64,000 bases of DNA from Chrysophaeum taylorii (Eukaryota; Sar; Pelagophyceae; Pelagomonadales; Pelagomonadaceae). The notes under the pieces are model-generated. The model saw only the letters and a list, made by a program, of their open reading frames with translations, was not told the origin of the DNA and searched no databases. Made by a program: the position numbers and the translations under genes. Position 1 is the first letter of the stretch; each line of letters begins with the position of its first letter. Shown here one piece after another: positions 1 through 64,000 of the stretch. The stretch is from assembly GCA_029834535.1 (NCBI GenBank), contig JAQMWT010000189.1, positions 1-64,000 on the forward strand. The letters are read 5' to 3'.

Positions 1-219
1 GTTGTAATACGAAAGGACACAGGTAATGTGATGGATTTAGGAATAATCGTCCCATAATATTATAGAGGAGCACAAAAGCTTTGAGTTCAATAGGGGATCT
101 CATGCAAGCAAGTGGTTTTCTTGAATTAGTCAAGAATCCCAGGCGAAAGTTAGAAATGCCCTCCATTTCATCTTGACTGGGATGTTCGACTGTTTTATTA
201 GAGTGCAGACGAAGGAACA

Positions 220-1026
220 GCATAGTTAAGGTTTCAAGCTCAGTCACAGTTAAGCGCACGGATCCTGTACGACTGAAAATATTGTAGGTTTTAGGTGTGG
301 ACACGAATGGTATGTCAGGAAAGACCTGCGTCCAAGGTTCGTCGACTATTAACTTGCGACTGATGGAATTAGCGTGGTCTGCAATATCCAGAAAGGAAGT
401 GACTCGTTTATTAGGCCATGAAAGCAGATCAAGAGGGCCGGTGTTATATTTGCGTGCGACGAGGATCCATCTTTCTCTGGCTTGATAATCTCCACATAAA
501 TAGCATGGAAATCGGTCACATATGTCCACCGTATAGTGCATCGTTGAGAAGATGAGATTAGCAACTCGTATATGATCTTCATACGATGCGGAGTGTGGTG
601 GAGTCATTTCCATGAAGAGAACAAGCGGCTTTAAAAGCTCAAGTACACTTAGAGCACTTGGAACAAGGAATCATCCATATCGCGCTCGAAGGTGGAAATG
701 GATCTCCCATTGATTATGTTGCGATTTGTGCATGGTGATGTCAATTCCACTATGTCAGTGTAATATCGTGCACGTTCAACGTCCGATGCTCGATGGAGAT
801 ATGTCAAAAACTTAGGTAGGGATGGGAAAACTTCGATGGAATTACCAAAACGTCTTCGTAGCATGTGCGTGATATTGTCGTCGCTCTCAACAAGAACTTT
901 AACGTTGATGTTGATTTGCAAGTCATTAGAAGCGCAAGCCAAGAATGCAGGAGTGGACATCCCAGAGCAAAGTAAAGTTACTGTAGGTATTCGTGGGCTA
1001 GGAGATGAAGTTACTGTATGGAGCAA
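220..1026 (-). pseudogene. C5-cytosine methyltransferase-like region of B1
   Basis: Conceptual reading of the minus strand shows the ordered motifs of DNA cytosine-5 methyltransferases. Motif I-like LLCSGMSTPAF is followed by VLVESDD (acidic SAM-ribose region), an SPCTNRN segment at the place of the catalytic P-C loop, FMEMTPP at the place of the ENV motif, and YQARERWILVAR matching the Q-x-R-x-R motif VIII. The same order is seen in family A at 7,594-8,380. In living enzymes this fold transfers methyl from SAM to cytosine C5. Here it sits between the protease and the expected integrase of a retroelement, so it was probably part of the polyprotein. The copy is a fossil and broken; assignment to the MTase family is by motif order only. 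Confidence 0.7.
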
Positions 1027-1044
1027 ACGTGTTGTAACCTTGCG

Positions 1045-2376
1045 TCATACAGGAGGTGGGAAATGCTTGCGTATGTAAGGCAGCTGCGAATGCATTGACT
1101 CCAGGATGGTTTTAAGCCATGGGACGTAAATTACTCGTTCCATGAGGGTGGAATATAGTTTGAGCATTTCGCGTTGTTCATTAAAAGCACATAGTCTGAA
1201 CTGTAGTGAGCGAAGTTCCATTTTACGCGCTTTTGCTTGTTGTAGCGAGTAAATTGGTAGAGTTGGCAACAGGTTACTGAGTCTAAACAAAGTAATCTTG
1301 ACATTATCATCAATTTTACTCTGGATAGATGATTGTCCTTTAAATTCAACTCCATAAAGATGTATACCAAGTTTATCTTCTCCCCATTGAGTCATACTGA
1401 TGATGTGCAGATCGGGATCGTTATGGTCGTTTTGCTTGGGTAGAAAAAGCGCAACGTCTAGCTTTACATATCCCACATTTGGATGCTTTGGGAGAGCGGG
1501 AATGACGGTCCTTATAATCATAGCATGTGTGATTCTCTGCGTATCCGTAGCAGTCTGGATAGCAGGTGATAAGGACTCGGGTAGCTTTACGATGTGGATA
1601 GGATCAGCATAACGTTTAAAGTTAATTACATGTTGAGAAGCACATGTGTCAGCATATCCTGGCGTAGTCATTAGCGGCAAATTGTACTCGTTGTACAGTT
1701 TAAGCATTGTTGCATAACAGGCATGTGTTGAGCTTTGACCAAACACGTACTGTGTCATGAAACTTTGCGTTTGTTCGGAAGGCACAACGACGAGTGTAAA
1801 ACCAGTATTTAATTTTGGTAGCAACACAGGGGGATCTGTACCATCTTCATTATCTTCATTGGTTAGATTACTGGGGAGCTCAGAGTGCGAGGAAGTTTCC
1901 CGAGCTTGACGACGAACGATAGCATTCTGAGCTTTAGCATTTATGTGCTGCAATAGCGGCTGAGGGATGTTATCGATTTCATCATCTTTAATGGACAGAA
2001 AAGTGTGGAACATTTTCTCTGTATCAGCAGTCCCCCTCTGCTCCGCATCACTGGGGGACGCTTCAGGAGCAGATGTTTCAGTTTGATACTTTTCTTCTGA
2101 AACAAGAGATTCCTTATCGGCTTCTAAGAGGTTCGATATGGTATTGGACATAGTATCAACTCGAGATAAGTAGAGATGAACTTGGGTGGCTTCATCAGGA
2201 TCTAAGGACTGTGTCGAAGCTTGAGAAGCGGTTGTCCAGAGGGTACTCAACAAGCTTTTCATTTCCTCCTGTACCATTTTAGAGTCGGTGGAGGGATTGG
2301 GATTCGCTTCCTGTAATTTACCAAACAGGTGGCGAAGACGATCAACTTGATAAGTAGCCCGGTCCATAAGAGACAT
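1045..2376 (-). CDS. gag C-terminus / protease-like open frame of B1
   Basis: An open frame of 443 residues. The first ~150 residues are polar and low-complexity with acidic stretches, as in gag linkers. Around residues 240-260 the segment YADTCASQHVI resembles the retropepsin active-site loop D-[ST]-x-A and aligns with FDSCATISLM of family A. It is followed by a family-A-like stretch (IQTATDTQRITHAM..., then HPNVGYVKLDVALFLP). The last ~130 residues match the spacer that precedes the MTase in family A. A pepsin-like dimeric protease that would process the polyprotein is the likely role. It lies directly upstream of the MTase region. Confidence 0.6.
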   Translation of the reverse strand: MSLMDRATYQVDRLRHLFGKLQEANPNPSTDSKMVQEEMKSLLSTLWTTASQASTQSLDPDEATQVHLYLSRVDTMSNTISNLLEADKESLVSEEKYQTETSAPEASPSDAEQRGTADTEKMFHTFLSIKDDEIDNIPQPLLQHINAKAQNAIVRRQARETSSHSELPSNLTNEDNEDGTDPPVLLPKLNTGFTLVVVPSEQTQSFMTQYVFGQSSTHACYATMLKLYNEYNLPLMTTPGYADTCASQHVINFKRYADPIHIVKLPESLSPAIQTATDTQRITHAMIIRTVIPALPKHPNVGYVKLDVALFLPKQNDHNDPDLHIISMTQWGEDKLGIHLYGVEFKGQSSIQSKIDDNVKITLFRLSNLLPTLPIYSLQQAKARKMELRSLQFRLCAFNEQREMLKLYSTLMERVIYVPWLKTILESMHSQLPYIRKHFPPPV

Positions 2377-3770
2377 ATTACAGCGTGCGTTACGGTTAGA
2401 GGAAGATGAGTAGACAGGACGATCGAAGCTGGTACCTTTGACATTATAATTTGAGGGTGAACGATAGTACGACGTGTCACGGGGTGAAATTGTCGATGCT
2501 TTATCTTTTGCATTACGAAGCCAGACTGTCCAGCTACAGCGGCTAACAACGAGTAAGCGTTGTTTAGAGAGTCGTGGGATTGATGAATAGTATCCATCAA
2601 TAATACCTTAGGTGGCTTGGTAGCGGTAGTACCAGGGATGTAAGGGATCCAGGAAGCGGGTTTATCCAAGCGTCGGTTAGAAGAAAACTTTGTCTCATTA
2701 TATATCTTTAACAAGAATTCCAATAGTGGACGAACGTCGTTAGGATCAACTAGCTTTAACAATTCGGGATCGTGACTCGAGTTGTTACTAGAGCGTGTCT
2801 CGTAGAGTTTACACCATTCCAATAAAGATTGAGAATAGCGCTCGTGATCCGAGGGATTAGCATATAGACGGTAGATCTCCTCGTGAGCTTTAAGAGTGAT
2901 TCTGGAGTTATTAAATTGGATTGATGCTTCATCATTATTTAAGTGCTTTGCCTGAGATTGAAAGGCAACGAGTTGTTCGACAAATACACGGGCATACCAA
3001 TTAACATTTAGAGACATTCGATTAAACTGAAATTAAAGCCCAGTTACATCTGTACAAGACACTATCTCATAGTAATGATAGGCTAAAATCATTACAGCAC
3101 GCAATTTATTGGGATGGGCAGTAATTGCATAAATTTTCTTTAGTTGAGGCCACATAGCGAGAGCGGGCTTTTCCTGTGACTCCATATTAAAGAATGTGTA
3201 CAAGAAACCAGCATAAGTTTCGCAGTGTTTGATCCAATCGGCATTAGAGAGACCTGTAAAGGATATGTTAGTTAAAGATGAATCATACACTATTGATTTA
3301 GGGAATCGGGTATCTAATAAAGTGAGGACACGTTTGACATCCTTATTTAATTCAGGACGAACAAGGTTATACGACTCTTGGTAGTAACGTCGTTCAAGAT
3401 TATTACGGGCATCAACTGTTAGTTGATGGGAAGAGTTGACGTGCTAAATCTTTAAATGTTCGGGCAGGGCATCTTCATCAGGTAAGTTTAAATCATTAAT
3501 TTGCTCAGCTTTCCATTGAGCGAAGATGATATCAACTTCTTGTTCAAGAAGTTGATTATATTCCGGAGCATTCCGGGTGTAAGCTTCATATGAATCGAAG
3601 CAGAATAACGCGTCCACATATGGACTTGTCATATGCCTGCGAAGCGCCTCAATTTGCAAGCTCACCTTGGTTGAGTTATCTTGGAAACGCAATCCTGCGT
3701 TAATTTTATCAACGAGGATTTGTTCTTGTTTGTAGATATCCGTGGTAGATATTGTTTTGTGTTTTGACAT
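2259..3770 (-). pseudogene. gag-like region of B1
   Basis: The region begins with an ATG at 3,770 just inside the LTR/leader. Its first ~108 residues (MSKHKTISTTDIYKQEQ...) include KVSLQIEALRRH and FDSYEAYTRNAPEYNQLL, which correspond to the gag start of family A near 33,460-33,845. The following stretch keeps short stretches shared with family A (for example NWY-VFVEQ and RAVMILAYHYYE). No zinc knuckle is visible. The product would be the structural capsid-type protein. The region looks broken. Confidence 0.6.
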
Positions 3771-3794
3771 GATTGTGACCTATTAAGTGATAGG

Positions 3795-4654
3795 TTAGAG
3801 GATTGATAGACAGATTCGACACATAAGAATGAAGGGGTTTCTCAAGTGCGGGTTCTATGTACAGTGCGCTATTTTAAACGTGGGCTTATTGACAAGACCA
3901 AACAAATCAACATGCTATTTAAAACAGGGTGACTTGAGACTGAAGAATGGATTAGTTCTCGAGCAGTCAGTCTTTTGTTGGGGAATGGAAGTAAAAACCC
4001 GTACAAGTTTCCGCGGCTTGTATAGGAAACATTTTAATTTCATTAGTTATGCGGGTGCATGTGACCAGTGACCGACCCAACTCGGTCACAAACCAAATTA
4101 ACTGGTGGGCACATACCGTCACACAACAAATATGTACAGTAGACCACCGCCAAACACATTGTCGCGTTGTACTCGTGATCAGGCGTAAATTGATCACTCC
4201 ATTTAGACGTACAACACAGTTGGGCTGACACACCTACGCATCTGGGCCCATAACCTGGAGAGATTTGACCCTCTCCAGGTACATGGTAGAGACTGCGTGC
4301 AGTCTTAGGCGTGTACAGACCATTCCGCTTGCCACATGCTACTACACAAGGTAGGGCTTTAAGTCCTAACTCCTTAAGGAAATTAGGTCCCATAGAAGCG
4401 TTTACACTGACAACGAGGAACAAAGCCTCTGTTAATTAAACAGACAACCCCGTACCTGACGGTACGCACCTGGTGGCCTACTCCATGTTGGAAAAGAGCT
4501 TCAGACTGGGTTCTTCATTGTCGTGAAATATAATTGCTGAAGGGGTAAGGAAGGAAGGAAAGAGGGAAAGCCGTATTACGGAGAGAAAACCCTCGTTGTA
4601 GAGATAGGTGTGAAATGTTCCAGTGTCGCACACATAATAGTGTAGCTCTCTGGA
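3795..4654 (-). repeat. LTR (plus leader) of family B
   Basis: Sequence from the gag start to TCTCTGGA at 4,654 recurs at 36,150-36,991 in the same orientation and partly at 35,193-35,585 in the opposite orientation. In element orientation the repeat begins TCCAGAGAGCTACACTAT, directly after a purine-rich GAGGGGG stretch in the 35,193 copy, as expected for a 3' LTR after its polypurine tract. It contains a short inverted repeat around CCTGGAGAG/CTCTCCAGG. The inner boundary with the leader is approximate. Confidence 0.7.
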
Positions 4655-4678
4655 AATACATACAGAATCCGACTTGGC

Positions 4679-5035
4679 CCCCCCCCCCCAATTCCTGCTC
4701 CCCCCCCCAGAAAAAAGTTAGAAAGGGGGGGGCGAGGAGCGCTGCTGGTGACTACGACGAGCTCGTTTAGCTCCCCTGCGACTCTTGCGGCATACGGCGT
4801 GGCGCAGACGATCACTCTCGCGTTCGTCCTCGAGCGCGCGCATCGCGTCCTCGTCGCCGGCGTGCGCTTCTTCTAAACGTTTGTCGCGCCTTGCGACGTG
4901 GCGCAGACGATCAGGCTCGCGTTCTTCGAGCGCGCGCATCGCGTCCTCTTCGCCGGCGTGCGCTTCTTCTAGACGATCATCGCGCCGCTCTGCAATTGCA
5001 ATGCGCTTGGCCTCGCGTTGACGCTCGGGCATCGC
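4679..5035 (-). repeat. GC-rich tandem repeat encoding charged helix, with G/C homopolymers
   Basis: Poly-C and poly-G runs occupy 4,679-4,735. From about 4,785 a unit of roughly 115 bp is present twice. On the minus strand both units read RLEEAHAGEEDAMRALEE or a close variant, followed by (D/S)RLRH. This charged periodic pattern resembles the repeated charged arrays in front of Helitron replicases, including the one at 22,440-22,600 here. It is therefore probably a Helitron scrap rather than a host gene. From 5,035 to 5,190 I see nothing recognisable. Confidence 0.45.
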
Positions 5036-5189
5036 CGAGCGGTATGCACGAAATCCGGCGTTTCGTGCACCATGACATTCCGTTCGTTTCGGCTTATCTT
5101 CTCGTAATCAATTTTCTTGTTCCCTGCATTCGTGCCTTTTCCCTACACTGCGGCTTGTTCTTCTTAATCTTCTTTCGTTTGAACTAAAA

Positions 5190-5950
5190 AGAAAATACGG
5201 AAGACTGACAGGACACAGACGCATTAATCACCCGAAGAGCTTTAGAGATAGAAAATTCCATTTAGGGTTAGGAACACCCCCCCCCCTTAACACCACTCTC
5301 ACACTTACAACCCCAAAATCGCTGTCTCGTACACCGTGCTGCTCTTCGTGTCGTTAGAGGACAGGACGAAAGGCAGCACTACCACTGCCGCCATTCTCTA
5401 CCAGAGGCACAGTGATTTTTACTGTTCTCTAGGTTTGGACCCAGTCCGGTACTGGTAGAGAAACGTCCTCCGAAAGACATCGATCTCGATCGACGTCTCG
5501 GAAAAAGACTCAGGATTTCTAGAAAAGAGCAATCTCCTGAAGTTCCTGAAAGTTTTAAGACCGTAGTCGAGTCTCATCGCTTGCTACTGGTGAAAAAGTG
5601 TGAAAGGCAACCAACAACGCGCAAAAAGCAACCCGAAAACGATGGCGACTCACGACCCACAAGTCCCGAGTCTGGATGTAGCAACGCAATTCGCTACACA
5701 ACAAGCTCTCATTCAACAGTTCAAAGCCGATTTCTTTGCTCAGTTCGCCGCTGATTGCCAACGGCGCAAAGCTATTTTCTTGGATCAACTCGCCGCGGAT
5801 CAAGCTATTCTCAAAGCCAGAATCGCCGCTGATAAGGCTGCCGAAAGAGCCAAACACGCTGCCGAAAGAGCTGCGCTCGCCGAAAAATTCGCTGCCGCAA
5901 TCGAAGAAATCTTAAGGACTGATCCATCGGATGGGGTGCCTCAGCTATGA
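5190..5950 (+). mobile_element. 5' end fragment of an element C-type LTR retrotransposon
   Basis: The stretch TTTAGAGATAGAAAATTCC, a following TAGGGTTAG, and then ACTGTTCTCTAGGT...CCAGTCC-GGTA closely parallel the 14,640-14,880 leader of element C. The end of an LTR and a primer-binding-like GGTA(C/T)...AGAG stretch are plausible. It is followed by the start of a gag-like frame at 5,600-5,950 and then lost. It is a broken fossil fragment; the 5,190-5,600 part holds no gene. Confidence 0.5.
5642..5950 (+). CDS. gag N-terminus-like frame (coiled coil)
   Basis: The open frame 5,600-5,950 reads a short helical protein rich in Ala, Lys and Glu. Segments such as QQALIQQFKADFFAQFAADC and DKAAERAKHAAERAALAEKF have strong heptad-like periodicity. 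I take the ATG at 5,642 as the start because the sequence before it lies in the leader shared with element C. Position and coiled-coil character match the start of the element C gag at 14,910 (QELQKEIEQEARLEAKYQRD). Function beyond gag assembly is not inferable. Confidence 0.4.
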   Translation: MATHDPQVPSLDVATQFATQQALIQQFKADFFAQFAADCQRRKAIFLDQLAADQAILKARIAADKAAERAKHAAERAALAEKFAAAIEEILRTDPSDGVPQL

Positions 5951-6430
5951 ATGAGACAGGAGCCAGTAGCAGCGCAAGGTCAGGTGACAGAACGTTTGCG
6001 TGGTCGAGCAATTGAGCGTTGGACCTGAGCATCGTCTGCATAGTCTGGAACCGTGCTGTGCAGTTGGTTTGCATTGTCTCGTCTGCTACATCAATGGGCT
6101 GGCTGGTGTAGCTGGCCGTTGTGGTCTTATCTTTCGTCTTGTCATCCATTAGAGACTGCGAGATAGTACTCGTTGCTATGTGCGAGACTAGAAGTAGCGG
6201 TTGAGCAGCACTGGAGAGCTGAGTGCTTTCTTGTCTGGCAGTTGCTGTGGCTTTGGAGTTCCAGAGACACGATTGCATGGCCTCCGTCATATTCGTCATC
6301 GCGCGGCCGATGTCGTCTGCGCCGGCGTGAATTGCGACTGGAACTCCGGCTATTGCGGCGATGGCGGGGGCTCGGACTGGGCGTAGGACTATTGGCCTTT
6401 TGATCCGGGCTCTTACTTCGGTAGGTGACT
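5935..6430 (-). pseudogene. Unrecognised protein-coding scrap, minus strand
   Basis: A long minus-strand frame (5,811-6,473) reads like protein between about residues 15 and 180. It is rich in Met, Thr, Gln and Ser with stretches such as AMTNMTEAMQSCLW and SLMDDKTKDKTTT. It ends where the plus-strand family A sequence starts (about 6,430) and overlaps the gag-like frame at its other end. I suspect a gag linker of another retroelement, but there is no diagnostic motif. Confidence 0.3.
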
Positions 6431-7245
6431 TGCTTCGCCTAAACGAGCAACTCGTGTTCGCAGAAGACATCATCTATGATGTAGACGTTCATCTATCCTC
6501 GACCGAAAAGTCGTCAAACTACGTGGAGCCACAACATCATACTGTTGCTACTGCTCCCACCCCAACGGCAACTCCTCCTACTACAGATACCAAGGATGCC
6601 TCCAACACACAGGGTAATCCCTCCGATATTGTGCCTAACTTCTTTGCTGCTTCCGCCATCTCGGCTTTACCACCAGCGTTACTGTCCTCGCTATCTTCAC
6701 AGGTCCAATCTGCCCTCAACTTACCACCACAAGCCGAAACCAAAAGGGATGCCGATCATACTTCGCTATCGTCATTTGATGAAAAGCACGGCATGGCTGA
6801 TGAGGCTGACGAACCATCACCACCTGTTCAACCGATTATCATTCCAACGAATCTGCTATTGCTGGAGAACTTCTTCACAGCCAGCCTCTCCACCACTTGC
6901 ACACATTCGGAAAACGCCTTCCTCACCAACTACATGAAGGTAAACAGTGTCCCTCCACATTGTTCTTTTCTATATTTTGACTCTTGTGCTACCATCTCAT
7001 TGATGTCCACTTACGATTTTGCAATACCTAATCACATTATTCCACTGGACTCCAAATACGCGCCGATTGTTATTCAAACAGCCACTGGACAACAACGTGC
7101 CTCACACATGATGTTAACACGTAACATTGTTATTCCCCTACCAGATCATCCACAAGCTGGTTATGTTAAGATCGACTTCGCTTTATGTCTTCAGCCAGTG
7201 CACGACCGACATCTCGCTATCCTGAGAATGCTCGAGTGGAACTAG
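6430..7245 (+). CDS. gag end and retropepsin-like protease, A1
   Basis: The open frame (6,361-7,245) becomes family A sequence at LLRLNEQLVFAEDIIYDV. It runs through a Thr/Pro-rich linker and the STEKSSNY motif, then an acidic stretch. At about residue 210 comes the protease-like loop LYFDSCATISLMSTYDF, then IQTATGQQRASHMM and GYVKIDFALC, which fit the beta-strand pattern of a retropepsin. Family B has the parallel loop ADTCASQ. The enzyme would cleave the polyprotein. The same region is found at 49,412-50,120 on the minus strand. Confidence 0.65.
   Translation: MLRLNEQLVFAEDIIYDVDVHLSSTEKSSNYVEPQHHTVATAPTPTATPPTTDTKDASNTQGNPSDIVPNFFAASAISALPPALLSSLSSQVQSALNLPPQAETKRDADHTSLSSFDEKHGMADEADEPSPPVQPIIIPTNLLLLENFFTASLSTTCTHSENAFLTNYMKVNSVPPHCSFLYFDSCATISLMSTYDFAIPNHIIPLDSKYAPIVIQTATGQQRASHMMLTRNIVIPLPDHPQAGYVKIDFALCLQPVHDRHLAILRMLEWN
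6501..6521 (+). repeat. Border motif site 1 (gag/protease)
   Basis: First of five A1 occurrences of the motif GACCGAAAAGTCGTCAAACTA-type, encoding STEKSSNY just before the protease. The A2 counterpart is at 49,994-50,014 and the A3 counterpart at 31,989-32,009. Confidence 0.7.
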
Positions 7246-7553
7246 ACGAACCTGACCACTGTGTTCAATGATCGAGCTGAGCCAAAGCTCAGCGCTGTCA
7301 CGAGCCTAATTTACCTGCTCTCCCTTGTCTCACTTACAACATCGCTCGCGACAAGCAACTCGAACTTCGTTCCCTCGCATTTCCCCTCAAGCGATACCAT
7401 GAAAACAGGGATCTACTGGCATACTACAACTACCTACTCCAAAGAGTTTTACCAGATCGCCCGTGGATTCGCCCTTTGGTTCTCAATCTTCGGAAACAGA
7501 ACAAGTTTGTTCAACAAAACACGCAGCCATTAACCTGACTACTCTCACGCCCA

Positions 7554-9038
7554 GTGTTTCTCTCACAAGAGTCCAATCCCCGCAAACCCTCTGTCATGTT
7601 ACTTTGTTCTGGTTTGTCAACTCCGGCGTTCCTGTCTCAAGCCACTAATGACTTAGGCTTAAATATCAATGTAAAAGTTGTTGTTGAGTCTGATGATACG
7701 CTTGTTCGTATGTTACGCCACCGTTTCCCTACTGTATTATTATTTGAATCTCTCCCCGCCTTTATTAACCATCTTCACCTAATTTCACCAGAGGAAAGGC
7801 GCACATTCTATTGTGATATAATTGAGATCACTCCTCCCTGCACGAACAGGAATCTACTAAAACAGCATAAGACAGAAGACTTACACAGCCTGCTGGACGA
7901 TTCTCTTTTCGACAGCATGCTGTCTGTCATCAAGTTACTCCAGCCCTTGGTACTACTGGCTGAGATGACGCCTCCGCATAAGTACTGTCATCAAGACCAC
8001 ATCACAGTGGCCAACCTTATCCATGCAACACTCGATTACTGTGTCGATGTTGTTGATAGGTTCCCGACCTACCTCTGTGGCGACTACCAATCTAGAGAAA
8101 GATGGATATGCATCGCACGCAGGTATTCTACTGGACCAATTAAATTATTGTCGTGGCCTATCCTCCATCCACGCCCCTTCCTAAAGATCGTGGATGATCT
8201 ACAAGCTATTCCCAAGCGCCTTTGGCTACCTAAACACGTATCCAAAGACTGGATCCGGGTGTTCCCCGATCCTCCATATATCCCCGTTCCTAAAACGTTT
8301 GCACCTTACTCTCGCACAGGTTCTGTTCAGCTTACTATGGCTGACCTTGAATCCCTCAATATGTTACTGCTTCGCCTTCACTCACAACAGGCTCACGAGC
8401 AACGTACTCACTCTGTTCAATCCGAGTGTACTTATCATCAGCTGTGCTTTAAACGCTCCTCTATGGAGCCGCTACCCAATGCAACCTACCCTATACACGT
8501 CAAGGTTTTTACAATCCTCTATAACTTGTTTGCCAGCTTACACACTAACTCACCCACTCCTGTGTCTTATTACATAACCGTTTTCGAAACTAACCAACCG
8601 TCACACAGGTTACTACTTACAACCTCATCAACATCACACAACTCCCACTTCTTAACTGGTGGCCACCACTCTGACGGCAACCTCACCATAGAGAACGCCA
8701 CCACCAAATATCATGCTTCTATTGACGCGTTTGGAAGCACGTATACGTTCACTGCTTCCGACATTCCCCGCGACCGGGACAGGTCCATATATTTGGAGCC
8801 GTTTGTGGGTTACTTGTGGATAGTCCAAGCCCTTCCCCAAGTTGGCTCCGCTGCCACCTATGGCACCGCCATACAAAAGCTCTTGTCCAGATGCTCTCTT
8901 GTGATGCCTGGCTGCCTTACCTACAAGGCCACCGACAACTCTTTCGACTACAAGGATTCTCATTTTGCTCTGGAAGATCACCACTTATCTCATAGTCGCT
9001 ATATAGGGTACCTTCGTGGAAGTGACCGCTGGAAGTGA
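7554..9038 (+). CDS. DNA cytosine-5 methyltransferase-like domain within the A1 polyprotein
   Basis: An uninterrupted frame of 494 residues. Motifs of C5-MTases appear in order: motif I VMLLCSGLSTPAF (residues ~14-26), the acidic SAM-binding VVVESDD (~45-51), the catalytic loop IIEITPPCTNRN (~91-102, Pro-Pro-Cys), VLLAEMTPP (~135-143, in the place of ENV), YQSRERWICIARR (~178-190, Q-x-R-x-R motif VIII), and GSVQLTMADLESL (~257-269, resembling motif IX R-x-LT-x-x-E). The segment between motifs VIII and IX (~70 residues) would be a small target-recognition region. The last ~200 residues are a linker towards integrase. The enzyme would use SAM to methylate DNA cytosines; inside a retroelement it could mark element cDNA or host chromatin. 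Activity is not shown by sequence alone. Confidence 0.82.
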   Translation: MFLSQESNPRKPSVMLLCSGLSTPAFLSQATNDLGLNINVKVVVESDDTLVRMLRHRFPTVLLFESLPAFINHLHLISPEERRTFYCDIIEITPPCTNRNLLKQHKTEDLHSLLDDSLFDSMLSVIKLLQPLVLLAEMTPPHKYCHQDHITVANLIHATLDYCVDVVDRFPTYLCGDYQSRERWICIARRYSTGPIKLLSWPILHPRPFLKIVDDLQAIPKRLWLPKHVSKDWIRVFPDPPYIPVPKTFAPYSRTGSVQLTMADLESLNMLLLRLHSQQAHEQRTHSVQSECTYHQLCFKRSSMEPLPNATYPIHVKVFTILYNLFASLHTNSPTPVSYYITVFETNQPSHRLLLTTSSTSHNSHFLTGGHHSDGNLTIENATTKYHASIDAFGSTYTFTASDIPRDRDRSIYLEPFVGYLWIVQALPQVGSAATYGTAIQKLLSRCSLVMPGCLTYKATDNSFDYKDSHFALEDHHLSHSRYIGYLRGSDRWK

Positions 9039-10626
9039 CCGCAAACTCTGCTCTAAAATCCACTCCATGCATGCTCCATTGCCCACCGTCCGAGGGTACG
9101 CCAATATTATTTTACTCGACCCCCGCGACGGGAAATTACGCTACCCCACTCGACCGGAGTTGATTCGTGCTAACAACCACACAAAACAACAGGAAACCTT
9201 CCTCTTGTCTCTACGCCATGACCTTTGCTGTGACATGCTCAGCAATGCTCTGCCTGCCGGTACGTACAGCACTCTGTACAAGCACCTCTCGCTCCTCGTT
9301 GCCGATATTAAATCCCTGATGTTGGACCCTACCTTCCAACATACTGCTGCCGTGACGAAGAAACCCGATGTATCCAATTTCATGACCGTTGATCAAGCTT
9401 CCACCACGTGCAGCACAGATACCTTGTCTTTGGCTCAATCTTTTATGATGTCTATTTCCAGCAGCTGCTTGACCGAAATGTCGTTAAACTATATATCTTC
9501 GTCCTACGAAGATACTCTCGTTACTCGTGATGATGAGGATGCACCTCCAAGTGACCCTGCTGCGCACCAGGATGACGATACACCGCCTCCCCCTGCCTTA
9601 GACACCGAACTCAAGTTCGATGTTCGGCGCAAACGGCATATTCCCTCTCATCCCATTCTTCGTAAGTCCCTCGCACACGGATCCACCGAATATCTCAATG
9701 CCAAAGAACGTGCCAATCGCTTGCACCGGGTGCATCACTGCCCCGACAACGTCGCTGCCAAGGCCCCCAACGTACTTGCTCGCCCTGGATTCTCTGCTTC
9801 TGACATACCATATCGCGACTTATGCACCGACTGCATCGCACACAACAAGCGCCACCCGCACAAGCATTTCAATGCGACCAAGCCCTCTTTTGACCAAACT
9901 CACAAAGCCGGCGAAGTCTGGGCGTGCAGCTATGTGACCATCCCATCCGAATGGGGAGGCTTCACACATATCATCGTCTTCAAGGAACTCATTTCGAAAT
10001 TTCTCTTGGTGTACTTTACACGCACCACCAACGCCGCGGAGTTCACTCAGGCTCTGGATTTTGTGTATGACTTCTGTCGTACACAACTCAACGTGCACAT
10101 GCGCACCCTCTACTCCGATGCCTTCAAGCCCTACTTTAGCCACCACATTACCTCCCCGTACCGCGTCGATAAGGGCATTCAACTCATCGCCTTCCCGCCG
10201 TACATGCGCCACTTTAACTTTGAAGTTGAGTCCGCCATCGGTTTCATCGCCTCCGCCTCCTCAACTCGCCTTCGTTCTCTCCTTAATGCTCACTATCGTG
10301 GCGCCAAGATCGTGGAACCCAATCCTCAGCACCTTTTATCTGCGTTCACTGAACACGCTGCTTTGGCACTTCTTCCTTACAATATGCACTTACGTACCTG
10401 GCGCCGACCAGCTTTATCGATCACAACTCCTCCGAGTTTGGCGCTACTTCTGCATCTCTGGCTGACTTGGAGGAATACCTTCTGGTCTCTACAGAGTTTA
10501 TCACCCAGGTCTTACACACCGACCCTACTATCCATATCCAACTGGAATCTGCTTCTCCTACTCCTACTGACGCTGTTTCCGCTTATCCCGAAGTTGCGCA
10601 CACTGCCTCGACCGCAACGTCGCTAA
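9016..10626 (+). CDS. Copia-type integrase frame, A1
   Basis: The frame begins with a linker, then the border motif LTEMSLNY (residues ~152-159). The integrase zinc-binding region follows as NRLHRVHHC...LCTDCIAHNK (H-H-C-C pattern). The catalytic core shows TLYSDAFKPYF (second Asp) and HFNFEVESAIGFI (Glu). The first catalytic stretch is clearest in the sister copy A2 as EVWACDGGYVTI. Integrase would insert element cDNA into the host genome. The part of the frame after about 10,320 is not obviously integrase. Confidence 0.72.
   Translation: MEVTAGSDRKLCSKIHSMHAPLPTVRGYANIILLDPRDGKLRYPTRPELIRANNHTKQQETFLLSLRHDLCCDMLSNALPAGTYSTLYKHLSLLVADIKSLMLDPTFQHTAAVTKKPDVSNFMTVDQASTTCSTDTLSLAQSFMMSISSSCLTEMSLNYISSSYEDTLVTRDDEDAPPSDPAAHQDDDTPPPPALDTELKFDVRRKRHIPSHPILRKSLAHGSTEYLNAKERANRLHRVHHCPDNVAAKAPNVLARPGFSASDIPYRDLCTDCIAHNKRHPHKHFNATKPSFDQTHKAGEVWACSYVTIPSEWGGFTHIIVFKELISKFLLVYFTRTTNAAEFTQALDFVYDFCRTQLNVHMRTLYSDAFKPYFSHHITSPYRVDKGIQLIAFPPYMRHFNFEVESAIGFIASASSTRLRSLLNAHYRGAKIVEPNPQHLLSAFTEHAALALLPYNMHLRTWRRPALSITTPPSLALLLHLWLTWRNTFWSLQSLSPRSYTPTLLSISNWNLLLLLLLTLFPLIPKLRTLPRPQRR
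9471..9491 (+). repeat. Border motif site 2 (MTase/integrase)
   Basis: Second occurrence, encoding LTEMSLNY between the MTase block and the integrase zinc region. The counterpart in A2 lies at 41,867-41,887. Confidence 0.7.
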
Positions 10627-11590
10627 ACTATAATTCACCAGCCATTGTTGGTCCTGACGAATATAAGGTCCAAGAAGCTGACGTTTCCATTGACGAAGAT
10701 AAACTCAAGTGCCTCCACGGTTTATCGCCTGAAAACAGGCACGCCCACCTCAAGGCCATCGCCAAGGAACTCCACGACATTATCCGCTTTGGCTGCTTCA
10801 AACTTTCCTTACCCGACGGTGTCTCTCGTCCTATTGACAGCAAGATGGTGCTGAAGATTAAAACAGACTCTGCAGGCAAATACGTCAAGCACAAGGCTCG
10901 CCTCGTGCTACGTGGCTTCCTAGCATCTCTTGGCGCCGATTTCTTTGGCTCCTCCAGCCCCATGGCCACCATGACCGCAATCCGGGTACTACTAGCTATT
11001 GCAGCATACAAGCAATTGCCTGTCTACCATGCAGACGTCCCGAACGCCTTCGTTCAGTCTGACATTGATGCCAACGTCTATGTTCAGTAACCAGACGGCA
11101 TCAAGCTTATCGACCCCGATGACGCTAAGTACAAGGGCCGACGTCTACCGAAACTGCTGAAGTCACTTTATGGACTTCGGCAATCACCATCTCTTTAGAA
11201 CAAAGAGATAGACGGATTCTCCCATAGCCCTGGCTACAAACGCCTGCATTCGGATTCTTGCCTATATGCTCGAGTATCCGCACATGCTAAGTTCGTCGTA
11301 TGCAGTCTGTCTGTAAACGACATTGTTATTGTGTCCAATGACGACCCTCTTCGTACTGAATTACAGGATGCCCTCCACAAACGGTATGCTGTAGAGCAGT
11401 TTGAACCTGTCCATACCCTCCTAGGCATGCGCGCGTGTCGCACATCTGACGGTTCCATTTCTTTGGATGTGCAAGCCAAGCTGGATGAACTCTTCGCTGA
11501 TCACCCAGTCTTGCAGCAACTGACCCCGCTTAAATATCCTATGTCATCGTCCTTCAAGTATAAAGATGGCACTCCCGGCCCTGAAACATA
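10467..11590 (+). pseudogene. Copia reverse transcriptase region, A1
   Basis: The region reads EYKVQEADVSIDEDKLKC, then RPIDSKMVLKIKTDSAGK and KARLVLRGF, the usual copia RT start. VYHADVPNAFVQSDI carries the first catalytic Asp (motif A). KSLYGLRQSP is the conserved copia stretch, and a V-x-DIVIVS segment corresponds to the YVDD box (SVDDIVIVS in A2). RT would copy element RNA into DNA. The region is part of the polyprotein between integrase and RNase H, and it looks broken. Confidence 0.75.
10610..10630 (+). repeat. Border motif site 3 (integrase/RT)
   Basis: Third occurrence, encoding STATSLNY immediately before RT. The counterpart in A2 lies at 39,845-39,865. Confidence 0.7.
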
Positions 11591-11591
11591 G

Positions 11592-12500
11592 TTGTACATA
11601 AATTCGCACTTTGCCACTCTCCTTGGCAAGCTGGTGTTCATGCAAGTTGCCTGCAGACCCGACTTCTCGCAGGCCTTGGACAGATGTTCGCGTGGTATGC
11701 ATGCACCTACGTATGTTCACGTCCAAATGCTAGAGCATTTACTTCGCTACCTCAAGAAGCCGGAAAACCGCTCACTTCGCCTCTGGTTCCATCCTAAAGG
11801 TAATGCCATTGAAGCTCACCTTCGCACTGTCTTCGCTAATCGAATTGATCTATCTACTGTGGTCGACTACCAACCGCATGATGTATATACTGGACAGTTT
11901 GATCCCTTAGTTGCCATGGTTGACGCTGACAACGCCCCCTCCTTAGCACAGGAAGATAGGAAATCTACCACCGGGTTTGTCTTCTATCTTTTCAACTGCC
12001 TTATTGGTTGGAAAAGCGAACTTCAACCGATCGTCTCCTGCTCAACTCACGAAGCTGAGTTGATTGCCCTCAGTATTTGTGCTGATGAAGCTGTCTGGCT
12101 ACGCAAGCTGCTGTTGGAACTCTCCTTTGTCGTCAACCCCACCTTCTACGTCAACAATGCTAATGGTGAGAACACCGCTGATCCTGTTGACTTCGATGAC
12201 AATGACAACCCAATTGCTGAAGATATACGCTTCATCAGAAGCCTACCTCTCTTGTCTGACAATGCTGCCTTAGTTCACACCTCTAATAACCCAGATGGGT
12301 CCTCTCGATCCAAGGCACTTTCGAGCAGATGGTTTAAAATCCGCGAGTACATCTCGCTACAGAAAATACGAGTCCATCATGTTCCCGGCAAGCTGAACGT
12401 GGCGGATGGTTTTACAAAGCCACTTGCTGCTGAGTTCTCCACTTTTCGTTCTCTACTCGGTATGTATCGTGCCTCTGACGACAAGCTTTTACAGGATTGA
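11592..12500 (+). CDS. RNase H and RT C-terminus, A1
   Basis: Open frame of 302 residues. It starts in the RT thumb/connection (FMQVACRPDFSQALDRCSRG, typical copia). It continues to the RNase H core: MVDADNAPSLAQEDRKSTTG (first Asp), CSTHEAELIALSICADEAVWL (Glu and Asp), and IREYISLQKIRVHHVPGKLNVAD (final His/Asp segment). RNase H removes the RNA strand during reverse transcription. The end of the frame is also the end of the standard copia coding region, but this family continues with further frames. Confidence 0.8.
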   Translation: MYINSHFATLLGKLVFMQVACRPDFSQALDRCSRGMHAPTYVHVQMLEHLLRYLKKPENRSLRLWFHPKGNAIEAHLRTVFANRIDLSTVVDYQPHDVYTGQFDPLVAMVDADNAPSLAQEDRKSTTGFVFYLFNCLIGWKSELQPIVSCSTHEAELIALSICADEAVWLRKLLLELSFVVNPTFYVNNANGENTADPVDFDDNDNPIAEDIRFIRSLPLLSDNAALVHTSNNPDGSSRSKALSSRWFKIREYISLQKIRVHHVPGKLNVADGFTKPLAAEFSTFRSLLGMYRASDDKLLQD

Positions 12501-12517
12501 AGATGCCTAACTCTAGT

Positions 12518-12538
12518 GACCGCAACGTCGTTAAACTA
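12518..12538 (+). repeat. Border motif site 4 (RNase H/ORF3)
   Basis: Fourth occurrence, just after RNase H and before ORF3. The nucleotide sequence is as well kept here as at coding sites, and it is also present in A2 at 37,907-37,927. Confidence 0.65.
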
Positions 12539-12570
12539 GCCCTGGCCTTACCTTCTTTTGCCACAAATTT

Positions 12571-13335
12571 TTGTACGCGTGCGAGTGTTGCTCATGTCTT
12601 TTCTTGGCACTCCCGTGGCCGCGGTATCTCCCTAGTCGGCTGAAGGACAGTCCTTTCTCGCTCTCCACGGCCGAACCTTCCCCCAGGTTGTCGCAAAAGC
12701 AACGAACCATGACTGCTACTACTGCTACCACACTGGCTGCTGCGGTTGCACCGACACCAGCCGTGCATATCTCACCTCAGTCGCTGACGTTCCAGGACGG
12801 CCTCAGTATTGACTATGCTGCTTACGAGCGAGGAATCTCTCTCCTTGAGAACTTCCGTGTCCCTGTCACCCCGTTTCTCTCTTCTTTTATGCAAGTGGAA
12901 CTCACACTGCCCTACGAGTCTACTGACTTTTCATTGTTTGTAGACCTGACCACATTCATATCCATGCGCTTACCCGTTACTATACCTTGGGAAGCTGCTC
13001 CTGCTATTGCTTCTATTGGTACAGAGGCCCCAAACGCGAACGTTTCATTTTGTCGCGTTCCTTTTTGTACGCAGTGCCTCAATGATCGTGGACAACCGAC
13101 TTTCCTAGTCTCGACCACGTACAGTTCCAAGGCACAAACACCTCGTGAACTCCCCACTGAAGTGCTGAGTCACCTCAACACGGACGACCATAAGAAGAAT
13201 GGTCACATCCCCATTTCTGCTATTACCACGAACATTTGCGGCGCTTGTCACAACACCGATCACTTTACTTGTGACTCTTGTTCGAACACAGAGTCGCACA
13301 GCTCAGGCTATGCAAGCCATCCATTCAGCATTTGA
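12571..13335 (+). CDS. Extra 3' frame (ORF3), Cys-rich, family A
   Basis: A 254-residue frame downstream of RNase H, not part of a normal copia element. A plausible start is the ATG at 12,709 (MTATTATTLAAAV). The N-terminal half is Pro/Thr/Ala-rich. The C-terminal half has paired cysteines: CRVPFCTQCLNDRGQ and CGACHNTDHFTCDSC, suggesting one or two zinc-binding modules. The same frame is present in copy A2 (37,049-37,853, minus), so it is a family trait. I do not recognise a homologue; envelope-like, nucleic-acid-binding or silencing-related roles are all open. Confidence 0.6.
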   Translation: MYACECCSCLFLALPWPRYLPSRLKDSPFSLSTAEPSPRLSQKQRTMTATTATTLAAAVAPTPAVHISPQSLTFQDGLSIDYAAYERGISLLENFRVPVTPFLSSFMQVELTLPYESTDFSLFVDLTTFISMRLPVTIPWEAAPAIASIGTEAPNANVSFCRVPFCTQCLNDRGQPTFLVSTTYSSKAQTPRELPTEVLSHLNTDDHKKNGHIPISAITTNICGACHNTDHFTCDSCSNTESHSSGYASHPFSI

Positions 13336-13494
13336 TTACTACTGTTGCTCGGTCGCGTGTACAACATCTTGACGACTACGCATCATCCTCTGATGATACA
13401 GAACCGCTATCACTCCGGGATGTAATGTTCGGCCGCACTTATACTCAGGCAGAACATTAAGACTACCTGCGCCCCCTTTTTTTTTTTTTAAACG

Positions 13495-14072
13495 TTGACC
13501 GAAACGTCGTTAAACTACTCACACTCCACGCTAGACGCTACTCTGGAGATATCTTCGCCATCGTTACCTACGTCTTCTGCTTCGCTTGCTGATTTCGACG
13601 TATTGTGCCAACAAGTCGACCAACTCCAGGAAACTCTTCGAATCTATATTGCCGAGGCTGCCATTGCTTCAATCACCTCCCTGGAGAACCGGCTCTTTCC
13701 CTCCTACAGCCAACACCCACGTGTTTCTTATAACACTGTACAAGATCACAGAGCTGTTGTCTCGCTTAACACTCACCGCTCATGACCAACATGCTGCCAA
13801 CTACTCCTCCCCGGACGATCACCTCCTTCATCTACGTGACAAGTTGCTCTCATGCTTCAGAGCATTCCGTCCGCTCTCATGTGAATCTGAAGACTCTTCT
13901 ATCTTCGTTCGCCAAGTCCAACTTTTTGGAAAACCAACTGGACACCTTTCAACTAGATTCTCTGTCGCCATCCATACTGAATGCTCTACTTGCACTCACC
14001 CTTCTCTTGGCACCACATCATTCAGCTATTGGTGTTCACCACCTTACAGCAGAAGCTGACGATGATTGTTAA
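13495..14072 (+). pseudogene. Extra 3' region (ORF4), family A
   Basis: The region begins with LTETSLNY, the recurrent border motif. It continues as a Leu-rich, helical protein (DFDVLCQQVDQLQETLRIYIAEAAIASI) and ends in ILNALLALTLLLAPHHSAIG before the 3' LTR. Family B has a comparable last frame at 34,666-35,153 with a hydrophobic C-terminus. The role is unknown. A late hydrophobic segment is compatible with a membrane-associated protein, but no signal peptide or fusion peptide is evident. Confidence 0.4.
13497..13517 (+). repeat. Border motif site 5 (ORF3/ORF4)
   Basis: Fifth occurrence, encoding LTETSLNY at the start of ORF4. A T-rich homopolymer run lies just upstream (13,478-13,489). Confidence 0.65.
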
Positions 14073-14306
14073 GTCCTAACACACTGTCTGTTGTATCTGT
14101 GTTTCTTAATGTTCTGTTCAAAAGGGTCAAATCGACTCTCAGCTCCACCAAGTCCAAGTCCTAAGACCCTTCTATACTCTTGATGCTTCGTATGTGACCT
14201 CTGCGACCATCAAGACTGTATTCTCCTTTTTTTTCTTCCTTCATCATCATCCTTCTCAAGAGATGTTCTATAGACGCACCTTGCGTTTAAGACATCTCGA
14301 GGGGGT

Positions 14307-14620
14307 ACAGAAAAATCTGCTGCCTCTTACCCTTATCCGTCCGTTGAGAACGTGATCTCTTCCTTACCCTTCTTCTTCCTTTATACACAACAAAATAGTC
14401 CTCTGATTTGTGCTTACGCTCATCATCATGGTCTAGCGCGCCCCGAGGTATGTAGCACTATACACTTTACCTTTCTCGTGTAGTTCTAGATGCCGCCTGT
14501 CGTGTTCTGAGGATATAGGGAACATACCTTTTCATTCCCCGAATTAAATACTGCCAGACTTTCATGATGAGACGGGATGGTTTCCCAGGTGACTTACCAC
14601 TGCTTGCTAAATGCTCTGCA
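14307..14620 (+). repeat. Partial 3' LTR of family A
   Basis: It starts at ACAGAAAAATCTGCTGCC right after the purine tract CTCGAGGGGGT. It matches, in reverse orientation, the outer ends of the LTRs at 34,660 and 52,382 (GCAGCAGATTTCTCTG). Similarity to the minus-strand LTRs continues to TGCTAAATGCTCTGCA and then stops where element C begins, so only part of the LTR is present. The 14,072-14,307 stretch before it has no gene. Confidence 0.75.
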
Positions 14621-14639
14621 CAACACTATTAGAGCTAGA

Positions 14640-14880
14640 AAATCCGAAATAGGGTTAGTATCCCCTGTTCTAGGGTTAGTTCACTTAACTTTGCCAACTT
14701 TGATTTAAGAAAACGCTGTGTTATTCACACCGGCTGTCCTCGATGAAGAGACAGATTCGAGGACAGACTGCCACTGTTCTCACGCTCTGCTGAAGAGTAA
14801 CACAGTTGTGATTACTGTTCTCTAGGTATTGGGCACCAGTCCCGGTATCAGCAGAGCCCCAGGATTTCCAGACAAGTCAA
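14640..14880 (+). other. LTR end and leader of element C
   Basis: GAGCTAGAAAATCCG followed by two TAGGGTTAG-like copies, then GATTACTGTTCTCTAGG and CCAGTCCCGGTATCAGCAGAGC. The last part resembles a primer-binding site complementary to an initiator-tRNA end (TGGTATCAGAGC in many plant elements). A very similar arrangement is at 5,240-5,480. No gene is present. Confidence 0.4.
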
Positions 14881-14909
14881 GCTCACCGACGTTCCTGAAC
14901 CCAAGCAAA

Positions 14910-16871
14910 ATGCCGACGAACCAGGAACTCCAGAAGGAGATAGAGCAAGAAGCTCGTTTAGAAGCCAAGTACCAAAGAGACATGCAACAACAAGCTCAAG
15001 CGTACGAAGCTCGGCATAAACAAGAGATGCAAGACCAAGAAACTCGCATGATGGCTCAATTACGCGCGTTGGCCACCCAAGTGCAAGCAACGCAAGCACC
15101 ACTACCTGCCGTCGCTGCTGCGGCTCCGCCTCCCACTCCGGCTCAAAAAGATCCCAAGTCTAAGATCAACACCTTTAGTGACCCACCAAGTGCCGTTCTC
15201 AAGTCCATGGACTCGGCGCAAGTCACACCCCAAATGCTCTCCTTTCGTGTCATGCAATTGTTCGTCGAACATCTGATGCCTGAAACAGGTATAACTCAGT
15301 ACTTCCTACAGGGCTTCTACACGTGGGAATCCGTCCTGCGCGGATCTAACGATCTCGCTGACGCTCTTCTAAGCCACTGTATCGACGAATACGACAAGGA
15401 CCCCGACAACCACTCTACCGCCGGGAACACGCACGATTTCCAAGGCCGTTACGTCTACTACAAGGGTGTCTACCGCAAGTTCGGCAAGCACTTCCTGGAC
15501 AACGTCTACGAGCCAAAACTCCAAGAACCAAAAGATCAATACAAGGACCCAACCGATATGACAAAAGGCAAGTTATGTCCAATAACTCAACCACATCTCC
15601 AAGGAAAAGAAGCCGACTTCATCGTATATCTCCGCGAGACTGTACACCCCCTCTTTCGTCGTTTCATACATGCCGGTAGCGACTCCGCCAAGCACCCAGC
15701 ATACGACGAAATCGATGCACTCGGATCCTCCTGCCCGATAGGACTCGAATTCGTGCTTCAAGTTCGCCTCGCACTCGATAAGCATACGGGCCAGAACCAC
15801 ATCCACCATGCGCATTATGTTTACAATGCCTTTCTGGACACGCCGTTCAACCCTGAAATCCAGGAGCCAGCTCACTACATCGACTACATGCGTCATGTCC
15901 AGCAGCAACTCCGCCAGATCACCACGGACACTTCTCTCCAACTCCCCGACAATAAGATCCTCGAAGAAATTCACCAAATTCTTCGATTCAAGTACCCCCC
16001 AAGCTTGCTTGACTCCCGCGCCCCAACACACATAAAGGGCTTTGCACGTCTTGCTAACTGTCTGCGCACTCCCATCGATTCGCTGTTACTCGACGAAGAC
16101 AAGGACGCCATCCACCACCTTCCTAAGCTCATCGCTCGCATCACCGTCATTTCGACGTTCGAGCGCAACTTTTGGGCTCACCTCAAGCCTCGCCCCACTC
16201 TCAACTTCAAGCCCTTGCGCTTCGTCACCGACTTTGGTAGTCTGCCAACAAAGGACAAAGACAACCCCCGCTTTCGCTCCCGCCGTCATGGTCTCCACCT
16301 CACCGACGACGATGATGACACCTCTCCCTCTGAAGACGACACCCCACCGGACCCCGCCGAAGACGCCGACCCCGTCGCTGTTTTTCTCACGGAGGCCAAC
16401 CTTGATCAAGAGGAAGACAACGACCTCATTCACCAACCCCACGCCTACCGCAAGAAGCAAATTTCGCGGCACGTCAAAAAGCCCCCTCCAGGCAAAAAGC
16501 CACCTAATCCTCGCTCCCCGTTTTACTACGACGTCAATGACAGTCCTAAGCCCAAGGCCACCCCTGTCACCCCACCGAAGAACAAGCACCGTCCCCGCGC
16601 TCCTCCCGTCACCCCTGACAAACGAGAGCACCCGCATCTTCGCAAGGTCACCTTCCCAACACAACCTCATCCACCCAAATCGTCTACTCCAGACCAGCGC
16701 TTCAAGGTCCCCCTTCGTGAAGTCCGTCGCAAGGTCCAAACCATACGGAATCTTAGCCAAGCCGGTCGCCAACATACGTCCAGCTCCGAGCATATGAACA
16801 AGCTCATCAACCTCATCACCACCATTTCCGACGAGACACTTCTTTCCGAAGCCGAAACTGACGCCGCATAA
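14910..16871 (+). CDS. gag-like protein of element C
   Basis: I start at the ATG at 14,910 (MPTNQELQKEIEQEARLEAK); the frame is open further upstream into the leader. Residues ~1-75 form a Gln/Glu-rich coiled coil. Residues ~110-460 are a mostly helical region with conserved-looking aromatic positions (FLQGFYTWESVLRG, DFIVYLRETVHPLFRRF, HYIDYMRHVQQQLRQI), compatible with a capsid domain. The C-terminal ~200 residues are acidic and then Lys/Pro-rich (KKPPPGKKPPNPRSPF), a probable RNA-binding tail without a CCHC knuckle. Role: particle structural protein. The assignment rests on position and composition. Confidence 0.6.
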   Translation: MPTNQELQKEIEQEARLEAKYQRDMQQQAQAYEARHKQEMQDQETRMMAQLRALATQVQATQAPLPAVAAAAPPPTPAQKDPKSKINTFSDPPSAVLKSMDSAQVTPQMLSFRVMQLFVEHLMPETGITQYFLQGFYTWESVLRGSNDLADALLSHCIDEYDKDPDNHSTAGNTHDFQGRYVYYKGVYRKFGKHFLDNVYEPKLQEPKDQYKDPTDMTKGKLCPITQPHLQGKEADFIVYLRETVHPLFRRFIHAGSDSAKHPAYDEIDALGSSCPIGLEFVLQVRLALDKHTGQNHIHHAHYVYNAFLDTPFNPEIQEPAHYIDYMRHVQQQLRQITTDTSLQLPDNKILEEIHQILRFKYPPSLLDSRAPTHIKGFARLANCLRTPIDSLLLDEDKDAIHHLPKLIARITVISTFERNFWAHLKPRPTLNFKPLRFVTDFGSLPTKDKDNPRFRSRRHGLHLTDDDDDTSPSEDDTPPDPAEDADPVAVFLTEANLDQEEDNDLIHQPHAYRKKQISRHVKKPPPGKKPPNPRSPFYYDVNDSPKPKATPVTPPKNKHRPRAPPVTPDKREHPHLRKVTFPTQPHPPKSSTPDQRFKVPLREVRRKVQTIRNLSQAGRQHTSSSEHMNKLINLITTISDETLLSEAETDAA

Positions 16872-16880
16872 TTCCTCCAG

Positions 16881-17440
16881 ATGTTAACGTCCGATCCCCA
16901 AGACGATCAACCTGATGAGGACGAAGCCGAAACCGACGAACAAGACGACAAAGGGCATCTCGGCTTCTATGACGACAAAGGTCAACTAGACCTCTACGAC
17001 GATGCCATTCCCGAAACCCAAGATGAAGAAGACTCCGCCGAAGACTACGCCAAACGTCACAATGACTACATGCGTGCTCTCCACAAGAGCCGGCTTTTTC
17101 ACTGATGGTTGCCGACGACGCCTGTGCCGCCAACCACACCTTACTTCATCAGGCACCAAACCTCCAGATGACGAATTTCCCGACTTCATCCACTATTTCC
17201 ACGCGAGTCGCAGATTTTCTTTGTGCAGCTTACACTCCAGACAAGACCTCAAAGAAGACTAGCTCCCTGCACGGATGCAATGGCCCCGGCACTGAAACCT
17301 CATTGATTGACGGTGGCGCATCTTTTTGCTTTACGCGCACATCAAAATTTTGTTCCCGAGACCATCCGCCGATTTCCCGAACACACCATTCATATGGGAC
17401 GAGGCACTCTTACAAGTCACTTTATCGGTGTTAAACCGTT
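16881..17440 (+). pseudogene. Protease-like region of element C
   Basis: Starts with a very acidic stretch (DDQPDEDEAETDEQDDKGH) continuing the gag tail. It then reads GPGTETSLIDGGASFCFTRT in one frame near 17,285-17,345. SLIDGGAS resembles the D-[ST]-G-A active-site loop of retropepsins. Location between gag and the MTase-bearing part supports it. The region looks broken. Confidence 0.45.
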
Positions 17441-17996
17441 GTATCTGCAGGCTGCAGGTCTCTCTTCGAAGGATACTAAAGACAAAACCGGTTACGTTTT
17501 ATATCTCGTATTTATGGTAGTCCCGCAATTCAGACAATGTCTTCAAGTTATTGCAACATCTAAGCTCAAAGCTCTGCATGTACAAACAGACCCGCCACTG
17601 CCCCACGAGCCCTACCTTTCTGAGCTCCTAAAGTTCTCAACCTCAGACCCCCACAATTACGCAACACTTCTAGGAAAGACCGCCGTCGTACTCGCCGCTC
17701 GCAAACCTAACGGCCTGTTGTCTCTGCCATCCCACCCCCAGCAAACATTCGCCACTGTGGTCAGCTTTCACACAAGAAAACGAATGTCCCTCAAAGATGA
17801 GATTGCACACATCACACAGCATGTCGCAAAGACACGCTCAAAGTCGCACACGCTTGACTTCGCGAAGCTACAAACCCACTCACTGTATCTTGCCGAACTG
17901 CTCAACATCCAATCCGCTGTCGTCCACTACGCCTTCAATGGCTCCGCAGACCTCTCTGTGCAAACACCAACCTCAGCCGGGTTCGACTGGGCATGA
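17307..17996 (+). CDS. Spacer frame of element C
   Basis: A 229-residue frame with no recognised domain. It includes ARKPNGLLSLPSHPQQTF and KDEIAHITQHVAKTR. By position it corresponds to the segment between protease and MTase in families A and B, which also lacks an obvious domain. The frame ends where the gypsy fragment begins. Confidence 0.4.
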   Translation: MTVAHLFALRAHQNFVPETIRRFPEHTIHMGRGTLTSHFIGVKPLYLQAAGLSSKDTKDKTGYVLYLVFMVVPQFRQCLQVIATSKLKALHVQTDPPLPHEPYLSELLKFSTSDPHNYATLLGKTAVVLAARKPNGLLSLPSHPQQTFATVVSFHTRKRMSLKDEIAHITQHVAKTRSKSHTLDFAKLQTHSLYLAELLNIQSAVVHYAFNGSADLSVQTPTSAGFDWA

Positions 17997-18216
17997 TAGG
18001 GAATCGTAGTTTGGTGTCGGGTGTTGAAGAGATGGCAAAACTCGCGCAGCAACTTGTTCACGAACTCTTTACCGTTGTCGGTACGAATCATCTGGGGCAA
18101 GTAGCCCTTGAGAAGAATGCTAATGACAAAAGACCCAAGGTCAGACGCCGCGACGTTCCCGAGCGAACGAACGATTCGAAGTCGTTAAAGACGTTCTTTA
18201 CCGCATTTCTGCTGAT

Positions 18217-19740
18217 TTGCACCCGATGATTGTTGCACCTGCTACGTTGCGCAAGCGCATTATTCGACTCTACCATGACACTCCGGTTAACGGTGGTCAT
18301 ATGGGACGTCACAGTACTGTCCAGGCTATCCAAGAACGATTTTGGTGGCCTCACATGTCGAACGAAGTTGGAGTCTTCATTTCTGAATGTTTAGTTTGCC
18401 AGAAAGCTCGTACGCCTGAGCCGAAACGAGCCGGACTCTTGCAGCAGCCCGTCTACGATGGTGATGGTGCTGTTCTTTGCATGGATTTATTTGGACCCTT
18501 GCCCAGCGCTGGTCCCGATACGTATCTTCTAGTATTTTTTGATCCGTTCTCGCATTTCTTGATTCTGGATGTTCTGAACGATAAGACTGCTGAGTCTGTC
18601 CTCGAGTCTTTTGTCATTAACATTCTTCTCAAGGGCTACTTGTCCCAGATGATTCGTACCGACAACGGTAAAGAGTTCGTGAACAAGTTGCTGCGCGAGT
18701 TTTGCCATCTCTTTAACACCCGATACCAAACTACGATTCCCTATCATGCCCAGTCGAACCCGGCTGAGCGTGTCAACCGATTTTTCAAGGCCTTCCTCCG
18801 TGCTTGCCTTCAGGGCCGGAACATTGCGGATTGGCCTGACTTTGCTCATTATATTGCGTTTTGCTACAACCGCAAGTTTATTCCAGGCACGCAGATTTCT
18901 CCCTTTATGCTGCGCCTCAACCGTCAGCCGATGCTACCGACTGACTACACGCTTATGGACTTTGATCCGCGATTATTGCCGAAGACTCGCTCTGATGCAG
19001 TCGCCGAAACTCGTGAACGATTGAAATATTATACGAAGATCGTCCGCGAGGCTCGTGATAAAGCTTTGAAGAAACAACGACTGGCTTACAATGCTGATCA
19101 TGTTGATGTTGAATACAAGGAAGGATCGCACGTTCTGCTCTACATTCCCTTCCTTCAGAACAAACTTCGACCGGAATGGCGAGGGCAGTTTATTATCAAG
19201 GAACGCCTTTCCCCGGTCACCTATAGGATTGAGTCTCTCGACTCTCCGCCCGAAGAACGACGTGTTCATGTTAGTCAGATCACGCCGGTGATGGTACCTC
19301 CGATCGTTGATCAAGCCATCCGCAAACCCGAAGAAACCTTCCGTGATGATTATCAGCATGGTAAGTTTGTTGTTTTCCGGATTCCCGACCGGAAGCGCTC
19401 TGATTGGCGCAAGATTATTTATGTTGCTGAAGTTTACGAGCCTTACGATTACCAAAATGATCGTGTTGCTCTACATTTCTATTCTAATTTGGGTCCGAAC
19501 GATGATGTCGCTTATTTCAAGCCGACCTCTCACCTTTCGCACCGCAAGCTCAAGCCCGAGTTCAAGGACGTTGAAGGTCGAAGTTTCACCGACAAGTCCC
19601 GAATTTCCTCCAACACAACTCCTTGTGTCACGGATTTCGCTCCGCACGAGATTGATGTGTTGATACCCAAGTTTACTTTACGCAGTGGCCGAGTTCCTGA
19701 ACCGGTCATCACCCGCGTTTACCAGAAGATTCGTTCATGA
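18217..19740 (+). CDS. Ty3/gypsy integrase
   Basis: Frame of 507 residues. The zinc-binding H-H-C-C module is seen as RLYHDTPVNGGHMGRH...FISECLVCQKAR (residues ~12-70). The catalytic core has LCMDLFGPLPS (first Asp, ~91), IRTDNGKEFVNKL (second Asp, ~150) and YHAQSNPAERVNRFFKAF (Glu, ~184), giving D,D-35-E-like spacing. The C-terminal part contains an SH3-like stretch (YKEGSHVLLYIPFL...RPEWRGQFIIKERLSPVTYRI), the GPY/F-type module of gypsy integrases. The enzyme integrates element cDNA. Part of the protein start lies upstream of the first ATG. Confidence 0.85.
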   Translation: MHPMIVAPATLRKRIIRLYHDTPVNGGHMGRHSTVQAIQERFWWPHMSNEVGVFISECLVCQKARTPEPKRAGLLQQPVYDGDGAVLCMDLFGPLPSAGPDTYLLVFFDPFSHFLILDVLNDKTAESVLESFVINILLKGYLSQMIRTDNGKEFVNKLLREFCHLFNTRYQTTIPYHAQSNPAERVNRFFKAFLRACLQGRNIADWPDFAHYIAFCYNRKFIPGTQISPFMLRLNRQPMLPTDYTLMDFDPRLLPKTRSDAVAETRERLKYYTKIVREARDKALKKQRLAYNADHVDVEYKEGSHVLLYIPFLQNKLRPEWRGQFIIKERLSPVTYRIESLDSPPEERRVHVSQITPVMVPPIVDQAIRKPEETFRDDYQHGKFVVFRIPDRKRSDWRKIIYVAEVYEPYDYQNDRVALHFYSNLGPNDDVAYFKPTSHLSHRKLKPEFKDVEGRSFTDKSRISSNTTPCVTDFAPHEIDVLIPKFTLRSGRVPEPVITRVYQKIRS

Positions 19741-19816
19741 GATGCTCGTATGGCGAAGCCGTGCTCCTCGCGCTAGCACCTCGCTGGGGCTGCTCGAATT
19801 CTTACCAGGGGAGTCC

Positions 19817-20060
19817 TGTGGCGGCAACTCCTGCCTCCTAAGGCTTACCCCTCTTCTAGGCCCCCCCCTTATCAGGGGCACCCTACTCCGTTCTGATGAT
19901 GTCAGTGTTCTCTATGACATCATCTTCCTTTTCCGTGACATGCGTCACCCTGATTTCTGTGTTTTCGATATCCTTGATCATAAAGCAACAGCCGATCCTC
20001 AAGTTGTGAGGACCAGGCACGGAAGTTGTTTGTGGTTGTGTGGCGGGAGAACGGCCATCC
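19817..20060 (+). repeat. Start of the LTR of the gypsy fragment
   Basis: TGTGGCGGCAACTCCTG at 19,817 is shared with 60,288, followed by CTAAGGCTTACCCC and a GACATCAT stretch in both. It begins with TG as LTRs do and follows a purine tract. The right boundary with the MTase-bearing part of element C is approximate. Confidence 0.55.
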
Positions 20061-20071
20061 TCGTCCAGTGA

Positions 20072-21223
20072 CTCCACCAAGGGCACGGACGCGAGCGGCC
20101 AACCCCTCTGCTCAAAACAGCCATTATTGCAGGTGGACTTCACCTGGAGGGTTTCGACACTTTTCTCAAGCGCTTCGACAAACGCCTAACTGTCGTAGTC
20201 ACCTGTGAAATCAACGATATCCTGCGCACCCGTGCGCAACACCTCTTCCCGCATGCCAAGCACTATGCGGACCTCAGAAAACTCAATGCCGCACTCCAAA
20301 CCGGCAAAATACGACTCCCTACATTCGACCTGGCAGTTTTTACTTTGCCCTGCCAACATCTGAGTGTAATGAAGGACGACGACGGTTATGCCACTCCGAT
20401 CACCGCCGACCTTTTTGTCAAAGAACAACTCCGCTTCGTTCGTTGCACGCTCCCGACCTATGCCATTGTCGAGAACGTCCCTCCCAACCCCCGAACTCAC
20501 CATGAGTATGCTCAACTCGCCGAAGGTTATCAGCGCTTAGGCTACTTCCGCCATTCCGGCGTCTACAATGCCTCTGCTTTTGGTGATGTCATCAGCAAGA
20601 CACGCTATCTCGCTGTGTATGCCCGGCATCCGCTCACTGGCTACAACCTCGAGAAAACCGCCTCTCCTTGGTTAACCTCGCCTCCGAGCATGGTTCCTCT
20701 CCTGGATCCCAGTCACACCATCCCTGACGATCTCTGGATCGCCAAACCCGCCCTTCGTGGTACAGTGTCCCGTTCCACATTGGACTACTACCAGCACAAG
20801 GCCACCTACTCCTACAAGCCCGCAAACGCCTCGAAACTCTCGATTTCCGAGAATGCCCGCATCTGCCAAATGCTCGCACGTCTCAACAAGCCCTTCACGG
20901 ACCTCGGTCTCGATGCCGACAGCACCCCCTACGCCACAATGGCGTCCATTTCCAACCTACTGGTTTTCACGCTCCTGCGCACTCTCGCCGCTTGGAACAC
21001 CATCCGCTGTTTTCATGCCTCGGAGTCTCAATGTGATTCCCATTTGGATGGAGCCATCACCAGCACCGCCGCTACTGTCGTCGCCTGTGGCTACTTCCCG
21101 CGCGCCTCCCTCACCCTCCATACCAGGCCCCCTAAGACTTTCGACTGTTCCCATCAACCCGCAGTCTTTTCCCCAACGCACTCCTTTTCCCTGGATGTTC
21201 CCCCTTACCCTTGCGATCGTTAA
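20072..21223 (+). CDS. Divergent DNA cytosine-5 methyltransferase-like domain of element C
   Basis: A continuous frame of about 384 codons, open before its first ATG (20,345). Motif I-like AIIAGGLHLEGFDTFL is followed by VVVTCEINDILR (Glu of motif II), HAKHYADLRKL (Asp of motif III), FDLAVFTLPCQHLSV (catalytic Pro-Cys-Gln), PTYAIVENVPPN (ENV motif VI), AFGDVISKTRYLAVYAR (motif VIII) and SKLSISENARICQML (motif IX-like). This set is more canonical than that of family A, including a true PCQ and ENV. It would methylate DNA cytosine. The C-terminal ~90 residues are a linker like that following the family A MTase. The sequence is not closely similar to family A. Confidence 0.82.
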   Translation, partial: LHQGHGRERPTPLLKTAIIAGGLHLEGFDTFLKRFDKRLTVVVTCEINDILRTRAQHLFPHAKHYADLRKLNAALQTGKIRLPTFDLAVFTLPCQHLSVMKDDDGYATPITADLFVKEQLRFVRCTLPTYAIVENVPPNPRTHHEYAQLAEGYQRLGYFRHSGVYNASAFGDVISKTRYLAVYARHPLTGYNLEKTASPWLTSPPSMVPLLDPSHTIPDDLWIAKPALRGTVSRSTLDYYQHKATYSYKPANASKLSISENARICQMLARLNKPFTDLGLDADSTPYATMASISNLLVFTLLRTLAAWNTIRCFHASESQCDSHLDGAITSTAATVVACGYFPRASLTLHTRPPKTFDCSHQPAVFSPTHSFSLDVPPYPCDR

Positions 21224-21659
21224 CCTTATGGTTGCGATGGAGGACGGCGCCTAATACGCTTGCTCCCTGCGGCGGCCCCGGCCGTCCCGGAGTGAGACGG
21301 TGCCTGCCCGCCTCCCGGGCTGGCCGGTTAGCACCCGGAAAGTCTGCGCTGGGATGGGGTTCGCTCGGTTGGGTAGAACGCGACGGACGGGTCGATTATT
21401 CGTGGACCAAAACGTTCGCGGTCTGCGACGCGACGAGAAGAAGGAAGAGTTGTTCGCATCTTTACGGCGGCGGGACATCTTCGCGGCCACGTCAGTCACA
21501 TCGCGGTCTCCTCGTCGTATGGCGACAAGCTTGATGGTCACTCTCCGCCGACCGACCTTTCGGCGTTCCTCGTCTACAGGCCCGTGATTCCGGACTGGCT
21601 CCTGTCGGTCCGGCCTGGCTCCCATGCTCGGGCGAGGTCTGAAGTTAGTTAGTTAGTTA
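21205..21659 (+). mobile_element. Short LINE-tailed retroposon S1 (SINE-like)
   Basis: Begins TTACCCTTGCG...GGTTGCGATGGAGGACGG, like the copy at 48,514. It ends CCTGGCTCCCATGCTCGG then GAGGTCTGAAG(TTAG)n. The last ~45 bp resemble the 3' end of the LINE at 29,095-31,810. This copy is the longest of three (others at 35,692-35,926 and 48,514-48,878). I see no clear pol III A/B boxes and no credible protein. It is either a SINE parasitising the LINE or a LINE 3' derivative. Confidence 0.65.
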
Positions 21660-21771
21660 TCGTGGAGATCCGCATCGTGGAAGAAGATATAAAGATCCGC
21701 ATCGTGGCGTCACAGCGAACTTTCCGAACCGAGCACTGTGGATTATGCGCCACGCCCTCCTCCTCATTATC

Positions 21772-22430
21772 ATGGCAACGACCGACGGGCCGTCCTCCGC
21801 CACCGCCGCCTACAGAGACCTCGCAGACGACGAAATTCTCGCGCTCTGGCGCGATCGCAACGAACGATGCGAACCCTGTTCGGCCGAGGGATGCGACGCC
21901 TGCTGCCGGACCGGCCGCCGATTCTCGACGAAGCACGATGGCTACACGTATGTCTACGGCCGCCAACGTCGAATCAACGCCGCGCGCCTCCTCCGGACCG
22001 ATGCGAACGACGCCGCGCCGAACGCGATTCCGGCGCCCGTCGGACAGGTACGGACGGTCGACGGTCCTCCGCAGCCTCGCGTCGCCCCGGCTGCGCTCGC
22101 TCCCGACGCGACCTTGCCCGCCGCCACCCGGGCAACCGCCGTCGACGACGCCGCGGCTACGTATCGGAGCTTCACCGATGCCCAGATCCTCGACTTCTGG
22201 CAACACCGCGAGGACGCGTGCGCGTCGTGCGCGGGACGCGGCTGCGACACCTGCTATCGAACGGGGTACCGTTTTACGTCCAAGCACGCCGGATACAGAT
22301 ACGTCCGCGACCGCCACCGCCGGCTCGCCGCGCACCACGCGGCTTCGCCCGAGGAGACCGCGGCGCAGAGACACGCGCACGCGGAAGAGCAGCGCCAGCC
22401 CGCGAGCGCGCGCCGACGCGCGGGGCGAGC
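21772..22430 (+). CDS. Helitron N-terminal duplicated CxxC zinc modules
   Basis: The frame starting at the ATG at 21,772 (MATTDGPSSATAAY) contains two tandem copies of one module. Copy one is YRDLADDEILALWRDR...CEPCSAEGCDACCRTG then a KHDGYTYVYGRQRR end (21,810-21,980). Copy two is YRSFTDAQILDFWQHR...CASCAGRGCDTCYRTG then KHAGYRYVRDRHRR (22,160-22,325). Each has a C-x2-C-x4-C-x2-C core with Gly, resembling DnaJ-type zinc ribbons. A charged Arg/Glu-rich array follows and the reading frame appears to change near 22,400. Likely role: DNA or protein contact by the Helitron replicase. Confidence 0.55.
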
Positions 22431-22439
22431 GCGACGCTC

Positions 22440-23587
22440 GACTGGCGACCAATGCCGCCGAGCAGCGCGAATCGCGCGACCGCGCCGACGAACGAGGGGA
22501 CCGCGACGCCCGGCTCGCGACCCATGCCCACGAACAACGCGAATCGCGCCAACGAACCGACGACCACGGCCAGCGCGCCGCGCGGCTCGCCGCCCACGCC
22601 ACAGAACAGCGACGCACCCGCCAAAATGTCGTCAACGAAGTGCGGCGACGCCCGACCTTCGTCGCCCGCTGCGCCCTCGAGGACTTCGACGAGACTACCG
22701 TCCCTACGCACGACGCCGGCGCGATGGACAAAGTCTGTCCGTACTGCTACGCGCTTTACTGGCAGTCGGCGGAGACGACCAAAAACAAATACAACCGGTG
22801 CTGCTCGGGGCGCACGATCGTGCTCCCCGACCCTTCGAACCCGCCTCCGGAGTTCGTCCATCTCATCACGACCCCCCACGCCACCGGCCGCGCCTTCAGG
22901 GCCGACACCCGCAAGCTCAACAACGCTTTCACGTTCGCGAGCGTGCAGGTCCACGACGAGCGCCCGTTCGCCAGAAGCAACACGACCTCGAGCAATCGGT
23001 GCGCCCTCAGCGCCCTGCGCATCTCGGGGCAAATACACCACCGCCTCGGCTCCTTGCGGCCGCGGGCCGGCGAGGCGCCTATGTTCGCGCAGACGTACCT
23101 GCTCGATCCCGGCACGCAACTCCAGCACGGCCTCCAGTCGTCGCTCCTGAAAGATCGCGTGGTCCGCACGGTCCAGGCCGTCATCCTCGCCAACAGCCGC
23201 TTCGTCCGAACGTTTCGACACGCCGACGCCTACATCAACAGCGCGAACGCCGACGCAACCAACGCGCGAATCGTCATCCACGCCGAACAAAGGCCCGCCG
23301 ACCACCACGCGCGACGCGGAAACGCGCAGGTCGTCGACGAGGTCGCCATGATCGTCATCGGCGACGAAGAGACCGGCGTGCCGAACCGCGACATCGTCGT
23401 CCACTGCGAGGGCGCGCACGGGCGGCCCGAGCTCGAGCTCATCAGCATCTACAACGGGCAGCGCGATCCCCTGCACTTCACCCTCATGTTCCCCACGGGG
23501 CGGCCCAGCGGCTACAACATCGGAATCAACAAGGTTAACCCCGAGGACGGGACCGCCCGCCTCACCACCATCACGCCCAAGGAATAA
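22440..23587 (+). CDS. Helitron replicase N-terminal region
   Basis: Part of a longer open frame (21,662-23,587); only its portion after ~22,440 looks coding. It opens with repeated ERDARLATNAAEQRESR-like units, then KVCPYCYALYWQSAE...NRCCSG, a cysteine-containing motif typical of the region before the Helitron-like N domain. PEFVHLIT, NNAFTFASV and GLQSSLLKDRVV are Helitron-like features, as are RPELELISIYNGQRDPLHFTLMFPTG and GYNIGI. The role is in the rolling-circle transposition protein. Continuity with 23,738 onward is broken by at least one frame change. Confidence 0.75.
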
Positions 23588-23737
23588 TACATTTATCGCG
23601 CGCACCTCCGCGCGCCAAAACCCGGACAAACCACGTGCCGGCCCCGAGGAAGAAACCAAGAGAGAGGCAACAACAACACTTCGCCGATACTGGTCCTCGC
23701 CCTCCACGTTTTTCCCCTCATCCACCGCCTCAACCAC

Positions 23738-24365
23738 TTGAGCCACGAGTACTTCCTCGACGGCGCCGTCAAGATGGAGGTGTCGCGGATCGAGTGGTGC
23801 CGCCAGAACCAAAAGAAGCTGCGCGCCGATCTCTACTTCGGTCTCCAAGACGCCGTCGCGGATGGCGAGGCGGGCAACGCGGGCAAACGCAGCATCCTCC
23901 CGTCCACGTTCAAGGGGTCGCAGCGAGAGATGCGCGCCGCCTACCAGGACGCCATGGCCATCGTCAGAGTTTGCGGCAGGTCCTTATTCTTCATTACGTT
24001 CACGTGCAACCCGAAGTGGGACGAAATCATGGCCGAGCTCTACGAGTACGAGGAGCCCCACATGCGACCCGACCTCATCATCCGCGTCTTTCACATCAAG
24101 CTCGCCGAGCTCCTCCGCGACCTCACCGAGCGCTCCGTCCTCGGCCGCGTGCACGCGTACACGTACACGATCGAGTACCAGAAGCGCGGCCTGCCCCACG
24201 CCCACATCCTCCTCATCCTCGACAGCCGAGACGACATCGCCGCCGACGACGTCGACAAGGTCGCCTGCGCAGAGCTCCCCGACCCGAACGACCCGAACCA
24301 AAAGGAACTCCTCCAAATCGTCGTCAGCCAGATGCACCACGGACCCTGCGGCCGCGACTACCCGT
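23738..24365 (+). CDS. Helitron HUH-type Rep nuclease domain
   Basis: Reads LSHEYFLDGAVKMEVSRIEW and NQKKLRADLYFGLQDAV, the classical Helitron_like_N block. RSLFFITFTCNPKWDEI follows, then the two-histidine HUH motif in EYQKRGLPHAHILLIL. The HUH endonuclease nicks and joins single DNA strands through a tyrosine in rolling-circle transposition. The Tyr motif expected after the HUH is close to or beyond the junction at about 24,365, where family A LTR sequence begins, so the protein is truncated. Confidence 0.85.
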
Positions 24366-24369
24366 CGTG

Positions 24370-24462
24370 CCCCTGCATTGACTGTGTAGAAAGGAAGAAG
24401 AAGGGTAAGGAAGAGATCATGTTCTCAACGGACGGATAAGGGTAAGAAGCATCAGATTTCTC
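24370..24462 (-). repeat. Family A LTR scrap
   Basis: GTGTAGAAAGGAAGAAGAAG, then GGGTAAGGAAGAGATCA and GTTCTCAACGGACGGATAAG up to CAGATTTCTCTGCAG match the outer end of the LTRs at 34,570-34,660 and 52,300-52,382. Only this end is present, between the Helitron and family D. Confidence 0.7.
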
Positions 24463-24465
24463 TGC

Positions 24466-24951
24466 AGAGACACGTATTCCTCGAGGAAAGATCCATACCG
24501 GGCGATCGAGTGCCGATTGGATGAATGCCTGAGGAATGTCCGCGTGCGCGACCGGGAGCTTGTGCTTCACGGCGATGGCGAGCAGTAGCCGGTTGGTAGC
24601 GAGCATTGCGGTTGGTGAGGATGTGGCATAAAAGTCAATGCCTACACGTGCCAAGAAAGCTCGGGCGACTAGACGAGCTTTGTAGCGGTCTGGAGTGCCT
24701 TCAGCAAAATACTTGATCTTCAGCACGAGCTTCGTCGAGATAGACGAACGGTCTGGTGGTAAAGGCTCAAGCTTGAATACACCATTGGAGCACAATCCTT
24801 CAATTTCCTTGCGAATCGAAGCGATATGCTTTAACTTATCTTCTTCGCTGAGTCCTTTAAGTTCGACAATCTTTTCAGGCTCATAGACAATATCTTCAGC
24901 GGTCACAAGTTGTAACACGACATGATCGATGTGCTGCAAATCATAGTCCAT
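24466..24951 (-). pseudogene. Copia RT start, family D
   Basis: Reads SISTKLVLKIKYFAEGTPDR, KARLVARAFLARVGIDFY and PVAHADIPQAFIQSALD, which are copia RT motifs (K-x-R-LV-A-R-G-like and the first catalytic Asp in AHADIPQAF). It corresponds to the RT of family A at 10,670-11,090 but is clearly diverged. Just upstream, 24,948-25,010 is a short tandem duplication around TATAATGTTTTGATC. The remainder of RT is not present here. Confidence 0.75.
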
Positions 24952-25182
24952 GACTTCTTGTATAATGTTTTGATCTATAGTCTATGACTTCCTGTATAAT
25001 GTTTTGATCACTTCGACTGAGGAAGAGGTGTCCGAGTTCGCCAGAATCATGCATGAAGGCATGCCTGTGACGAGAAGCTAGATGGTAGTGTTGATGCGCG
25101 GAGATGTCCCATAAAAGAGAGGAGCCCATACAACAGAGTTCTTGATTCCACTGACGCGCATCCTAGCTAGTAATCGACAGAT

Positions 25183-25221
25183 GTTTGTCTGTCTGTCTGT
25201 CTGTCTGTTTGTTTGTTTGTC
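25183..25221 (+). repeat. Microsatellite (TCTG)n/(TTTG)n
   Basis: Tetranucleotide run TCTG repeated, changing to TTTG, between family D sequence and the Helitron 3' part. Confidence 0.9.
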
Positions 25222-25249
25222 CCCCGATTTAGGGCAAGGATCAGTTTGG

Positions 25250-25830
25250 CCCGCGAGCCAGACAGTGATCCTCCAAGCCGTCTACGGCGACCTCGCAGCC
25301 TATTTTCACGACCCGCGGCGGCTCTTTCGGCGCGCCATTCTCACGACCCGTCGAAACGATGTCGTCGATGCTGACAACGCGCGCATGACCGCTGCCTTTT
25401 TTTCCCGGAGACGAGGCGTCGGAGTTCTTTTCGGCAGACTAGGTTGGGTCGGAAGACGACGCCTCGCTCTTTACAGTCGAGTTTTCGACTCCCTGACAAC
25501 CAACGGCATGCTGACTTTGATCGCGAGCTTAAAGTCTTCGCAACCTCGACCCGTCGCACGGCCACTGCAACGGTACCAGATACATGATCGATCGTGTCGT
25601 GTCACCGAGGCTCCTCCAAACTGTATCCCTTAAGCCCCACCGACGCCAAACGATCAACAAGAGCCAGGGCCAGACGCCCCGCGAGGTCGGCGTCCTCTTG
25701 GCAAAGCCCGTCTTCTGCCACGTCCAGCTCTACGTGGCTCTCTGTCGATCGGCAACCCCGAGGATATGCTCTTCTGAGTCGACGACTCCACCCTACCCCA
25801 CACGTGCTGCGCAATACCGATAAGCCCCCT
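25250..25830 (+). pseudogene. C-terminal end of a Helitron Pif1-like helicase
   Basis: Across frames one sees FPGDEASEFFSAD, VGSEDDASLFTVEF, RNLDPSHGHCNGTRYMIDR and TINKSQGQTPREVGVLLAKP followed by VFCHVQLYVALCRSATP. These are the characteristic last motifs of Helitron Pif1 helicases (TINKSQGQTL and QLYVALSRV). The reading changes frame more than once, so it is a relic. It is probably the 3' end of the Helitron whose 5' end is at 21,660; a separate copy is also possible. Confidence 0.75.
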
Positions 25831-25849
25831 CCCGGCGTCTACACGCGCA

Positions 25850-26355
25850 CTGTAGGTGAACTTACTGGGACCAGGTGAACTTACTGGGTCTAGACATTGG
25901 GACTAGGTGAACTGAGTGACCAGGTGAGCCTACTGAGACCAGGTGAGCTGACTGGAGTTTTTTGACAACTCAAACTCAAGCCCCCTCCCGGCGCCTACAC
26001 GCGCACTGTAGGTGAACTTACTGGGGCCAGGTGAACTTACTGGAACCAGGTGAACTTACTGGGGTTAGAGATTGGGACTAGGTGAACTTAGTGACCAGGC
26101 GAACTTACTGGGACCAAGTGAACTTACTGGGGTTTTTAGAGTAAACTCAAAGGTTAGCGGCGTGTGCGGATCAAAGCAGCTTAGATTGGCGGGGGTGAGA
26201 GCGACGAGTTCAGATGGGAGTGGGGTGAGTGGATGTGAGCACGAGTGGGTTTACGCCGAATTTACTGAGGTTAGAGATTGGGACTAGGTGAACTTACTGG
26301 GACCAGGTGAACTTACTGGGGTTGGAGATTGGGACTAGGTGAACTTACTGGCCTG
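25850..26355 (+). repeat. Minisatellite of AGGTGAACTTACTGG units
   Basis: About a dozen degenerate 15-18-bp units (AGGTGAACTTACTGGGACC and variants) arranged in blocks. The block start CCCCCTCCCGGCG(T/C)CTACACG occurs twice (25,831 and 25,980), indicating a higher-order repeat of about 150 bp. The interval 26,120-26,260 is less regular. No gene. Confidence 0.85.
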
Positions 26356-26691
26356 CACTTGTAGTACTCTGCCGGTGACATTTCGTCATGGCACGTGTAG
26401 TTCACAAGAACAGAATTGTCGTTATCAAGGTGGTCAACCAACACAGACGAGTGGTACGGCTTCCTGGGGAAGTCAACGTACAAAAGTTCCGCGTCGGTTT
26501 CTGTCTGCAAATCCAGTGCGGTGCCGCCCATGATACCATAGTCTTGTGTGGTACTTGCTAGGAGACATCCTTTCGGGACATCATTAGGCGGCCTAGCTTC
26601 TCTTCGAATGTTGAGAGCAGAGGCGATGCTGGCGGCGTGGCCCTGGTGCAGAGCGCTGACACTGACGAGGAACATCAATGTGCTGGACATG

Positions 26692-28650
26692 TTAGCTGTG
26701 GCGTGAGCCGTGGATTGCTCCTGCTGGTATTTCCAGTTGCGAGACATGTTGGCTTTGGCGTGAGCCGTGGATTGCTCCTGCTGGTATTTCCAGTTGCGAC
26801 CATACTGAGGCGATAATGCGTCTGGTGAAGAGTTTTCCATCGTCAACACGTTTCACGATGTAGAGTTGATCCTTAGGGATGCGGAATCCACGTTCGTCAT
26901 TGAGATCTGCTTTGAGTTTGTCGCTCTGGTTGCGATGCACGAGAACTGGAGTAAAACCGGAATCGTCGAGAACAACCTCTAGGCGATCTTTTCGTTTGGG
27001 CATCGGAATGCTACCATCCGACGGAGGTGGCCGGTTGAGGAACGAAAAATCCTGTTCAGGCGTCGCGTCGCTGACGGGACTTGAATCAGCAGCGGGAGTT
27101 GGGTCCAGTTCTTTGTGTTTGTCGTCATCGCTAGGTTGGTCGTCGTGCTCGTCGTCGTGAGTCTCGCCCTCATTTTTTGATTCCTGTCTAATTTCCGGCA
27201 TTTGCTGTTCGCTTATACCTGGTAGCGGGTCCTCTTGTCGTGCCTTTGGTGGGATCTGTGCAAGTGCCTTGATCCGTTCGATCTCCTTGTTTCTGTTGAC
27301 TGGCATGTCCGCGTCGACGTGAAAGTCGTTTGAGGTGACGATTTTTCCATATCGCCCTTGATGTACAAGCAGGATAGAGCTGTGAACATCACGGATAAAT
27401 CGGTCCGTACCGGGGAGGTTCGGGAGATAGTTGTTACTATGAAAGTAAGAGGCAGAGACGCTGGAGGGTTCCAGTTTGTGACTTTGAGGGTGGATGAAAG
27501 TGACAGGTTCGCCAAAGGGGTGAAGCTTCAAGAGCGGTGCCGTGGGCGACATGATACGCCGGGGAACGGTGCATGGCATGTGCGTGCGCGAAGGCAGGCC
27601 GTGAGAGCGCTGGTTGTCGGCTTGGATCTTATGCAGGAGAGCAAATGGGTGATAATACTCAGCGGCAATAGACTTTCCTTCGATGCGTACACTGCGAAGG
27701 TTGAGAAGACGAACCACGGTGCCTCGAGTGTTTTCCTTTATGGTGTTTTCAGCAAAGTTCCGCTGGTGGAGGTGGCGACCAAGGATTTGGAATTGGAGAC
27801 CAAGCTGCACCTTGAGAGGGTGGAAGGCTTCAGAGCGAAAAGTCGAGAATGCGTCAGAGGATATAATCTTCACATGGACATCGAATTCGACTTTGATTAC
27901 GTTGACCACATAGAGGATGCCGGCCAGAACATCTTGTACGTCTAATTTCTGTAGGAAATAGACCCATTTGTGTGCTGAGATGATACGCACGAAGTGAATG
28001 ATATAGCGAAATCGGCCGTAACACTTGTGGATGCTCGGGTAATACACATCCATGTGGAGGTGTTGGCCAGGTGCATAGGCCAGTTCGTCCTGTGACCAGG
28101 AAATGTTCTTGTGACGGAAGCTGACATGCGATTGACAGCGCTTGCATTCGCTGCAGTCTTGCAGATACCGATCATCACCTGGGCGGAGATTCGTTACATT
28201 AGCGGCAATCGTGCGGCGAAGAATCTCTGGTTGCTGGTGGTGTATGCGGTGCCAGCGAGTGACCAAAAGCACTCTTTTGGCGTGCTGAGTGGTGCCGGCC
28301 TGGTGCAAGGGAGGCAGAGCGGCAGTCGAAGCGCTGGGGGGGCTGGGTCGCTTGTCGACTCGGATTTTGGAAACGGTTTCCTCGGCAAGAAGCGTCTCGA
28401 GGTTTGTCGATTTGCTTGGTTTGCGGATCGCATCATGGTGAGCATCTGCAACGGCATTGAAGAGGGAGGTGAGGTTCAGGTCTTCCTCTGCTAGGAGATG
28501 GCTGGAGATGGCTGAGAAGAATTCTGCAACCTGGTGGATGTCACCAGGGCTGGGGATGCCATTGCGTATTGTAGCCCATTCGACGTGAAGGTTCACGTGG
28601 TGGTGCCATTCGTGGAATGCGAGGACAGCGCTGTACTTTGCCTGCAACAT
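26692..28650 (-). CDS. Copia integrase polyprotein segment, family D
   Basis: A 652-residue frame. After a ~130-residue linker, the zinc module reads RWHRIHHQQPEILRR...CSECKRCQSH. The catalytic core has GQHLHMDVYYPSIHK (first Asp, ~202), VKIISSDAFSTFRSE (second Asp) and QRNFAENTIKENTRG (Glu). The region after the core is acidic and Pro-rich, then GFTPVLVHRN and DQLYIVKRVDDGKLFTR, the linker to RT. Its end contains a ~54-bp tandem duplication (QLEIPAGAIHGSR twice). Role: integration of element DNA. Confidence 0.8.
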   Translation of the reverse strand: MLQAKYSAVLAFHEWHHHVNLHVEWATIRNGIPSPGDIHQVAEFFSAISSHLLAEEDLNLTSLFNAVADAHHDAIRKPSKSTNLETLLAEETVSKIRVDKRPSPPSASTAALPPLHQAGTTQHAKRVLLVTRWHRIHHQQPEILRRTIAANVTNLRPGDDRYLQDCSECKRCQSHVSFRHKNISWSQDELAYAPGQHLHMDVYYPSIHKCYGRFRYIIHFVRIISAHKWVYFLQKLDVQDVLAGILYVVNVIKVEFDVHVKIISSDAFSTFRSEAFHPLKVQLGLQFQILGRHLHQRNFAENTIKENTRGTVVRLLNLRSVRIEGKSIAAEYYHPFALLHKIQADNQRSHGLPSRTHMPCTVPRRIMSPTAPLLKLHPFGEPVTFIHPQSHKLEPSSVSASYFHSNNYLPNLPGTDRFIRDVHSSILLVHQGRYGKIVTSNDFHVDADMPVNRNKEIERIKALAQIPPKARQEDPLPGISEQQMPEIRQESKNEGETHDDEHDDQPSDDDKHKELDPTPAADSSPVSDATPEQDFSFLNRPPPSDGSIPMPKRKDRLEVVLDDSGFTPVLVHRNQSDKLKADLNDERGFRIPKDQLYIVKRVDDGKLFTRRIIASVWSQLEIPAGAIHGSRQSQHVSQLEIPAGAIHGSRHS

Positions 28651-29183
28651 GTGGTGCGGGACGGCGTTGGCCAGTGCCTTGAACGCTAAGTACGGCGGGT
28701 GCTGTTTGACTAGTCGGAGCAGTTCCGGGTGAGAGTGGTGTCCAAACTTTGCGATTTCGTTGAGGGTCGCTTAGCGGATGTGGTCTGGAGAGATCAGCAG
28801 TAAGGCATTGGAGTAGCTCGTGTTGGTTGGGTACGAGCCAGTGGCCGAGTAGCACTTGGTGCTCTTCTGAAGCGTGTCTCCGATGTGGCCGACATAGTCC
28901 GCGTAAGTGGGACGTGCTTTGGACATTACGAGTCCCTTGGGGTCATCGAGAGCAATTCGCCCTTGTGAGTCGATCGCGGCAAAGCCAGGATGCGAACGAT
29001 TCATATAGTGGACCCAAGTGGACGGGCGCGAACAGCTGTGAGCGGCGGCCAGGGAGGCGGTGTAAGCGACGACCAGAAAGGCGGTGCCCTTGGGAACTAA
29101 CTAACTAACTAACTTCGGACCTCTCCCGGGCATGGGAGCCAGGCTGGGCCGGCAGTAGCCGGTCCAGGATCACAGAGCAAAAA

Positions 29184-29919
29184 TCACACAGCTGGGGTAG
29201 AGGCGAGGGATGAAAAGCCGTTGATAGCGGACCGCCACTGCGCGCGGTCTTGTGCGAGGTCGTGCCACGAGTTGAAGGGGATGTCGTATTTCCGGAGTGC
29301 CTTGGCGAGCGACCTCCCGTACGTCATCTGCGGAGCCCCCGGTGGGCGCTTGGAGCGGACCCAAGACGAGAGCATCTTGCGAGGGAGTCGGGAGAAGGGC
29401 ATGCGGGCGACGTGACCGGCCCAGCGGAGCTGGCGGCGCGTGACGTAGACGTCGATGGACTCGAGGCCGAGGCGCCGCAGCAGGATCTCCGTTGAGATGT
29501 GGTGGAACCAGGTGTGTTTCCGGGTCACACGACACATGACGCGGGCGCACTGCGCGTGGAAACACCGCAGCCGGCGGAACAGGACCTCGGTGAGGCACCA
29601 CGATTCCGCACCGTGAAGGAGGATGGCCAGGACGAGCGAGACATAGACGAGGCGCTTGGCGCGAGCAGAGACGGACTTCGAGGCGAAGATGCAGTCCCGC
29701 AAGGCACCGAAGGCCTGAGACGCCTTCTTGATCCGCGCGTCGACGTCTGAGTCGTCGCGGCAGTCGCGCGAGAGGACCGAGCCGAGGTACTTAAACTGGT
29801 CGACGACCGGTATGAAGCGGCCGCGCCCGAGCTCGATGTCCGAGAGGTTCGTGTCGTCGAACGACTTTGGGTCGCCGTACAGCTGTGCCGGGCGAGCGAC
29901 GAACAGCATCTCCGTTTTG
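29184..29919 (-). pseudogene. LINE protein C-terminal part
   Basis: Continues the RT from KTEMLFVARPAQLYGDPKSF through FKYLGSVLSRDCRDDSDVDARI, RLVYVSLVLAILLHGAESW and RRQLRWAGHVARMPFSRLPRK to AINGFSSLASTPAV. These are hallmark C-terminal LINE segments (YLG...I; YGAE-W; LRW-GH-ARM). It reads open to its normal end and is separated from the RT domain only by the 29,920-30,203 insertion. Confidence 0.85.
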
Positions 29920-30203
29920 GACGATGCTCTCGTCTTGGGTCCGCTCCAAGCGCCCACCGGGGGCTCCGCAGATGACGTACGGGAGGTCGCTCGCCAAGGC
30001 ACTCCGGAAATACGACATCCCCTTCAACTCGTGGCACGACCTCGCACAAGACCGCGCGCAGTGGCGGTCCGCTATCAACGGCTTTTCATCCCTCGCCTCT
30101 ACCCCAGCTGTGTGATTTTTGCTCTGTGATCATGGACCGGCTACTGCCGGCCCAGCCTGGCTCCCATGCCCGGGAGAGGTCCGAAGTTAGTTAGTTAGTT
30201 AGT
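29920..30203 (+). mobile_element. 5'-truncated LINE copy inserted in opposite orientation
   Basis: The segment is the reverse complement of 29,095-29,374, including C-terminus, 3' UTR and TTAG tail, and by eye nearly identical. It lies exactly between MEVHCG and KTEMLF of the host LINE. Taking it out restores a continuous sequence at a junction GCCGC/TTTTG with little or no target duplication. A young nested insertion. Confidence 0.85.
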
Positions 30204-31749
30204 TGCCGCAATGCACCTCCATGCCCCAGGCGTCGCAGTGTTCGATGAGGCGCGGTGTCTCGCGGGCGGCGATGTGGCGGTCCCAGAAGAGAAAGGCAAC
30301 GTCGTCGGCGTACGCCGATTCATCGAAGGGAAACTCGTCGCCGCGAGTGGACCAACCCCGGTTCGTCATCTGAAAGTCTTTCCGCGTACGGTAGACACAC
30401 GGGGCGCGGCCATGGCGTCGTCGAAACGACGTCGTCAGTGCCGCCATGAACAGCACGAACAGGACGGGGCCCAGGACGTCGCCCTGCTTGACGCCGATGA
30501 TCGAGTCAACCGAGGCGACGACACCGCTGACCGAGAAGTGGACCTGGATTCGGTGGAGGCCCTTGATGACTTCGACGAGCTTCGGCGGGGCGCCGAACTT
30601 CAGGAGCACCTCCCAGAGAAGCTCTCGCGGGACGCAGTCGAACGCCTTAACGAAATCGATGAACAGTACCCACGAGTCCTGACCGTGCTCACGCCGCTTC
30701 TTCAGCGCTAGCTTGAGCGAGAAGGTGGCGTCGGACGTACCGCGCTCGGGTCGGAAGCCACATTGGGACTCGTGATCGAGGGCCTCGCAGATGACGTTGA
30801 GTCGCGCACGGACGATGTTCGAAACAATCTTCTGCGCGACCTCGAGCATCATGATCCCGCGGTAGTTGCCCGGCAGGGAGAGGTCCCCCTTTTTGGGGAG
30901 AATCCCGAGGAGGCCTACGTCCCACTCGGCCGGCTGGACTTCGGACTCCCAGAACTCGAGGACTACACGCTCCAACAGCGGGAGCGTGCGAGCGTCGGTG
31001 GCGAGCGCCTTCCAGACCTCCGCGCGCTGGCCCGATTCGCCGGGCGCGGTGCAGTTCAGCTGACCAACGGCCCGTTTTATCTCCTCCTGCATCGGTGGTT
31101 CCCCGAGTTCCGGACGGATCGGCAACTGGCCAACGTCGTTAATCACGGTGGGGTCGTAGCGAGCTTGTCGACTGTAGAGCTGCTTGAAGTGCGCCTTGAA
31201 CACGTCGGCGTTCTCCTGTGGCGACGAGCACCTGCTACCGTCGGCCTTCGTCATCTGCACCTGCCTAGCCAATGTGGTCTTCGTGAGACCGCGTCGGAGC
31301 CGTCCGACCGTATTCCAGTATTTCGAGGTGCCGCCGAGCGACTCGCTTCCCGCGTTGAGTCCGGCACACAGACGAGTAATCCATCGCTCTTTCGCCCGTG
31401 CTACGGCCTTCGCGAGCCGCGACTTGATCGCCCGAAGGTCGTCGAGGATCGTGGACGCCGAGCGAAGACGGCGCCGGGCACCGAGCGAGAGCACAAACGC
31501 GTGGAGGGAGTTGCGTCGCTCGATCAGAGGCTGGAGCTCTTCCGCCGCGTCCTCAAACCATCCGGGTCGGAGGCGTCGGGTCTTCGGCAGTAAGGCGTCA
31601 GAGGCCGAGGCCGCCGCCCGCGCAAGGCGGGAGTACGGCGAGGACGGCGAGCCCTGGTCGGCGTCGGGTACCTCGTCCGTGGCGTCGGTCGGTGCGTCGT
31701 CGGTCGCGTTGTCATGTGACCCACGGCCCAAGCCGAAGATGTCGAGCAC
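30204..31749 (-). CDS. LINE reverse transcriptase
   Basis: Frame of about 516 residues. After a ~200-residue linker, RT motifs appear: LPKKGDLSLPGNYRGIMML and QCGFRPERGTSDATFSLKL (motifs 1-2), DSWVLFIDFVKAFDCVPRE (motif A Asp), GVKQGDVLGPVLFVLFMAAL (motif B) and ESAYADDVAFLFWDR (YADD, motif C). The frame is cut at MEVHCG by the inserted LINE fragment; the thumb continues beyond it as KTEMLFVARP. RT would prime on nicked target DNA. The catalytic residues all look intact. Confidence 0.9.
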
Positions 31750-32009
31750 TTTCGAGCACCACCGGCGCCGGAATCCGAAGCGCGTGCTTTCTGAGCGCAG
31801 GGGAGCGTTTGAGGGCAGATTGGACCTGTGAAGATAGCGAGGACAATAATGCTGGTGGTAAAGCCGAGATGGCAGAAGCGGTAAAGAGGTTAGACACAGT
31901 ATTGGAAGGATTACCCTGTGTGTTTGTAGTAGGAGGAGTTGTTGTTGGGGTGGGAGCAGTAACGACAGTATGGTGTTGTGGCTCCACGTAGTTTAACGAC
32001 TTTTCGGTC

Positions 32010-32053
32010 GAATATATATAGATATTATATATATATATATATACATATATATA
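32010..32053 (+). repeat. AT-rich microsatellite
   Basis: (AT)n with interruptions inside the gag region of A3; the matching position in A2 (about 50,015) lacks it. Confidence 0.85.
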
Positions 32054-34436
32054 GATGAACGTCTACATCATAAATGATGTCTTCTGCAAACACGAGCTGT
32101 TCGTTTAGACGAAGTAAACTACTGTTGTCCTCAGTGGATGTCGTTGACAGAATATCGGCTGATTGTAACAGAGTCTCAAATAACTTGTTGATATTATGTT
32201 GTAGCTGAGCCGTGGTATCATTATCTGTCACGTGCTTCGTGAGTTCGCTACACTGTTCTCGCAGGGTGTTTAAGGTGTGGTTTGTTCGATCAAATAATTT
32301 CATGTTAGACCGAGAGGACCTGTCAAAAGTGCGGGGGTAAATTGGACGGTCATGGGACTGTCCGGCAGTTTTCTTGGTGACGCAAGAATCACCAGGACGA
32401 TAATACGATAAATCGCTGCGAGAGAAAGGCTGGCGAGCATCATTAGAGTTGCGCAAGCGTCCAGCATTAAACGTGGAAGATGTACCAGGTTGGGACGAAG
32501 TGATGAAGGCGAGTGTGTTAGTAGTTTGAGTCAGACTTTTGTCCAATGAGTCCAAAGTATGTGTAAGTAGTAACATTGGCTTTGGTTGAGATGATAAACC
32601 TTCGACATAGGGTTGCCAATAAACAGGGCGTTCTAAGCGTCATTTGTTCGACCCATTTGATACGACATTGTAAAGGTCTAATGCGTATTCTAAAATGTAG
32701 CTAGAGTTGGTAGGGTGACACAATCGTTCAGCTTCTGGTACAGGTCGAGATGAAGATCGGGTTTCGTACATATAACACCAATCTACCCAACCACGATCGT
32801 AGCGATTGTTGCTGGTATTATCGGCATAATGCCGATGTTTCTCTTCGTAGGTTTTTCTGCAAAGAGTGCCAAAGTCGAATTGAAGGTCAGTCTCTTCCTG
32901 GTTAAGTTGGTAAGAGATTTGCCTAAATGCTAGGACAGCTTCGATAAATACATGGACATACCAGTTAGGATTATAAACAACAGAGTTAAATTGCTGTTTC
33001 AAATAAGGCACATCAGTGGTCGTAACAGACTCGTAGTGACTAAAGGCGATGAGCATAATAGCTCGAGCCTTGTTGGGTAAATAACTTTTGTTGTATACCT
33101 CATTGATGGCGGGCCAGGCCGCAAGTGCCGGTTTTCCAACACTTTCGAGATTGAAGTAAGTATGCAAGAATGTAGCGTACGTGTTCTGGTAAGTGTGCCA
33201 GTCAGCTGCAGTTAACGAAAACATGGTAACCGGGCACGAACACGAGTGTCGAAAGCTAGTGCCTTCGGGTGCGCGCGATTTAAGATTCGTTCCTCTTCTA
33301 AGAAACGAGCATTGATTTCAGGACGTAATGCCTCGACTTCATAGTCGCAACAGACAGTAGTTAGCTGAGCTACTTCTGCATTAGGTAGGTGGGGGGAAGC
33401 TTCGTCGGTGAAATGCCATTCCTGATACTCAGGGGGTAATTCATCAACAGCTAAACGGAGATCAGGCCCTATCCGTCTTCCATTCCAGGAAAACGCGATC
33501 GAGAATTTGATTCCGGTGGATTTCGTAGTCCTTGCACGACCGAGTATATGCTTCATACGAGTCGTACTCGAGGAAAGCATCGGCATGACTGGACCGTCGT
33601 AATTGCTTGATATGCTTGATTTGCAAGGATACCTTGCGGTTCTGAAGCTGAAAGCGGTTTCCTTCATTGAGAAACTCAACTACAGGAGCTTCGAGCTTCA
33701 ATATATCCGCACCTGTGATCGCCTTGGGTGCGGCTCGTGCTGTGTGTTCTGCCACAGCAGTTGACGGGGAACCTGTGGGTTCAGTCACGCAGTTGACACT
33801 GTCTAGACATTCTAAGGGGGTCTGTCTATCGGTGTCTATGTACACTCATCGATTTTTTTTCGATGGAAAATGTGTCTATATGACGACTGCGCAAGCTGCG
33901 AGTCCAGAGTAGTGTCGCTAAGCGTAGTCACTCAGGCAGCTGGTTAGTTTTGGTGCTCTCAAGGAGCTTGTTAAGTGCATTGCCATGGAATGTACGAGTG
34001 GACGTACCCAAAATATTCCACAACATGTGTGCAAGAGTACAGGTTAGCCAATTACACACACATCAACATTGACATGACAATACGATGCTATGAACAGGTG
34101 CACACAAGGTTACACGATCACGTGTGCAAACATATACTATATACAGCCCAATGGTAATGGCGGTATATTGACAAGCGTGTCACATGGCGAGGCTGGGCTG
34201 GCGCGGTAACAGTCCAATACCCATAGGTTACGTGCATGCTGACACATGGTTTCTCAGGGACCCGCCTGGGCCCATAACCTGCAGAGCATTTAGCAAGCAG
34301 TGGTAAGTCACCTGGGGAACCATCCCGTCTCATCGTTAACGTCTGGAAGGTTAATTCGGGGAATGAAAGGTTATGTTCCCTATATCCTCAGAACACGACA
34401 GGCGGCATCTAGAACTACACGAGAAAGGCTAAGTGT

Positions 34437-34573
34437 ATAGTGCTACATACCTCGGGACGCGCTAGACCATTATGATGAGCGTAGGCACAAATCAGAGGAC
34501 TATAGTATAGTGCTACATACCTCGGGGCGCGCTAGACCATTATGATGAGCGTAGGCACAAATCAGAGGACTAT
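34437..34573 (-). repeat. 68-bp tandem duplication inside a family A LTR
   Basis: TAGTGCTACATACCTCGGG through AATCAGAGGACTAT occurs twice in a row with one base different. The LTR at 52,230-52,295 has a single copy, so this is a private duplication of A3. Confidence 0.85.
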
Positions 34574-34661
34574 TTGATTGTGTAGAAAGGAAGAAGAAGG
34601 GGTAAGGACGAGATCACGTTCTCAACGGACGGATAAGGGTAAGAGGCAGCAGATTTCTCTG

Positions 34662-35585
34662 CAATTTGTCCATATCATTTCTCGGTCGCTTATCTCGTCC
34701 ATTGGACAGTTCCCTCCAGATACATATAATGAGGCACAGCGAGTTCTAATCGACGCATCAGCTCACAGCCTACACACAGCTATGTCTGATGTACATGATC
34801 GTGTTATTCCTGCATTGGATCTACACGCTCTTGCACCAGATGCCGCTATGTCCTTCCTCTCGTCTTTTATGGCGCCCTTGGTCACCTTGAGTGATGCAAC
34901 GACGACACACAATACCAATACTGCTAACGACCTATCCTCCGATGATCATAATTCGTCTTCTCCAGAGTTAAAGGAACTGGACGATCATAGCGAGGATGAA
35001 TTGGACCACACATCTGATGTTGTGGATACCGATACCGCTTCTTTACGCAACATCACAACACGCTCGACATCACAATTGATTTGTCCTGTTTTGTTGTTGT
35101 TTGTCCCATTGTTCACTGTTCTCATGTATATTGCACAAGTTCCGCCTCAATAACGTCTGAAATGCATTAACCGTTTTCACACGTTGAGGGGGTCCAGAGA
35201 GCTACACTATTATGTGTGCGACACTGGAACATTTCACACCTATCTCTACAAGAGGTTTTTCTCTCCGTAATACGGCTTTCCCTCTCTCCTTCCTCACCCT
35301 TCCGTAATTATATATTTTCATGACTATGAAGAACCCAGTCTGAAGCTCTTTTCCAACATGGAGTAGGCCTCCAGGTGCGTACCGTCAGGTACGGGGTGTT
35401 CTGTTTAATTAACAGAGGCTTCGTTCCTCGTTGTCAGTGTAAACGCTTCTATGGGACCTAATGTCCTTAAGGAGTTAGGGCTTAAATCCCTACCTTGTGT
35501 AGTAGCATGTGACAAGCGGGATGGTCTGTACACGCCTAAGACTGCACGCAGTCTCCACCATGTACCTGGAGAGGGTCAAATCTCT
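34662..35585 (+). mobile_element. 3' end of a family B element, plus strand
   Basis: A last coding frame (34,666-35,153), a purine tract GAGGGGG and an LTR B start at 35,193 continuing to about 35,585. The left edge coincides with the outer end of the A3 LTR. At 35,586 the sequence switches to family B gag in the opposite orientation. Broken fossil. Confidence 0.65.
34666..35153 (+). CDS. Last frame (ORF4-like) of family B
   Basis: Protein-like from ISRSLISSIGQFPPDTYNEAQ, through an acidic Asp/Ser-rich middle (ELDDHSEDELDHTSDVVD), to a strongly hydrophobic C-terminus LICPVLLLFVPLFTVLMYIA. The last segment could be a single transmembrane helix. Position just before the 3' LTR equals that of ORF4 in family A. 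No signal peptide is visible in what remains and no homologue is recognised. Confidence 0.45.
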
Positions 35586-36991
35586 CCACAAATAAAGTGA
35601 GGACACGTTTTACATCCTCATTTAATTCGGGACGAACGAGATTGTATGACTCTTGGTAGTAAAGTCGTTCGAGATTATTACGAGCATCAACGGATACGGA
35701 ACGTTCGCAGTGGGACGGGGTATGGCCGGGGGGCGAAGACGGAAGGTTATCGGCGATTTGGTTGTCAGTCACATCGCGGTCTCCTCGTCGCATTGCGACA
35801 AGCTTGATGGTCACTCTCCGCCGACCGACCTTTCGGCGCTCCTCGTCTACAGGCCCGTGATTCCGGACTGGCTCCTGTCGGTCCGGCCTGGCTCCCATGC
35901 TCGGGAGAGGTCTGAAGTTAGTTAGTTCAACTGATAGTTGATGTGATGAATTGACGTGCCAAGTCTTTAAATGTTCGGGCAGGGCATCTTCGTTAATGCA
36001 TATGTAATTCGTTAATTTTCTCGGATATCCATCTTGAAAAGATGGCATCTACTTCGTTATCGAGGATTTGACTGTATTCCGGAGCATTCCGGATATTGGT
36101 ATTTTTAGGAGAAGTATCGTGACTGATCAAGGTAGGTAAGAGGATTGATAGACAGATTCGACACATAAGAATGAAGGGTTTCTCGAGTGCGGGTCATATG
36201 CACAGTACGCTATTTTATGCGTGGGCTTATTTACAAGACCAAACAAATCGACACGTTATTTAAAAACAGGGTGACTTGAGACTGAAGAATGGATTAATTC
36301 TCGAGCAGACAGTCTTTTGTTGGGGAATAGGAGGAAAAACCCGTACAAGTTTCCGCGGCTTGTGTAGGGAAAATTTTAATTTTGTTGGTTATGCGAGTGC
36401 ATATGACCAGTGACCGACCCAACTCGGTCACAAACCAAATTAACTCGTGGGCACATACCGTCACACAACAAATATGTACAGTAGACAACCGCCAAACACA
36501 TTGTCGCATTGTACTCGTGATCAGGCGTAAATTGATCACTCCATTTGTACGTACAACACCGTTGGGCTGACACACCTACGCATCTGGGCCCATAACCTGG
36601 AGAGATTTGACCCTCTCCGGGTACATGGTAGAGACTGCGTGCAGTCTTAGGCGTGTACATACCATTCCGCTTGTCACATGCTACTACACAAGGTAGGGAT
36701 TTAAGCCCTAACCCCTTAAGGACATTAGGTCCCATAGAAGCGTTTACACTGACAACGAGGAACGAAGCCTCTGTTAATTAAACAGACAACCCCGCACCTG
36801 ACGGCACGCACCTGGAGGCCTACTCCATGTTGGAAAAGAGCTTCAGACTGGGTTCTTCATAGTCATGAAGAAGTAATTGCGGAAGGGTAAGGAAGGAGAG
36901 AGGGAAAGCCGTATTACGGAGAGAAAACCCTCGTGTAGAGATAGGTGTGAAATGTTCCAGTATCGCACACATAATAGTGTAGCTCTCTGGA
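35586..36991 (-). mobile_element. Family B 5' end, copy B2 (LTR plus gag start)
   Basis: LTR B at 36,150-36,991 and leader/gag start at 35,586-36,140, the latter similar to 3,310-3,480 of B1 but split by retroposon S2. Together with 35,193-35,585 it forms two family B pieces in opposite orientation, probably from rearrangement. Broken fossil. Confidence 0.65.
35692..35926 (+). mobile_element. Short LINE-tailed retroposon S2
   Basis: Same family as 21,205-21,659, but starting later in the consensus (GGATACGGAACGTTCGCAGT), that is 5' truncated. It ends CTGAAGTTAGTTAGT. Flanked by a short direct repeat TCAAC (35,687 and 35,927) inside family B gag. Confidence 0.75.
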
Positions 36992-37048
36992 CATGTTAAC
37001 AAGTGATGATGGGTGTTGAGCTAGCATGTTTGTTAAAAGAGCATATAA

Positions 37049-37853
37049 TTATAAAAGCAAATGATAGATGCGTATGAGGGTAGCGCGTATATGAAGAGCT
37101 GAGCGCGCATCACAAGGGAATTGGAAGGAAGTGTCATTGCGAGCACGAACGGTAGGTTGCAAAGGCACCTGATCAGTATTGTGACAAGCAAGGCAAATTC
37201 CTATTGTAGTAGCAGAGATGGGGATGTGACCATTCTTCTTATGGTCGTCCGTGTTGAGGTGACTCAGCACTTCAGTGGGGAGTTCACGAGGTGTTTGTGC
37301 CTTGGAACTGTACGTGGTCGAGACAAGGAAAGTCGGTTGTCCACGATCATTGAGGCACTGCGTACAAAAAAGACGACAAAATGAAACGTTCGCGTTTGGG
37401 GCCTCTATAGCAGCAGCCAATAGAAGCAATAGCAGGAGCAGCTTCCCAAGGTATGGTAATGGGTAAGCGCATGGATATGAATGTGGTCAGGTCCACAAAC
37501 AATGAAAAGTCAGTAGACTCATAGGGCAGTGTGAGTTCCACTCGCATAAAAGAAGAGAGAAATGGGGTGACAGGGACACGGAAGTTCTCAAGGAGAGAGA
37601 TTCCTCGCTCGTAAGCAGCATAGTCAATACTGAGGCCGTCCTGGAACGTCGGCGACTGAGGTGAGATATGCACGGCTGGTGTCGGTGCAACCGCAGCAGC
37701 CTGTGTGGTAGCAGTCGTAGCAGTCATGGTTCGTTGCTTTTGCGACAACCTGGGGGGAGGTTCGGCCGTGGAGAGCGAGAAAGGACTGTCCTTCAACCGA
37801 CTAGGGAGATGCCGCGGCCACGGGAGTGCCAAAAAAAAGGACATAAGCGACAC
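37049..37853 (-). pseudogene. ORF3 of A2
   Basis: Counterpart of 12,571-13,335: MTATTATTQAAAVAPTPAV, DGLSIDYAAYERGISLLE, CTQCLNDRGQPTFLVS and ICLACHNTDQ. Conservation of the Cys pairs between copies supports a real accessory product of this family, zinc binding likely, function unknown. Confidence 0.55.
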
Positions 37854-37934
37854 TCACACGCGCACGAAAATTTGTGGCAAAAGAAGGTAGGGCCAGGGCT
37901 AGTGGCTAGTTTAACGACGTTGCGGTCACTAGAC

Positions 37935-38842
37935 TTAGGCATCTTCAATCCTGTAAAGGTTTGTCATCAGAGGCATGATGCATACCGAGTAGAGAACGAA
38001 AAGTGGAGAACTCAGCAGCAAGTGGCTTTGTATAAAACCATCAGCTACGTTTAGCTTGCCGGGAACATGATGGACTCGAATTTTTTGTAGCGAGATGTAC
38101 TCACGGATCTTAAACCATCTGGTCGACAGTGCCTTGGATCGAGAAGGCCCATCTGGGTTATTAGAGGTGTGAGCGGCGGCGTCATTGTCAGACAATAGAG
38201 GTAGGCTTCTAATGAAGCGCATATCTCCCGCAATTGGGTTGTCATTGTCATCGAAATCAACATGATCAGCGGTGTTCTCACCACCATTAACATTGTTGAC
38301 TTCTCACCACCATTAACATTGTTGACGTAGAAGGTGGGGTTGACGACAAAGGAGAGTTCCAACAGCAGCTTGCGTAGCCAAACCGCTTCATCAGCACAAA
38401 TACGGAGGGCTATCAACTCAGCTTCGTGAGTTGAGCAGGAGACAATCGGTTGAAGCTTGCTTTTCCAACCAGTAAGGCAGCTGAAAAGATAGAGGACAAA
38501 CCCGGTGGTAGATTTCTTATCTTCCTGTGCTAAGGAAGGGGCGTTGTCAGCGTCAACCATGGCGACTAAGGGATCAAACTGTCCAGTGGATACATCCTGC
38601 GGTTGGTAGTCGACCACAGTGGGGAGATCAATTCGATTAGCGGAGACAGTGCGAAGGTGAGCTTCAATAGCATTACCTTTAGGATGGAACCAGAGGCGAA
38701 GTGAGCGGTTTTCCGGCTTCTTGAGGTAGCGAAGCAAATGCTCTAGCATTTGGACGCGAACATACGTAGGTGCATGCATACCACGCGAACATCTGCCCAA
38801 GGCTTGCGAGAAATCAGGTCTGCAGGCCACTTGCATGAACAC
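37935..38842 (-). pseudogene. RNase H region of A2
   Basis: Contains MVDADNAPSLAQEDKKSTTG, SCSTHEAELIALRICADEAVW and IREYISLQKIRVHHVPGKLN, the RNase H acidic and His positions of copia elements. Directly follows RT and precedes border motif 4 (37,907-37,927). Confidence 0.75.
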
Positions 38843-40896
38843 CAGCTTGCCAGGAGGGTGGCAAAGTGCGAATTGATGTACAACTCTGATTCAGAGCTGG
38901 GTGTGTCATCTTTATACTTGAAGGACGATGACATAGGATATTTAAGCGGGGTCAGTTGCTGCAAGACAGGGTGATCAGCGAAGAGTTCATCCAGCTTGGC
39001 TTGCACATCCAGAGAAATGGATCCATCAGATGTACGACACACACGCATACCTAGGAGGGTATGGACAGGTTCAAAGTGCTCTACAGCATACCGTTTGTGA
39101 AGGGCATCCTGTAACTCAGTACGAAGAGTGTCATCATTGGACACAATAACAATGTCGTCTACAGACAGACTGCATACGACGAACTTAGCATGTGCGGATA
39201 CTCGAGCATATAGGCAAGAGTCCGAATGCAGGCGCTTGTAGCCAAGGCTACGGAAGGAGCCGTCTATCTCTTTGTTCCAAAGAGATGGTGATTGCCGAAG
39301 TCCATAAAGTGACTTCAGCAGCTTCGGTAGGCGTCGGCCCTTGTACTTAGCTTCATCGGGGTCGATAAGCTTGATGCCGTCTGGTAACTGAACATAGACG
39401 TTGGCATCAATGCCAGACCGAACGAAGGCGTTCGGGACGTCTGCATGGTAGACAGGCAATTGCTTGTATGCTGCAATAGCCAGTAGTACCCGGATTGCGG
39501 TCATTGTGGCCATTGGGCTGAAGGTGCCAACGAAATCGGCGCCAAGAGATGCTAGGAAGCCACGTAGCACGAGGCGAGCCTTGTGCTCAACGTATTTGCC
39601 TGCAGAGTCTGTTTTAATCTTCAGCACCATCCTGCTGTCAATAGGGCGAGAGACACCGTCGGGTAAGGAAAGTTTGAAGCAGCCAAAGCGGATAATGTCG
39701 TGGAGTTCCTTGGCGATGGCCTTGAGGTAGGCGTGCCTGTTTTCAGGCGACATACCGTGGAGGCACTTGAGTTTATATTCGTCAATGGAAACGTCCGCTT
39801 CTTGCACCTTATATTCGTCAGGACCAATAGTGGCTGGTGAATTATAGTTTAACGACGTTGCGGTCGAGGCAGTGTGCGCAACTTCGGGATAAGCGGAATC
39901 AGCGTCAGTAGGAGTAGGAGAAGCAGATTCCAGTTGAATATGGATAGTAGGGTCGGCATGTAAGACCTGGGTGATATACTCGGTAGAGACCAGAAGGTAT
40001 TCCTCCAAGTCAGCCAGAGATGCAGAATTAGCGCCAAACTCGGAGGAGTAGTGATCGATAAAGCTGGTCGGCGCCAGATACGTAAGTGCACATTGTAAGA
40101 AAGAAATGCCAAAGGCAGCAGCGTGCTCAGTGAACGCAGCTAAAAGAGGCGGAGGAATGGGGCACGTAGGTGAACCATCAGCAGTTAGAAAGGTTGCAGC
40201 TGGGATGCTGGATGCGCACTTGGCGTGGGCGACGTAACCATCGACGTGCGGGTAGCGGGTAAATAAGTCAGTGCGCAACGGGAAAAGAAGACGAGCTAAC
40301 AACGCATGTTCCCACTCTGAGCAGATAGCAGACCAGAGGATACCACCATTGCTATGTAGGGCGGAGAGGGCGGGAGACTTGAACGAAAGAAAGTGGTGGC
40401 GAAGATCCCAGCGGAAATCGGCGAGTTTGCCACCACCGGCTTTGTAAGCACCAATAGTAGACGCTTGCAGCCGGGCTTGGATATTTTTCATGGAGGTTGC
40501 CTTGCGGGTGTTAGGTTGTTTGGAACCTGGGACAAGAGTGAGGTCATCTTGTGCAAAAAGGTCGTTGTAAGAAGGAAGCAAGGGCGGCGGTGGCATAGAG
40601 CCAGAATCGTCGGCGAGAGCGTCGGAAGAGGGAGAAGAGGCAGGAGCAGGGGACGAAGAAGGAGCTGGGATGCTGGAGCATGTAGAGGAATTGCAGCTTG
40701 GACGAAACACGAATTTGTCCGTTTTCAGGGTTGAGGACGACGTCGGCGATATGGTCGACGCGTGGGGAGACGAGCGGGTTTTGCGCGTTGGCGCAACATA
40801 GATATAAGTATTTGCGACGGCACGGTTCCCACTTGTGGTGCTTGTGGGGCTCCAATAGAAGGTAGCATTCAGCGCCGAAGATCTTGAGCATGTCAT
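38743..40896 (-). CDS. RT frame of A2
   Basis: A 717-residue frame. RT proper runs from about residue 350: EYKVQEADVSIDEYKLKC, RPIDSRMVLKIKTDSAGK, LPVYHADVPNAFVRSGI (motif A Asp), KSLYGLRQSPSLWNKEIDG, and FVVCSLSVDDIVIVSNDD (VDD catalytic box), then VHTLLGMRVCRTSDGSIS. Upstream is a Pro/Ser-rich linker (SSTCSSIPAPSSSPAPASSP) and border motif TATSLNY at 39,845-39,865. RT copies element RNA into cDNA. Confidence 0.82.
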   Translation of the reverse strand: MTCSRSSALNATFYWSPTSTTSGNRAVANTYIYVAPTRKTRSSPHASTISPTSSSTLKTDKFVFRPSCNSSTCSSIPAPSSSPAPASSPSSDALADDSGSMPPPPLLPSYNDLFAQDDLTLVPGSKQPNTRKATSMKNIQARLQASTIGAYKAGGGKLADFRWDLRHHFLSFKSPALSALHSNGGILWSAICSEWEHALLARLLFPLRTDLFTRYPHVDGYVAHAKCASSIPAATFLTADGSPTCPIPPPLLAAFTEHAAAFGISFLQCALTYLAPTSFIDHYSSEFGANSASLADLEEYLLVSTEYITQVLHADPTIHIQLESASPTPTDADSAYPEVAHTASTATSLNYNSPATIGPDEYKVQEADVSIDEYKLKCLHGMSPENRHAYLKAIAKELHDIIRFGCFKLSLPDGVSRPIDSRMVLKIKTDSAGKYVEHKARLVLRGFLASLGADFVGTFSPMATMTAIRVLLAIAAYKQLPVYHADVPNAFVRSGIDANVYVQLPDGIKLIDPDEAKYKGRRLPKLLKSLYGLRQSPSLWNKEIDGSFRSLGYKRLHSDSCLYARVSAHAKFVVCSLSVDDIVIVSNDDTLRTELQDALHKRYAVEHFEPVHTLLGMRVCRTSDGSISLDVQAKLDELFADHPVLQQLTPLKYPMSSSFKYKDDTPSSESELYINSHFATLLASWCSCKWPADLISRKPWADVRVVCMHLRMFASKC

Positions 40897-41536
40897 GCTG
40901 GGGAGTGTTGAGTTGGTTGTAGAGTACCTGTTGCGGACTCAGGATAGCATGGTGAATGCGCTCGAGCGTGGCGTTCGGGAGAAGGTTGTAGCTTTGGACG
41001 GTGTGTATCACCGCCCAGGGAAACATGATGGCAGGTTCCACGATCTTTGAGCCACGATAATGAGCATTAAGGAGAGAACGAAGGCGAGTAGAGGAGGCGG
41101 AGGCGATGAAACCGATGGCTGACTCAACTTCAAAGTTAAAGTGGGGCATGTACGGCGGAAAAGCGATGAGCTGAATGCCCATATCGACGCGGTACGGGGA
41201 GGTAATGTGCTGGCTCAAGTAGGGCTTGAAGGCATCGGAGTAGAGGGTGCGCATGTGCACGTTGAGTTGTGTACGACAAAAGTCATACACAAAATCCAGA
41301 GCTCGAGTGAACTCCGTGGCGTTGGTGGTGCGTGTAAAGTACACCAAGAGAATTTTCGAAATGGGTTCCTTGAAGACGATGATATGTCGGAAGCCTCCCC
41401 ATTCGGATGAGATGGTCACATAGCCGCCGTCGCACGCCCAGACTTCGCCGGCCTTGTGAGTTTGCTCAAAGAGGGCTTGGTCGGATTGAAGTGCTCGTGC
41501 GGGTGACGCTTGATGTGTGCGATGCAGTCGGTGCAT
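40544..41536 (-). CDS. Integrase core and C-terminus of A2
   Basis: Catalytic core with GEVWACDGGYVTISSEWGG (first Asp), MRTLYSDAFKPYLSQHIT (second Asp) and FNFEVESAIGFIASA (Glu). The typical copia C-terminal segments follow: MFPWAVIHTVQSYNLLPN, and HDMLKIFGAECYLLLEPHK, a GKG-like C-terminal module with FG-A-C. The zinc module lies in the neighbouring frame (41,416-43,008). Confidence 0.8.
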   Translation of the reverse strand: MHRLHRTHQASPARALQSDQALFEQTHKAGEVWACDGGYVTISSEWGGFRHIIVFKEPISKILLVYFTRTTNATEFTRALDFVYDFCRTQLNVHMRTLYSDAFKPYLSQHITSPYRVDMGIQLIAFPPYMPHFNFEVESAIGFIASASSTRLRSLLNAHYRGSKIVEPAIMFPWAVIHTVQSYNLLPNATLERIHHAILSPQQVLYNQLNTPQHDMLKIFGAECYLLLEPHKHHKWEPCRRKYLYLCCANAQNPLVSPRVDHIADVVLNPENGQIRVSSKLQFLYMLQHPSSFFVPCSCLFSLFRRSRRRFWLYATAALASFLQRPFCTR

Positions 41537-43008
41537 AAGTCGCGATACGGTATGTCAGAGGCAGAGAAGCCAGGGCGAGCCAGTACGTTGGGGGCCTTGG
41601 CAGCGACGTTGTCGGGGCAGTGGTGCACACGGTGGAAGCGATTGGCACGTTCTTTGGCGTTGAGGTATTCGGCAGATCCGTGTGCGAAGGACTTGCGAGG
41701 AATGGGATGAGCGGGAATATGACGTTTGCGCCGAACATCGAACTTGAGTTCGGTGTCCAAGGCAGGGGGAGGCGGTGCGTCGTCATCCTGGTGCGCAGCA
41801 GGGTCACTTGGAGGTGCATCCTCATCATCACGAGTAGCGAGAGTATCTTCGTAGGACGAAGATATATAGTTTAACGACAATTCGGTCAAGCAGTTGCTGG
41901 AAATAGACATCATAAAAGATTGTGCCAAAGTCAAGGTATCTGTGCTGCACGTGGTGGAGGCCTGGTCAACGGTCATAGAATTGGATACATAGGATTTCTT
42001 CGTCACGGCAGCAGTATGTTGGAAGGTAGGGTCCAACGTAAGGGATTTAAGGTCGGCAACGAGGAGCGAAAAGTGCTTGTGCAGTGTGCTGTACGTACCA
42101 GCAGGCAGAGCATTGCTGAGCATGTTGCAGCAAAGGTCGTGGCGAAGAGACAAGTGGAAAGATTCTTGTTGTTTGGAGTGGTTGTTAGCACGAATCAACT
42201 CCGGTCGAGTGGGGTAGCGAAAGTCCCCGTTGCGAGGGTCGAGTAAAATAATGTTGGCATACCCTCGAATGGTGGGCAATGGAGCAATCATGGAGTGGAT
42301 TTTAGAGCCGAGTTTGCGGTCACTTCCACGAAGGTACCATATATAGCGAATATGAGATAAGTGGTGATCTTCCAGAGCAAAATGAGAATCCTTGCAGTCG
42401 AAAGAGTTGTCGGTGGCCTTGTAGGTAAGGCAGCCAGGCATCACAAGAGAGCATCTGGACAAGAGCTTTCGTATGGCGGTGCCATAGGCGGCAGCGGAGC
42501 CAACTTGAGCAAGGGCTTGGACTATCCACAAGTAACCAATAAACGGCTCCAAATATATAGACCTGTCCCGGTCGCGGGGGACGTCGGAGCCAGTGAACGT
42601 ATACGTGCTTCCAAACGCGCCAATGGCAGCATGATATTTGGTGGCGGCGTTCTCTATTGTGAGGTTGCCGTCAGAGTGGTGGCCACCAGTTAGGAAGTGG
42701 GTGTTGTGTGATGTTGATGAGGTTGTAAGTAGTAACCTATGTGACGGTTGGTCAGTTTCGAAAACGGTTCTGTAATAGGACACAGGAGTGGGTGTGTTAG
42801 TGTGTAATCTGGCAAACAAGTTATTGAGGATTGTAAAAACCTTGACGTGTATAGAATAGGTTGGATGAGGTAGCGGCTCCATGGAGGAGCATTTAAAGCA
42901 CAGCTGATGATAAGTACACTCGGATTGAACAGAGTGAGTACGTTGCTCGCGAGCCTGTTGTGAGTGAAGGCGCAGCAGTAACATATCGAGAGTTTCAAGG
43001 TCAGCCAT
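41416..43008 (-). CDS. MTase-to-integrase linker and integrase zinc module, A2
   Basis: A 530-residue frame beginning at MADLETLDMLLLRLHSQQ, the end of the MTase motif IX-like region. A ~370-residue linker of unknown function follows, then border motif LTELSLNY (41,867-41,887), an acidic stretch, and NRFHRVHHC...LCTDCIAHIK (H-H-C-C). The linker is conserved between A1 and A2, so it may fold; I recognise no domain. Confidence 0.65.
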   Translation of the reverse strand: MADLETLDMLLLRLHSQQAREQRTHSVQSECTYHQLCFKCSSMEPLPHPTYSIHVKVFTILNNLFARLHTNTPTPVSYYRTVFETDQPSHRLLLTTSSTSHNTHFLTGGHHSDGNLTIENAATKYHAAIGAFGSTYTFTGSDVPRDRDRSIYLEPFIGYLWIVQALAQVGSAAAYGTAIRKLLSRCSLVMPGCLTYKATDNSFDCKDSHFALEDHHLSHIRYIWYLRGSDRKLGSKIHSMIAPLPTIRGYANIILLDPRNGDFRYPTRPELIRANNHSKQQESFHLSLRHDLCCNMLSNALPAGTYSTLHKHFSLLVADLKSLTLDPTFQHTAAVTKKSYVSNSMTVDQASTTCSTDTLTLAQSFMMSISSNCLTELSLNYISSSYEDTLATRDDEDAPPSDPAAHQDDDAPPPPALDTELKFDVRRKRHIPAHPIPRKSFAHGSAEYLNAKERANRFHRVHHCPDNVAAKAPNVLARPGFSASDIPYRDLCTDCIAHIKRHPHEHFNPTKPSLSKLTRPAKSGRATAAM

Positions 43009-43014
43009 AGTAAG

Positions 43015-43565
43015 CTAAACAGAACCTGTGCGAGAGTAAGGTGCAAACGTTTTAGGAACGGGGACATATGGAGGATCGGGGAATACCCGGATCCAATCTT
43101 TGGATATGTGTTTGGGTAACCAAAGGCGCTTAGGAATGGCTTGTAAATCATCCACGATCTTTAGGAAGGGGCGTGGATGGAGGATAGGCCATGACAATAA
43201 GTTAATTGGTCCAGTAGAATACCTGCGTGCGATGCATATCCATCTTTCTCTAGATTGGTAATCGCCACAGAGGTAGGTCGGGAACCTATCAACGACATCG
43301 ACACAGTAGTCGAGTGTAGTGTGGATGAGGTTGGCCACAGTTATGTGGTCTTGATGACAGTACTCTTGCGGGGGCGTCATCTCAGCCAGTAGTACCAAGG
43401 GTTGGAGTAGCTCGATGACAAACAGCATGCTGTCGAAAAGAGAATCGTCCAGCAGGCTGTGTAAGTCCTCGGTCTTATGCTGCTTTAGTAGAATCCTTTC
43501 CTCTGGTGAGATTAGGTGAAGATGGTTAATAAAGGCGGGGCGAGATTCAAATAATATTAATAATA
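43015..43565 (-). pseudogene. MTase region of A2, C-terminal part
   Basis: Holds PLVLLAEMTPPQEYCHQDHI, TYLCGDYQSRERWICIARRY and RTGSV, matching the A1 MTase motifs VI, VIII and IX. Its other part is 48,477-49,050; the MULE lies between. Confidence 0.75.
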
Positions 43566-43744
43566 GGGAAAAGTCAAGTTTCCAACCACCATGTATGTTT
43601 GGTCACCGTAAATCCCCAACAAGTTTGGTCACTTAAGTTTAGTCAATCCGTATCTTGGCTGACTAAACTTATGCTTGAGGAAAGCAAGGATAGGGCTCGC
43701 TGACAAAACAAGGCCCGCTGTGATCAAGCATTTGGAGGTTCTGC

Positions 43745-44427
43745 ATGTCGCGTCGTGACTCCGGAGCGTCCTTCGACTTCGACACGGATGACGAGGAGGT
43801 CGATATCGACGAGGGCTTCGCTCAGGTCGAGCGGGACCGTGCTGGTATCACGCTGACGTCGGGCGACGACGACACCAAGAACGGCAAGCGTGGCCTGACG
43901 AAGGTTAACGACTGTGACAGATCGCCGCGTACGCTGTCGCAGCTCAGAATGTTCGAGCACCACGTTTCGCTGCTTTCACGCTACCCGACGAAATCCGAAT
44001 TTAGTATGTGCGTTCGGGAAGAGGCCGAGTTGCAGCAGAAGATGGTCGACACGGGGGGGAAGCAACAGCGTGCATAACATGATCAATACCGCGACGGCGT
44101 TGTCGTTCAAGTGTAAAGTAGAGGGCTGCGGCTTCTTTAAGCGCGCTGCTCGTCGTGATGGGCTTATAGACTTCGTCGTCACGCATGATGAACCTCACAC
44201 AGGAGTTTTTACACCGACGAAAACCCAGCCCAAGTCGAACTACCGCGCAGAGCACTTCTTAGAGGCCGTGACGACCATCATCAAGAAGGGCTCTATGGAG
44301 AGCAAGTCAGGAGGCACTACTCGGAAAGGCGTCTGGTAGATGTTCACAACAACGTCATCAAGGAAAGGCTCAATGAGATGACGAACCGTGAGCATACACT
44401 CTCATCCGTCGAGAACATCTAGCTCAA
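43745..44427 (+). CDS. MULE transposase N-terminal exon(s)
   Basis: Starts MSRRDSGASFDFDTDDEEVD, acidic. A zinc-finger-like stretch follows, FKCKVEGCGFFKRAARRD...VVTHDEPHT (C-x5-C...H-x4-H), like the MuDR/FLYWCH-type N-terminal DNA-binding domain. The frame changes at a G-run near 44,055, a likely slip, and again near 44,310. The end RRLVDVHNNVIKERLNEMTN reads well to about 44,427. A probable intron with the motif array follows up to the acceptor at 44,811-44,814 (TTAG). Confidence 0.6.
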
Positions 44428-44525
44428 GTCATCCTAGCGCTCTTGGGAAACGAGGAGAGGAACGCGGTATCAGCGGTGTCTTGCGCAGGTCTTGTTTGTG
44501 GCTGTTGTCCTGCGAGGAGGTGCAT

Positions 44526-44740
44526 GTGTGTGATCAAACTTGTAATGTTCTGACCAAACTTTGTGACAAAACTTGTGACTGTATGACCAAACGTGTGACT
44601 TTATGACCAAACTTTTGACTTGGTGACCAAACTTGTGACTTAATGATCAAACTTATGTTCGTGTGATCAAACTTTGTGATTAAACTTGTAGCTTTCTGAT
44701 CAAACTCTTTCGTTTCGTGACCACACTTGAAAATCGTAGC
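44526..44740 (+). repeat. Internal TGACCAAACTT array in the MULE intron
   Basis: About nine copies of TGA(C/T)CAAACTTGTGACT-like units in a row, the same core motif as the subterminal arrays of this MULE. Lies in the probable intron between N-terminal and catalytic exons. The stretch 44,427-44,815 has no coding sequence. Confidence 0.8.
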
Positions 44741-44814
44741 TTAGTGTGTTAGTATACTTCGCCACATCTACATTCACGTGTGTGCATCAAAGTCACACTT
44801 GTCATTCTCTTAGG

Positions 44815-45930
44815 CGGAGTTGCACGCTTGCCAGCGCGCGTTGCGAGCCCACGGTCATGCGGTTAAGTTGTATGGCGCGAAACAAGGAGATCTCCTGAAG
44901 GTATTCATGAAGAGGCTCAAGTCTGAGCACAAGTCGGAACAAGAGTTCAGGCATGGCTCCGACAGGAGCCGGTACAAGAGCTTAGACCTCAACGACTACA
45001 AGATCCCTGAAACGCTGCAGTCACCTGCCTTGGCTGATAGGAAGTTCTTCTTAGGTTATGTCGTCGTGTCGAAACCCGCCATACGCATGATGAATGCGGG
45101 CCTCCTGCGCCGGCAGGCGTTTATTGACGGCGTTCACTGCCTCGACAACCAGGTGATGATTTCTGTGACCGGCCGTGATGCCAACAACCACCTCGTGATG
45201 ATATCCACTTCGTGGTGGAACATGACCGAGTCTGCGGAATCGATCGGCAAGGTCATTAAACTGACCGTCGAGAACATCCCGCACAGAAACTGTCAGGGAT
45301 TCGTCATAGTACAGGACTTCCAAAAGGGAAGCCTCATAGCGCACGTCACCGTGAGTGACCTCGCTAGCACCATTTGATTCCTCGTCTAATTCCGATTCCT
45401 GCGCAGCATACGCCCGAGGCCGACGCCTTCTCGTGCAGTAAGTCTTTGATGAACTGTTTACTCTTCGTGAATACGTCCTATTCACAGTGAACCACGGCAG
45501 CGAGAACATCGCAAAGATCGCGGAATCCGGGGATGCCGCTATCTTTCGTCGCTTTGTTGAGGCGCCTACGAAGGCGGCCAGCGACGCTTTTCATGCCGAA
45601 CTTTCTCCCAAGGCCCAGCGTTGGGTGAGTCATAATCTCCTCGTGGCATTGAGTTTTCTGGCACTACAGGTTGCCAGTCGGCGCGAATATGCGCGAAAGC
45701 ATCTGAACGATCAGGAAGCAGACACCGTCACAGTGTTAGACGGGCCCAGGGCACTCTTTGGCACGAGTACGAACAACCCGGCGGAGGCTTTCAACAAGAA
45801 GCACATCAACGCGAGGTTATGCAACGGACCCAAGTCCCTCCAGACCTTGTTCGCTGAGCAGGCAACGACCTACGCGGATACGAGCGCAGCGGCCATCCGG
45901 TGCGCAAAAACCGGCGAGAGGCTCACGTGA
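44815..45930 (+). CDS. MULE transposase catalytic region (two exons)
   Basis: Exon one (to 45,350) reads AELHACQRALRAHGHAVKLY...FFLGYVVVSKPAIRMM, then RRQAFIDGVHCLDNQVMIS (first catalytic Asp in the D-G-x-H context of MULEs) and GFVIVQDFQKGSLIAHVT (second Asp, as in SDRQKG). An intron GTGAGT...TTCACAG (45,351-45,487) is likely. Exon two reads NHGSENIAKIAESGD through STNNPAEAFNKKHINAR, the conserved TNN-x-E-x-x-N block with the catalytic Glu. It ends at CTCAC|GTGAGT near 45,929. This protein cuts and joins the element ends. Confidence 0.82.
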
Positions 45931-46139
45931 GTCTTCCTCGTGTTCGGATGCAAATTGTTGCGTCATTAGTTTCGTCTTGTCTTCGATCAAAATAGCGTGT
46001 TTTCGGCCAATAATCTCAAGGGTCTCAACCATCTCAAATACGTACGGGCCTACGGGCCTTTGTCTTTTCAGATCAAACTCCCGTTGTTATGTTCACACTT
46101 GTCGGGTTGTTCTATGTGATATCTAAGCGTGAACCGTAG

Positions 46140-47431
46140 GCCCAACTACAATAATGATGCCCAAGTCAAGGTTGCAAAAAGCAAGACCCGGATAACAAGA
46201 GTTCAGCCTTACGGCGGCGGCGCTGGGGCCAATAAGGGGACGTTCTTGGTGTATGTCAAAGGTGACAACAATCAGCAACTTACGTCCGTCGTTGTTATCG
46301 GGCAGAAGGGATACGTGAATTTTGAAGATTCGGAGCAACTCGACGTACTTTCCTGTAGCTGTGGCAACTACGCGTTCTCTCGCTTGCCGTGCGTTTGCAT
46401 GATTGGAGCTCAGATAGCTCGCGGTGAGCATGCTGAGGATCTCTATCCACTTTGGACCACGACGCAGCGTTGGGAAAATCAATATCGGGTCGGGGGTGTT
46501 TCCGATTCTCAACGCAACGGAAATTGAGTCGGCGCAAGGAGAAATTGAAGCCGAATGCAAAGAAGCTGGTGAGGAGTTTGAGCCTTGGCTGCCATCCGCG
46601 ATCGGGCCCCGACGGACAGGCAGGCCAAAGACCGACCAACGCCAAGAATCCTCGCTGCGGAAGAATACGGGGTCGGGGTCAAAGAAGGACCGGAAGCGAG
46701 CACGAAAAGAAATGGCCAAGACGTTCGCCGGGTTGGACCCAGAAGGAACTGCAGCCCGGGTCGCCAGTAAAAAGCGGAGGAAAGGAGGCCGCAAAGCAAC
46801 CGAGCCTCCCGAGCCTACCGAGCCTCCCGCGTCTACCGAGCCTCCCGCGTCTACCGAGCCTCCCGCGTCTACCGAGCCTCCCGCGTCTACCAAGCCTACC
46901 GAGCCTCCCGCGTCTCCCGCGTATACCGAGCCTCCCGCGTCGACCGAGCCTCCCGCGTATACCGAGCCTCCCGCGTCTACCGAGCCTCCCGCGTCGACCG
47001 AGCCCCCAAACAAGCAGCAGAAAGAGTCGTCTACAAGCTCGTTTCCTCCCTGGTGGCCAACAGACAAAGAAGCGTGGGACCGTGCGCGCGCCGAGCTCAC
47101 CACCACCCTCAATATGCTTACGGCGCGCGGAAGGAGTTTCAAATCAGTCCGGGTGATGGCTTCGGATGTGCCATATCCCGCTGCGCAGCCTAAACACTAC
47201 GTTCCTGGAACAGTCACCTACGCCAGAAACAAGTTCGCCGTCACGTACGACAACGGGGACGATACGGAGCGATATGATGCGAACGACGAAGACAAGGGAA
47301 TCCTTGCCGAGCTGAGTATGGGGTACTTCTTACCTTTCGAGAACGATTCGGTGCGATATTTGAAGCCGAGTTCAATGATGTGTGTTTTTATGGGAGTGTC
47401 CAAGAATGTTTGTAGCAGCGAGCTCGTGTGA
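46140..47431 (+). CDS. MULE C-terminal region: SWIM-like finger, repeat tail, Tudor-like end
   Basis: After an acceptor CCGTAG (46,134-46,139), the frame reads GQKGYVNFEDSEQLDVLSCS then CGNYAFSRLPCVCMIGAQ. This is a SWIM-like C-x-C...C-x-C pattern (the last ligand is usually His), followed by EDLYPLWTTTQRW. A second frame (46,424-47,431) then continues through basic KKDRKRARKEMAK and the PPAST repeats. It ends in a small beta-rich segment, YVPGTVTYARNKFAVTYDNG, resembling Tudor/SH3 folds that bind chromatin. Whether a small intron or a slip joins the two frames near 46,500 is unclear. Confidence 0.6.
46798..47010 (+). repeat. 18-bp coding minisatellite (TEPPAS)n
   Basis: Roughly ten units of CGAGCCTCCCGCGTCTAC and variants encode T-E-P-P-A-S/Y repeats in the MULE protein. 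Low complexity; probably a flexible linker. Confidence 0.9.
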
Positions 47432-48476
47432 CCCCACGGTCCTATCAGGCATGTACACCCAATGCACTCGACACGGAAACAACAGGCTTCGCGCAGGAAT
47501 CCAATCAATCAGGACGGCCTACGCGTGCTCCACCGGCCAGAAAGCCTCGCTCCAAAGGACCCAGTGCCCCATGTTCTCCACTCGTTCAACAAGGCTCACA
47601 GGTGACTTGTTTATTTCCAAGCTCCCGCGTCGACTTCAAATCCATGGTTCATTAACGCCCGGGGGGCACTTCGACATAGCCGTGTGGTTGCCTCGACAAG
47701 ACCGCCGACGACAACCTCCACAACACTATCAAGAGGCACCCTCCTTAGAACCTCTGATGCGCGCTCTCGACCCTGAATCGATTCGCAAAGACGCTCTCCC
47801 TCTCGGATTTTGGGATCCAGGATGGGGTGATCCGTGTCACGCTGACCATTTACCTTTGTCTTTTGGCGTCTGCCTCTTGCCGAAGAATGGCGGACGACCA
47901 CGGCAACAGCACCATGGTGAGTCGCGGTATGGGATGCTCCTACGATGGAAGGTGCGAGAATAGGCCCAGCTTAACCGCGTCAAGCCGTGGGAAACTGCTG
48001 GCGAGGCCGCGCGTCGCAGCCCTCAATATGCGAAGCTCCTTGCGTATCGCCGCGCTGCCTTAGGATCTCCTTCTAAGGCGGTCATGGGGGGGTGTCCATG
48101 CCGCGCGTGTAACGCCACGGTAGATTCTGCGTAGCTGCAGCACCTAGCTTTCGTTTTAAAAGCATTTTCGCACCAAAAGCGCTCACGCGCCCCCTTAAAA
48201 AGCCTCCTTAAGTTTGATTAAAAAGGCCGAAGTTTGGTCAATACTGTGGAAGTTTGAGGAGTAGTGACCAAATTTGTTGACCAAACTTACAAGGAAATTA
48301 GTCAAACTTGAAGGGTTGATTGATCAAACTTAATGCAACTTCGGAGTGACCAAACTTAACTGACCTAACTTCTATGGAAAGTGACCACACATGTAAGTTT
48401 TTCCTTAATCATACATCAAAATCGAGCAAACATGAGAGAAATTCACCAAACTTTTTGACCAAACTTGACGGATCCC
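47432..48476 (+). other. MULE 3' region with subterminal motif array
   Basis: 47,432-48,110 contains fragmentary frames with protein-like bits (FWDPGWGDPCHADHLPLSFG) but no recognised domain; it may be a further exon or an acquired scrap. 48,205-48,470 holds about ten AGTTTGGTCA-like motifs in both orientations, probable transposase-binding sites, ending at the TIR. Confidence 0.55.
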
Positions 48477-49050
48477 TTAATAATACTGTAGGGAAACGGT
48501 TTCGTAACATACGTATACCCTTACCCTGATTGTCGACTGCGGTTGCGATGGAGGACGGTGCCTCATGAATCCTGAGCCTTGCGAGGGCATCCGCCCTCCC
48601 GGCGTAGGTTGGCACCTATTCGCCTCCCGGGCGGGCCGGTTGGCAGCCGGAACGTTCGCAGTGGGACGGGGTATGGCCGGGGGGCGAAGACGGAAGGTTA
48701 TCGACGAGTTGGTTGTCAGTCACCGCGGTCTCCTCGTCGCATGGCGACAAGCTTGATGGTCACTCTCCGCCGACCGACCTTTCGGCGCTCCTCGTCTACA
48801 GGCCCGTGATTCCGGACTGGCTCCTGTCGGTCCGGCCTGGCTCCCATGCTCGGGAGAGGTCTGAAGTTAGTAGTTAGTTAACATACGAAGAAGCGTATCA
48901 TCAGACTCAACAACAACTTTTACATTGATATTTAAGCCAAAGTCATTAGTGGCTTGAGACAGGAACGCTGGGGTTGACGAACCAGAACAAAGTAACATGA
49001 CGGAGGTTTTGCGAAGATTGGGCTCTTGTGAGAGAAACACTGGGCGTGAT
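48477..49050 (-). pseudogene. MTase region of A2, N-terminal part
   Basis: Minus-strand reading shows VMLLCSGSSTPAFLSQATND (motif I) and LNINVKVVVESDD (acidic SAM region), then RNRFPTVLL up to the MULE. Retroposon S3 (48,514-48,878) is inserted between the two. Clear counterpart of 7,594-7,740 in A1. Confidence 0.75.
48514..48878 (+). mobile_element. Short LINE-tailed retroposon S3 with 9-bp TSD
   Basis: Flanked by TAACATACG (48,505-48,513 and 48,879-48,887). Begins TATACCCTTACCCTGATTG, contains GGTTGCGATGGAGGACGG and ends CTGAAGTTAGTAGTTAG. Same family as 21,205 and 35,692. Inserted in the motif I stretch of the A2 MTase, 19 bp from the MULE target duplication. Confidence 0.88.
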
Positions 49051-49524
49051 AGTATTCAGGTTAATGGCGGTGTGTTTTGCTGGACAAACTTGTTCTGTTT
49101 CCGAAGATTGAGAACCAAAGGACGAATCCACGGGCGATCTGGTAAAACTCTTTTGAGTAGATAGTTGTAATATGCCAGTAGATCCCTGTTTCCATGGTAT
49201 CGCTTGAGCGGAAATGCGAGGGAGCGAAGTTCGAATTGCTTGTCGCGAGCGATGTTGTAGGTGAGACAAGGGAGAACAGGTAAATTAGCTGCTATATAGT
49301 GTATGGGAATACGCACGTCTTTGTCTATGCGGCTCGTGACAGCGCGGAGCTTTGGCTCAGATCGATCATTGAACACAGTGGTCAGGTTCGTCTGGTTCCA
49401 ATCGAGCGTGCTCAGGATAGCGAGATGTCGATTGTGCTCTGGCTGAAGACATAAGCGAAGTCGATCTTAACATAGCCAGCTTGTGGATGATCTGGTAGGG
49501 GAACAACTATATTACGTGTTAGCA

Positions 49525-51408
49525 TCATTTGTGAGGTACGTTGTTGTCCAGTGGCAGTTTGAATAACAATCGGCGCGTATTTGGAGTCCAGTGGAATAAT
49601 ATGATTTGGTATTGCAAAATCGCACGTGGACATCTGGCAGTGAAGAAGTTCTCCAGAAATAACAGATGAGTTGGAATGATAATCGGTTGAACAGGTGGCG
49701 ATGGTTCGTCGGCCTCATCAGCCATGCTGTGCTTCTCATCAAATGACGATAGCGAAGTATGATCGGCATCCCTTTTGGTTTCGGCTTGTGGTGGTTGGTT
49801 GAGGGCAGAGTGGACCTGTGAAGATAGCGAGGACAGTAACGCTGGTGGTAAAGCCGAGATGGCGGAAGCAGTAAAGAAGTTAGGCACAATATTGGAGGGA
49901 TTACCCTGTGTGTTGGAGGCATCCTTAGTATCTGTAGTAGGAGTGGCCTTTGGGGTGGGAGCAGTAGCAACAGTATGATGTTGTGGCTCCACGTAGTTTA
50001 ACGACTTTTCGGTCGAGGAAAGATGGACGTCTACATCATAAATGATGTCTTCTGCGAACATGAGTTGTTCGTTTAGGCGAAGTAAGGCACTATTGTCCTC
50101 AGTAGATGTCGTTGACAGAATGTCAGCGGATTGCAATAGAGTCTCAAATAACTTGTTGATATTCTGTTGTAGCTGAGCCGTGGTATCATTATCTGTCACA
50201 TGCTTCGTAAGTTCGCTACACTGCGATTGCAGTGTGTTTGACGTGTGCTTCGTTCGATCTAATAATTTCATGTTAGATCGAGAGGACCTGTCAAAAGTGC
50301 GGGGGTAAATTGGGCGATCATGAAACTGTCCAGTAGTTTTCTTGGTGACATAAGAATCACCATGTCGATAATATGACAGATCGCTGCGAGAGAAAGGCCG
50401 GCGAGCATCATTAGAGTTACGCAAGCGTCTAGCATTAAACGTGGAAGATGTACCAGGTTGAGACGCAGTAATGAAGGCGAGTGTGTTAGCAGTTTGAGTC
50501 CGACTTTTGTCTGATAAATCCAGCGTGTTTGTAAGTAGTAACTTTGGCTTTGGTTGAGATGTTAGTCCTTCGACATAGGGTTGCCAAGAAACAGGGCGTT
50601 CTAAGCGTCTTTTGTTCGACCCATTTGATACTACATTATATAAGTCTAATGCGTATTCTAAGATATAGCTAGGGTTGGTAGGGTGACACAATCGTTCAGC
50701 TTCTGGCACAGGCCGAGATGAAGATCGGGTTTCATACATATAACACCAATCTACCCAACCACGATCGTAACGATTGTTGCTGGTATTATCGGCATAATGC
50801 CGATGTATCTCATCATAAATTTTTTTAGAAAGAGTACCGAGGTCGAATTGAAGGTCAGTCTCTTCCTGGTTAAGTTGGTAAGAGATTTGCCTAAATGTTA
50901 GGACAGCTTCGATAAACACATGGACATACCAGTTAGGATTATAAACAACAGAGTTAAACTGCTGTTTCATGTAGGACACATCAGTAGTCGTAACAGACTC
51001 GTAGTGACTAAAGGCAATGAGCATAATGGCTCGAGCCTTGTTGGGTAAATAACTTTTGTTATATACCTCACTGATGGCGGGCCAGGCCGCAGGTGCTGGT
51101 TTTCCAACACTTTCAAGATCGAAATAAGTATGCAAGAATGTAGCATACGTATTCTGACAAGTGTGCCAGTCAGCAGCAGTTAACGAAAGCATAGTAACAG
51201 GGGCACGAACACGGGTGTCAAAAGCTAATGCTTTCGGGTGCGCGCGATTTAAGATTCGTTCCTCTTCTAAGAAACGAGCATTGATTTCAGGACGTAATGC
51301 CTTGACTTCATAGTCGTAACAGACAGTAGCTAGCTGAGCTACTTCTGCATCAGGTAAGTTGGGGAAGGCTTCATTGGTGAAATGCCATTCCTGATACTCA
51401 GGGGGCAA
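49525..51408 (-). CDS. gag frame of A2
   Basis: A 627-residue frame starting inside gag (MPPEYQEWHFTNEAFPNLPD). Residues ~75-300 are probably capsid-like, rich in aromatic residues (WHTCQNTYATFLHTYFDLES, NPNWYVHVFIEAVLTFRQIS). A basic/Ser-rich segment follows (RRLRNSNDARRPFSRSDLSY), then a helical region (AQLQQNINKLFETLLQSADI), the border motif STEKSLNY (49,994-50,014) and the acidic stretch before the protease. No CCHC knuckle. The very end of the frame overlaps the protease region (49,412-49,640). The gag start lies at 51,409-51,630. Confidence 0.7.
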   Translation of the reverse strand: MPPEYQEWHFTNEAFPNLPDAEVAQLATVCYDYEVKALRPEINARFLEEERILNRAHPKALAFDTRVRAPVTMLSLTAADWHTCQNTYATFLHTYFDLESVGKPAPAAWPAISEVYNKSYLPNKARAIMLIAFSHYESVTTTDVSYMKQQFNSVVYNPNWYVHVFIEAVLTFRQISYQLNQEETDLQFDLGTLSKKIYDEIHRHYADNTSNNRYDRGWVDWCYMYETRSSSRPVPEAERLCHPTNPSYILEYALDLYNVVSNGSNKRRLERPVSWQPYVEGLTSQPKPKLLLTNTLDLSDKSRTQTANTLAFITASQPGTSSTFNARRLRNSNDARRPFSRSDLSYYRHGDSYVTKKTTGQFHDRPIYPRTFDRSSRSNMKLLDRTKHTSNTLQSQCSELTKHVTDNDTTAQLQQNINKLFETLLQSADILSTTSTEDNSALLRLNEQLMFAEDIIYDVDVHLSSTEKSLNYVEPQHHTVATAPTPKATPTTDTKDASNTQGNPSNIVPNFFTASAISALPPALLSSLSSQVHSALNQPPQAETKRDADHTSLSSFDEKHSMADEADEPSPPVQPIIIPTHLLFLENFFTARCPRAILQYQIILFHWTPNTRRLLFKLPLDNNVPHK

Positions 51409-51639
51409 TTCATCAACAGCTAAACGGAGTTCAGCAGCCCTATCGGTCTTCCATTCCAGGAAAACGCGATCGAGAATTTGATTCCGGAGGATATTATGTC
51501 CGCACGCGTGATCGTCTTAGGTGCGGCTCGTGCTGCGTGTTATGCCATACCAGTTGACGGGGAACCAATGGGTTCAGTCACGCAGTTGACACTGTCTAGA
51601 CATTCAAAGGGGGTATGTCTATCGGTGTCTATGTACACT

Positions 51640-52382
51640 CATTCGTTTTCGATGGAAAATGTCTATTTGACGACGGTGCAAGCTGTGAGTCCAGAGTAGT
51701 GTCGCTAAGCGTAGTCACTCAGGCAGCTGGTTATTTTTGGTGCTCTCAAGGAGCTTGTTAGGTGCATTGCCATGGAATGTACGAGTGGACGTACCCAAAA
51801 TATTCCACAACATGTGTGCTAGAGTACAGGTTAGCCAACTTACACACACATCAACATTGACATGACAATACGATACTATGAACATGTGCACACAAGGTTA
51901 CACGATCACGTGTGCAAAATGTGCGATATACAGCCCAATGGTAATGGCGTTATATTGACAAGCGTGTCTGCATGTCGAGGCTGGACCGGCGCGGTAACAG
52001 TCCAAAACCCATAGGTTACGTGCATGCTGACACGTGGTTTCTCAGGGACCCGCCTGGGCCCATAACCTGCAGAGCATTTAGCATGCAGTGGTAAGTCACC
52101 TGGGAAACCATCCCGTCTCATCATGAACGTCTGGAAGTATTTAATTCGGGGAAGGAAAAAAGGTATGTTCCCTATATCCTCAGAACACGACAGGCGGCAT
52201 CTAGAACTACACGAGAAAGGTAAAGTGTATAGTGCTACATACCTCGGGACGCGCTAGACCATGATGATGAGCTTAAGCACAAATCAGAGGACTATTTGAC
52301 TGTGTAGAAAGGAAGAAGAAGGGTAAGGAAGAGATCACATTCTCAACGGACGGATAAGGGTAAGAGGCAGCAGATTTCTCTG
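51640..52382 (-). repeat. 5' LTR (plus leader) of family A, copy A2
   Basis: Nearly the same as 33,860-34,660: shared TACGAGTGGACGTACCC, GGTTATGGGCCCAGGCGGG, ACGACAGGCGGCATCTAGAA, and the outer end GAGGCAGCAGATTTCTCTG. The boundary between LTR and leader is not resolved. Confidence 0.75.
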
Positions 52383-52500
52383 AAATCCGGAGCTGGCGAC
52401 GGCGGTTTCGCCAACGCATTAATCATCCGAAGAGCTTCGGTCAAAAACAGCCTCTCTGAGGGCCAGTTTTCTCAACCAAAGGATTATTAGCCTTACCTAT
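52383..52500. other. Scrap resembling the element C-type LTR
   Basis: ACGCATTAATCATCCGAAGAGCTT matches 5,220-5,243 next to the element C-type leader. Nothing else is recognised in this interval. Confidence 0.3.
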
Positions 52501-52654
52501 ATACCGTCATTGGCCGAGCCGTTTCAACTAGGTGGCCGTTCCAACGTCCCGAAAAATACGATCCCAGAAAATCAAACCCATCCAACCAGGCGAAATTTTT
52601 TGACCCTAGAAAATCAAACCCAACTAACCAGACGAACGCAATCGACCTGGGCAA

Positions 52655-52741
52655 TCCAACCAAACCAACCGCCAAACCAACCAAAACCAACCAAAACCAA
52701 CCAAAACCAACCAAAACCAACCAAAACCAACCAAAACCAAC
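52655..52741 (+). repeat. (CCAACCAAAA)n microsatellite
   Basis: Seven or so 10-bp units. Related CAAACCAACC words are scattered at 52,560-52,660 and 53,290-53,400, giving the whole interval an unusual AACC composition. No gene in 53,140-53,457. Confidence 0.9.
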
Positions 52742-52777
52742 ATCCAGCGTTCTCCTTCGCGTCGTCTTCTGGGGCCC

Positions 52778-53131
52778 TCAACACACGTGCGCCGTTCCTT
52801 CAGAGCGACGCGCATCATTGTGGCCAAAAATCTTGGCATGATGAACACGATCTGAGTTGCTCTCCGCCCATTCGTACGGCGGCATGGCGACGGCCGGCGC
52901 TCTAGCCCCCGCCCTGGAACCAAGAAAGAGAGATTCAATCGACGGTTTTACATGTCGCTTCGTTGTAAACGGTGCAGCGGCTGCAGTCGGAGCCGCCGCC
53001 GCCGTTGTCGTCGCTGGTGCCGGTGCTGGTGCCGGGGCTGGTGCCGTTGCCGTTGCTGGTTCTGGCGCTTGCGGCGGCGCAGGCTCTGCAGCGTATTTCA
53101 TTAGGATTTCCTCGACAGCAGCGTCGTACAT
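52778..53131 (-). CDS. Unrecognised Ala/Pro-rich frame
   Basis: 117 residues: MYDAAVEEILMKYAAEPAPP, a low-complexity PAPAPAPA/TTTAAAA stretch, then KRHVKPSIESLFLGSRAGAR. Reading further upstream gives KDPFDKKLLTQD in frame, after a possible acceptor TTTAG at 53,167-53,171, so it may be an exon. No domain is recognised; it could equally be a transposon tail. Confidence 0.3.
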   Translation of the reverse strand: MYDAAVEEILMKYAAEPAPPQAPEPATATAPAPAPAPAPATTTAAAAPTAAAAPFTTKRHVKPSIESLFLGSRAGARAPAVAMPPYEWAESNSDRVHHAKIFGHNDARRSEGTAHVC

Positions 53132-53563
53132 GTCCTGGGTCAGCAGCTTCTTGTCGAACGGGTCCTTCTAAATTTTCAACTCCGCCCGGCGCGCAGCTCA
53201 AGCTGTCTCGTCCATGGTTCAGGAATGCGTCGGCGAAGAGACAAAATAATATATACATAGAAAAATAGGCGTGCGTCGGTGAAGAGAATAAATCAAACCA
53301 AACCAACCAAAAAAGCGCACGTCGGCTAAGAAATGAATCAAACCAAACCAACCAGGAGACGCGTCGCGTCAGAATGACAATCCAACCCAACCAACTGCCT
53401 GCGAAGATTTGTATCGAAAGATCGAACAAAAACCAAACTTACCCTTTTTTTATACATTCCCCGACACCACGTAGGTAGGTAAGTGCCCCCGCTAGGTCCG
53501 GATTCAAGTTTTATATTGAAATTTTTTTCGGTTTCGTAGCGATTTCGGTCGTTAGGAGGCGAT

Positions 53564-54003
53564 GAGTGGTACTGACGGCGCGCCTACGCTTGGTCGCGCG
53601 ATGGCGCAGCGCCCAGAGTACGAAGTGGGCCGCTCGCGTGTCGATGTGACCATGGTCTCCGTGCCGAACGCTTGGCGCCAGGGCGCAACCCGTGCTGCGG
53701 AAATTCTACTTGCCGCCGACGCTGGGGAGTCGCCATTGTAGCGCAGTCGATGTCGACTTCGATCAAATGGCTGCGGCCGGCGTGGACATGTTCAGGCCGC
53801 TCGGTGAGTTTGTGGGATTGAGTGGAGTTGACGCGGGACCGCGGACGATGAAGAAGACCAAGAGTGTCGGGGCGCTGGTGACTTCGTGGACTTGGTGGAT
53901 GATCCCGCACGCGACATCGAGGCATCGTTAGAAGAAAATGGCAGCATCGACCGCAAGCAGCGGACCGTCATGGACGCTAACAACCAGGCAGTTAGTATGT
54001 GTT
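53564..54003 (+). other. Possible small coding region, unrecognised
   Basis: A 59-codon frame from the ATG at 53,564 (MSGTDGAPTLGRAMAQRPEY) runs to 53,743. The same frame reads protein-like again near 53,880-54,003 (GDFVDLVDDPARDIEASLEE). A GTGAGT at 53,802 could be a donor. No homologue recognised. Confidence 0.22.
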
Positions 54004-54047
54004 AATGAAGGGAAGCGGACCCGGCCAGGGGAGCCCGGCGCACAGAG

Positions 54048-54818
54048 TCAGCGGGGCCGGGAGCTCCCCTTGGACTTCCGCGAACGAGGTCTCGGTCCCG
54101 CCGTTGTTGTCGAGTCTTCTCGTAGCATCGAAGCAGAGCCGGACGCGGGGGGGGACAGCAAGAGCGACACGATCTTGAGGAGGATGGCTTGCAGTCGAAC
54201 CCGCCTCACCGGACGACAATGCGTCGTCGTCGTCGTCGTCGTCGTCTTCACTGCCGAGGTCGACGACGACGAAGTCCTCAACCTCGTCGTCGAATTCGTG
54301 GGACTCAGCCAGGGCCGGGGCCTCGCCCGACAAGGAAGCGATTGGTTGCCGCTCTTGCGTGAGAACGTCGTCGTCGTCGACGTCTTCGTCGTCGTCGTCC
54401 CGCCATCCTTCATCTCCTCATCATCACGAGCGCCACCAAATGGAACCGTGGCCGGTTCGCTCACTGCGGTCGATTCGTTCACCTTAGGGCGTTTTGGTTG
54501 CGGCTGGAAGAAACTTGTGATCGAGCGCGCCGCGGTCGTCTTCTTCGCCGGCGAGTGCTTTGACTTATTATGTTTTTCGCAGTGGAACAGAGACGCCGTC
54601 GTGCTGGCGCCGTCCGCGGCGTTCGACTCGCCGAAATCACTGGACGTGCACCCGGACTCGCAGCATCGGACCCCACTGCTCGTCACTTCGAAAGTTACGG
54701 TGCGCCATGCACACAAGCCTTTTCCCAGTCCGACTTCGCCGCATTCACACAAAACTTTGAACCCGCGGCCACCGGCGGCCACGTCGCCTGCTTCTTTCCC
54801 TTCGCATAACCGCAACAA
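54048..54818 (-). CDS. Unrecognised frame with Cys-rich start and PIP-box-like peptide
   Basis: 256 residues. The N-terminal part has CECGEVGLGKGLC, CCESGC and FHCEKHNKSKH, which might be a zinc-binding domain. AARSITSFFQPQPKRPKV follows, resembling PCNA-binding PIP boxes (I-x-x-F-F followed by basic residues). Further on the frame is Thr-rich, while the neighbouring frame in the same stretch reads strongly acidic (EFDDEVEDFVVVDLGSEDDD), so a slip is likely. Possibly the N-terminus of a hAT-like transposase; not certain. Confidence 0.3.
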   Translation of the reverse strand: MLRLCEGKEAGDVAAGGRGFKVLCECGEVGLGKGLCAWRTVTFEVTSSGVRCCESGCTSSDFGESNAADGASTTASLFHCEKHNKSKHSPAKKTTAARSITSFFQPQPKRPKVNESTAVSEPATVPFGGARDDEEMKDGGTTTTKTSTTTTFSRKSGNQSLPCRARPRPWLSPTNSTTRLRTSSSSTSAVKTTTTTTTTHCRPVRRVRLQAILLKIVSLLLSPPASGSASMLREDSTTTAGPRPRSRKSKGSSRPR

Positions 54819-55103
54819 GGCAGCTCCGCGCTTATCTGGCGCACCTACCTACCTACGTGCGTTTAGGGATTGCTTTTTTTGCTGCCCCTTGGGATCAAAC
54901 AAGGTTAGATCGGCTCGGCCAATGACGGTTACCGAACCTCAATCACCGGTGACAAAGGTATTCGTCACCGGTGACAAACTTTTTCACCGGATAATAACCG
55001 AGATCAACCCGGATTAACCGGGATTTACCGGGATCAACCGGGGGAAACTCTACGATGGCTGTTTGCTCCCAAAAAATCGCCACACGTCGTTCAAATTCGA
55101 GTC

Positions 55104-55678
55104 GTGCAGTCACCTCGGGCTGTTGGGGGCCGCAGTGCTGCGCGACAACGCCGTGTCGATCGACATGCTCGGATTTGGAGCACCCAGGGACGTCATGAAC
55201 AAGGACGAGAGCTAGAGTGCAGAACACGCCCACGTGGACAAACCCGGTGCATCACCATTATCGTCCTGGAGATGTGGAAGCAGAACAAGATGACCTACTC
55301 CCTCGCCGAATGGCGCGTCACCGGCCGCAACCAGCTTCCCAAGATCGCCCCCATCGCCGAGCGCCTTGACATGCTCGCCGTCCAGTCTGCTGATGTCGAG
55401 CGCGCCTGCAAGGCCCACAAGGTCATCTACACCAAGGCCCGCTCCTGCCTCCATACCCATACCCATACCGCCCACATGCTCCTCTTCACCTACATCAACC
55501 TCCGCCTCATCAATAAGTGCACAGCCGAGATCGGCGACTTCCTCCTGCAGTGCGTTGCTTGCGAGGACGACCGCGCACCCGCTGCATAAGAAGACAGCGA
55601 CATTGAAATCGTCGAAGACCCCGCCGCCACCCGCGCCACCCCTGCCGCCCCTGCGGACCACGACGACGCCTCCGGCTG
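55104..55678 (+). pseudogene. hAT transposase C-terminal dimerisation domain
   Basis: Within the frame 55,104-55,589, residues ~50-150 read ITIIVLEMWKQNKMTYSLAEW, LPKIAPIAERLDMLAVQSAD, VERACKAHKVIYTKARSCL and LLFTYINLRLIN. This matches the hAT C-terminal pattern (Y-x-L-x-x-A-x-x-x-L...S-x-x-ER-x-x-S...R-x-x-L...N). After an in-frame TAA the same frame goes on as EDSDIEIVEDPAATRATPAA to 55,678, probably the original acidic tail. Only the C-terminus of the transposase is present. Confidence 0.6.
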
Positions 55679-56465
55679 AAACAACGATACAAGAAGAAGC
55701 AAGTAGAATCGGCAAGCTCAACACCACCAAGCTCAATGCCACAAGCCCCGCTCTGTGTATAACCCCGACACCCCTCTCGGTCCCTTGTCTTCCCTTCCAC
55801 GTTTCCTCCTTCTGGCTCTTTGGGCCTGGCGGATATTCTTTTTCTTTCTCTGCGACCGTTCATTCTGGCTCTTTTCGCCCGGAGTTGCAAAATTACTTTA
55901 ATAATAATGAACCAATGAACCATGCGATGCGGCGGGACGCGAAGATAGAGGCGAGCCGCGAGAGGTCAAGCGGCGGGGGCGGCGCCGGGTGAGCGCCAGG
56001 CGTGCGTAGTCATGGCGGGGTCGCGCCACGCACGAGCGAGCGTAATGTGAAGAACTGCGGGCAGCAGCGCCGCAAAAACTGTCCAGTGGCGTCGTGAAAA
56101 TAGGGGGATAAGCTGACGTGGCGAGGAAAAACATTAACCCCCCTTGAGTTCGTCACAAACAATAACGGGTTAATAACCGGTTTATCCCGGTTATTCACTT
56201 TTTCGGTTAATAACCGTGAGGTACGGTAACATTGACGGTACGTGGTGTCGGGGGGTTAGCATTTTTTGCTGCCCCTTGAATAGGGATATTGACAACGTAT
56301 AGGGTGGGTTAAGGGACCATAAATTTGATTCAGTGAATTAACTTTCTGACATTGAGCGCGAAACCCTTGAATCGAAAAGCGCCAGGCTCGATTTCAAAAC
56401 GAGCCTTTTTAGCCGTTTTTGAGCCGTTGGGACGCGTGAAGTCAAGCGCGAGGCGCTCTGGGACG

Positions 56466-57110
56466 ATGGCTGGGGCCCCGGCGGCCGTTCAGATCTTGCC
56501 TGATACAGTCACCGAGCTCCCCGAGGCAGTGGGCTCGCAGAATCGGTCAATGAAACCGGACGAGCGGTGCGTACGCCGGTCCAACCTCCGCGAAGGAGAG
56601 TGTTGCTGCTGCGTCGCTGTGCTACCGGAGGATCCGGGCAAGACGATTGACCTGGAACGAGTGCGCGGCATCGAGGGCGAGCTGCCCCTTCAATTCTTCG
56701 TCTGCAGTAAGCGCTGCCGCAGCGACTTTGCACCAATGTACGCCGACGTCCGGCCTGTGCTCGAGATCAAGAAACGCGTCTCGGCGGCGTTGACCACGTG
56801 CTTGAAGACGGACATCCGGCCCGGCGATCGAGTCGAGGCGATAGGCAGCCTTTCGGCCGGCGTCAGAGTCTACGCTGAGGTGGTTACCGTCCGCAGGCTC
56901 CACTATGACGCAGCAACGAGCTCGGTCACTCTCGCGGTCAAGGGCGTCTCCAACGGCACCATCAAGGTGGGCTTGAGCGGCGTCCGCGCAGCGTCGGACA
57001 AGGAGAACGCCGTCGCCAGTCGCGCTCGATCGACCGCTTCGCACCGGCGGCCGCCTGCGCTGCAGCCAGCACAATCGCAGTCGCAGTCGCCCGGTTGTAG
57101 AGGCAGCTGG
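56466..57110 (+). CDS. Cys-rich N-terminal part of unclassified transposase-like protein
   Basis: I take the ATG at 56,466 (MAGAPAAVQILPDTVTELPE) within the open frame 56,352-57,359. The pattern RRSNLREGECCCCVAVL...FFVCSKRCRSDFAPMYADV gives four to six cysteines fit for a zinc-binding domain (~residues 37-85). A beta-rich stretch follows (DIRPGDRVEAIGSLSAGVRV...VSNGTIKVGL), possibly a small barrel. The frame stops making sense near 57,110, where the coiled coil continues in another frame (57,110-57,400). Confidence 0.45.
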
Positions 57111-57426
57111 TGGTGGAACGGCCCAAGGTCCAGCAGCTCGAGGCAGCATGGGCGTCCCAGCAACACCGTGCCGCCGCGACCGAGCGTGCCGTTATGGTGG
57201 CAAACGAAGAGGCCTTCGAAGCCGAGGTCGAGAATGCCGAGGCCATGGAGGCTGCGGCAGCTGTCGCTGCCCGAGCTGATGCGGAGGCCCGGGAGGCGGC
57301 CCATCGAGAGCAACAACTCAAGGTCCAGCGTCAGCGGAGCGATGAGGCTGCGGCGTTGAAGCGGAAGCGCGCTCTGCAGGCGGGGGCTGAAGAGAAGTAG
57401 AGGCGGCGGCCGACGCCCGCGCCGAA

Positions 57427-60279
57427 GTGAAGCGAGCAGTGGCCGAGGCGGCGGCAGGGGCGACGGAGCGGACCAAGGCGCAGCTGGCTAAAAAGTGCGA
57501 CCCGGCGAAGATGCGCCAGCTCCAGCGCAGCTACGCCGACGTCAACAGTGATGCGAAGCATCTGGCCCTTAAGCTCGACAAGGCCGAGGCCGAGCTTAGA
57601 GCGCGAGACGAGGAGATCGATTGTCTACGGGTGCGCGTCGCCGAGCTCGAGAAGCGAGACGCCGCTATTCGAGTTCCATGCCGGCCGACAGGCGTCGGTG
57701 CTGGCAAGGGCCATGCCTGGCCTCCGTGGGTGCGACACCTCTGTATGCGTCTGTTGGCGTTGCGCGTCGCGCCGGCCGAGGTCTCTGAAGTCATCGCATC
57801 GATCGTCATCGCGGTCATCGGGGAAGAGCGCGCCGCCGAGATGGAGCTCCCGTCCTTGCGTTTCGTCCGCAACCTGCGAAGCGAGATGGGTCGTCTCCAC
57901 GAGCTCCTCTTAGCCCTCGACCTCAGCGAGGGCGAGGTGCGCGCGTTCCAATCGGACGCGTCGCCGCTCGACGGCTAGGAGCTCATCGGCACGCAACTCC
58001 GAATCGAAAGCGTCCATGGAGTTCGAGACTGGACCATGGGCGGCGCCGAGCTCGCCGACCAGGCCGCTCGCGGCGAATCCCAGGCTATTGCAGCCCGCTT
58101 CAGCGACATCCAGAGCGCCCTCGATCAGTTCCGTGGGGTGTACGCGAAGCTTCATGGTTCGGCGGACGGAATTTCAGCGATTGGTGACGTCGGCGTTCGC
58201 TGTCTTGCAGGTGCTGTCGGGACGACCGACAACGCAGCGGCGGCCTTGGCAAGCGTCCGAGAGTTGCAAACCATCGTGGCGGCAGAAGTGCGCCAAAACA
58301 TGGGTGAGCCAGCTTGGGAGAGTCTTACCGAGTCGCAGCGTAGCGAGGCGACTCGCGTCTGGTCGGCAAACTGCCAAAGTCATATCGGAAACACCTTTCT
58401 CGACAGTGGCGCTACCGCCGAGAGTCGGCTTCTTGAGAAGGTCCTGGCGACCCCGCTTCTTTTGAAGGATACGAAACACCTCCGGCTTACAGCCGACGCG
58501 AACAAGGTTATCCATGCGGCATCGAAGGGCTTCGGCGAGGGCTTCGGTCGTTACGGCAAGTCGTTTGGCAGTCAACAGCGAGCCTTATTGGAGAAGGAGA
58601 AACCCCGGGATCTGTACTTGACGCTCGACCGAACCGACAAGGGGACGCGCCAAGATGCATGCTCCGAGGCTGCTCGGGTCATGTTCGCCAACCTCCCGCT
58701 CATTCTCAAGCATCTCGACGATGCTTCTTACGCCGATGCCAACGTGCTCCGAGACAATCTCTTCGCCACGCTGAGCAGCGCCGAAATCAAGGCTGCGCTA
58801 TGGGCCAGGGCTATTATTCACGACAAATTCACTGTGCCTTTTCGGTTCTTTGCCGCATCCAACGATCTCGACGGCTGGTCTGTGCTGCAGATGGCGTCCG
58901 TCGTCGAACGTGCGCATGGTTTGTTCGAGCGACTTAGCACCGAGCCAGCAGTGGTTGCCACGGCGAATTTCGAGGCCTTTGACAGGTCGAGCAAGCAGTA
59001 CGACGAATTCCCGAATGCCCGGGCCAACTCAACTCGCAAGTCAGTGGACGGGATCTTGATGCTACGTGACGTCGACATCGTTCGCCACCGTCTGTATTCA
59101 CCTGCCCACGACAGCGACGCATGGGCATTGATACTGCAGCTGCTCGAAGAGTGGGGGCGCGGAATGGCCAGCACACTCCAAAATGGCCAGGGGGCGCGGT
59201 ACATTGGCAACGGAGACCTCGCCGTCTCCCAACAGACTTCGGCGATGCAAACGGCGTTTGCGGGTACGTATCGACACACGAATCGACAGGAATCGGAGTT
59301 CGGTGCGATTAAGTACCTCGGGGGCGTCTTCCCAAATACGGCTTCGGATAATCTTGCTGGCGTTGTTGCGTGCCGAAATGATGGAATTTTCGAACGGCAG
59401 GCAGATGCGCATGCCGTCAAGCGTCACCGCGGATCCAGCACCGATGCCGAAGGAACGCACAGAGGTGGTAGTGCCACTACTAGTGGTGGAAGGAAATCCG
59501 CCCCCGGTCGTCTCGACCAGCACGACGACAAGACTGTGACGGCCTTGATTGAAGCAGCGCGAATGGGGCGGTCGGACTTCACGGCGAGAGCCGACGCTCG
59601 TCACCAAGCAGCGATCGATCAGTACCGTGCGCGAAATGCCGAAACGATCGCGGCGGGGTTCGATCGACGCGTAAACGATTTCACGAGGGCCTGGGATGCC
59701 ATTGAGAAGGTGCCCCTTGTCAGCAACCAGGAGCTGGAGGGACAAACCACGCTCGCAGAGTTGGAAAGAAAGCTCGACGCCGAACTCGCCAAGCTCCGTA
59801 GCAACAGTGGTCGATGCAAGATGCTCGTCAGCAACATTACTCGCTACACCCACGGCATGGGCATGGGTGACCTCAAGCCCAAGTCCTTCACTTCGACAAA
59901 GGACGCACTGGTCGGCCAGTCTGGTTCAGAAGCAAATGTTGCCTTTTTAACCAAGCATCTCAAGCAGATCTACCGCAAGATCAAAATGGAGAGGCGGGCG
60001 TTGACGGATGAGCCTGTTGTTCCGCAGCGACGACCGCCGCCGGTGCTTGGTACGGCAACACAGGAGCGCAGGGCCCTGGACGCTCGGCGCCTTGTGAGCG
60101 ACGCTGAGCTCAAGGAAAAAGCCGGGGCTGCTCTGGCCGCAAAGCGAGCAAAGCGCAAGCGAGTGGCGAAACGAGACCAGCTGCCTTCGATTGTCGACTC
60201 TCTTGTTGGCCAGCGAGTCGAGGTGTTGTGGGAGCTCGAGGGAAAAACTAAGGGCGTATTGGATGCCAGGCGAGATTGA
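57427..60279 (+). CDS. Unclassified transposase-like protein, coiled coil and catalytic-like part
   Basis: One frame covers 57,427-60,279 with a single in-frame TAG at 57,976. It starts in a coiled coil (KAEAELRARDEEIDCLRVRV), then PPWVRHLCMRLLALRVAPAE and VRAFQSDASPLDG (candidate first Asp). The main part (747 residues from 58,036) has YLTLDRTDKGTRQDACSEAA (candidate second Asp) and VPFRFFAASNDLDGWSVLQM. HTNRQESEFGAIKYLGGVFP (candidate Glu) is followed by LAGVVACRNDGIFERQ. The C-terminal 250 residues are basic and helical. A D-D-E transposase is inferred from this layout only. Confidence 0.45.
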
Positions 60280-60287
60280 GGCTGTGG

Positions 60288-60950
60288 CGGCAACTCCTGA
60301 CCGCTAAGGCTTACCCCCCCTCTCTCGAGGCTTGATACCCGTTCGACGGGACACCTTTCCCGATCTTTTTAGTGACATCATACCTCTCTTTTGTGAGAAG
60401 CATTCTTGCCGTATTCTTGTAGTTTCCTTGCTATCATATTCCATCTCTCCATCTTGTTGAGAGGCTTGGTGAGCGTGAGCAAGGTGTGTGGCGAGCTTAT
60501 CCGACCCCGCGTCCGTGTTTTCCTCGTTCAGTGAGGTCTCGGACGAGTCGGTGAGTACCCCCTTTGTCACCCGGGGGTCGGGAAGTTTTTTTTTTTTTCT
60601 GTGCCGCCATACGTGGTGGAGTACACGAGATCGTGCGACTACATCGGTCGCCGACGTGCGAGTGCTGCCGTGCGTGTTGTATTACGTGGTCCGGATTTGT
60701 ACGTGCGCCCTGATCAAGCACACGGAGTTCCATTGGACCGGTTTGCGTTGAGAATATACGCGAACGTTGTTTGTGTTCGTACGCTCCGAGTGACGACGAA
60801 CACGCGTGCGAGTTGGAATCGCAGCGCATTCTCCCGGGAATTGATTTTGGTATAGCTGAACGGTGGAAGCTGTTTAGCGAGTGGGATCGCTACCCACGGG
60901 CATTTTCGAATTGCCAGCGGATTGGAATTCCGTGAGTGCTGTTTTTACAG
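60288..60950 (+). repeat. 5' LTR of the gypsy-like element
   Basis: Begins TGTGGCGGCAAC and shares CTAAGGCTTACCCC and a GACATCAT stretch with 19,817-20,060. The right end is near 60,950 (GCTGTTTTTACA), estimated from the change to leader sequence. 60,950-61,041 is leader; no primer-binding site was identified with confidence. Confidence 0.5.
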
Positions 60951-61041
60951 CGACAGATAGCGTTGTTGGAATCAACGCGAATTTCTTCGAGTGATCGGAT
61001 CCGGACGTGTTTCGAGATTCTCGATCGATATTTAATACGGC

Positions 61042-61203
61042 ATGGAGATAAACGCAGACGTGCGTGAGGAAGAATCTCCTCCAGTTCTTCCCGCCGCCCC
61101 CGAGATAGGCCGCGAGGAAGGTGAATTAAGAGAGGCCAAGGCAGTCGACGTTGCTGACGTGCCCCCTGATGTGCCTCCGGATGCTGCCATTTTCCCGCCG
61201 TGA
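61042..61203 (+). CDS. Short leader frame of the gypsy-like element
   Basis: 53 residues from the ATG at 61,042: MEINADVREEESPPVLPAAP and on to PPDVPPDAAIFPP, acidic and Pro-rich. It may be a leader peptide or the true gag start; no homologue. Confidence 0.35.
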   Translation: MEINADVREEESPPVLPAAPEIGREEGELREAKAVDVADVPPDVPPDAAIFPP

Positions 61204-61307
61204 GTCCAACGACTCCGGATCGTGGCGAGCGTGTTACTATTGAGCGCGGATCTGCAGCCCGAAGAAAAGAACGATTAGCTTAGCTTTTTGCTCGTGAAAG
61301 GGCTGAA

Positions 61308-63221
61308 GTGAAAGAGGAAGCGGCTCGACGAGAAGTTGATATGCTCAATGATGCATTACAGCAAGAGATCGAGACCTCGAAGACCCTACGCGAAGAGGTT
61401 GAACGACTTCGTCGTGAACGAGATGAATTGTTAGCTGAACGTACGCGTCGGGAGAGTAGCCGCGAACGACCCGTGAGTGGACCCGAACCGGAAACGCCCG
61501 TGAGGCCGCCTGAACCGAAAAGGAACACTGAAACGGGGAATGAACCTCCGCCCCGAGTCGATACGGAGAATGAGGGTAGGGCGGACATTGAGATTGAAAG
61601 TACGAAATTTTTACGGGAATTATCGCGGGGAATATCGCAGACGGTTGCCAACGCCTTCGAAAAGGGCAACTTGAGCCGATCCCATCGACCCACTTCCAGT
61701 TTGAAGCCTGATAACTTCAAACTCGTCATCGACGGCCGAGACCAACGGCAATTCAATTTGGATTCGGCGGCGATGATGCATACTTTAGCAGATGACCATT
61801 ACTCGGTCGAGAAATTACGTTATTTACTACCTGTGCATCTACGGGACACCGTTGCACCAATTTTTGAGGAACACTTGCAGAAATACGAGGAGCTCTGCGA
61901 TGAGCTACCACACGGTCCGTCGTTTTACTTGAAATTAGATATTGACGATGAAGAGCATGGAGTCTCGGTTCGTCGTATCCGTCGTCTTGACAAGACGTAC
62001 TCCGACAAGATTTTGGATTATTTTAGATCGACTTGCCGACCTCCACGCACGCAGCAGGAGCTGCTTGACAAGCTGCGGAAGGTCACCCAGGCTTCAGTTC
62101 CGAAGAAGTCTGGGGAGCGGCACGTCCAAACGTACTGTACCCGATTCCAATCTGAAGCCTTGGGGTTTTGTTCCGTGTCCAGCCGCACGATGGATGATGT
62201 CGATATCCTCGACCAGCTTATCAGTGGACTGACGTCCAAGGAGTTGAGGACCCGTGTGCGGACTATGAGGAGCGGACATCCTGATAGTTACGTGACTTTT
62301 AAGTCGATGGTAGCGCCTATTACGCGGCTCGAGAACGACTTACGAAAGTTGATGGAGGAGGAGAAGGACCAAGGCCCACCTAATCCGAAATCGAATAAAC
62401 CGCCGCGAGGGCGGGGAGGTCGAGCTATGGCCTCCGATCAACAAGCCAAGCAAGATGCGGATAAACCGTCTGGGAATACGGATCCGCTGATTTTACGAGA
62501 TCCTTTTTTGTGGGGCAAGAGAACGTGCCCGCACTGTGGGTTCTTCTGGACCACCCATGATGAAGATGAACACGGAATTCGCGTAGTTTGCATCCGCGAT
62601 CCGGATCGTTACTACTGTGCGATGTGGAAAAGAATTCGTAAGCAGAAGAAGCAGCCCATATCGCGGTCCGATTGGGCAAAGCGTGATGATGCATCTAATG
62701 CTAACGCCACGCACGGATCGGAGCCTTCTAATGAAATTCAAACGGCCCTCACCGATCTTGGAACCACAATGGCGACCATGGTGAGCGAGGTCAGAAGTAT
62801 CAAGGATACTACGTCGTTTTCTACACGACAGCGAGACGGACGATCACCTTCTAGACGATCGTCACGCCGACATCGAAGCCAGAGCCCGAATCGAAAAGCC
62901 CATACTGCTCAAGACAGCCCGAGTCCTTGCCGTCACCGGAGCTCTAGTCGCAATTCGCGCCGGCGCCGACGTCATCGACATTACGATGACGAGTATGACG
63001 GAGGCAGATATCAGGATAGTTCGGGACATTCGAGCGCATCTTTCGCGTTCCAGTCTTTAGGCGACGCGCCGCCAATGTCGGGGGTTGTCTTTTACCCGAC
63101 GGCGCGCCCTGCCCGAGTCTCCGATGATGTTGCCGATGTCGCTGTGACGAGCAGCCATCGTTTGCAACAGGAGCAACATACCACCAACGCTCGGATCGTT
63201 CGGTGGCCTTCTACATCGTAG
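61308..63221 (+). CDS. gag protein of the gypsy-like element
   Basis: 637 residues. Residues 1-50 form a Glu/Arg coiled coil (ARREVDMLNDALQQEIETSK). Residues ~135-345 look like a Ty3/gypsy capsid domain (DNFKLVIDGRDQRQFNLDSA, VHLRDTVAPIFEEHLQKYEE, VQTYCTRFQSEALGFCSVSS, DILDQLISGLTSKELRTRVR). A Cys/His stretch KRTCPHCGFFWTTHDEDEHG...C may bind zinc. The tail is Ser/Arg-rich (RSPSRRSSRRHRSQSPNRKA), RNA-binding in character. The frame is intact. Confidence 0.7.
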   Translation: MKEEAARREVDMLNDALQQEIETSKTLREEVERLRRERDELLAERTRRESSRERPVSGPEPETPVRPPEPKRNTETGNEPPPRVDTENEGRADIEIESTKFLRELSRGISQTVANAFEKGNLSRSHRPTSSLKPDNFKLVIDGRDQRQFNLDSAAMMHTLADDHYSVEKLRYLLPVHLRDTVAPIFEEHLQKYEELCDELPHGPSFYLKLDIDDEEHGVSVRRIRRLDKTYSDKILDYFRSTCRPPRTQQELLDKLRKVTQASVPKKSGERHVQTYCTRFQSEALGFCSVSSRTMDDVDILDQLISGLTSKELRTRVRTMRSGHPDSYVTFKSMVAPITRLENDLRKLMEEEKDQGPPNPKSNKPPRGRGGRAMASDQQAKQDADKPSGNTDPLILRDPFLWGKRTCPHCGFFWTTHDEDEHGIRVVCIRDPDRYYCAMWKRIRKQKKQPISRSDWAKRDDASNANATHGSEPSNEIQTALTDLGTTMATMVSEVRSIKDTTSFSTRQRDGRSPSRRSSRRHRSQSPNRKAHTAQDSPSPCRHRSSSRNSRRRRRHRHYDDEYDGGRYQDSSGHSSASFAFQSLGDAPPMSGVVFYPTARPARVSDDVADVAVTSSHRLQQEQHTTNARIVRWPSTS

Positions 63222-63266
63222 GTGGAAGCAATGTCAGATGCTACTTGGGATTCTCCGCACTATTAG

Positions 63267-64000
63267 GAAGACTCAGATTTGGAGACCGACGAACCCATGC
63301 CGCAGGTTCCAGTGTCCCCACATTCGTCAATGTGCATGTCTTGCAGGGCAGTTCACGATGATGACGTTAGACCTTTTGAGTTGACGTCGGGGACGACGTC
63401 TTCTTTTCCTACGGGGCCCCCCGAGACCGTTTTAGCCGTTTTAGCCGATGTTTTAGCCGACACAGTTTTGGTCGCAGCAGAGCAGACCACTTTAGCCGAT
63501 ACAGTTTTGGTCGCAGCAGAGCAGACCACAGCGGCGCCGGTGGAGGAGAAGTTGACGGGAATGTCCGATTTGATGGACGAGAAACGACGATTACCAGAAG
63601 TTCCTATGCTTCCGCTTCCAACTGATGCGCCGGGGACGGCTCATGTTTTTTCTGCAGCCCCCCCCCGACAATCAAAAGTGGACGTTCCGCCGGATCCTGA
63701 ACCTGAACAGGAGCCGAAAGTAAGGAGCGAGCCGAATGTGCGCGTCAAAGGTGAAGAGATCAATAAGAGCCACCCTAAGGTGAGGTTCAAATACGAAGAA
63801 AAGTTCGATGTGCCATGGAAGGATGCGCCGCGCGATGCGGACGGTGTACCGTTACCGCAGACTCCCGAGCACGTCGAGGACAATGATGCGATGAAAGTCG
63901 TAATTCCGACGAAGGAAGAAGCTGAGAAGGTTGTTCGAGATCTAGGAATTCCCGACAACCCGCATCTGGATGATGATGCGATGATGATGTTGAGCCATTG
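63267..64000 (+). CDS. Start of pol of the gypsy-like element (incomplete)
   Basis: Open from 63,267 to the window end, no clear ATG start. Acidic and Pro-rich: EDSDLETDEPMPQVPVSPHS, SMCMSCRAVHDDDVRPFELT, and PPDPEPEQEPKVRSEPNVRV. A repeated ADTVLVAAEQTT comes from a ~45-bp tandem duplication at 63,445-63,530. This is the linker expected before protease. Expression probably depends on the read-through or frame change usual for gypsy pol. Confidence 0.45.

Follow-up and report, generated by a model that had tools for sequence, protein, structure and literature searches.

The window, by which we mean the whole 64-kb stretch of DNA that was analysed, holds three families of copia elements that carry a methyltransferase (MTase), here called A, B and C. 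The frame under study belongs to family A and is open on the forward strand from position 7539 to the stop at 9036–9038, which makes 499 codons, or 494 when counted from the GTG at 7554. As stated in the original prediction, it runs without interruption and contains LLCSGLSTPAF, TPPCTNRN, AEMTPP, YQSRERWICIAR and QLTMADLESL in that order. It forms the N-terminal part of ORF2 (7539–9038, +) and comprises a predicted C5-cytosine MTase at about 7587–8540 (motifs I to X, motif X being called by eye) and a C-terminal extension. The end of the frame, however, is peculiar to this truncated copy: in other copies in the genome the frame extends into integrase and reverse transcriptase (RT), with open frames of up to 1691 aa, and the early stop at 9036–9038 therefore follows from a frameshift in the window copy. 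The 494-residue frame is part of a polyprotein and no free protein. Nor is it a chance frame, since 90 stretches of the genome encode it and its motifs recur in P0002 and P0003, two relatives found in other data sets.

Organization of the family A element

Upstream of the MTase lies the 3′ part of ORF1 (6331–7245, +), which is broken, the 5′ part of the element being missing from the window copy. It contains an FDSCA motif, which we take to be that of the protease; a Pfam search of this region, in the window and in the frame of another copy, gave no match. ORF1 of another copy is 960 aa long and has the protease-like region at its end. An in-frame TGA (7536–7538, +), followed by CTA, stands ahead of ORF2, which continues from the MTase into integrase, RT and RNase H. 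The integrase part (9007–10320, +) has an rve match at about 9901–10143 that lies below the cut-off (E = 0.0039), and in the open frame of another copy rve again remained below the cut-off (0.0076) while SH3_retrovirus gave 5.6e-4. The RT part (10353–11090, +) matches RVT_2 at 10806–11084 (E = 3.8e-18), and in the ORF2 of another copy RVT_2 was found at 7.7e-42, downstream of MTase and integrase. Relative to the second family A copy of the window (A2), about 870 bp near 10319 are deleted. The RNase H part (11592–12500, +) was assigned by position and by eye, with no Pfam match, and the 3′ LTR of about 313 bp lies at 14308–14620 (+).

Ten family A copies were read as stretches of ~12 kb. One of them measures about 11.6 kb from LTR to LTR, with 90% identity between the two LTRs over 290 bases; LTR pieces of another copy are 98% identical over 187. 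Among six copies the LTR starts with TGCAGAG in three and ends with CTCTGCA in five, and in all six it is followed by GGTTATGGGCCC, which we presume to be complementary to the anticodon arm of the initiator tRNA-Met. With the integrase upstream of RVT_2 in one Pol, TG...CA LTRs and a putative tRNA primer site, family A is a retrotransposon of the Ty1/copia type, as had been proposed, and its order is gag-protease, UGA, MTase, integrase, RT, (RNase H), LTR. The predicted position of the MTase, between protease and integrase, is thus borne out by the protease-like region upstream and by integrase and RT downstream. The window copy (12535–14059, +) and other family A copies also have one or more extra ORFs downstream of RNase H and ahead of the 3′ LTR, the one at 101–1999 of locus L056 being 633 aa long; Cys-pair motifs were seen by eye, and the coiled-coil matches were weak and did not reach the cut-off.

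Identity and conservation of the methyltransferase domain

In the whole genome PF00145 gave 57 matches, and the eight loci fetched were six of family B, L001 and L002. L001 (1498–2577) is a host protein with PPCQPHTR (PF00145 4.1e-19), which we take to be Dnmt2-like. L002 (1006–3537) is a C5-MTase outside the copia families (PF00145 7.9e-18); its frame is 2086 aa long and reads TSCVDYSS at motif IV, and it is either a DNMT of the host itself or part of another mobile element.

The original prediction had named PF00145 as the check on the family A domain. The window MTase itself (P0001) gave no Pfam match, but its relative P0003 stood above the cut-off (23.0 bits vs 22), and P0002 just under it (20.2 bits). 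The family B MTase of the window matches PF00145 with 35.0 bits (E = 1.4e-8), and the family A and family B MTase profiles match each other (E = 8.8e-7), with a score of 53.2 as compared with 24.0 for the best of 100 shuffled-B controls; family A scored 21.2 with the Dnmt2-like L001 and 31.1 with the other host-like MTase. The modelled structure has a Rossmann-like core that matches C5-MTases, DNMT3A, DNMT3B and Dnmt2 being among the matches, at modest confidence, for the core alone and with other MTases tied within 1 Z. The fold on which the prediction had been made to depend is therefore present in the model. As P0003 passes PF00145, family B matches both PF00145 and family A, and the modelled core fits, the family A domain is, by this transitive proof, a predicted C5-cytosine MTase too diverged for a direct Pfam match, an identity to which the kept catalytic residues also point. 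The TPPCTNRN and AEMTPP variants, which had been singled out as unusual, are real, and they leave the catalytic Cys and Glu in place; P0003 has TAPCQ. Family A differs from the PF00145 enzymes M.HaeIII and M.HhaI by PCT for PCQ, by AEM for ENV and by its place in a retroelement polyprotein. A sequence search of the PDB returned chance-level rows only (HhaI at E = 0.95 for A2), the profiles A1 and A2 found no relatives in viral contigs, and in a protein search with the family B profile no relative reached E 0.01, 7999 candidates having been scored.

It had been argued from A1 (the copy with the frame under study) and A2 that the domain is conserved and hence selected within the family. We rejected this pair as proof: A2 (42316–43560, −) lacks the regions of motifs I and IV and carries one TAG inside, and is therefore no evidence of conservation, which is instead supplied by the copies elsewhere in the genome (70.8 Mb, 697 contigs). 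The family A MTase has at least 90 matched stretches there, some of them pieces of one copy, and we fetched the 30 best-scoring, the window's own included, a sample biased to intact copies with 89–100% identity. C96, E137, Q179, R181 and R183 are invariant in all 30, in which the catalytic Cys (motif IV), the Glu (VI) and QxRxR (VIII) follow in order, and so are the unusual letters T97 and M138 of the PCT and AEM variants. Ka/Ks (Nei-Gojobori, pooled over pairs with Ks > 0.02, stop codons skipped) was 0.15 for the MTase core (434 pairs) and 0.24 for the C-terminal extension (429 pairs) in these 30 copies, and in ten fetched copies and the window it was 0.11 for the integrase (55 pairs), 0.18 for RT (54 pairs) and 0.22 and 0.27 for the linkers. 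These similar values mean that constraint on the MTase is about equal to that on the replication enzymes, and purifying selection of the kind acting on RT and integrase is shown, so that the claim of selection stood although the argument first made for it did not.

Families B and C and the in-frame UGA

The family B copy of the window spans 14826–21223 and is interrupted: its gag and protease part (14826–17996, +) is split from its MTase (20072–21223, +; AIIAGG, TLPCQHLS, VENVPP) by an insert of ~2.1 kb (about 17985–20095). The insert holds a gypsy-type integrase (18127–19740, +) with H2C2 and rve matches. We considered and rejected the reading of family B as a gypsy element, since in another copy in the genome a single frame of 1952 aa, which overlaps gag (in another frame), encodes the protease-like region, MTase, integrase and RVT_2; family B is thus copia, and the integrase at 18127–19740 belongs to the insert. 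In the genome family B has 91 matched stretches, and it keeps PCQ in seven of seven aligned rows. Further family B pieces lie at 24358–28770 (−) of the window, with RT (RVT_2 1.5e-16) and integrase (rve 0.019).

Family C occupies 2–3032 (−) at the edge of the window. The 3′ part of its ORF1 (1045–2607, −) has a protease region 31% identical to that of family A over 273 residues and ends in TGA at 1045–1047, and its MTase follows on the same strand in two frames with one frameshift between them (652–1044, with TSPCTNRN; 2–646, with MEMTPP and YQARERW), the pieces being 54% and 49% identical to P0001. At least 150 stretches match family C (150 scored of 878 candidates), and 31 of the 150 scored, the window's own included, are 99–100% identical to the window copy.

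The MTase directly follows the protease region in all three families, and integrase and RT lie downstream of it in A and B. These two are colinear, with 35% identity in RT over 312 positions and 23% in the integrase region over 529. From this arrangement we infer that the MTase was probably acquired once, in an ancestor shared by the three families. Alternatively, A/C and B could have captured MTases independently at the same protease–integrase junction; the MTases of A and B are only about 21–23% identical, a comparison of their C-terminal extensions for a common origin gave no match, and the branching in a tree of family A, family B and host-like MTases, which held no DNMT3 sequences, was not resolved. 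Two captures at one and the same position in a colinear Pol nevertheless appear unlikely to us, and the family A MTase scores higher against family B than against either host-like MTase.

The TGA ahead of ORF2 is kept in 29 of the 30 fetched family A copies, the remaining one having lost it with an indel, and the codon after it is CTA in 18, ATG in seven, ATA in two, CCA in one and CTG in one. As 36% of nearby codons are equally conserved, the conservation within family A alone is not exceptional. A TGA is, however, found at the homologous place in family C, in the window and, by eye, in eight of ten fetched copies, the junction being lost or replaced in the other two. In four of the ten long family A copies read, both ORF1 and ORF2 are extended frames that keep one register through the TGA (the others have the break in ORF1 closer to its end), and the register is also kept in the window copy of family C. 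We suggest that readthrough of the UGA in A and C would yield the MTase and the rest of Pol, the contexts being UGA-CUA and UGA-CGC; UGA-CUA and UGA-C are contexts that we take to be leaky. In the one family A subfamily with UGA-AUG (7 of 30 copies), re-initiation would also be possible. This subfamily, and the fact that no stimulatory RNA structure stood out downstream of the UGA, could speak for a strict stop, in which case MTase and Pol would come from a separate RNA, from a spliced one or from re-initiation. We regard this as somewhat unlikely, because the other family A copies and the family C copies shown have no AUG directly after the UGA and because the two ORFs stay in register across it, and we favor readthrough.

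Possible function and relation to known systems

Retrotransposons are usually targets of cytosine methylation. Among rare variants in the copies, C to T at CpG stands at 1.88% and G to A at 1.65%, as compared with 1.20–1.46% and 1.09–1.33% in other contexts. The observed/expected ratio of CpG is 0.89–0.99 in ORF2 of ten family A copies, 1.09 in the window and 1.25 for 54–64 kb, and shuffling of synonymous codons gave z between −0.7 and −3.1 in five copies. The CpG deficit is thus weak at most, and we rejected CpG depletion as proof of self-methylation. The weak deficit argues against heavy, lasting CpG methylation, and is compatible with other contexts, transient marks or RNA.

We suggest that the MTase would be packaged with RT and integrase, and that it may introduce 5-methylcytosine into nucleic acid of the element itself, the new cDNA being the likeliest substrate. 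Incoming copies would then be marked before or at integration; these steps are the least certain of the model. The absence of strong CpG decay would also fit an enzyme that has lost catalysis and is kept within Pol for structure or for nucleic-acid binding, as would the PCT and AEM variants of all 30 fetched copies. This seems quite improbable, however, given that the Cys, the Glu and QxRxR are invariant in the same copies, that family B and P0003 have kept PCQ, and that Ka/Ks of the MTase is as low as that of RT. An active enzyme could, on the other hand, have RNA as its substrate, either the genomic RNA or the primer tRNA, in the manner of Dnmt2. Dnmt2 acts in an anticodon loop and affects its cleavage, and Drosophila copia is primed by a half-tRNA of the initiator tRNA-Met. 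An RNA substrate would fit the little CpG decay, the presumed initiator tRNA-Met match after the LTR in all six copies, and the presence of Dnmt2 among the structural matches, tied though it is with others; for a SymbioLINE enzyme inactive on DNA in yeast, an RNA substrate has been offered as an explanation (de Mendoza et al., 2018; PMC5890265). Yet half-tRNA primers are used by copia elements without any MTase, and the score of family A with the Dnmt2-like L001 (21.2) lies below that of the best shuffled-B control (24.0), and we consider an RNA substrate unlikely. Taken as a whole, we think it rather likely that the family A frame is the first Pol domain of a Ty1/copia lineage and a C5-MTase that was captured once, is made by readthrough and may serve to mark the element itself.

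The original prediction saw here a system such as those reported in 2018. A captured C5-MTase is indeed what we find, but the 2018 cases are LINE and DIRS elements of Symbiodinium and a Gypsy element of Klebsormidium, and the Symbiodinium Copia "lacks any DNMT domain", according to the part of that report available to us (PMC5890265). Family A falls in none of these classes, its Pol being of the RVT_2 copia type. KnitGypsy-Dnmt3 of Klebsormidium nitens resembles it as an LTR element with a C5-MTase inside Pol under purifying selection, and differs in its Gypsy Pol, Dnmt3 class and charophyte host (PMC5890265), whereas family A has a copia Pol (RVT_2, integrase before RT) and an MTase of unplaced class. 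SymbioDIRS-Dnmt3 and SymbioLINE-Dnmt, with Ka/Ks mostly below 0.2, are a further likeness in that very many element-borne C5-MTases occur in one algal genome, but they are DIRS and LINE elements as opposed to LTR copia elements with an in-frame UGA, and SymbioLINE shows a CpG depletion that the present copies hardly have (PMC5890265). In yeast assays the DIRS enzymes methylated, and for the LINE and Gypsy enzymes no activity was seen, which was called inconclusive (PMC5890265).

Elsewhere, in the parts of these papers available to us, Gypsy and DIRS are named as DNMT-bearing elements (PMC6338049), and one sentence from 2025 speaks of LTR Copia and DIRS DNMT3 elements in streptophytes and dinoflagellates (PMC12344493). 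The likeness of the latter is a C5-MTase in an element called Copia; the sentence gives no architecture, and the 2018 paper to which it refers speaks of Gypsy. An Ectocarpus Sola element carries an N4/N6-type MTase, no C5-MTase in Copia being named in the text available (PMC12477816), in diatoms, methylation that depends on DNMT5 is directed at CoDi copia elements, with no element-borne DNMT mentioned there (PMC9998398), and the available text of PMC9033089 holds nothing on a copia-borne C5-MTase. Searches of the open-licence PMC literature returned no account of a C5-MTase within a copia Pol in an alga with chlorophyll c. Captured DNMTs in other element classes are thus already known; what goes beyond the publications found is that the elements are copia and that the lineage is deep (the MTase follows the protease region in three families, and the UGA is common to two). 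The lineage looks old and is widespread in the genome.

A broader reading, which we offer tentatively and hold to be rather doubtful in its entirety, is that an old copia lineage has the MTase as a core module of its Pol, gained a single time ahead of the A/B/C split and kept since, with UGA readthrough in A and C, some 330 stretches in 70.8 Mb (a lower bound, some being of one copy), recent spread of family C, and perhaps, for the MTase, the role of the cell's main cytosine methyltransferase. The copia superfamily here joins, at depth, the LINE, DIRS and Gypsy cases, with a lineage whose Pol includes an MTase as strongly selected as RT, at a high copy number and with a young family among its members. 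Whether and why retroelements mark their own DNA or RNA can be tested in this genome of only 71 Mb.

As regards the host, the light-harvesting family PF00504 has 84 matches in the genome; of two of these proteins that were fetched, one has its closest PDB matches among fucoxanthin-chlorophyll a/c proteins and the other among assorted algal light-harvesting proteins. The host would thus be an alga with chlorophyll c, and may be a diatom or a relative of diatoms. A dinoflagellate or Perkinsus host was also considered and found no support, one pattern of the dinoflagellate spliced leader having no exact match in the genome. The window further contains long GC-rich ORFs resembling, by eye, a Helitron-type replication protein (21649–24440, +), frames of a LINE-like reverse transcriptase, also by eye (29184–31992, −), and short direct repeats at 46799–47007 whose plus strand codes for PPASTE-like units.
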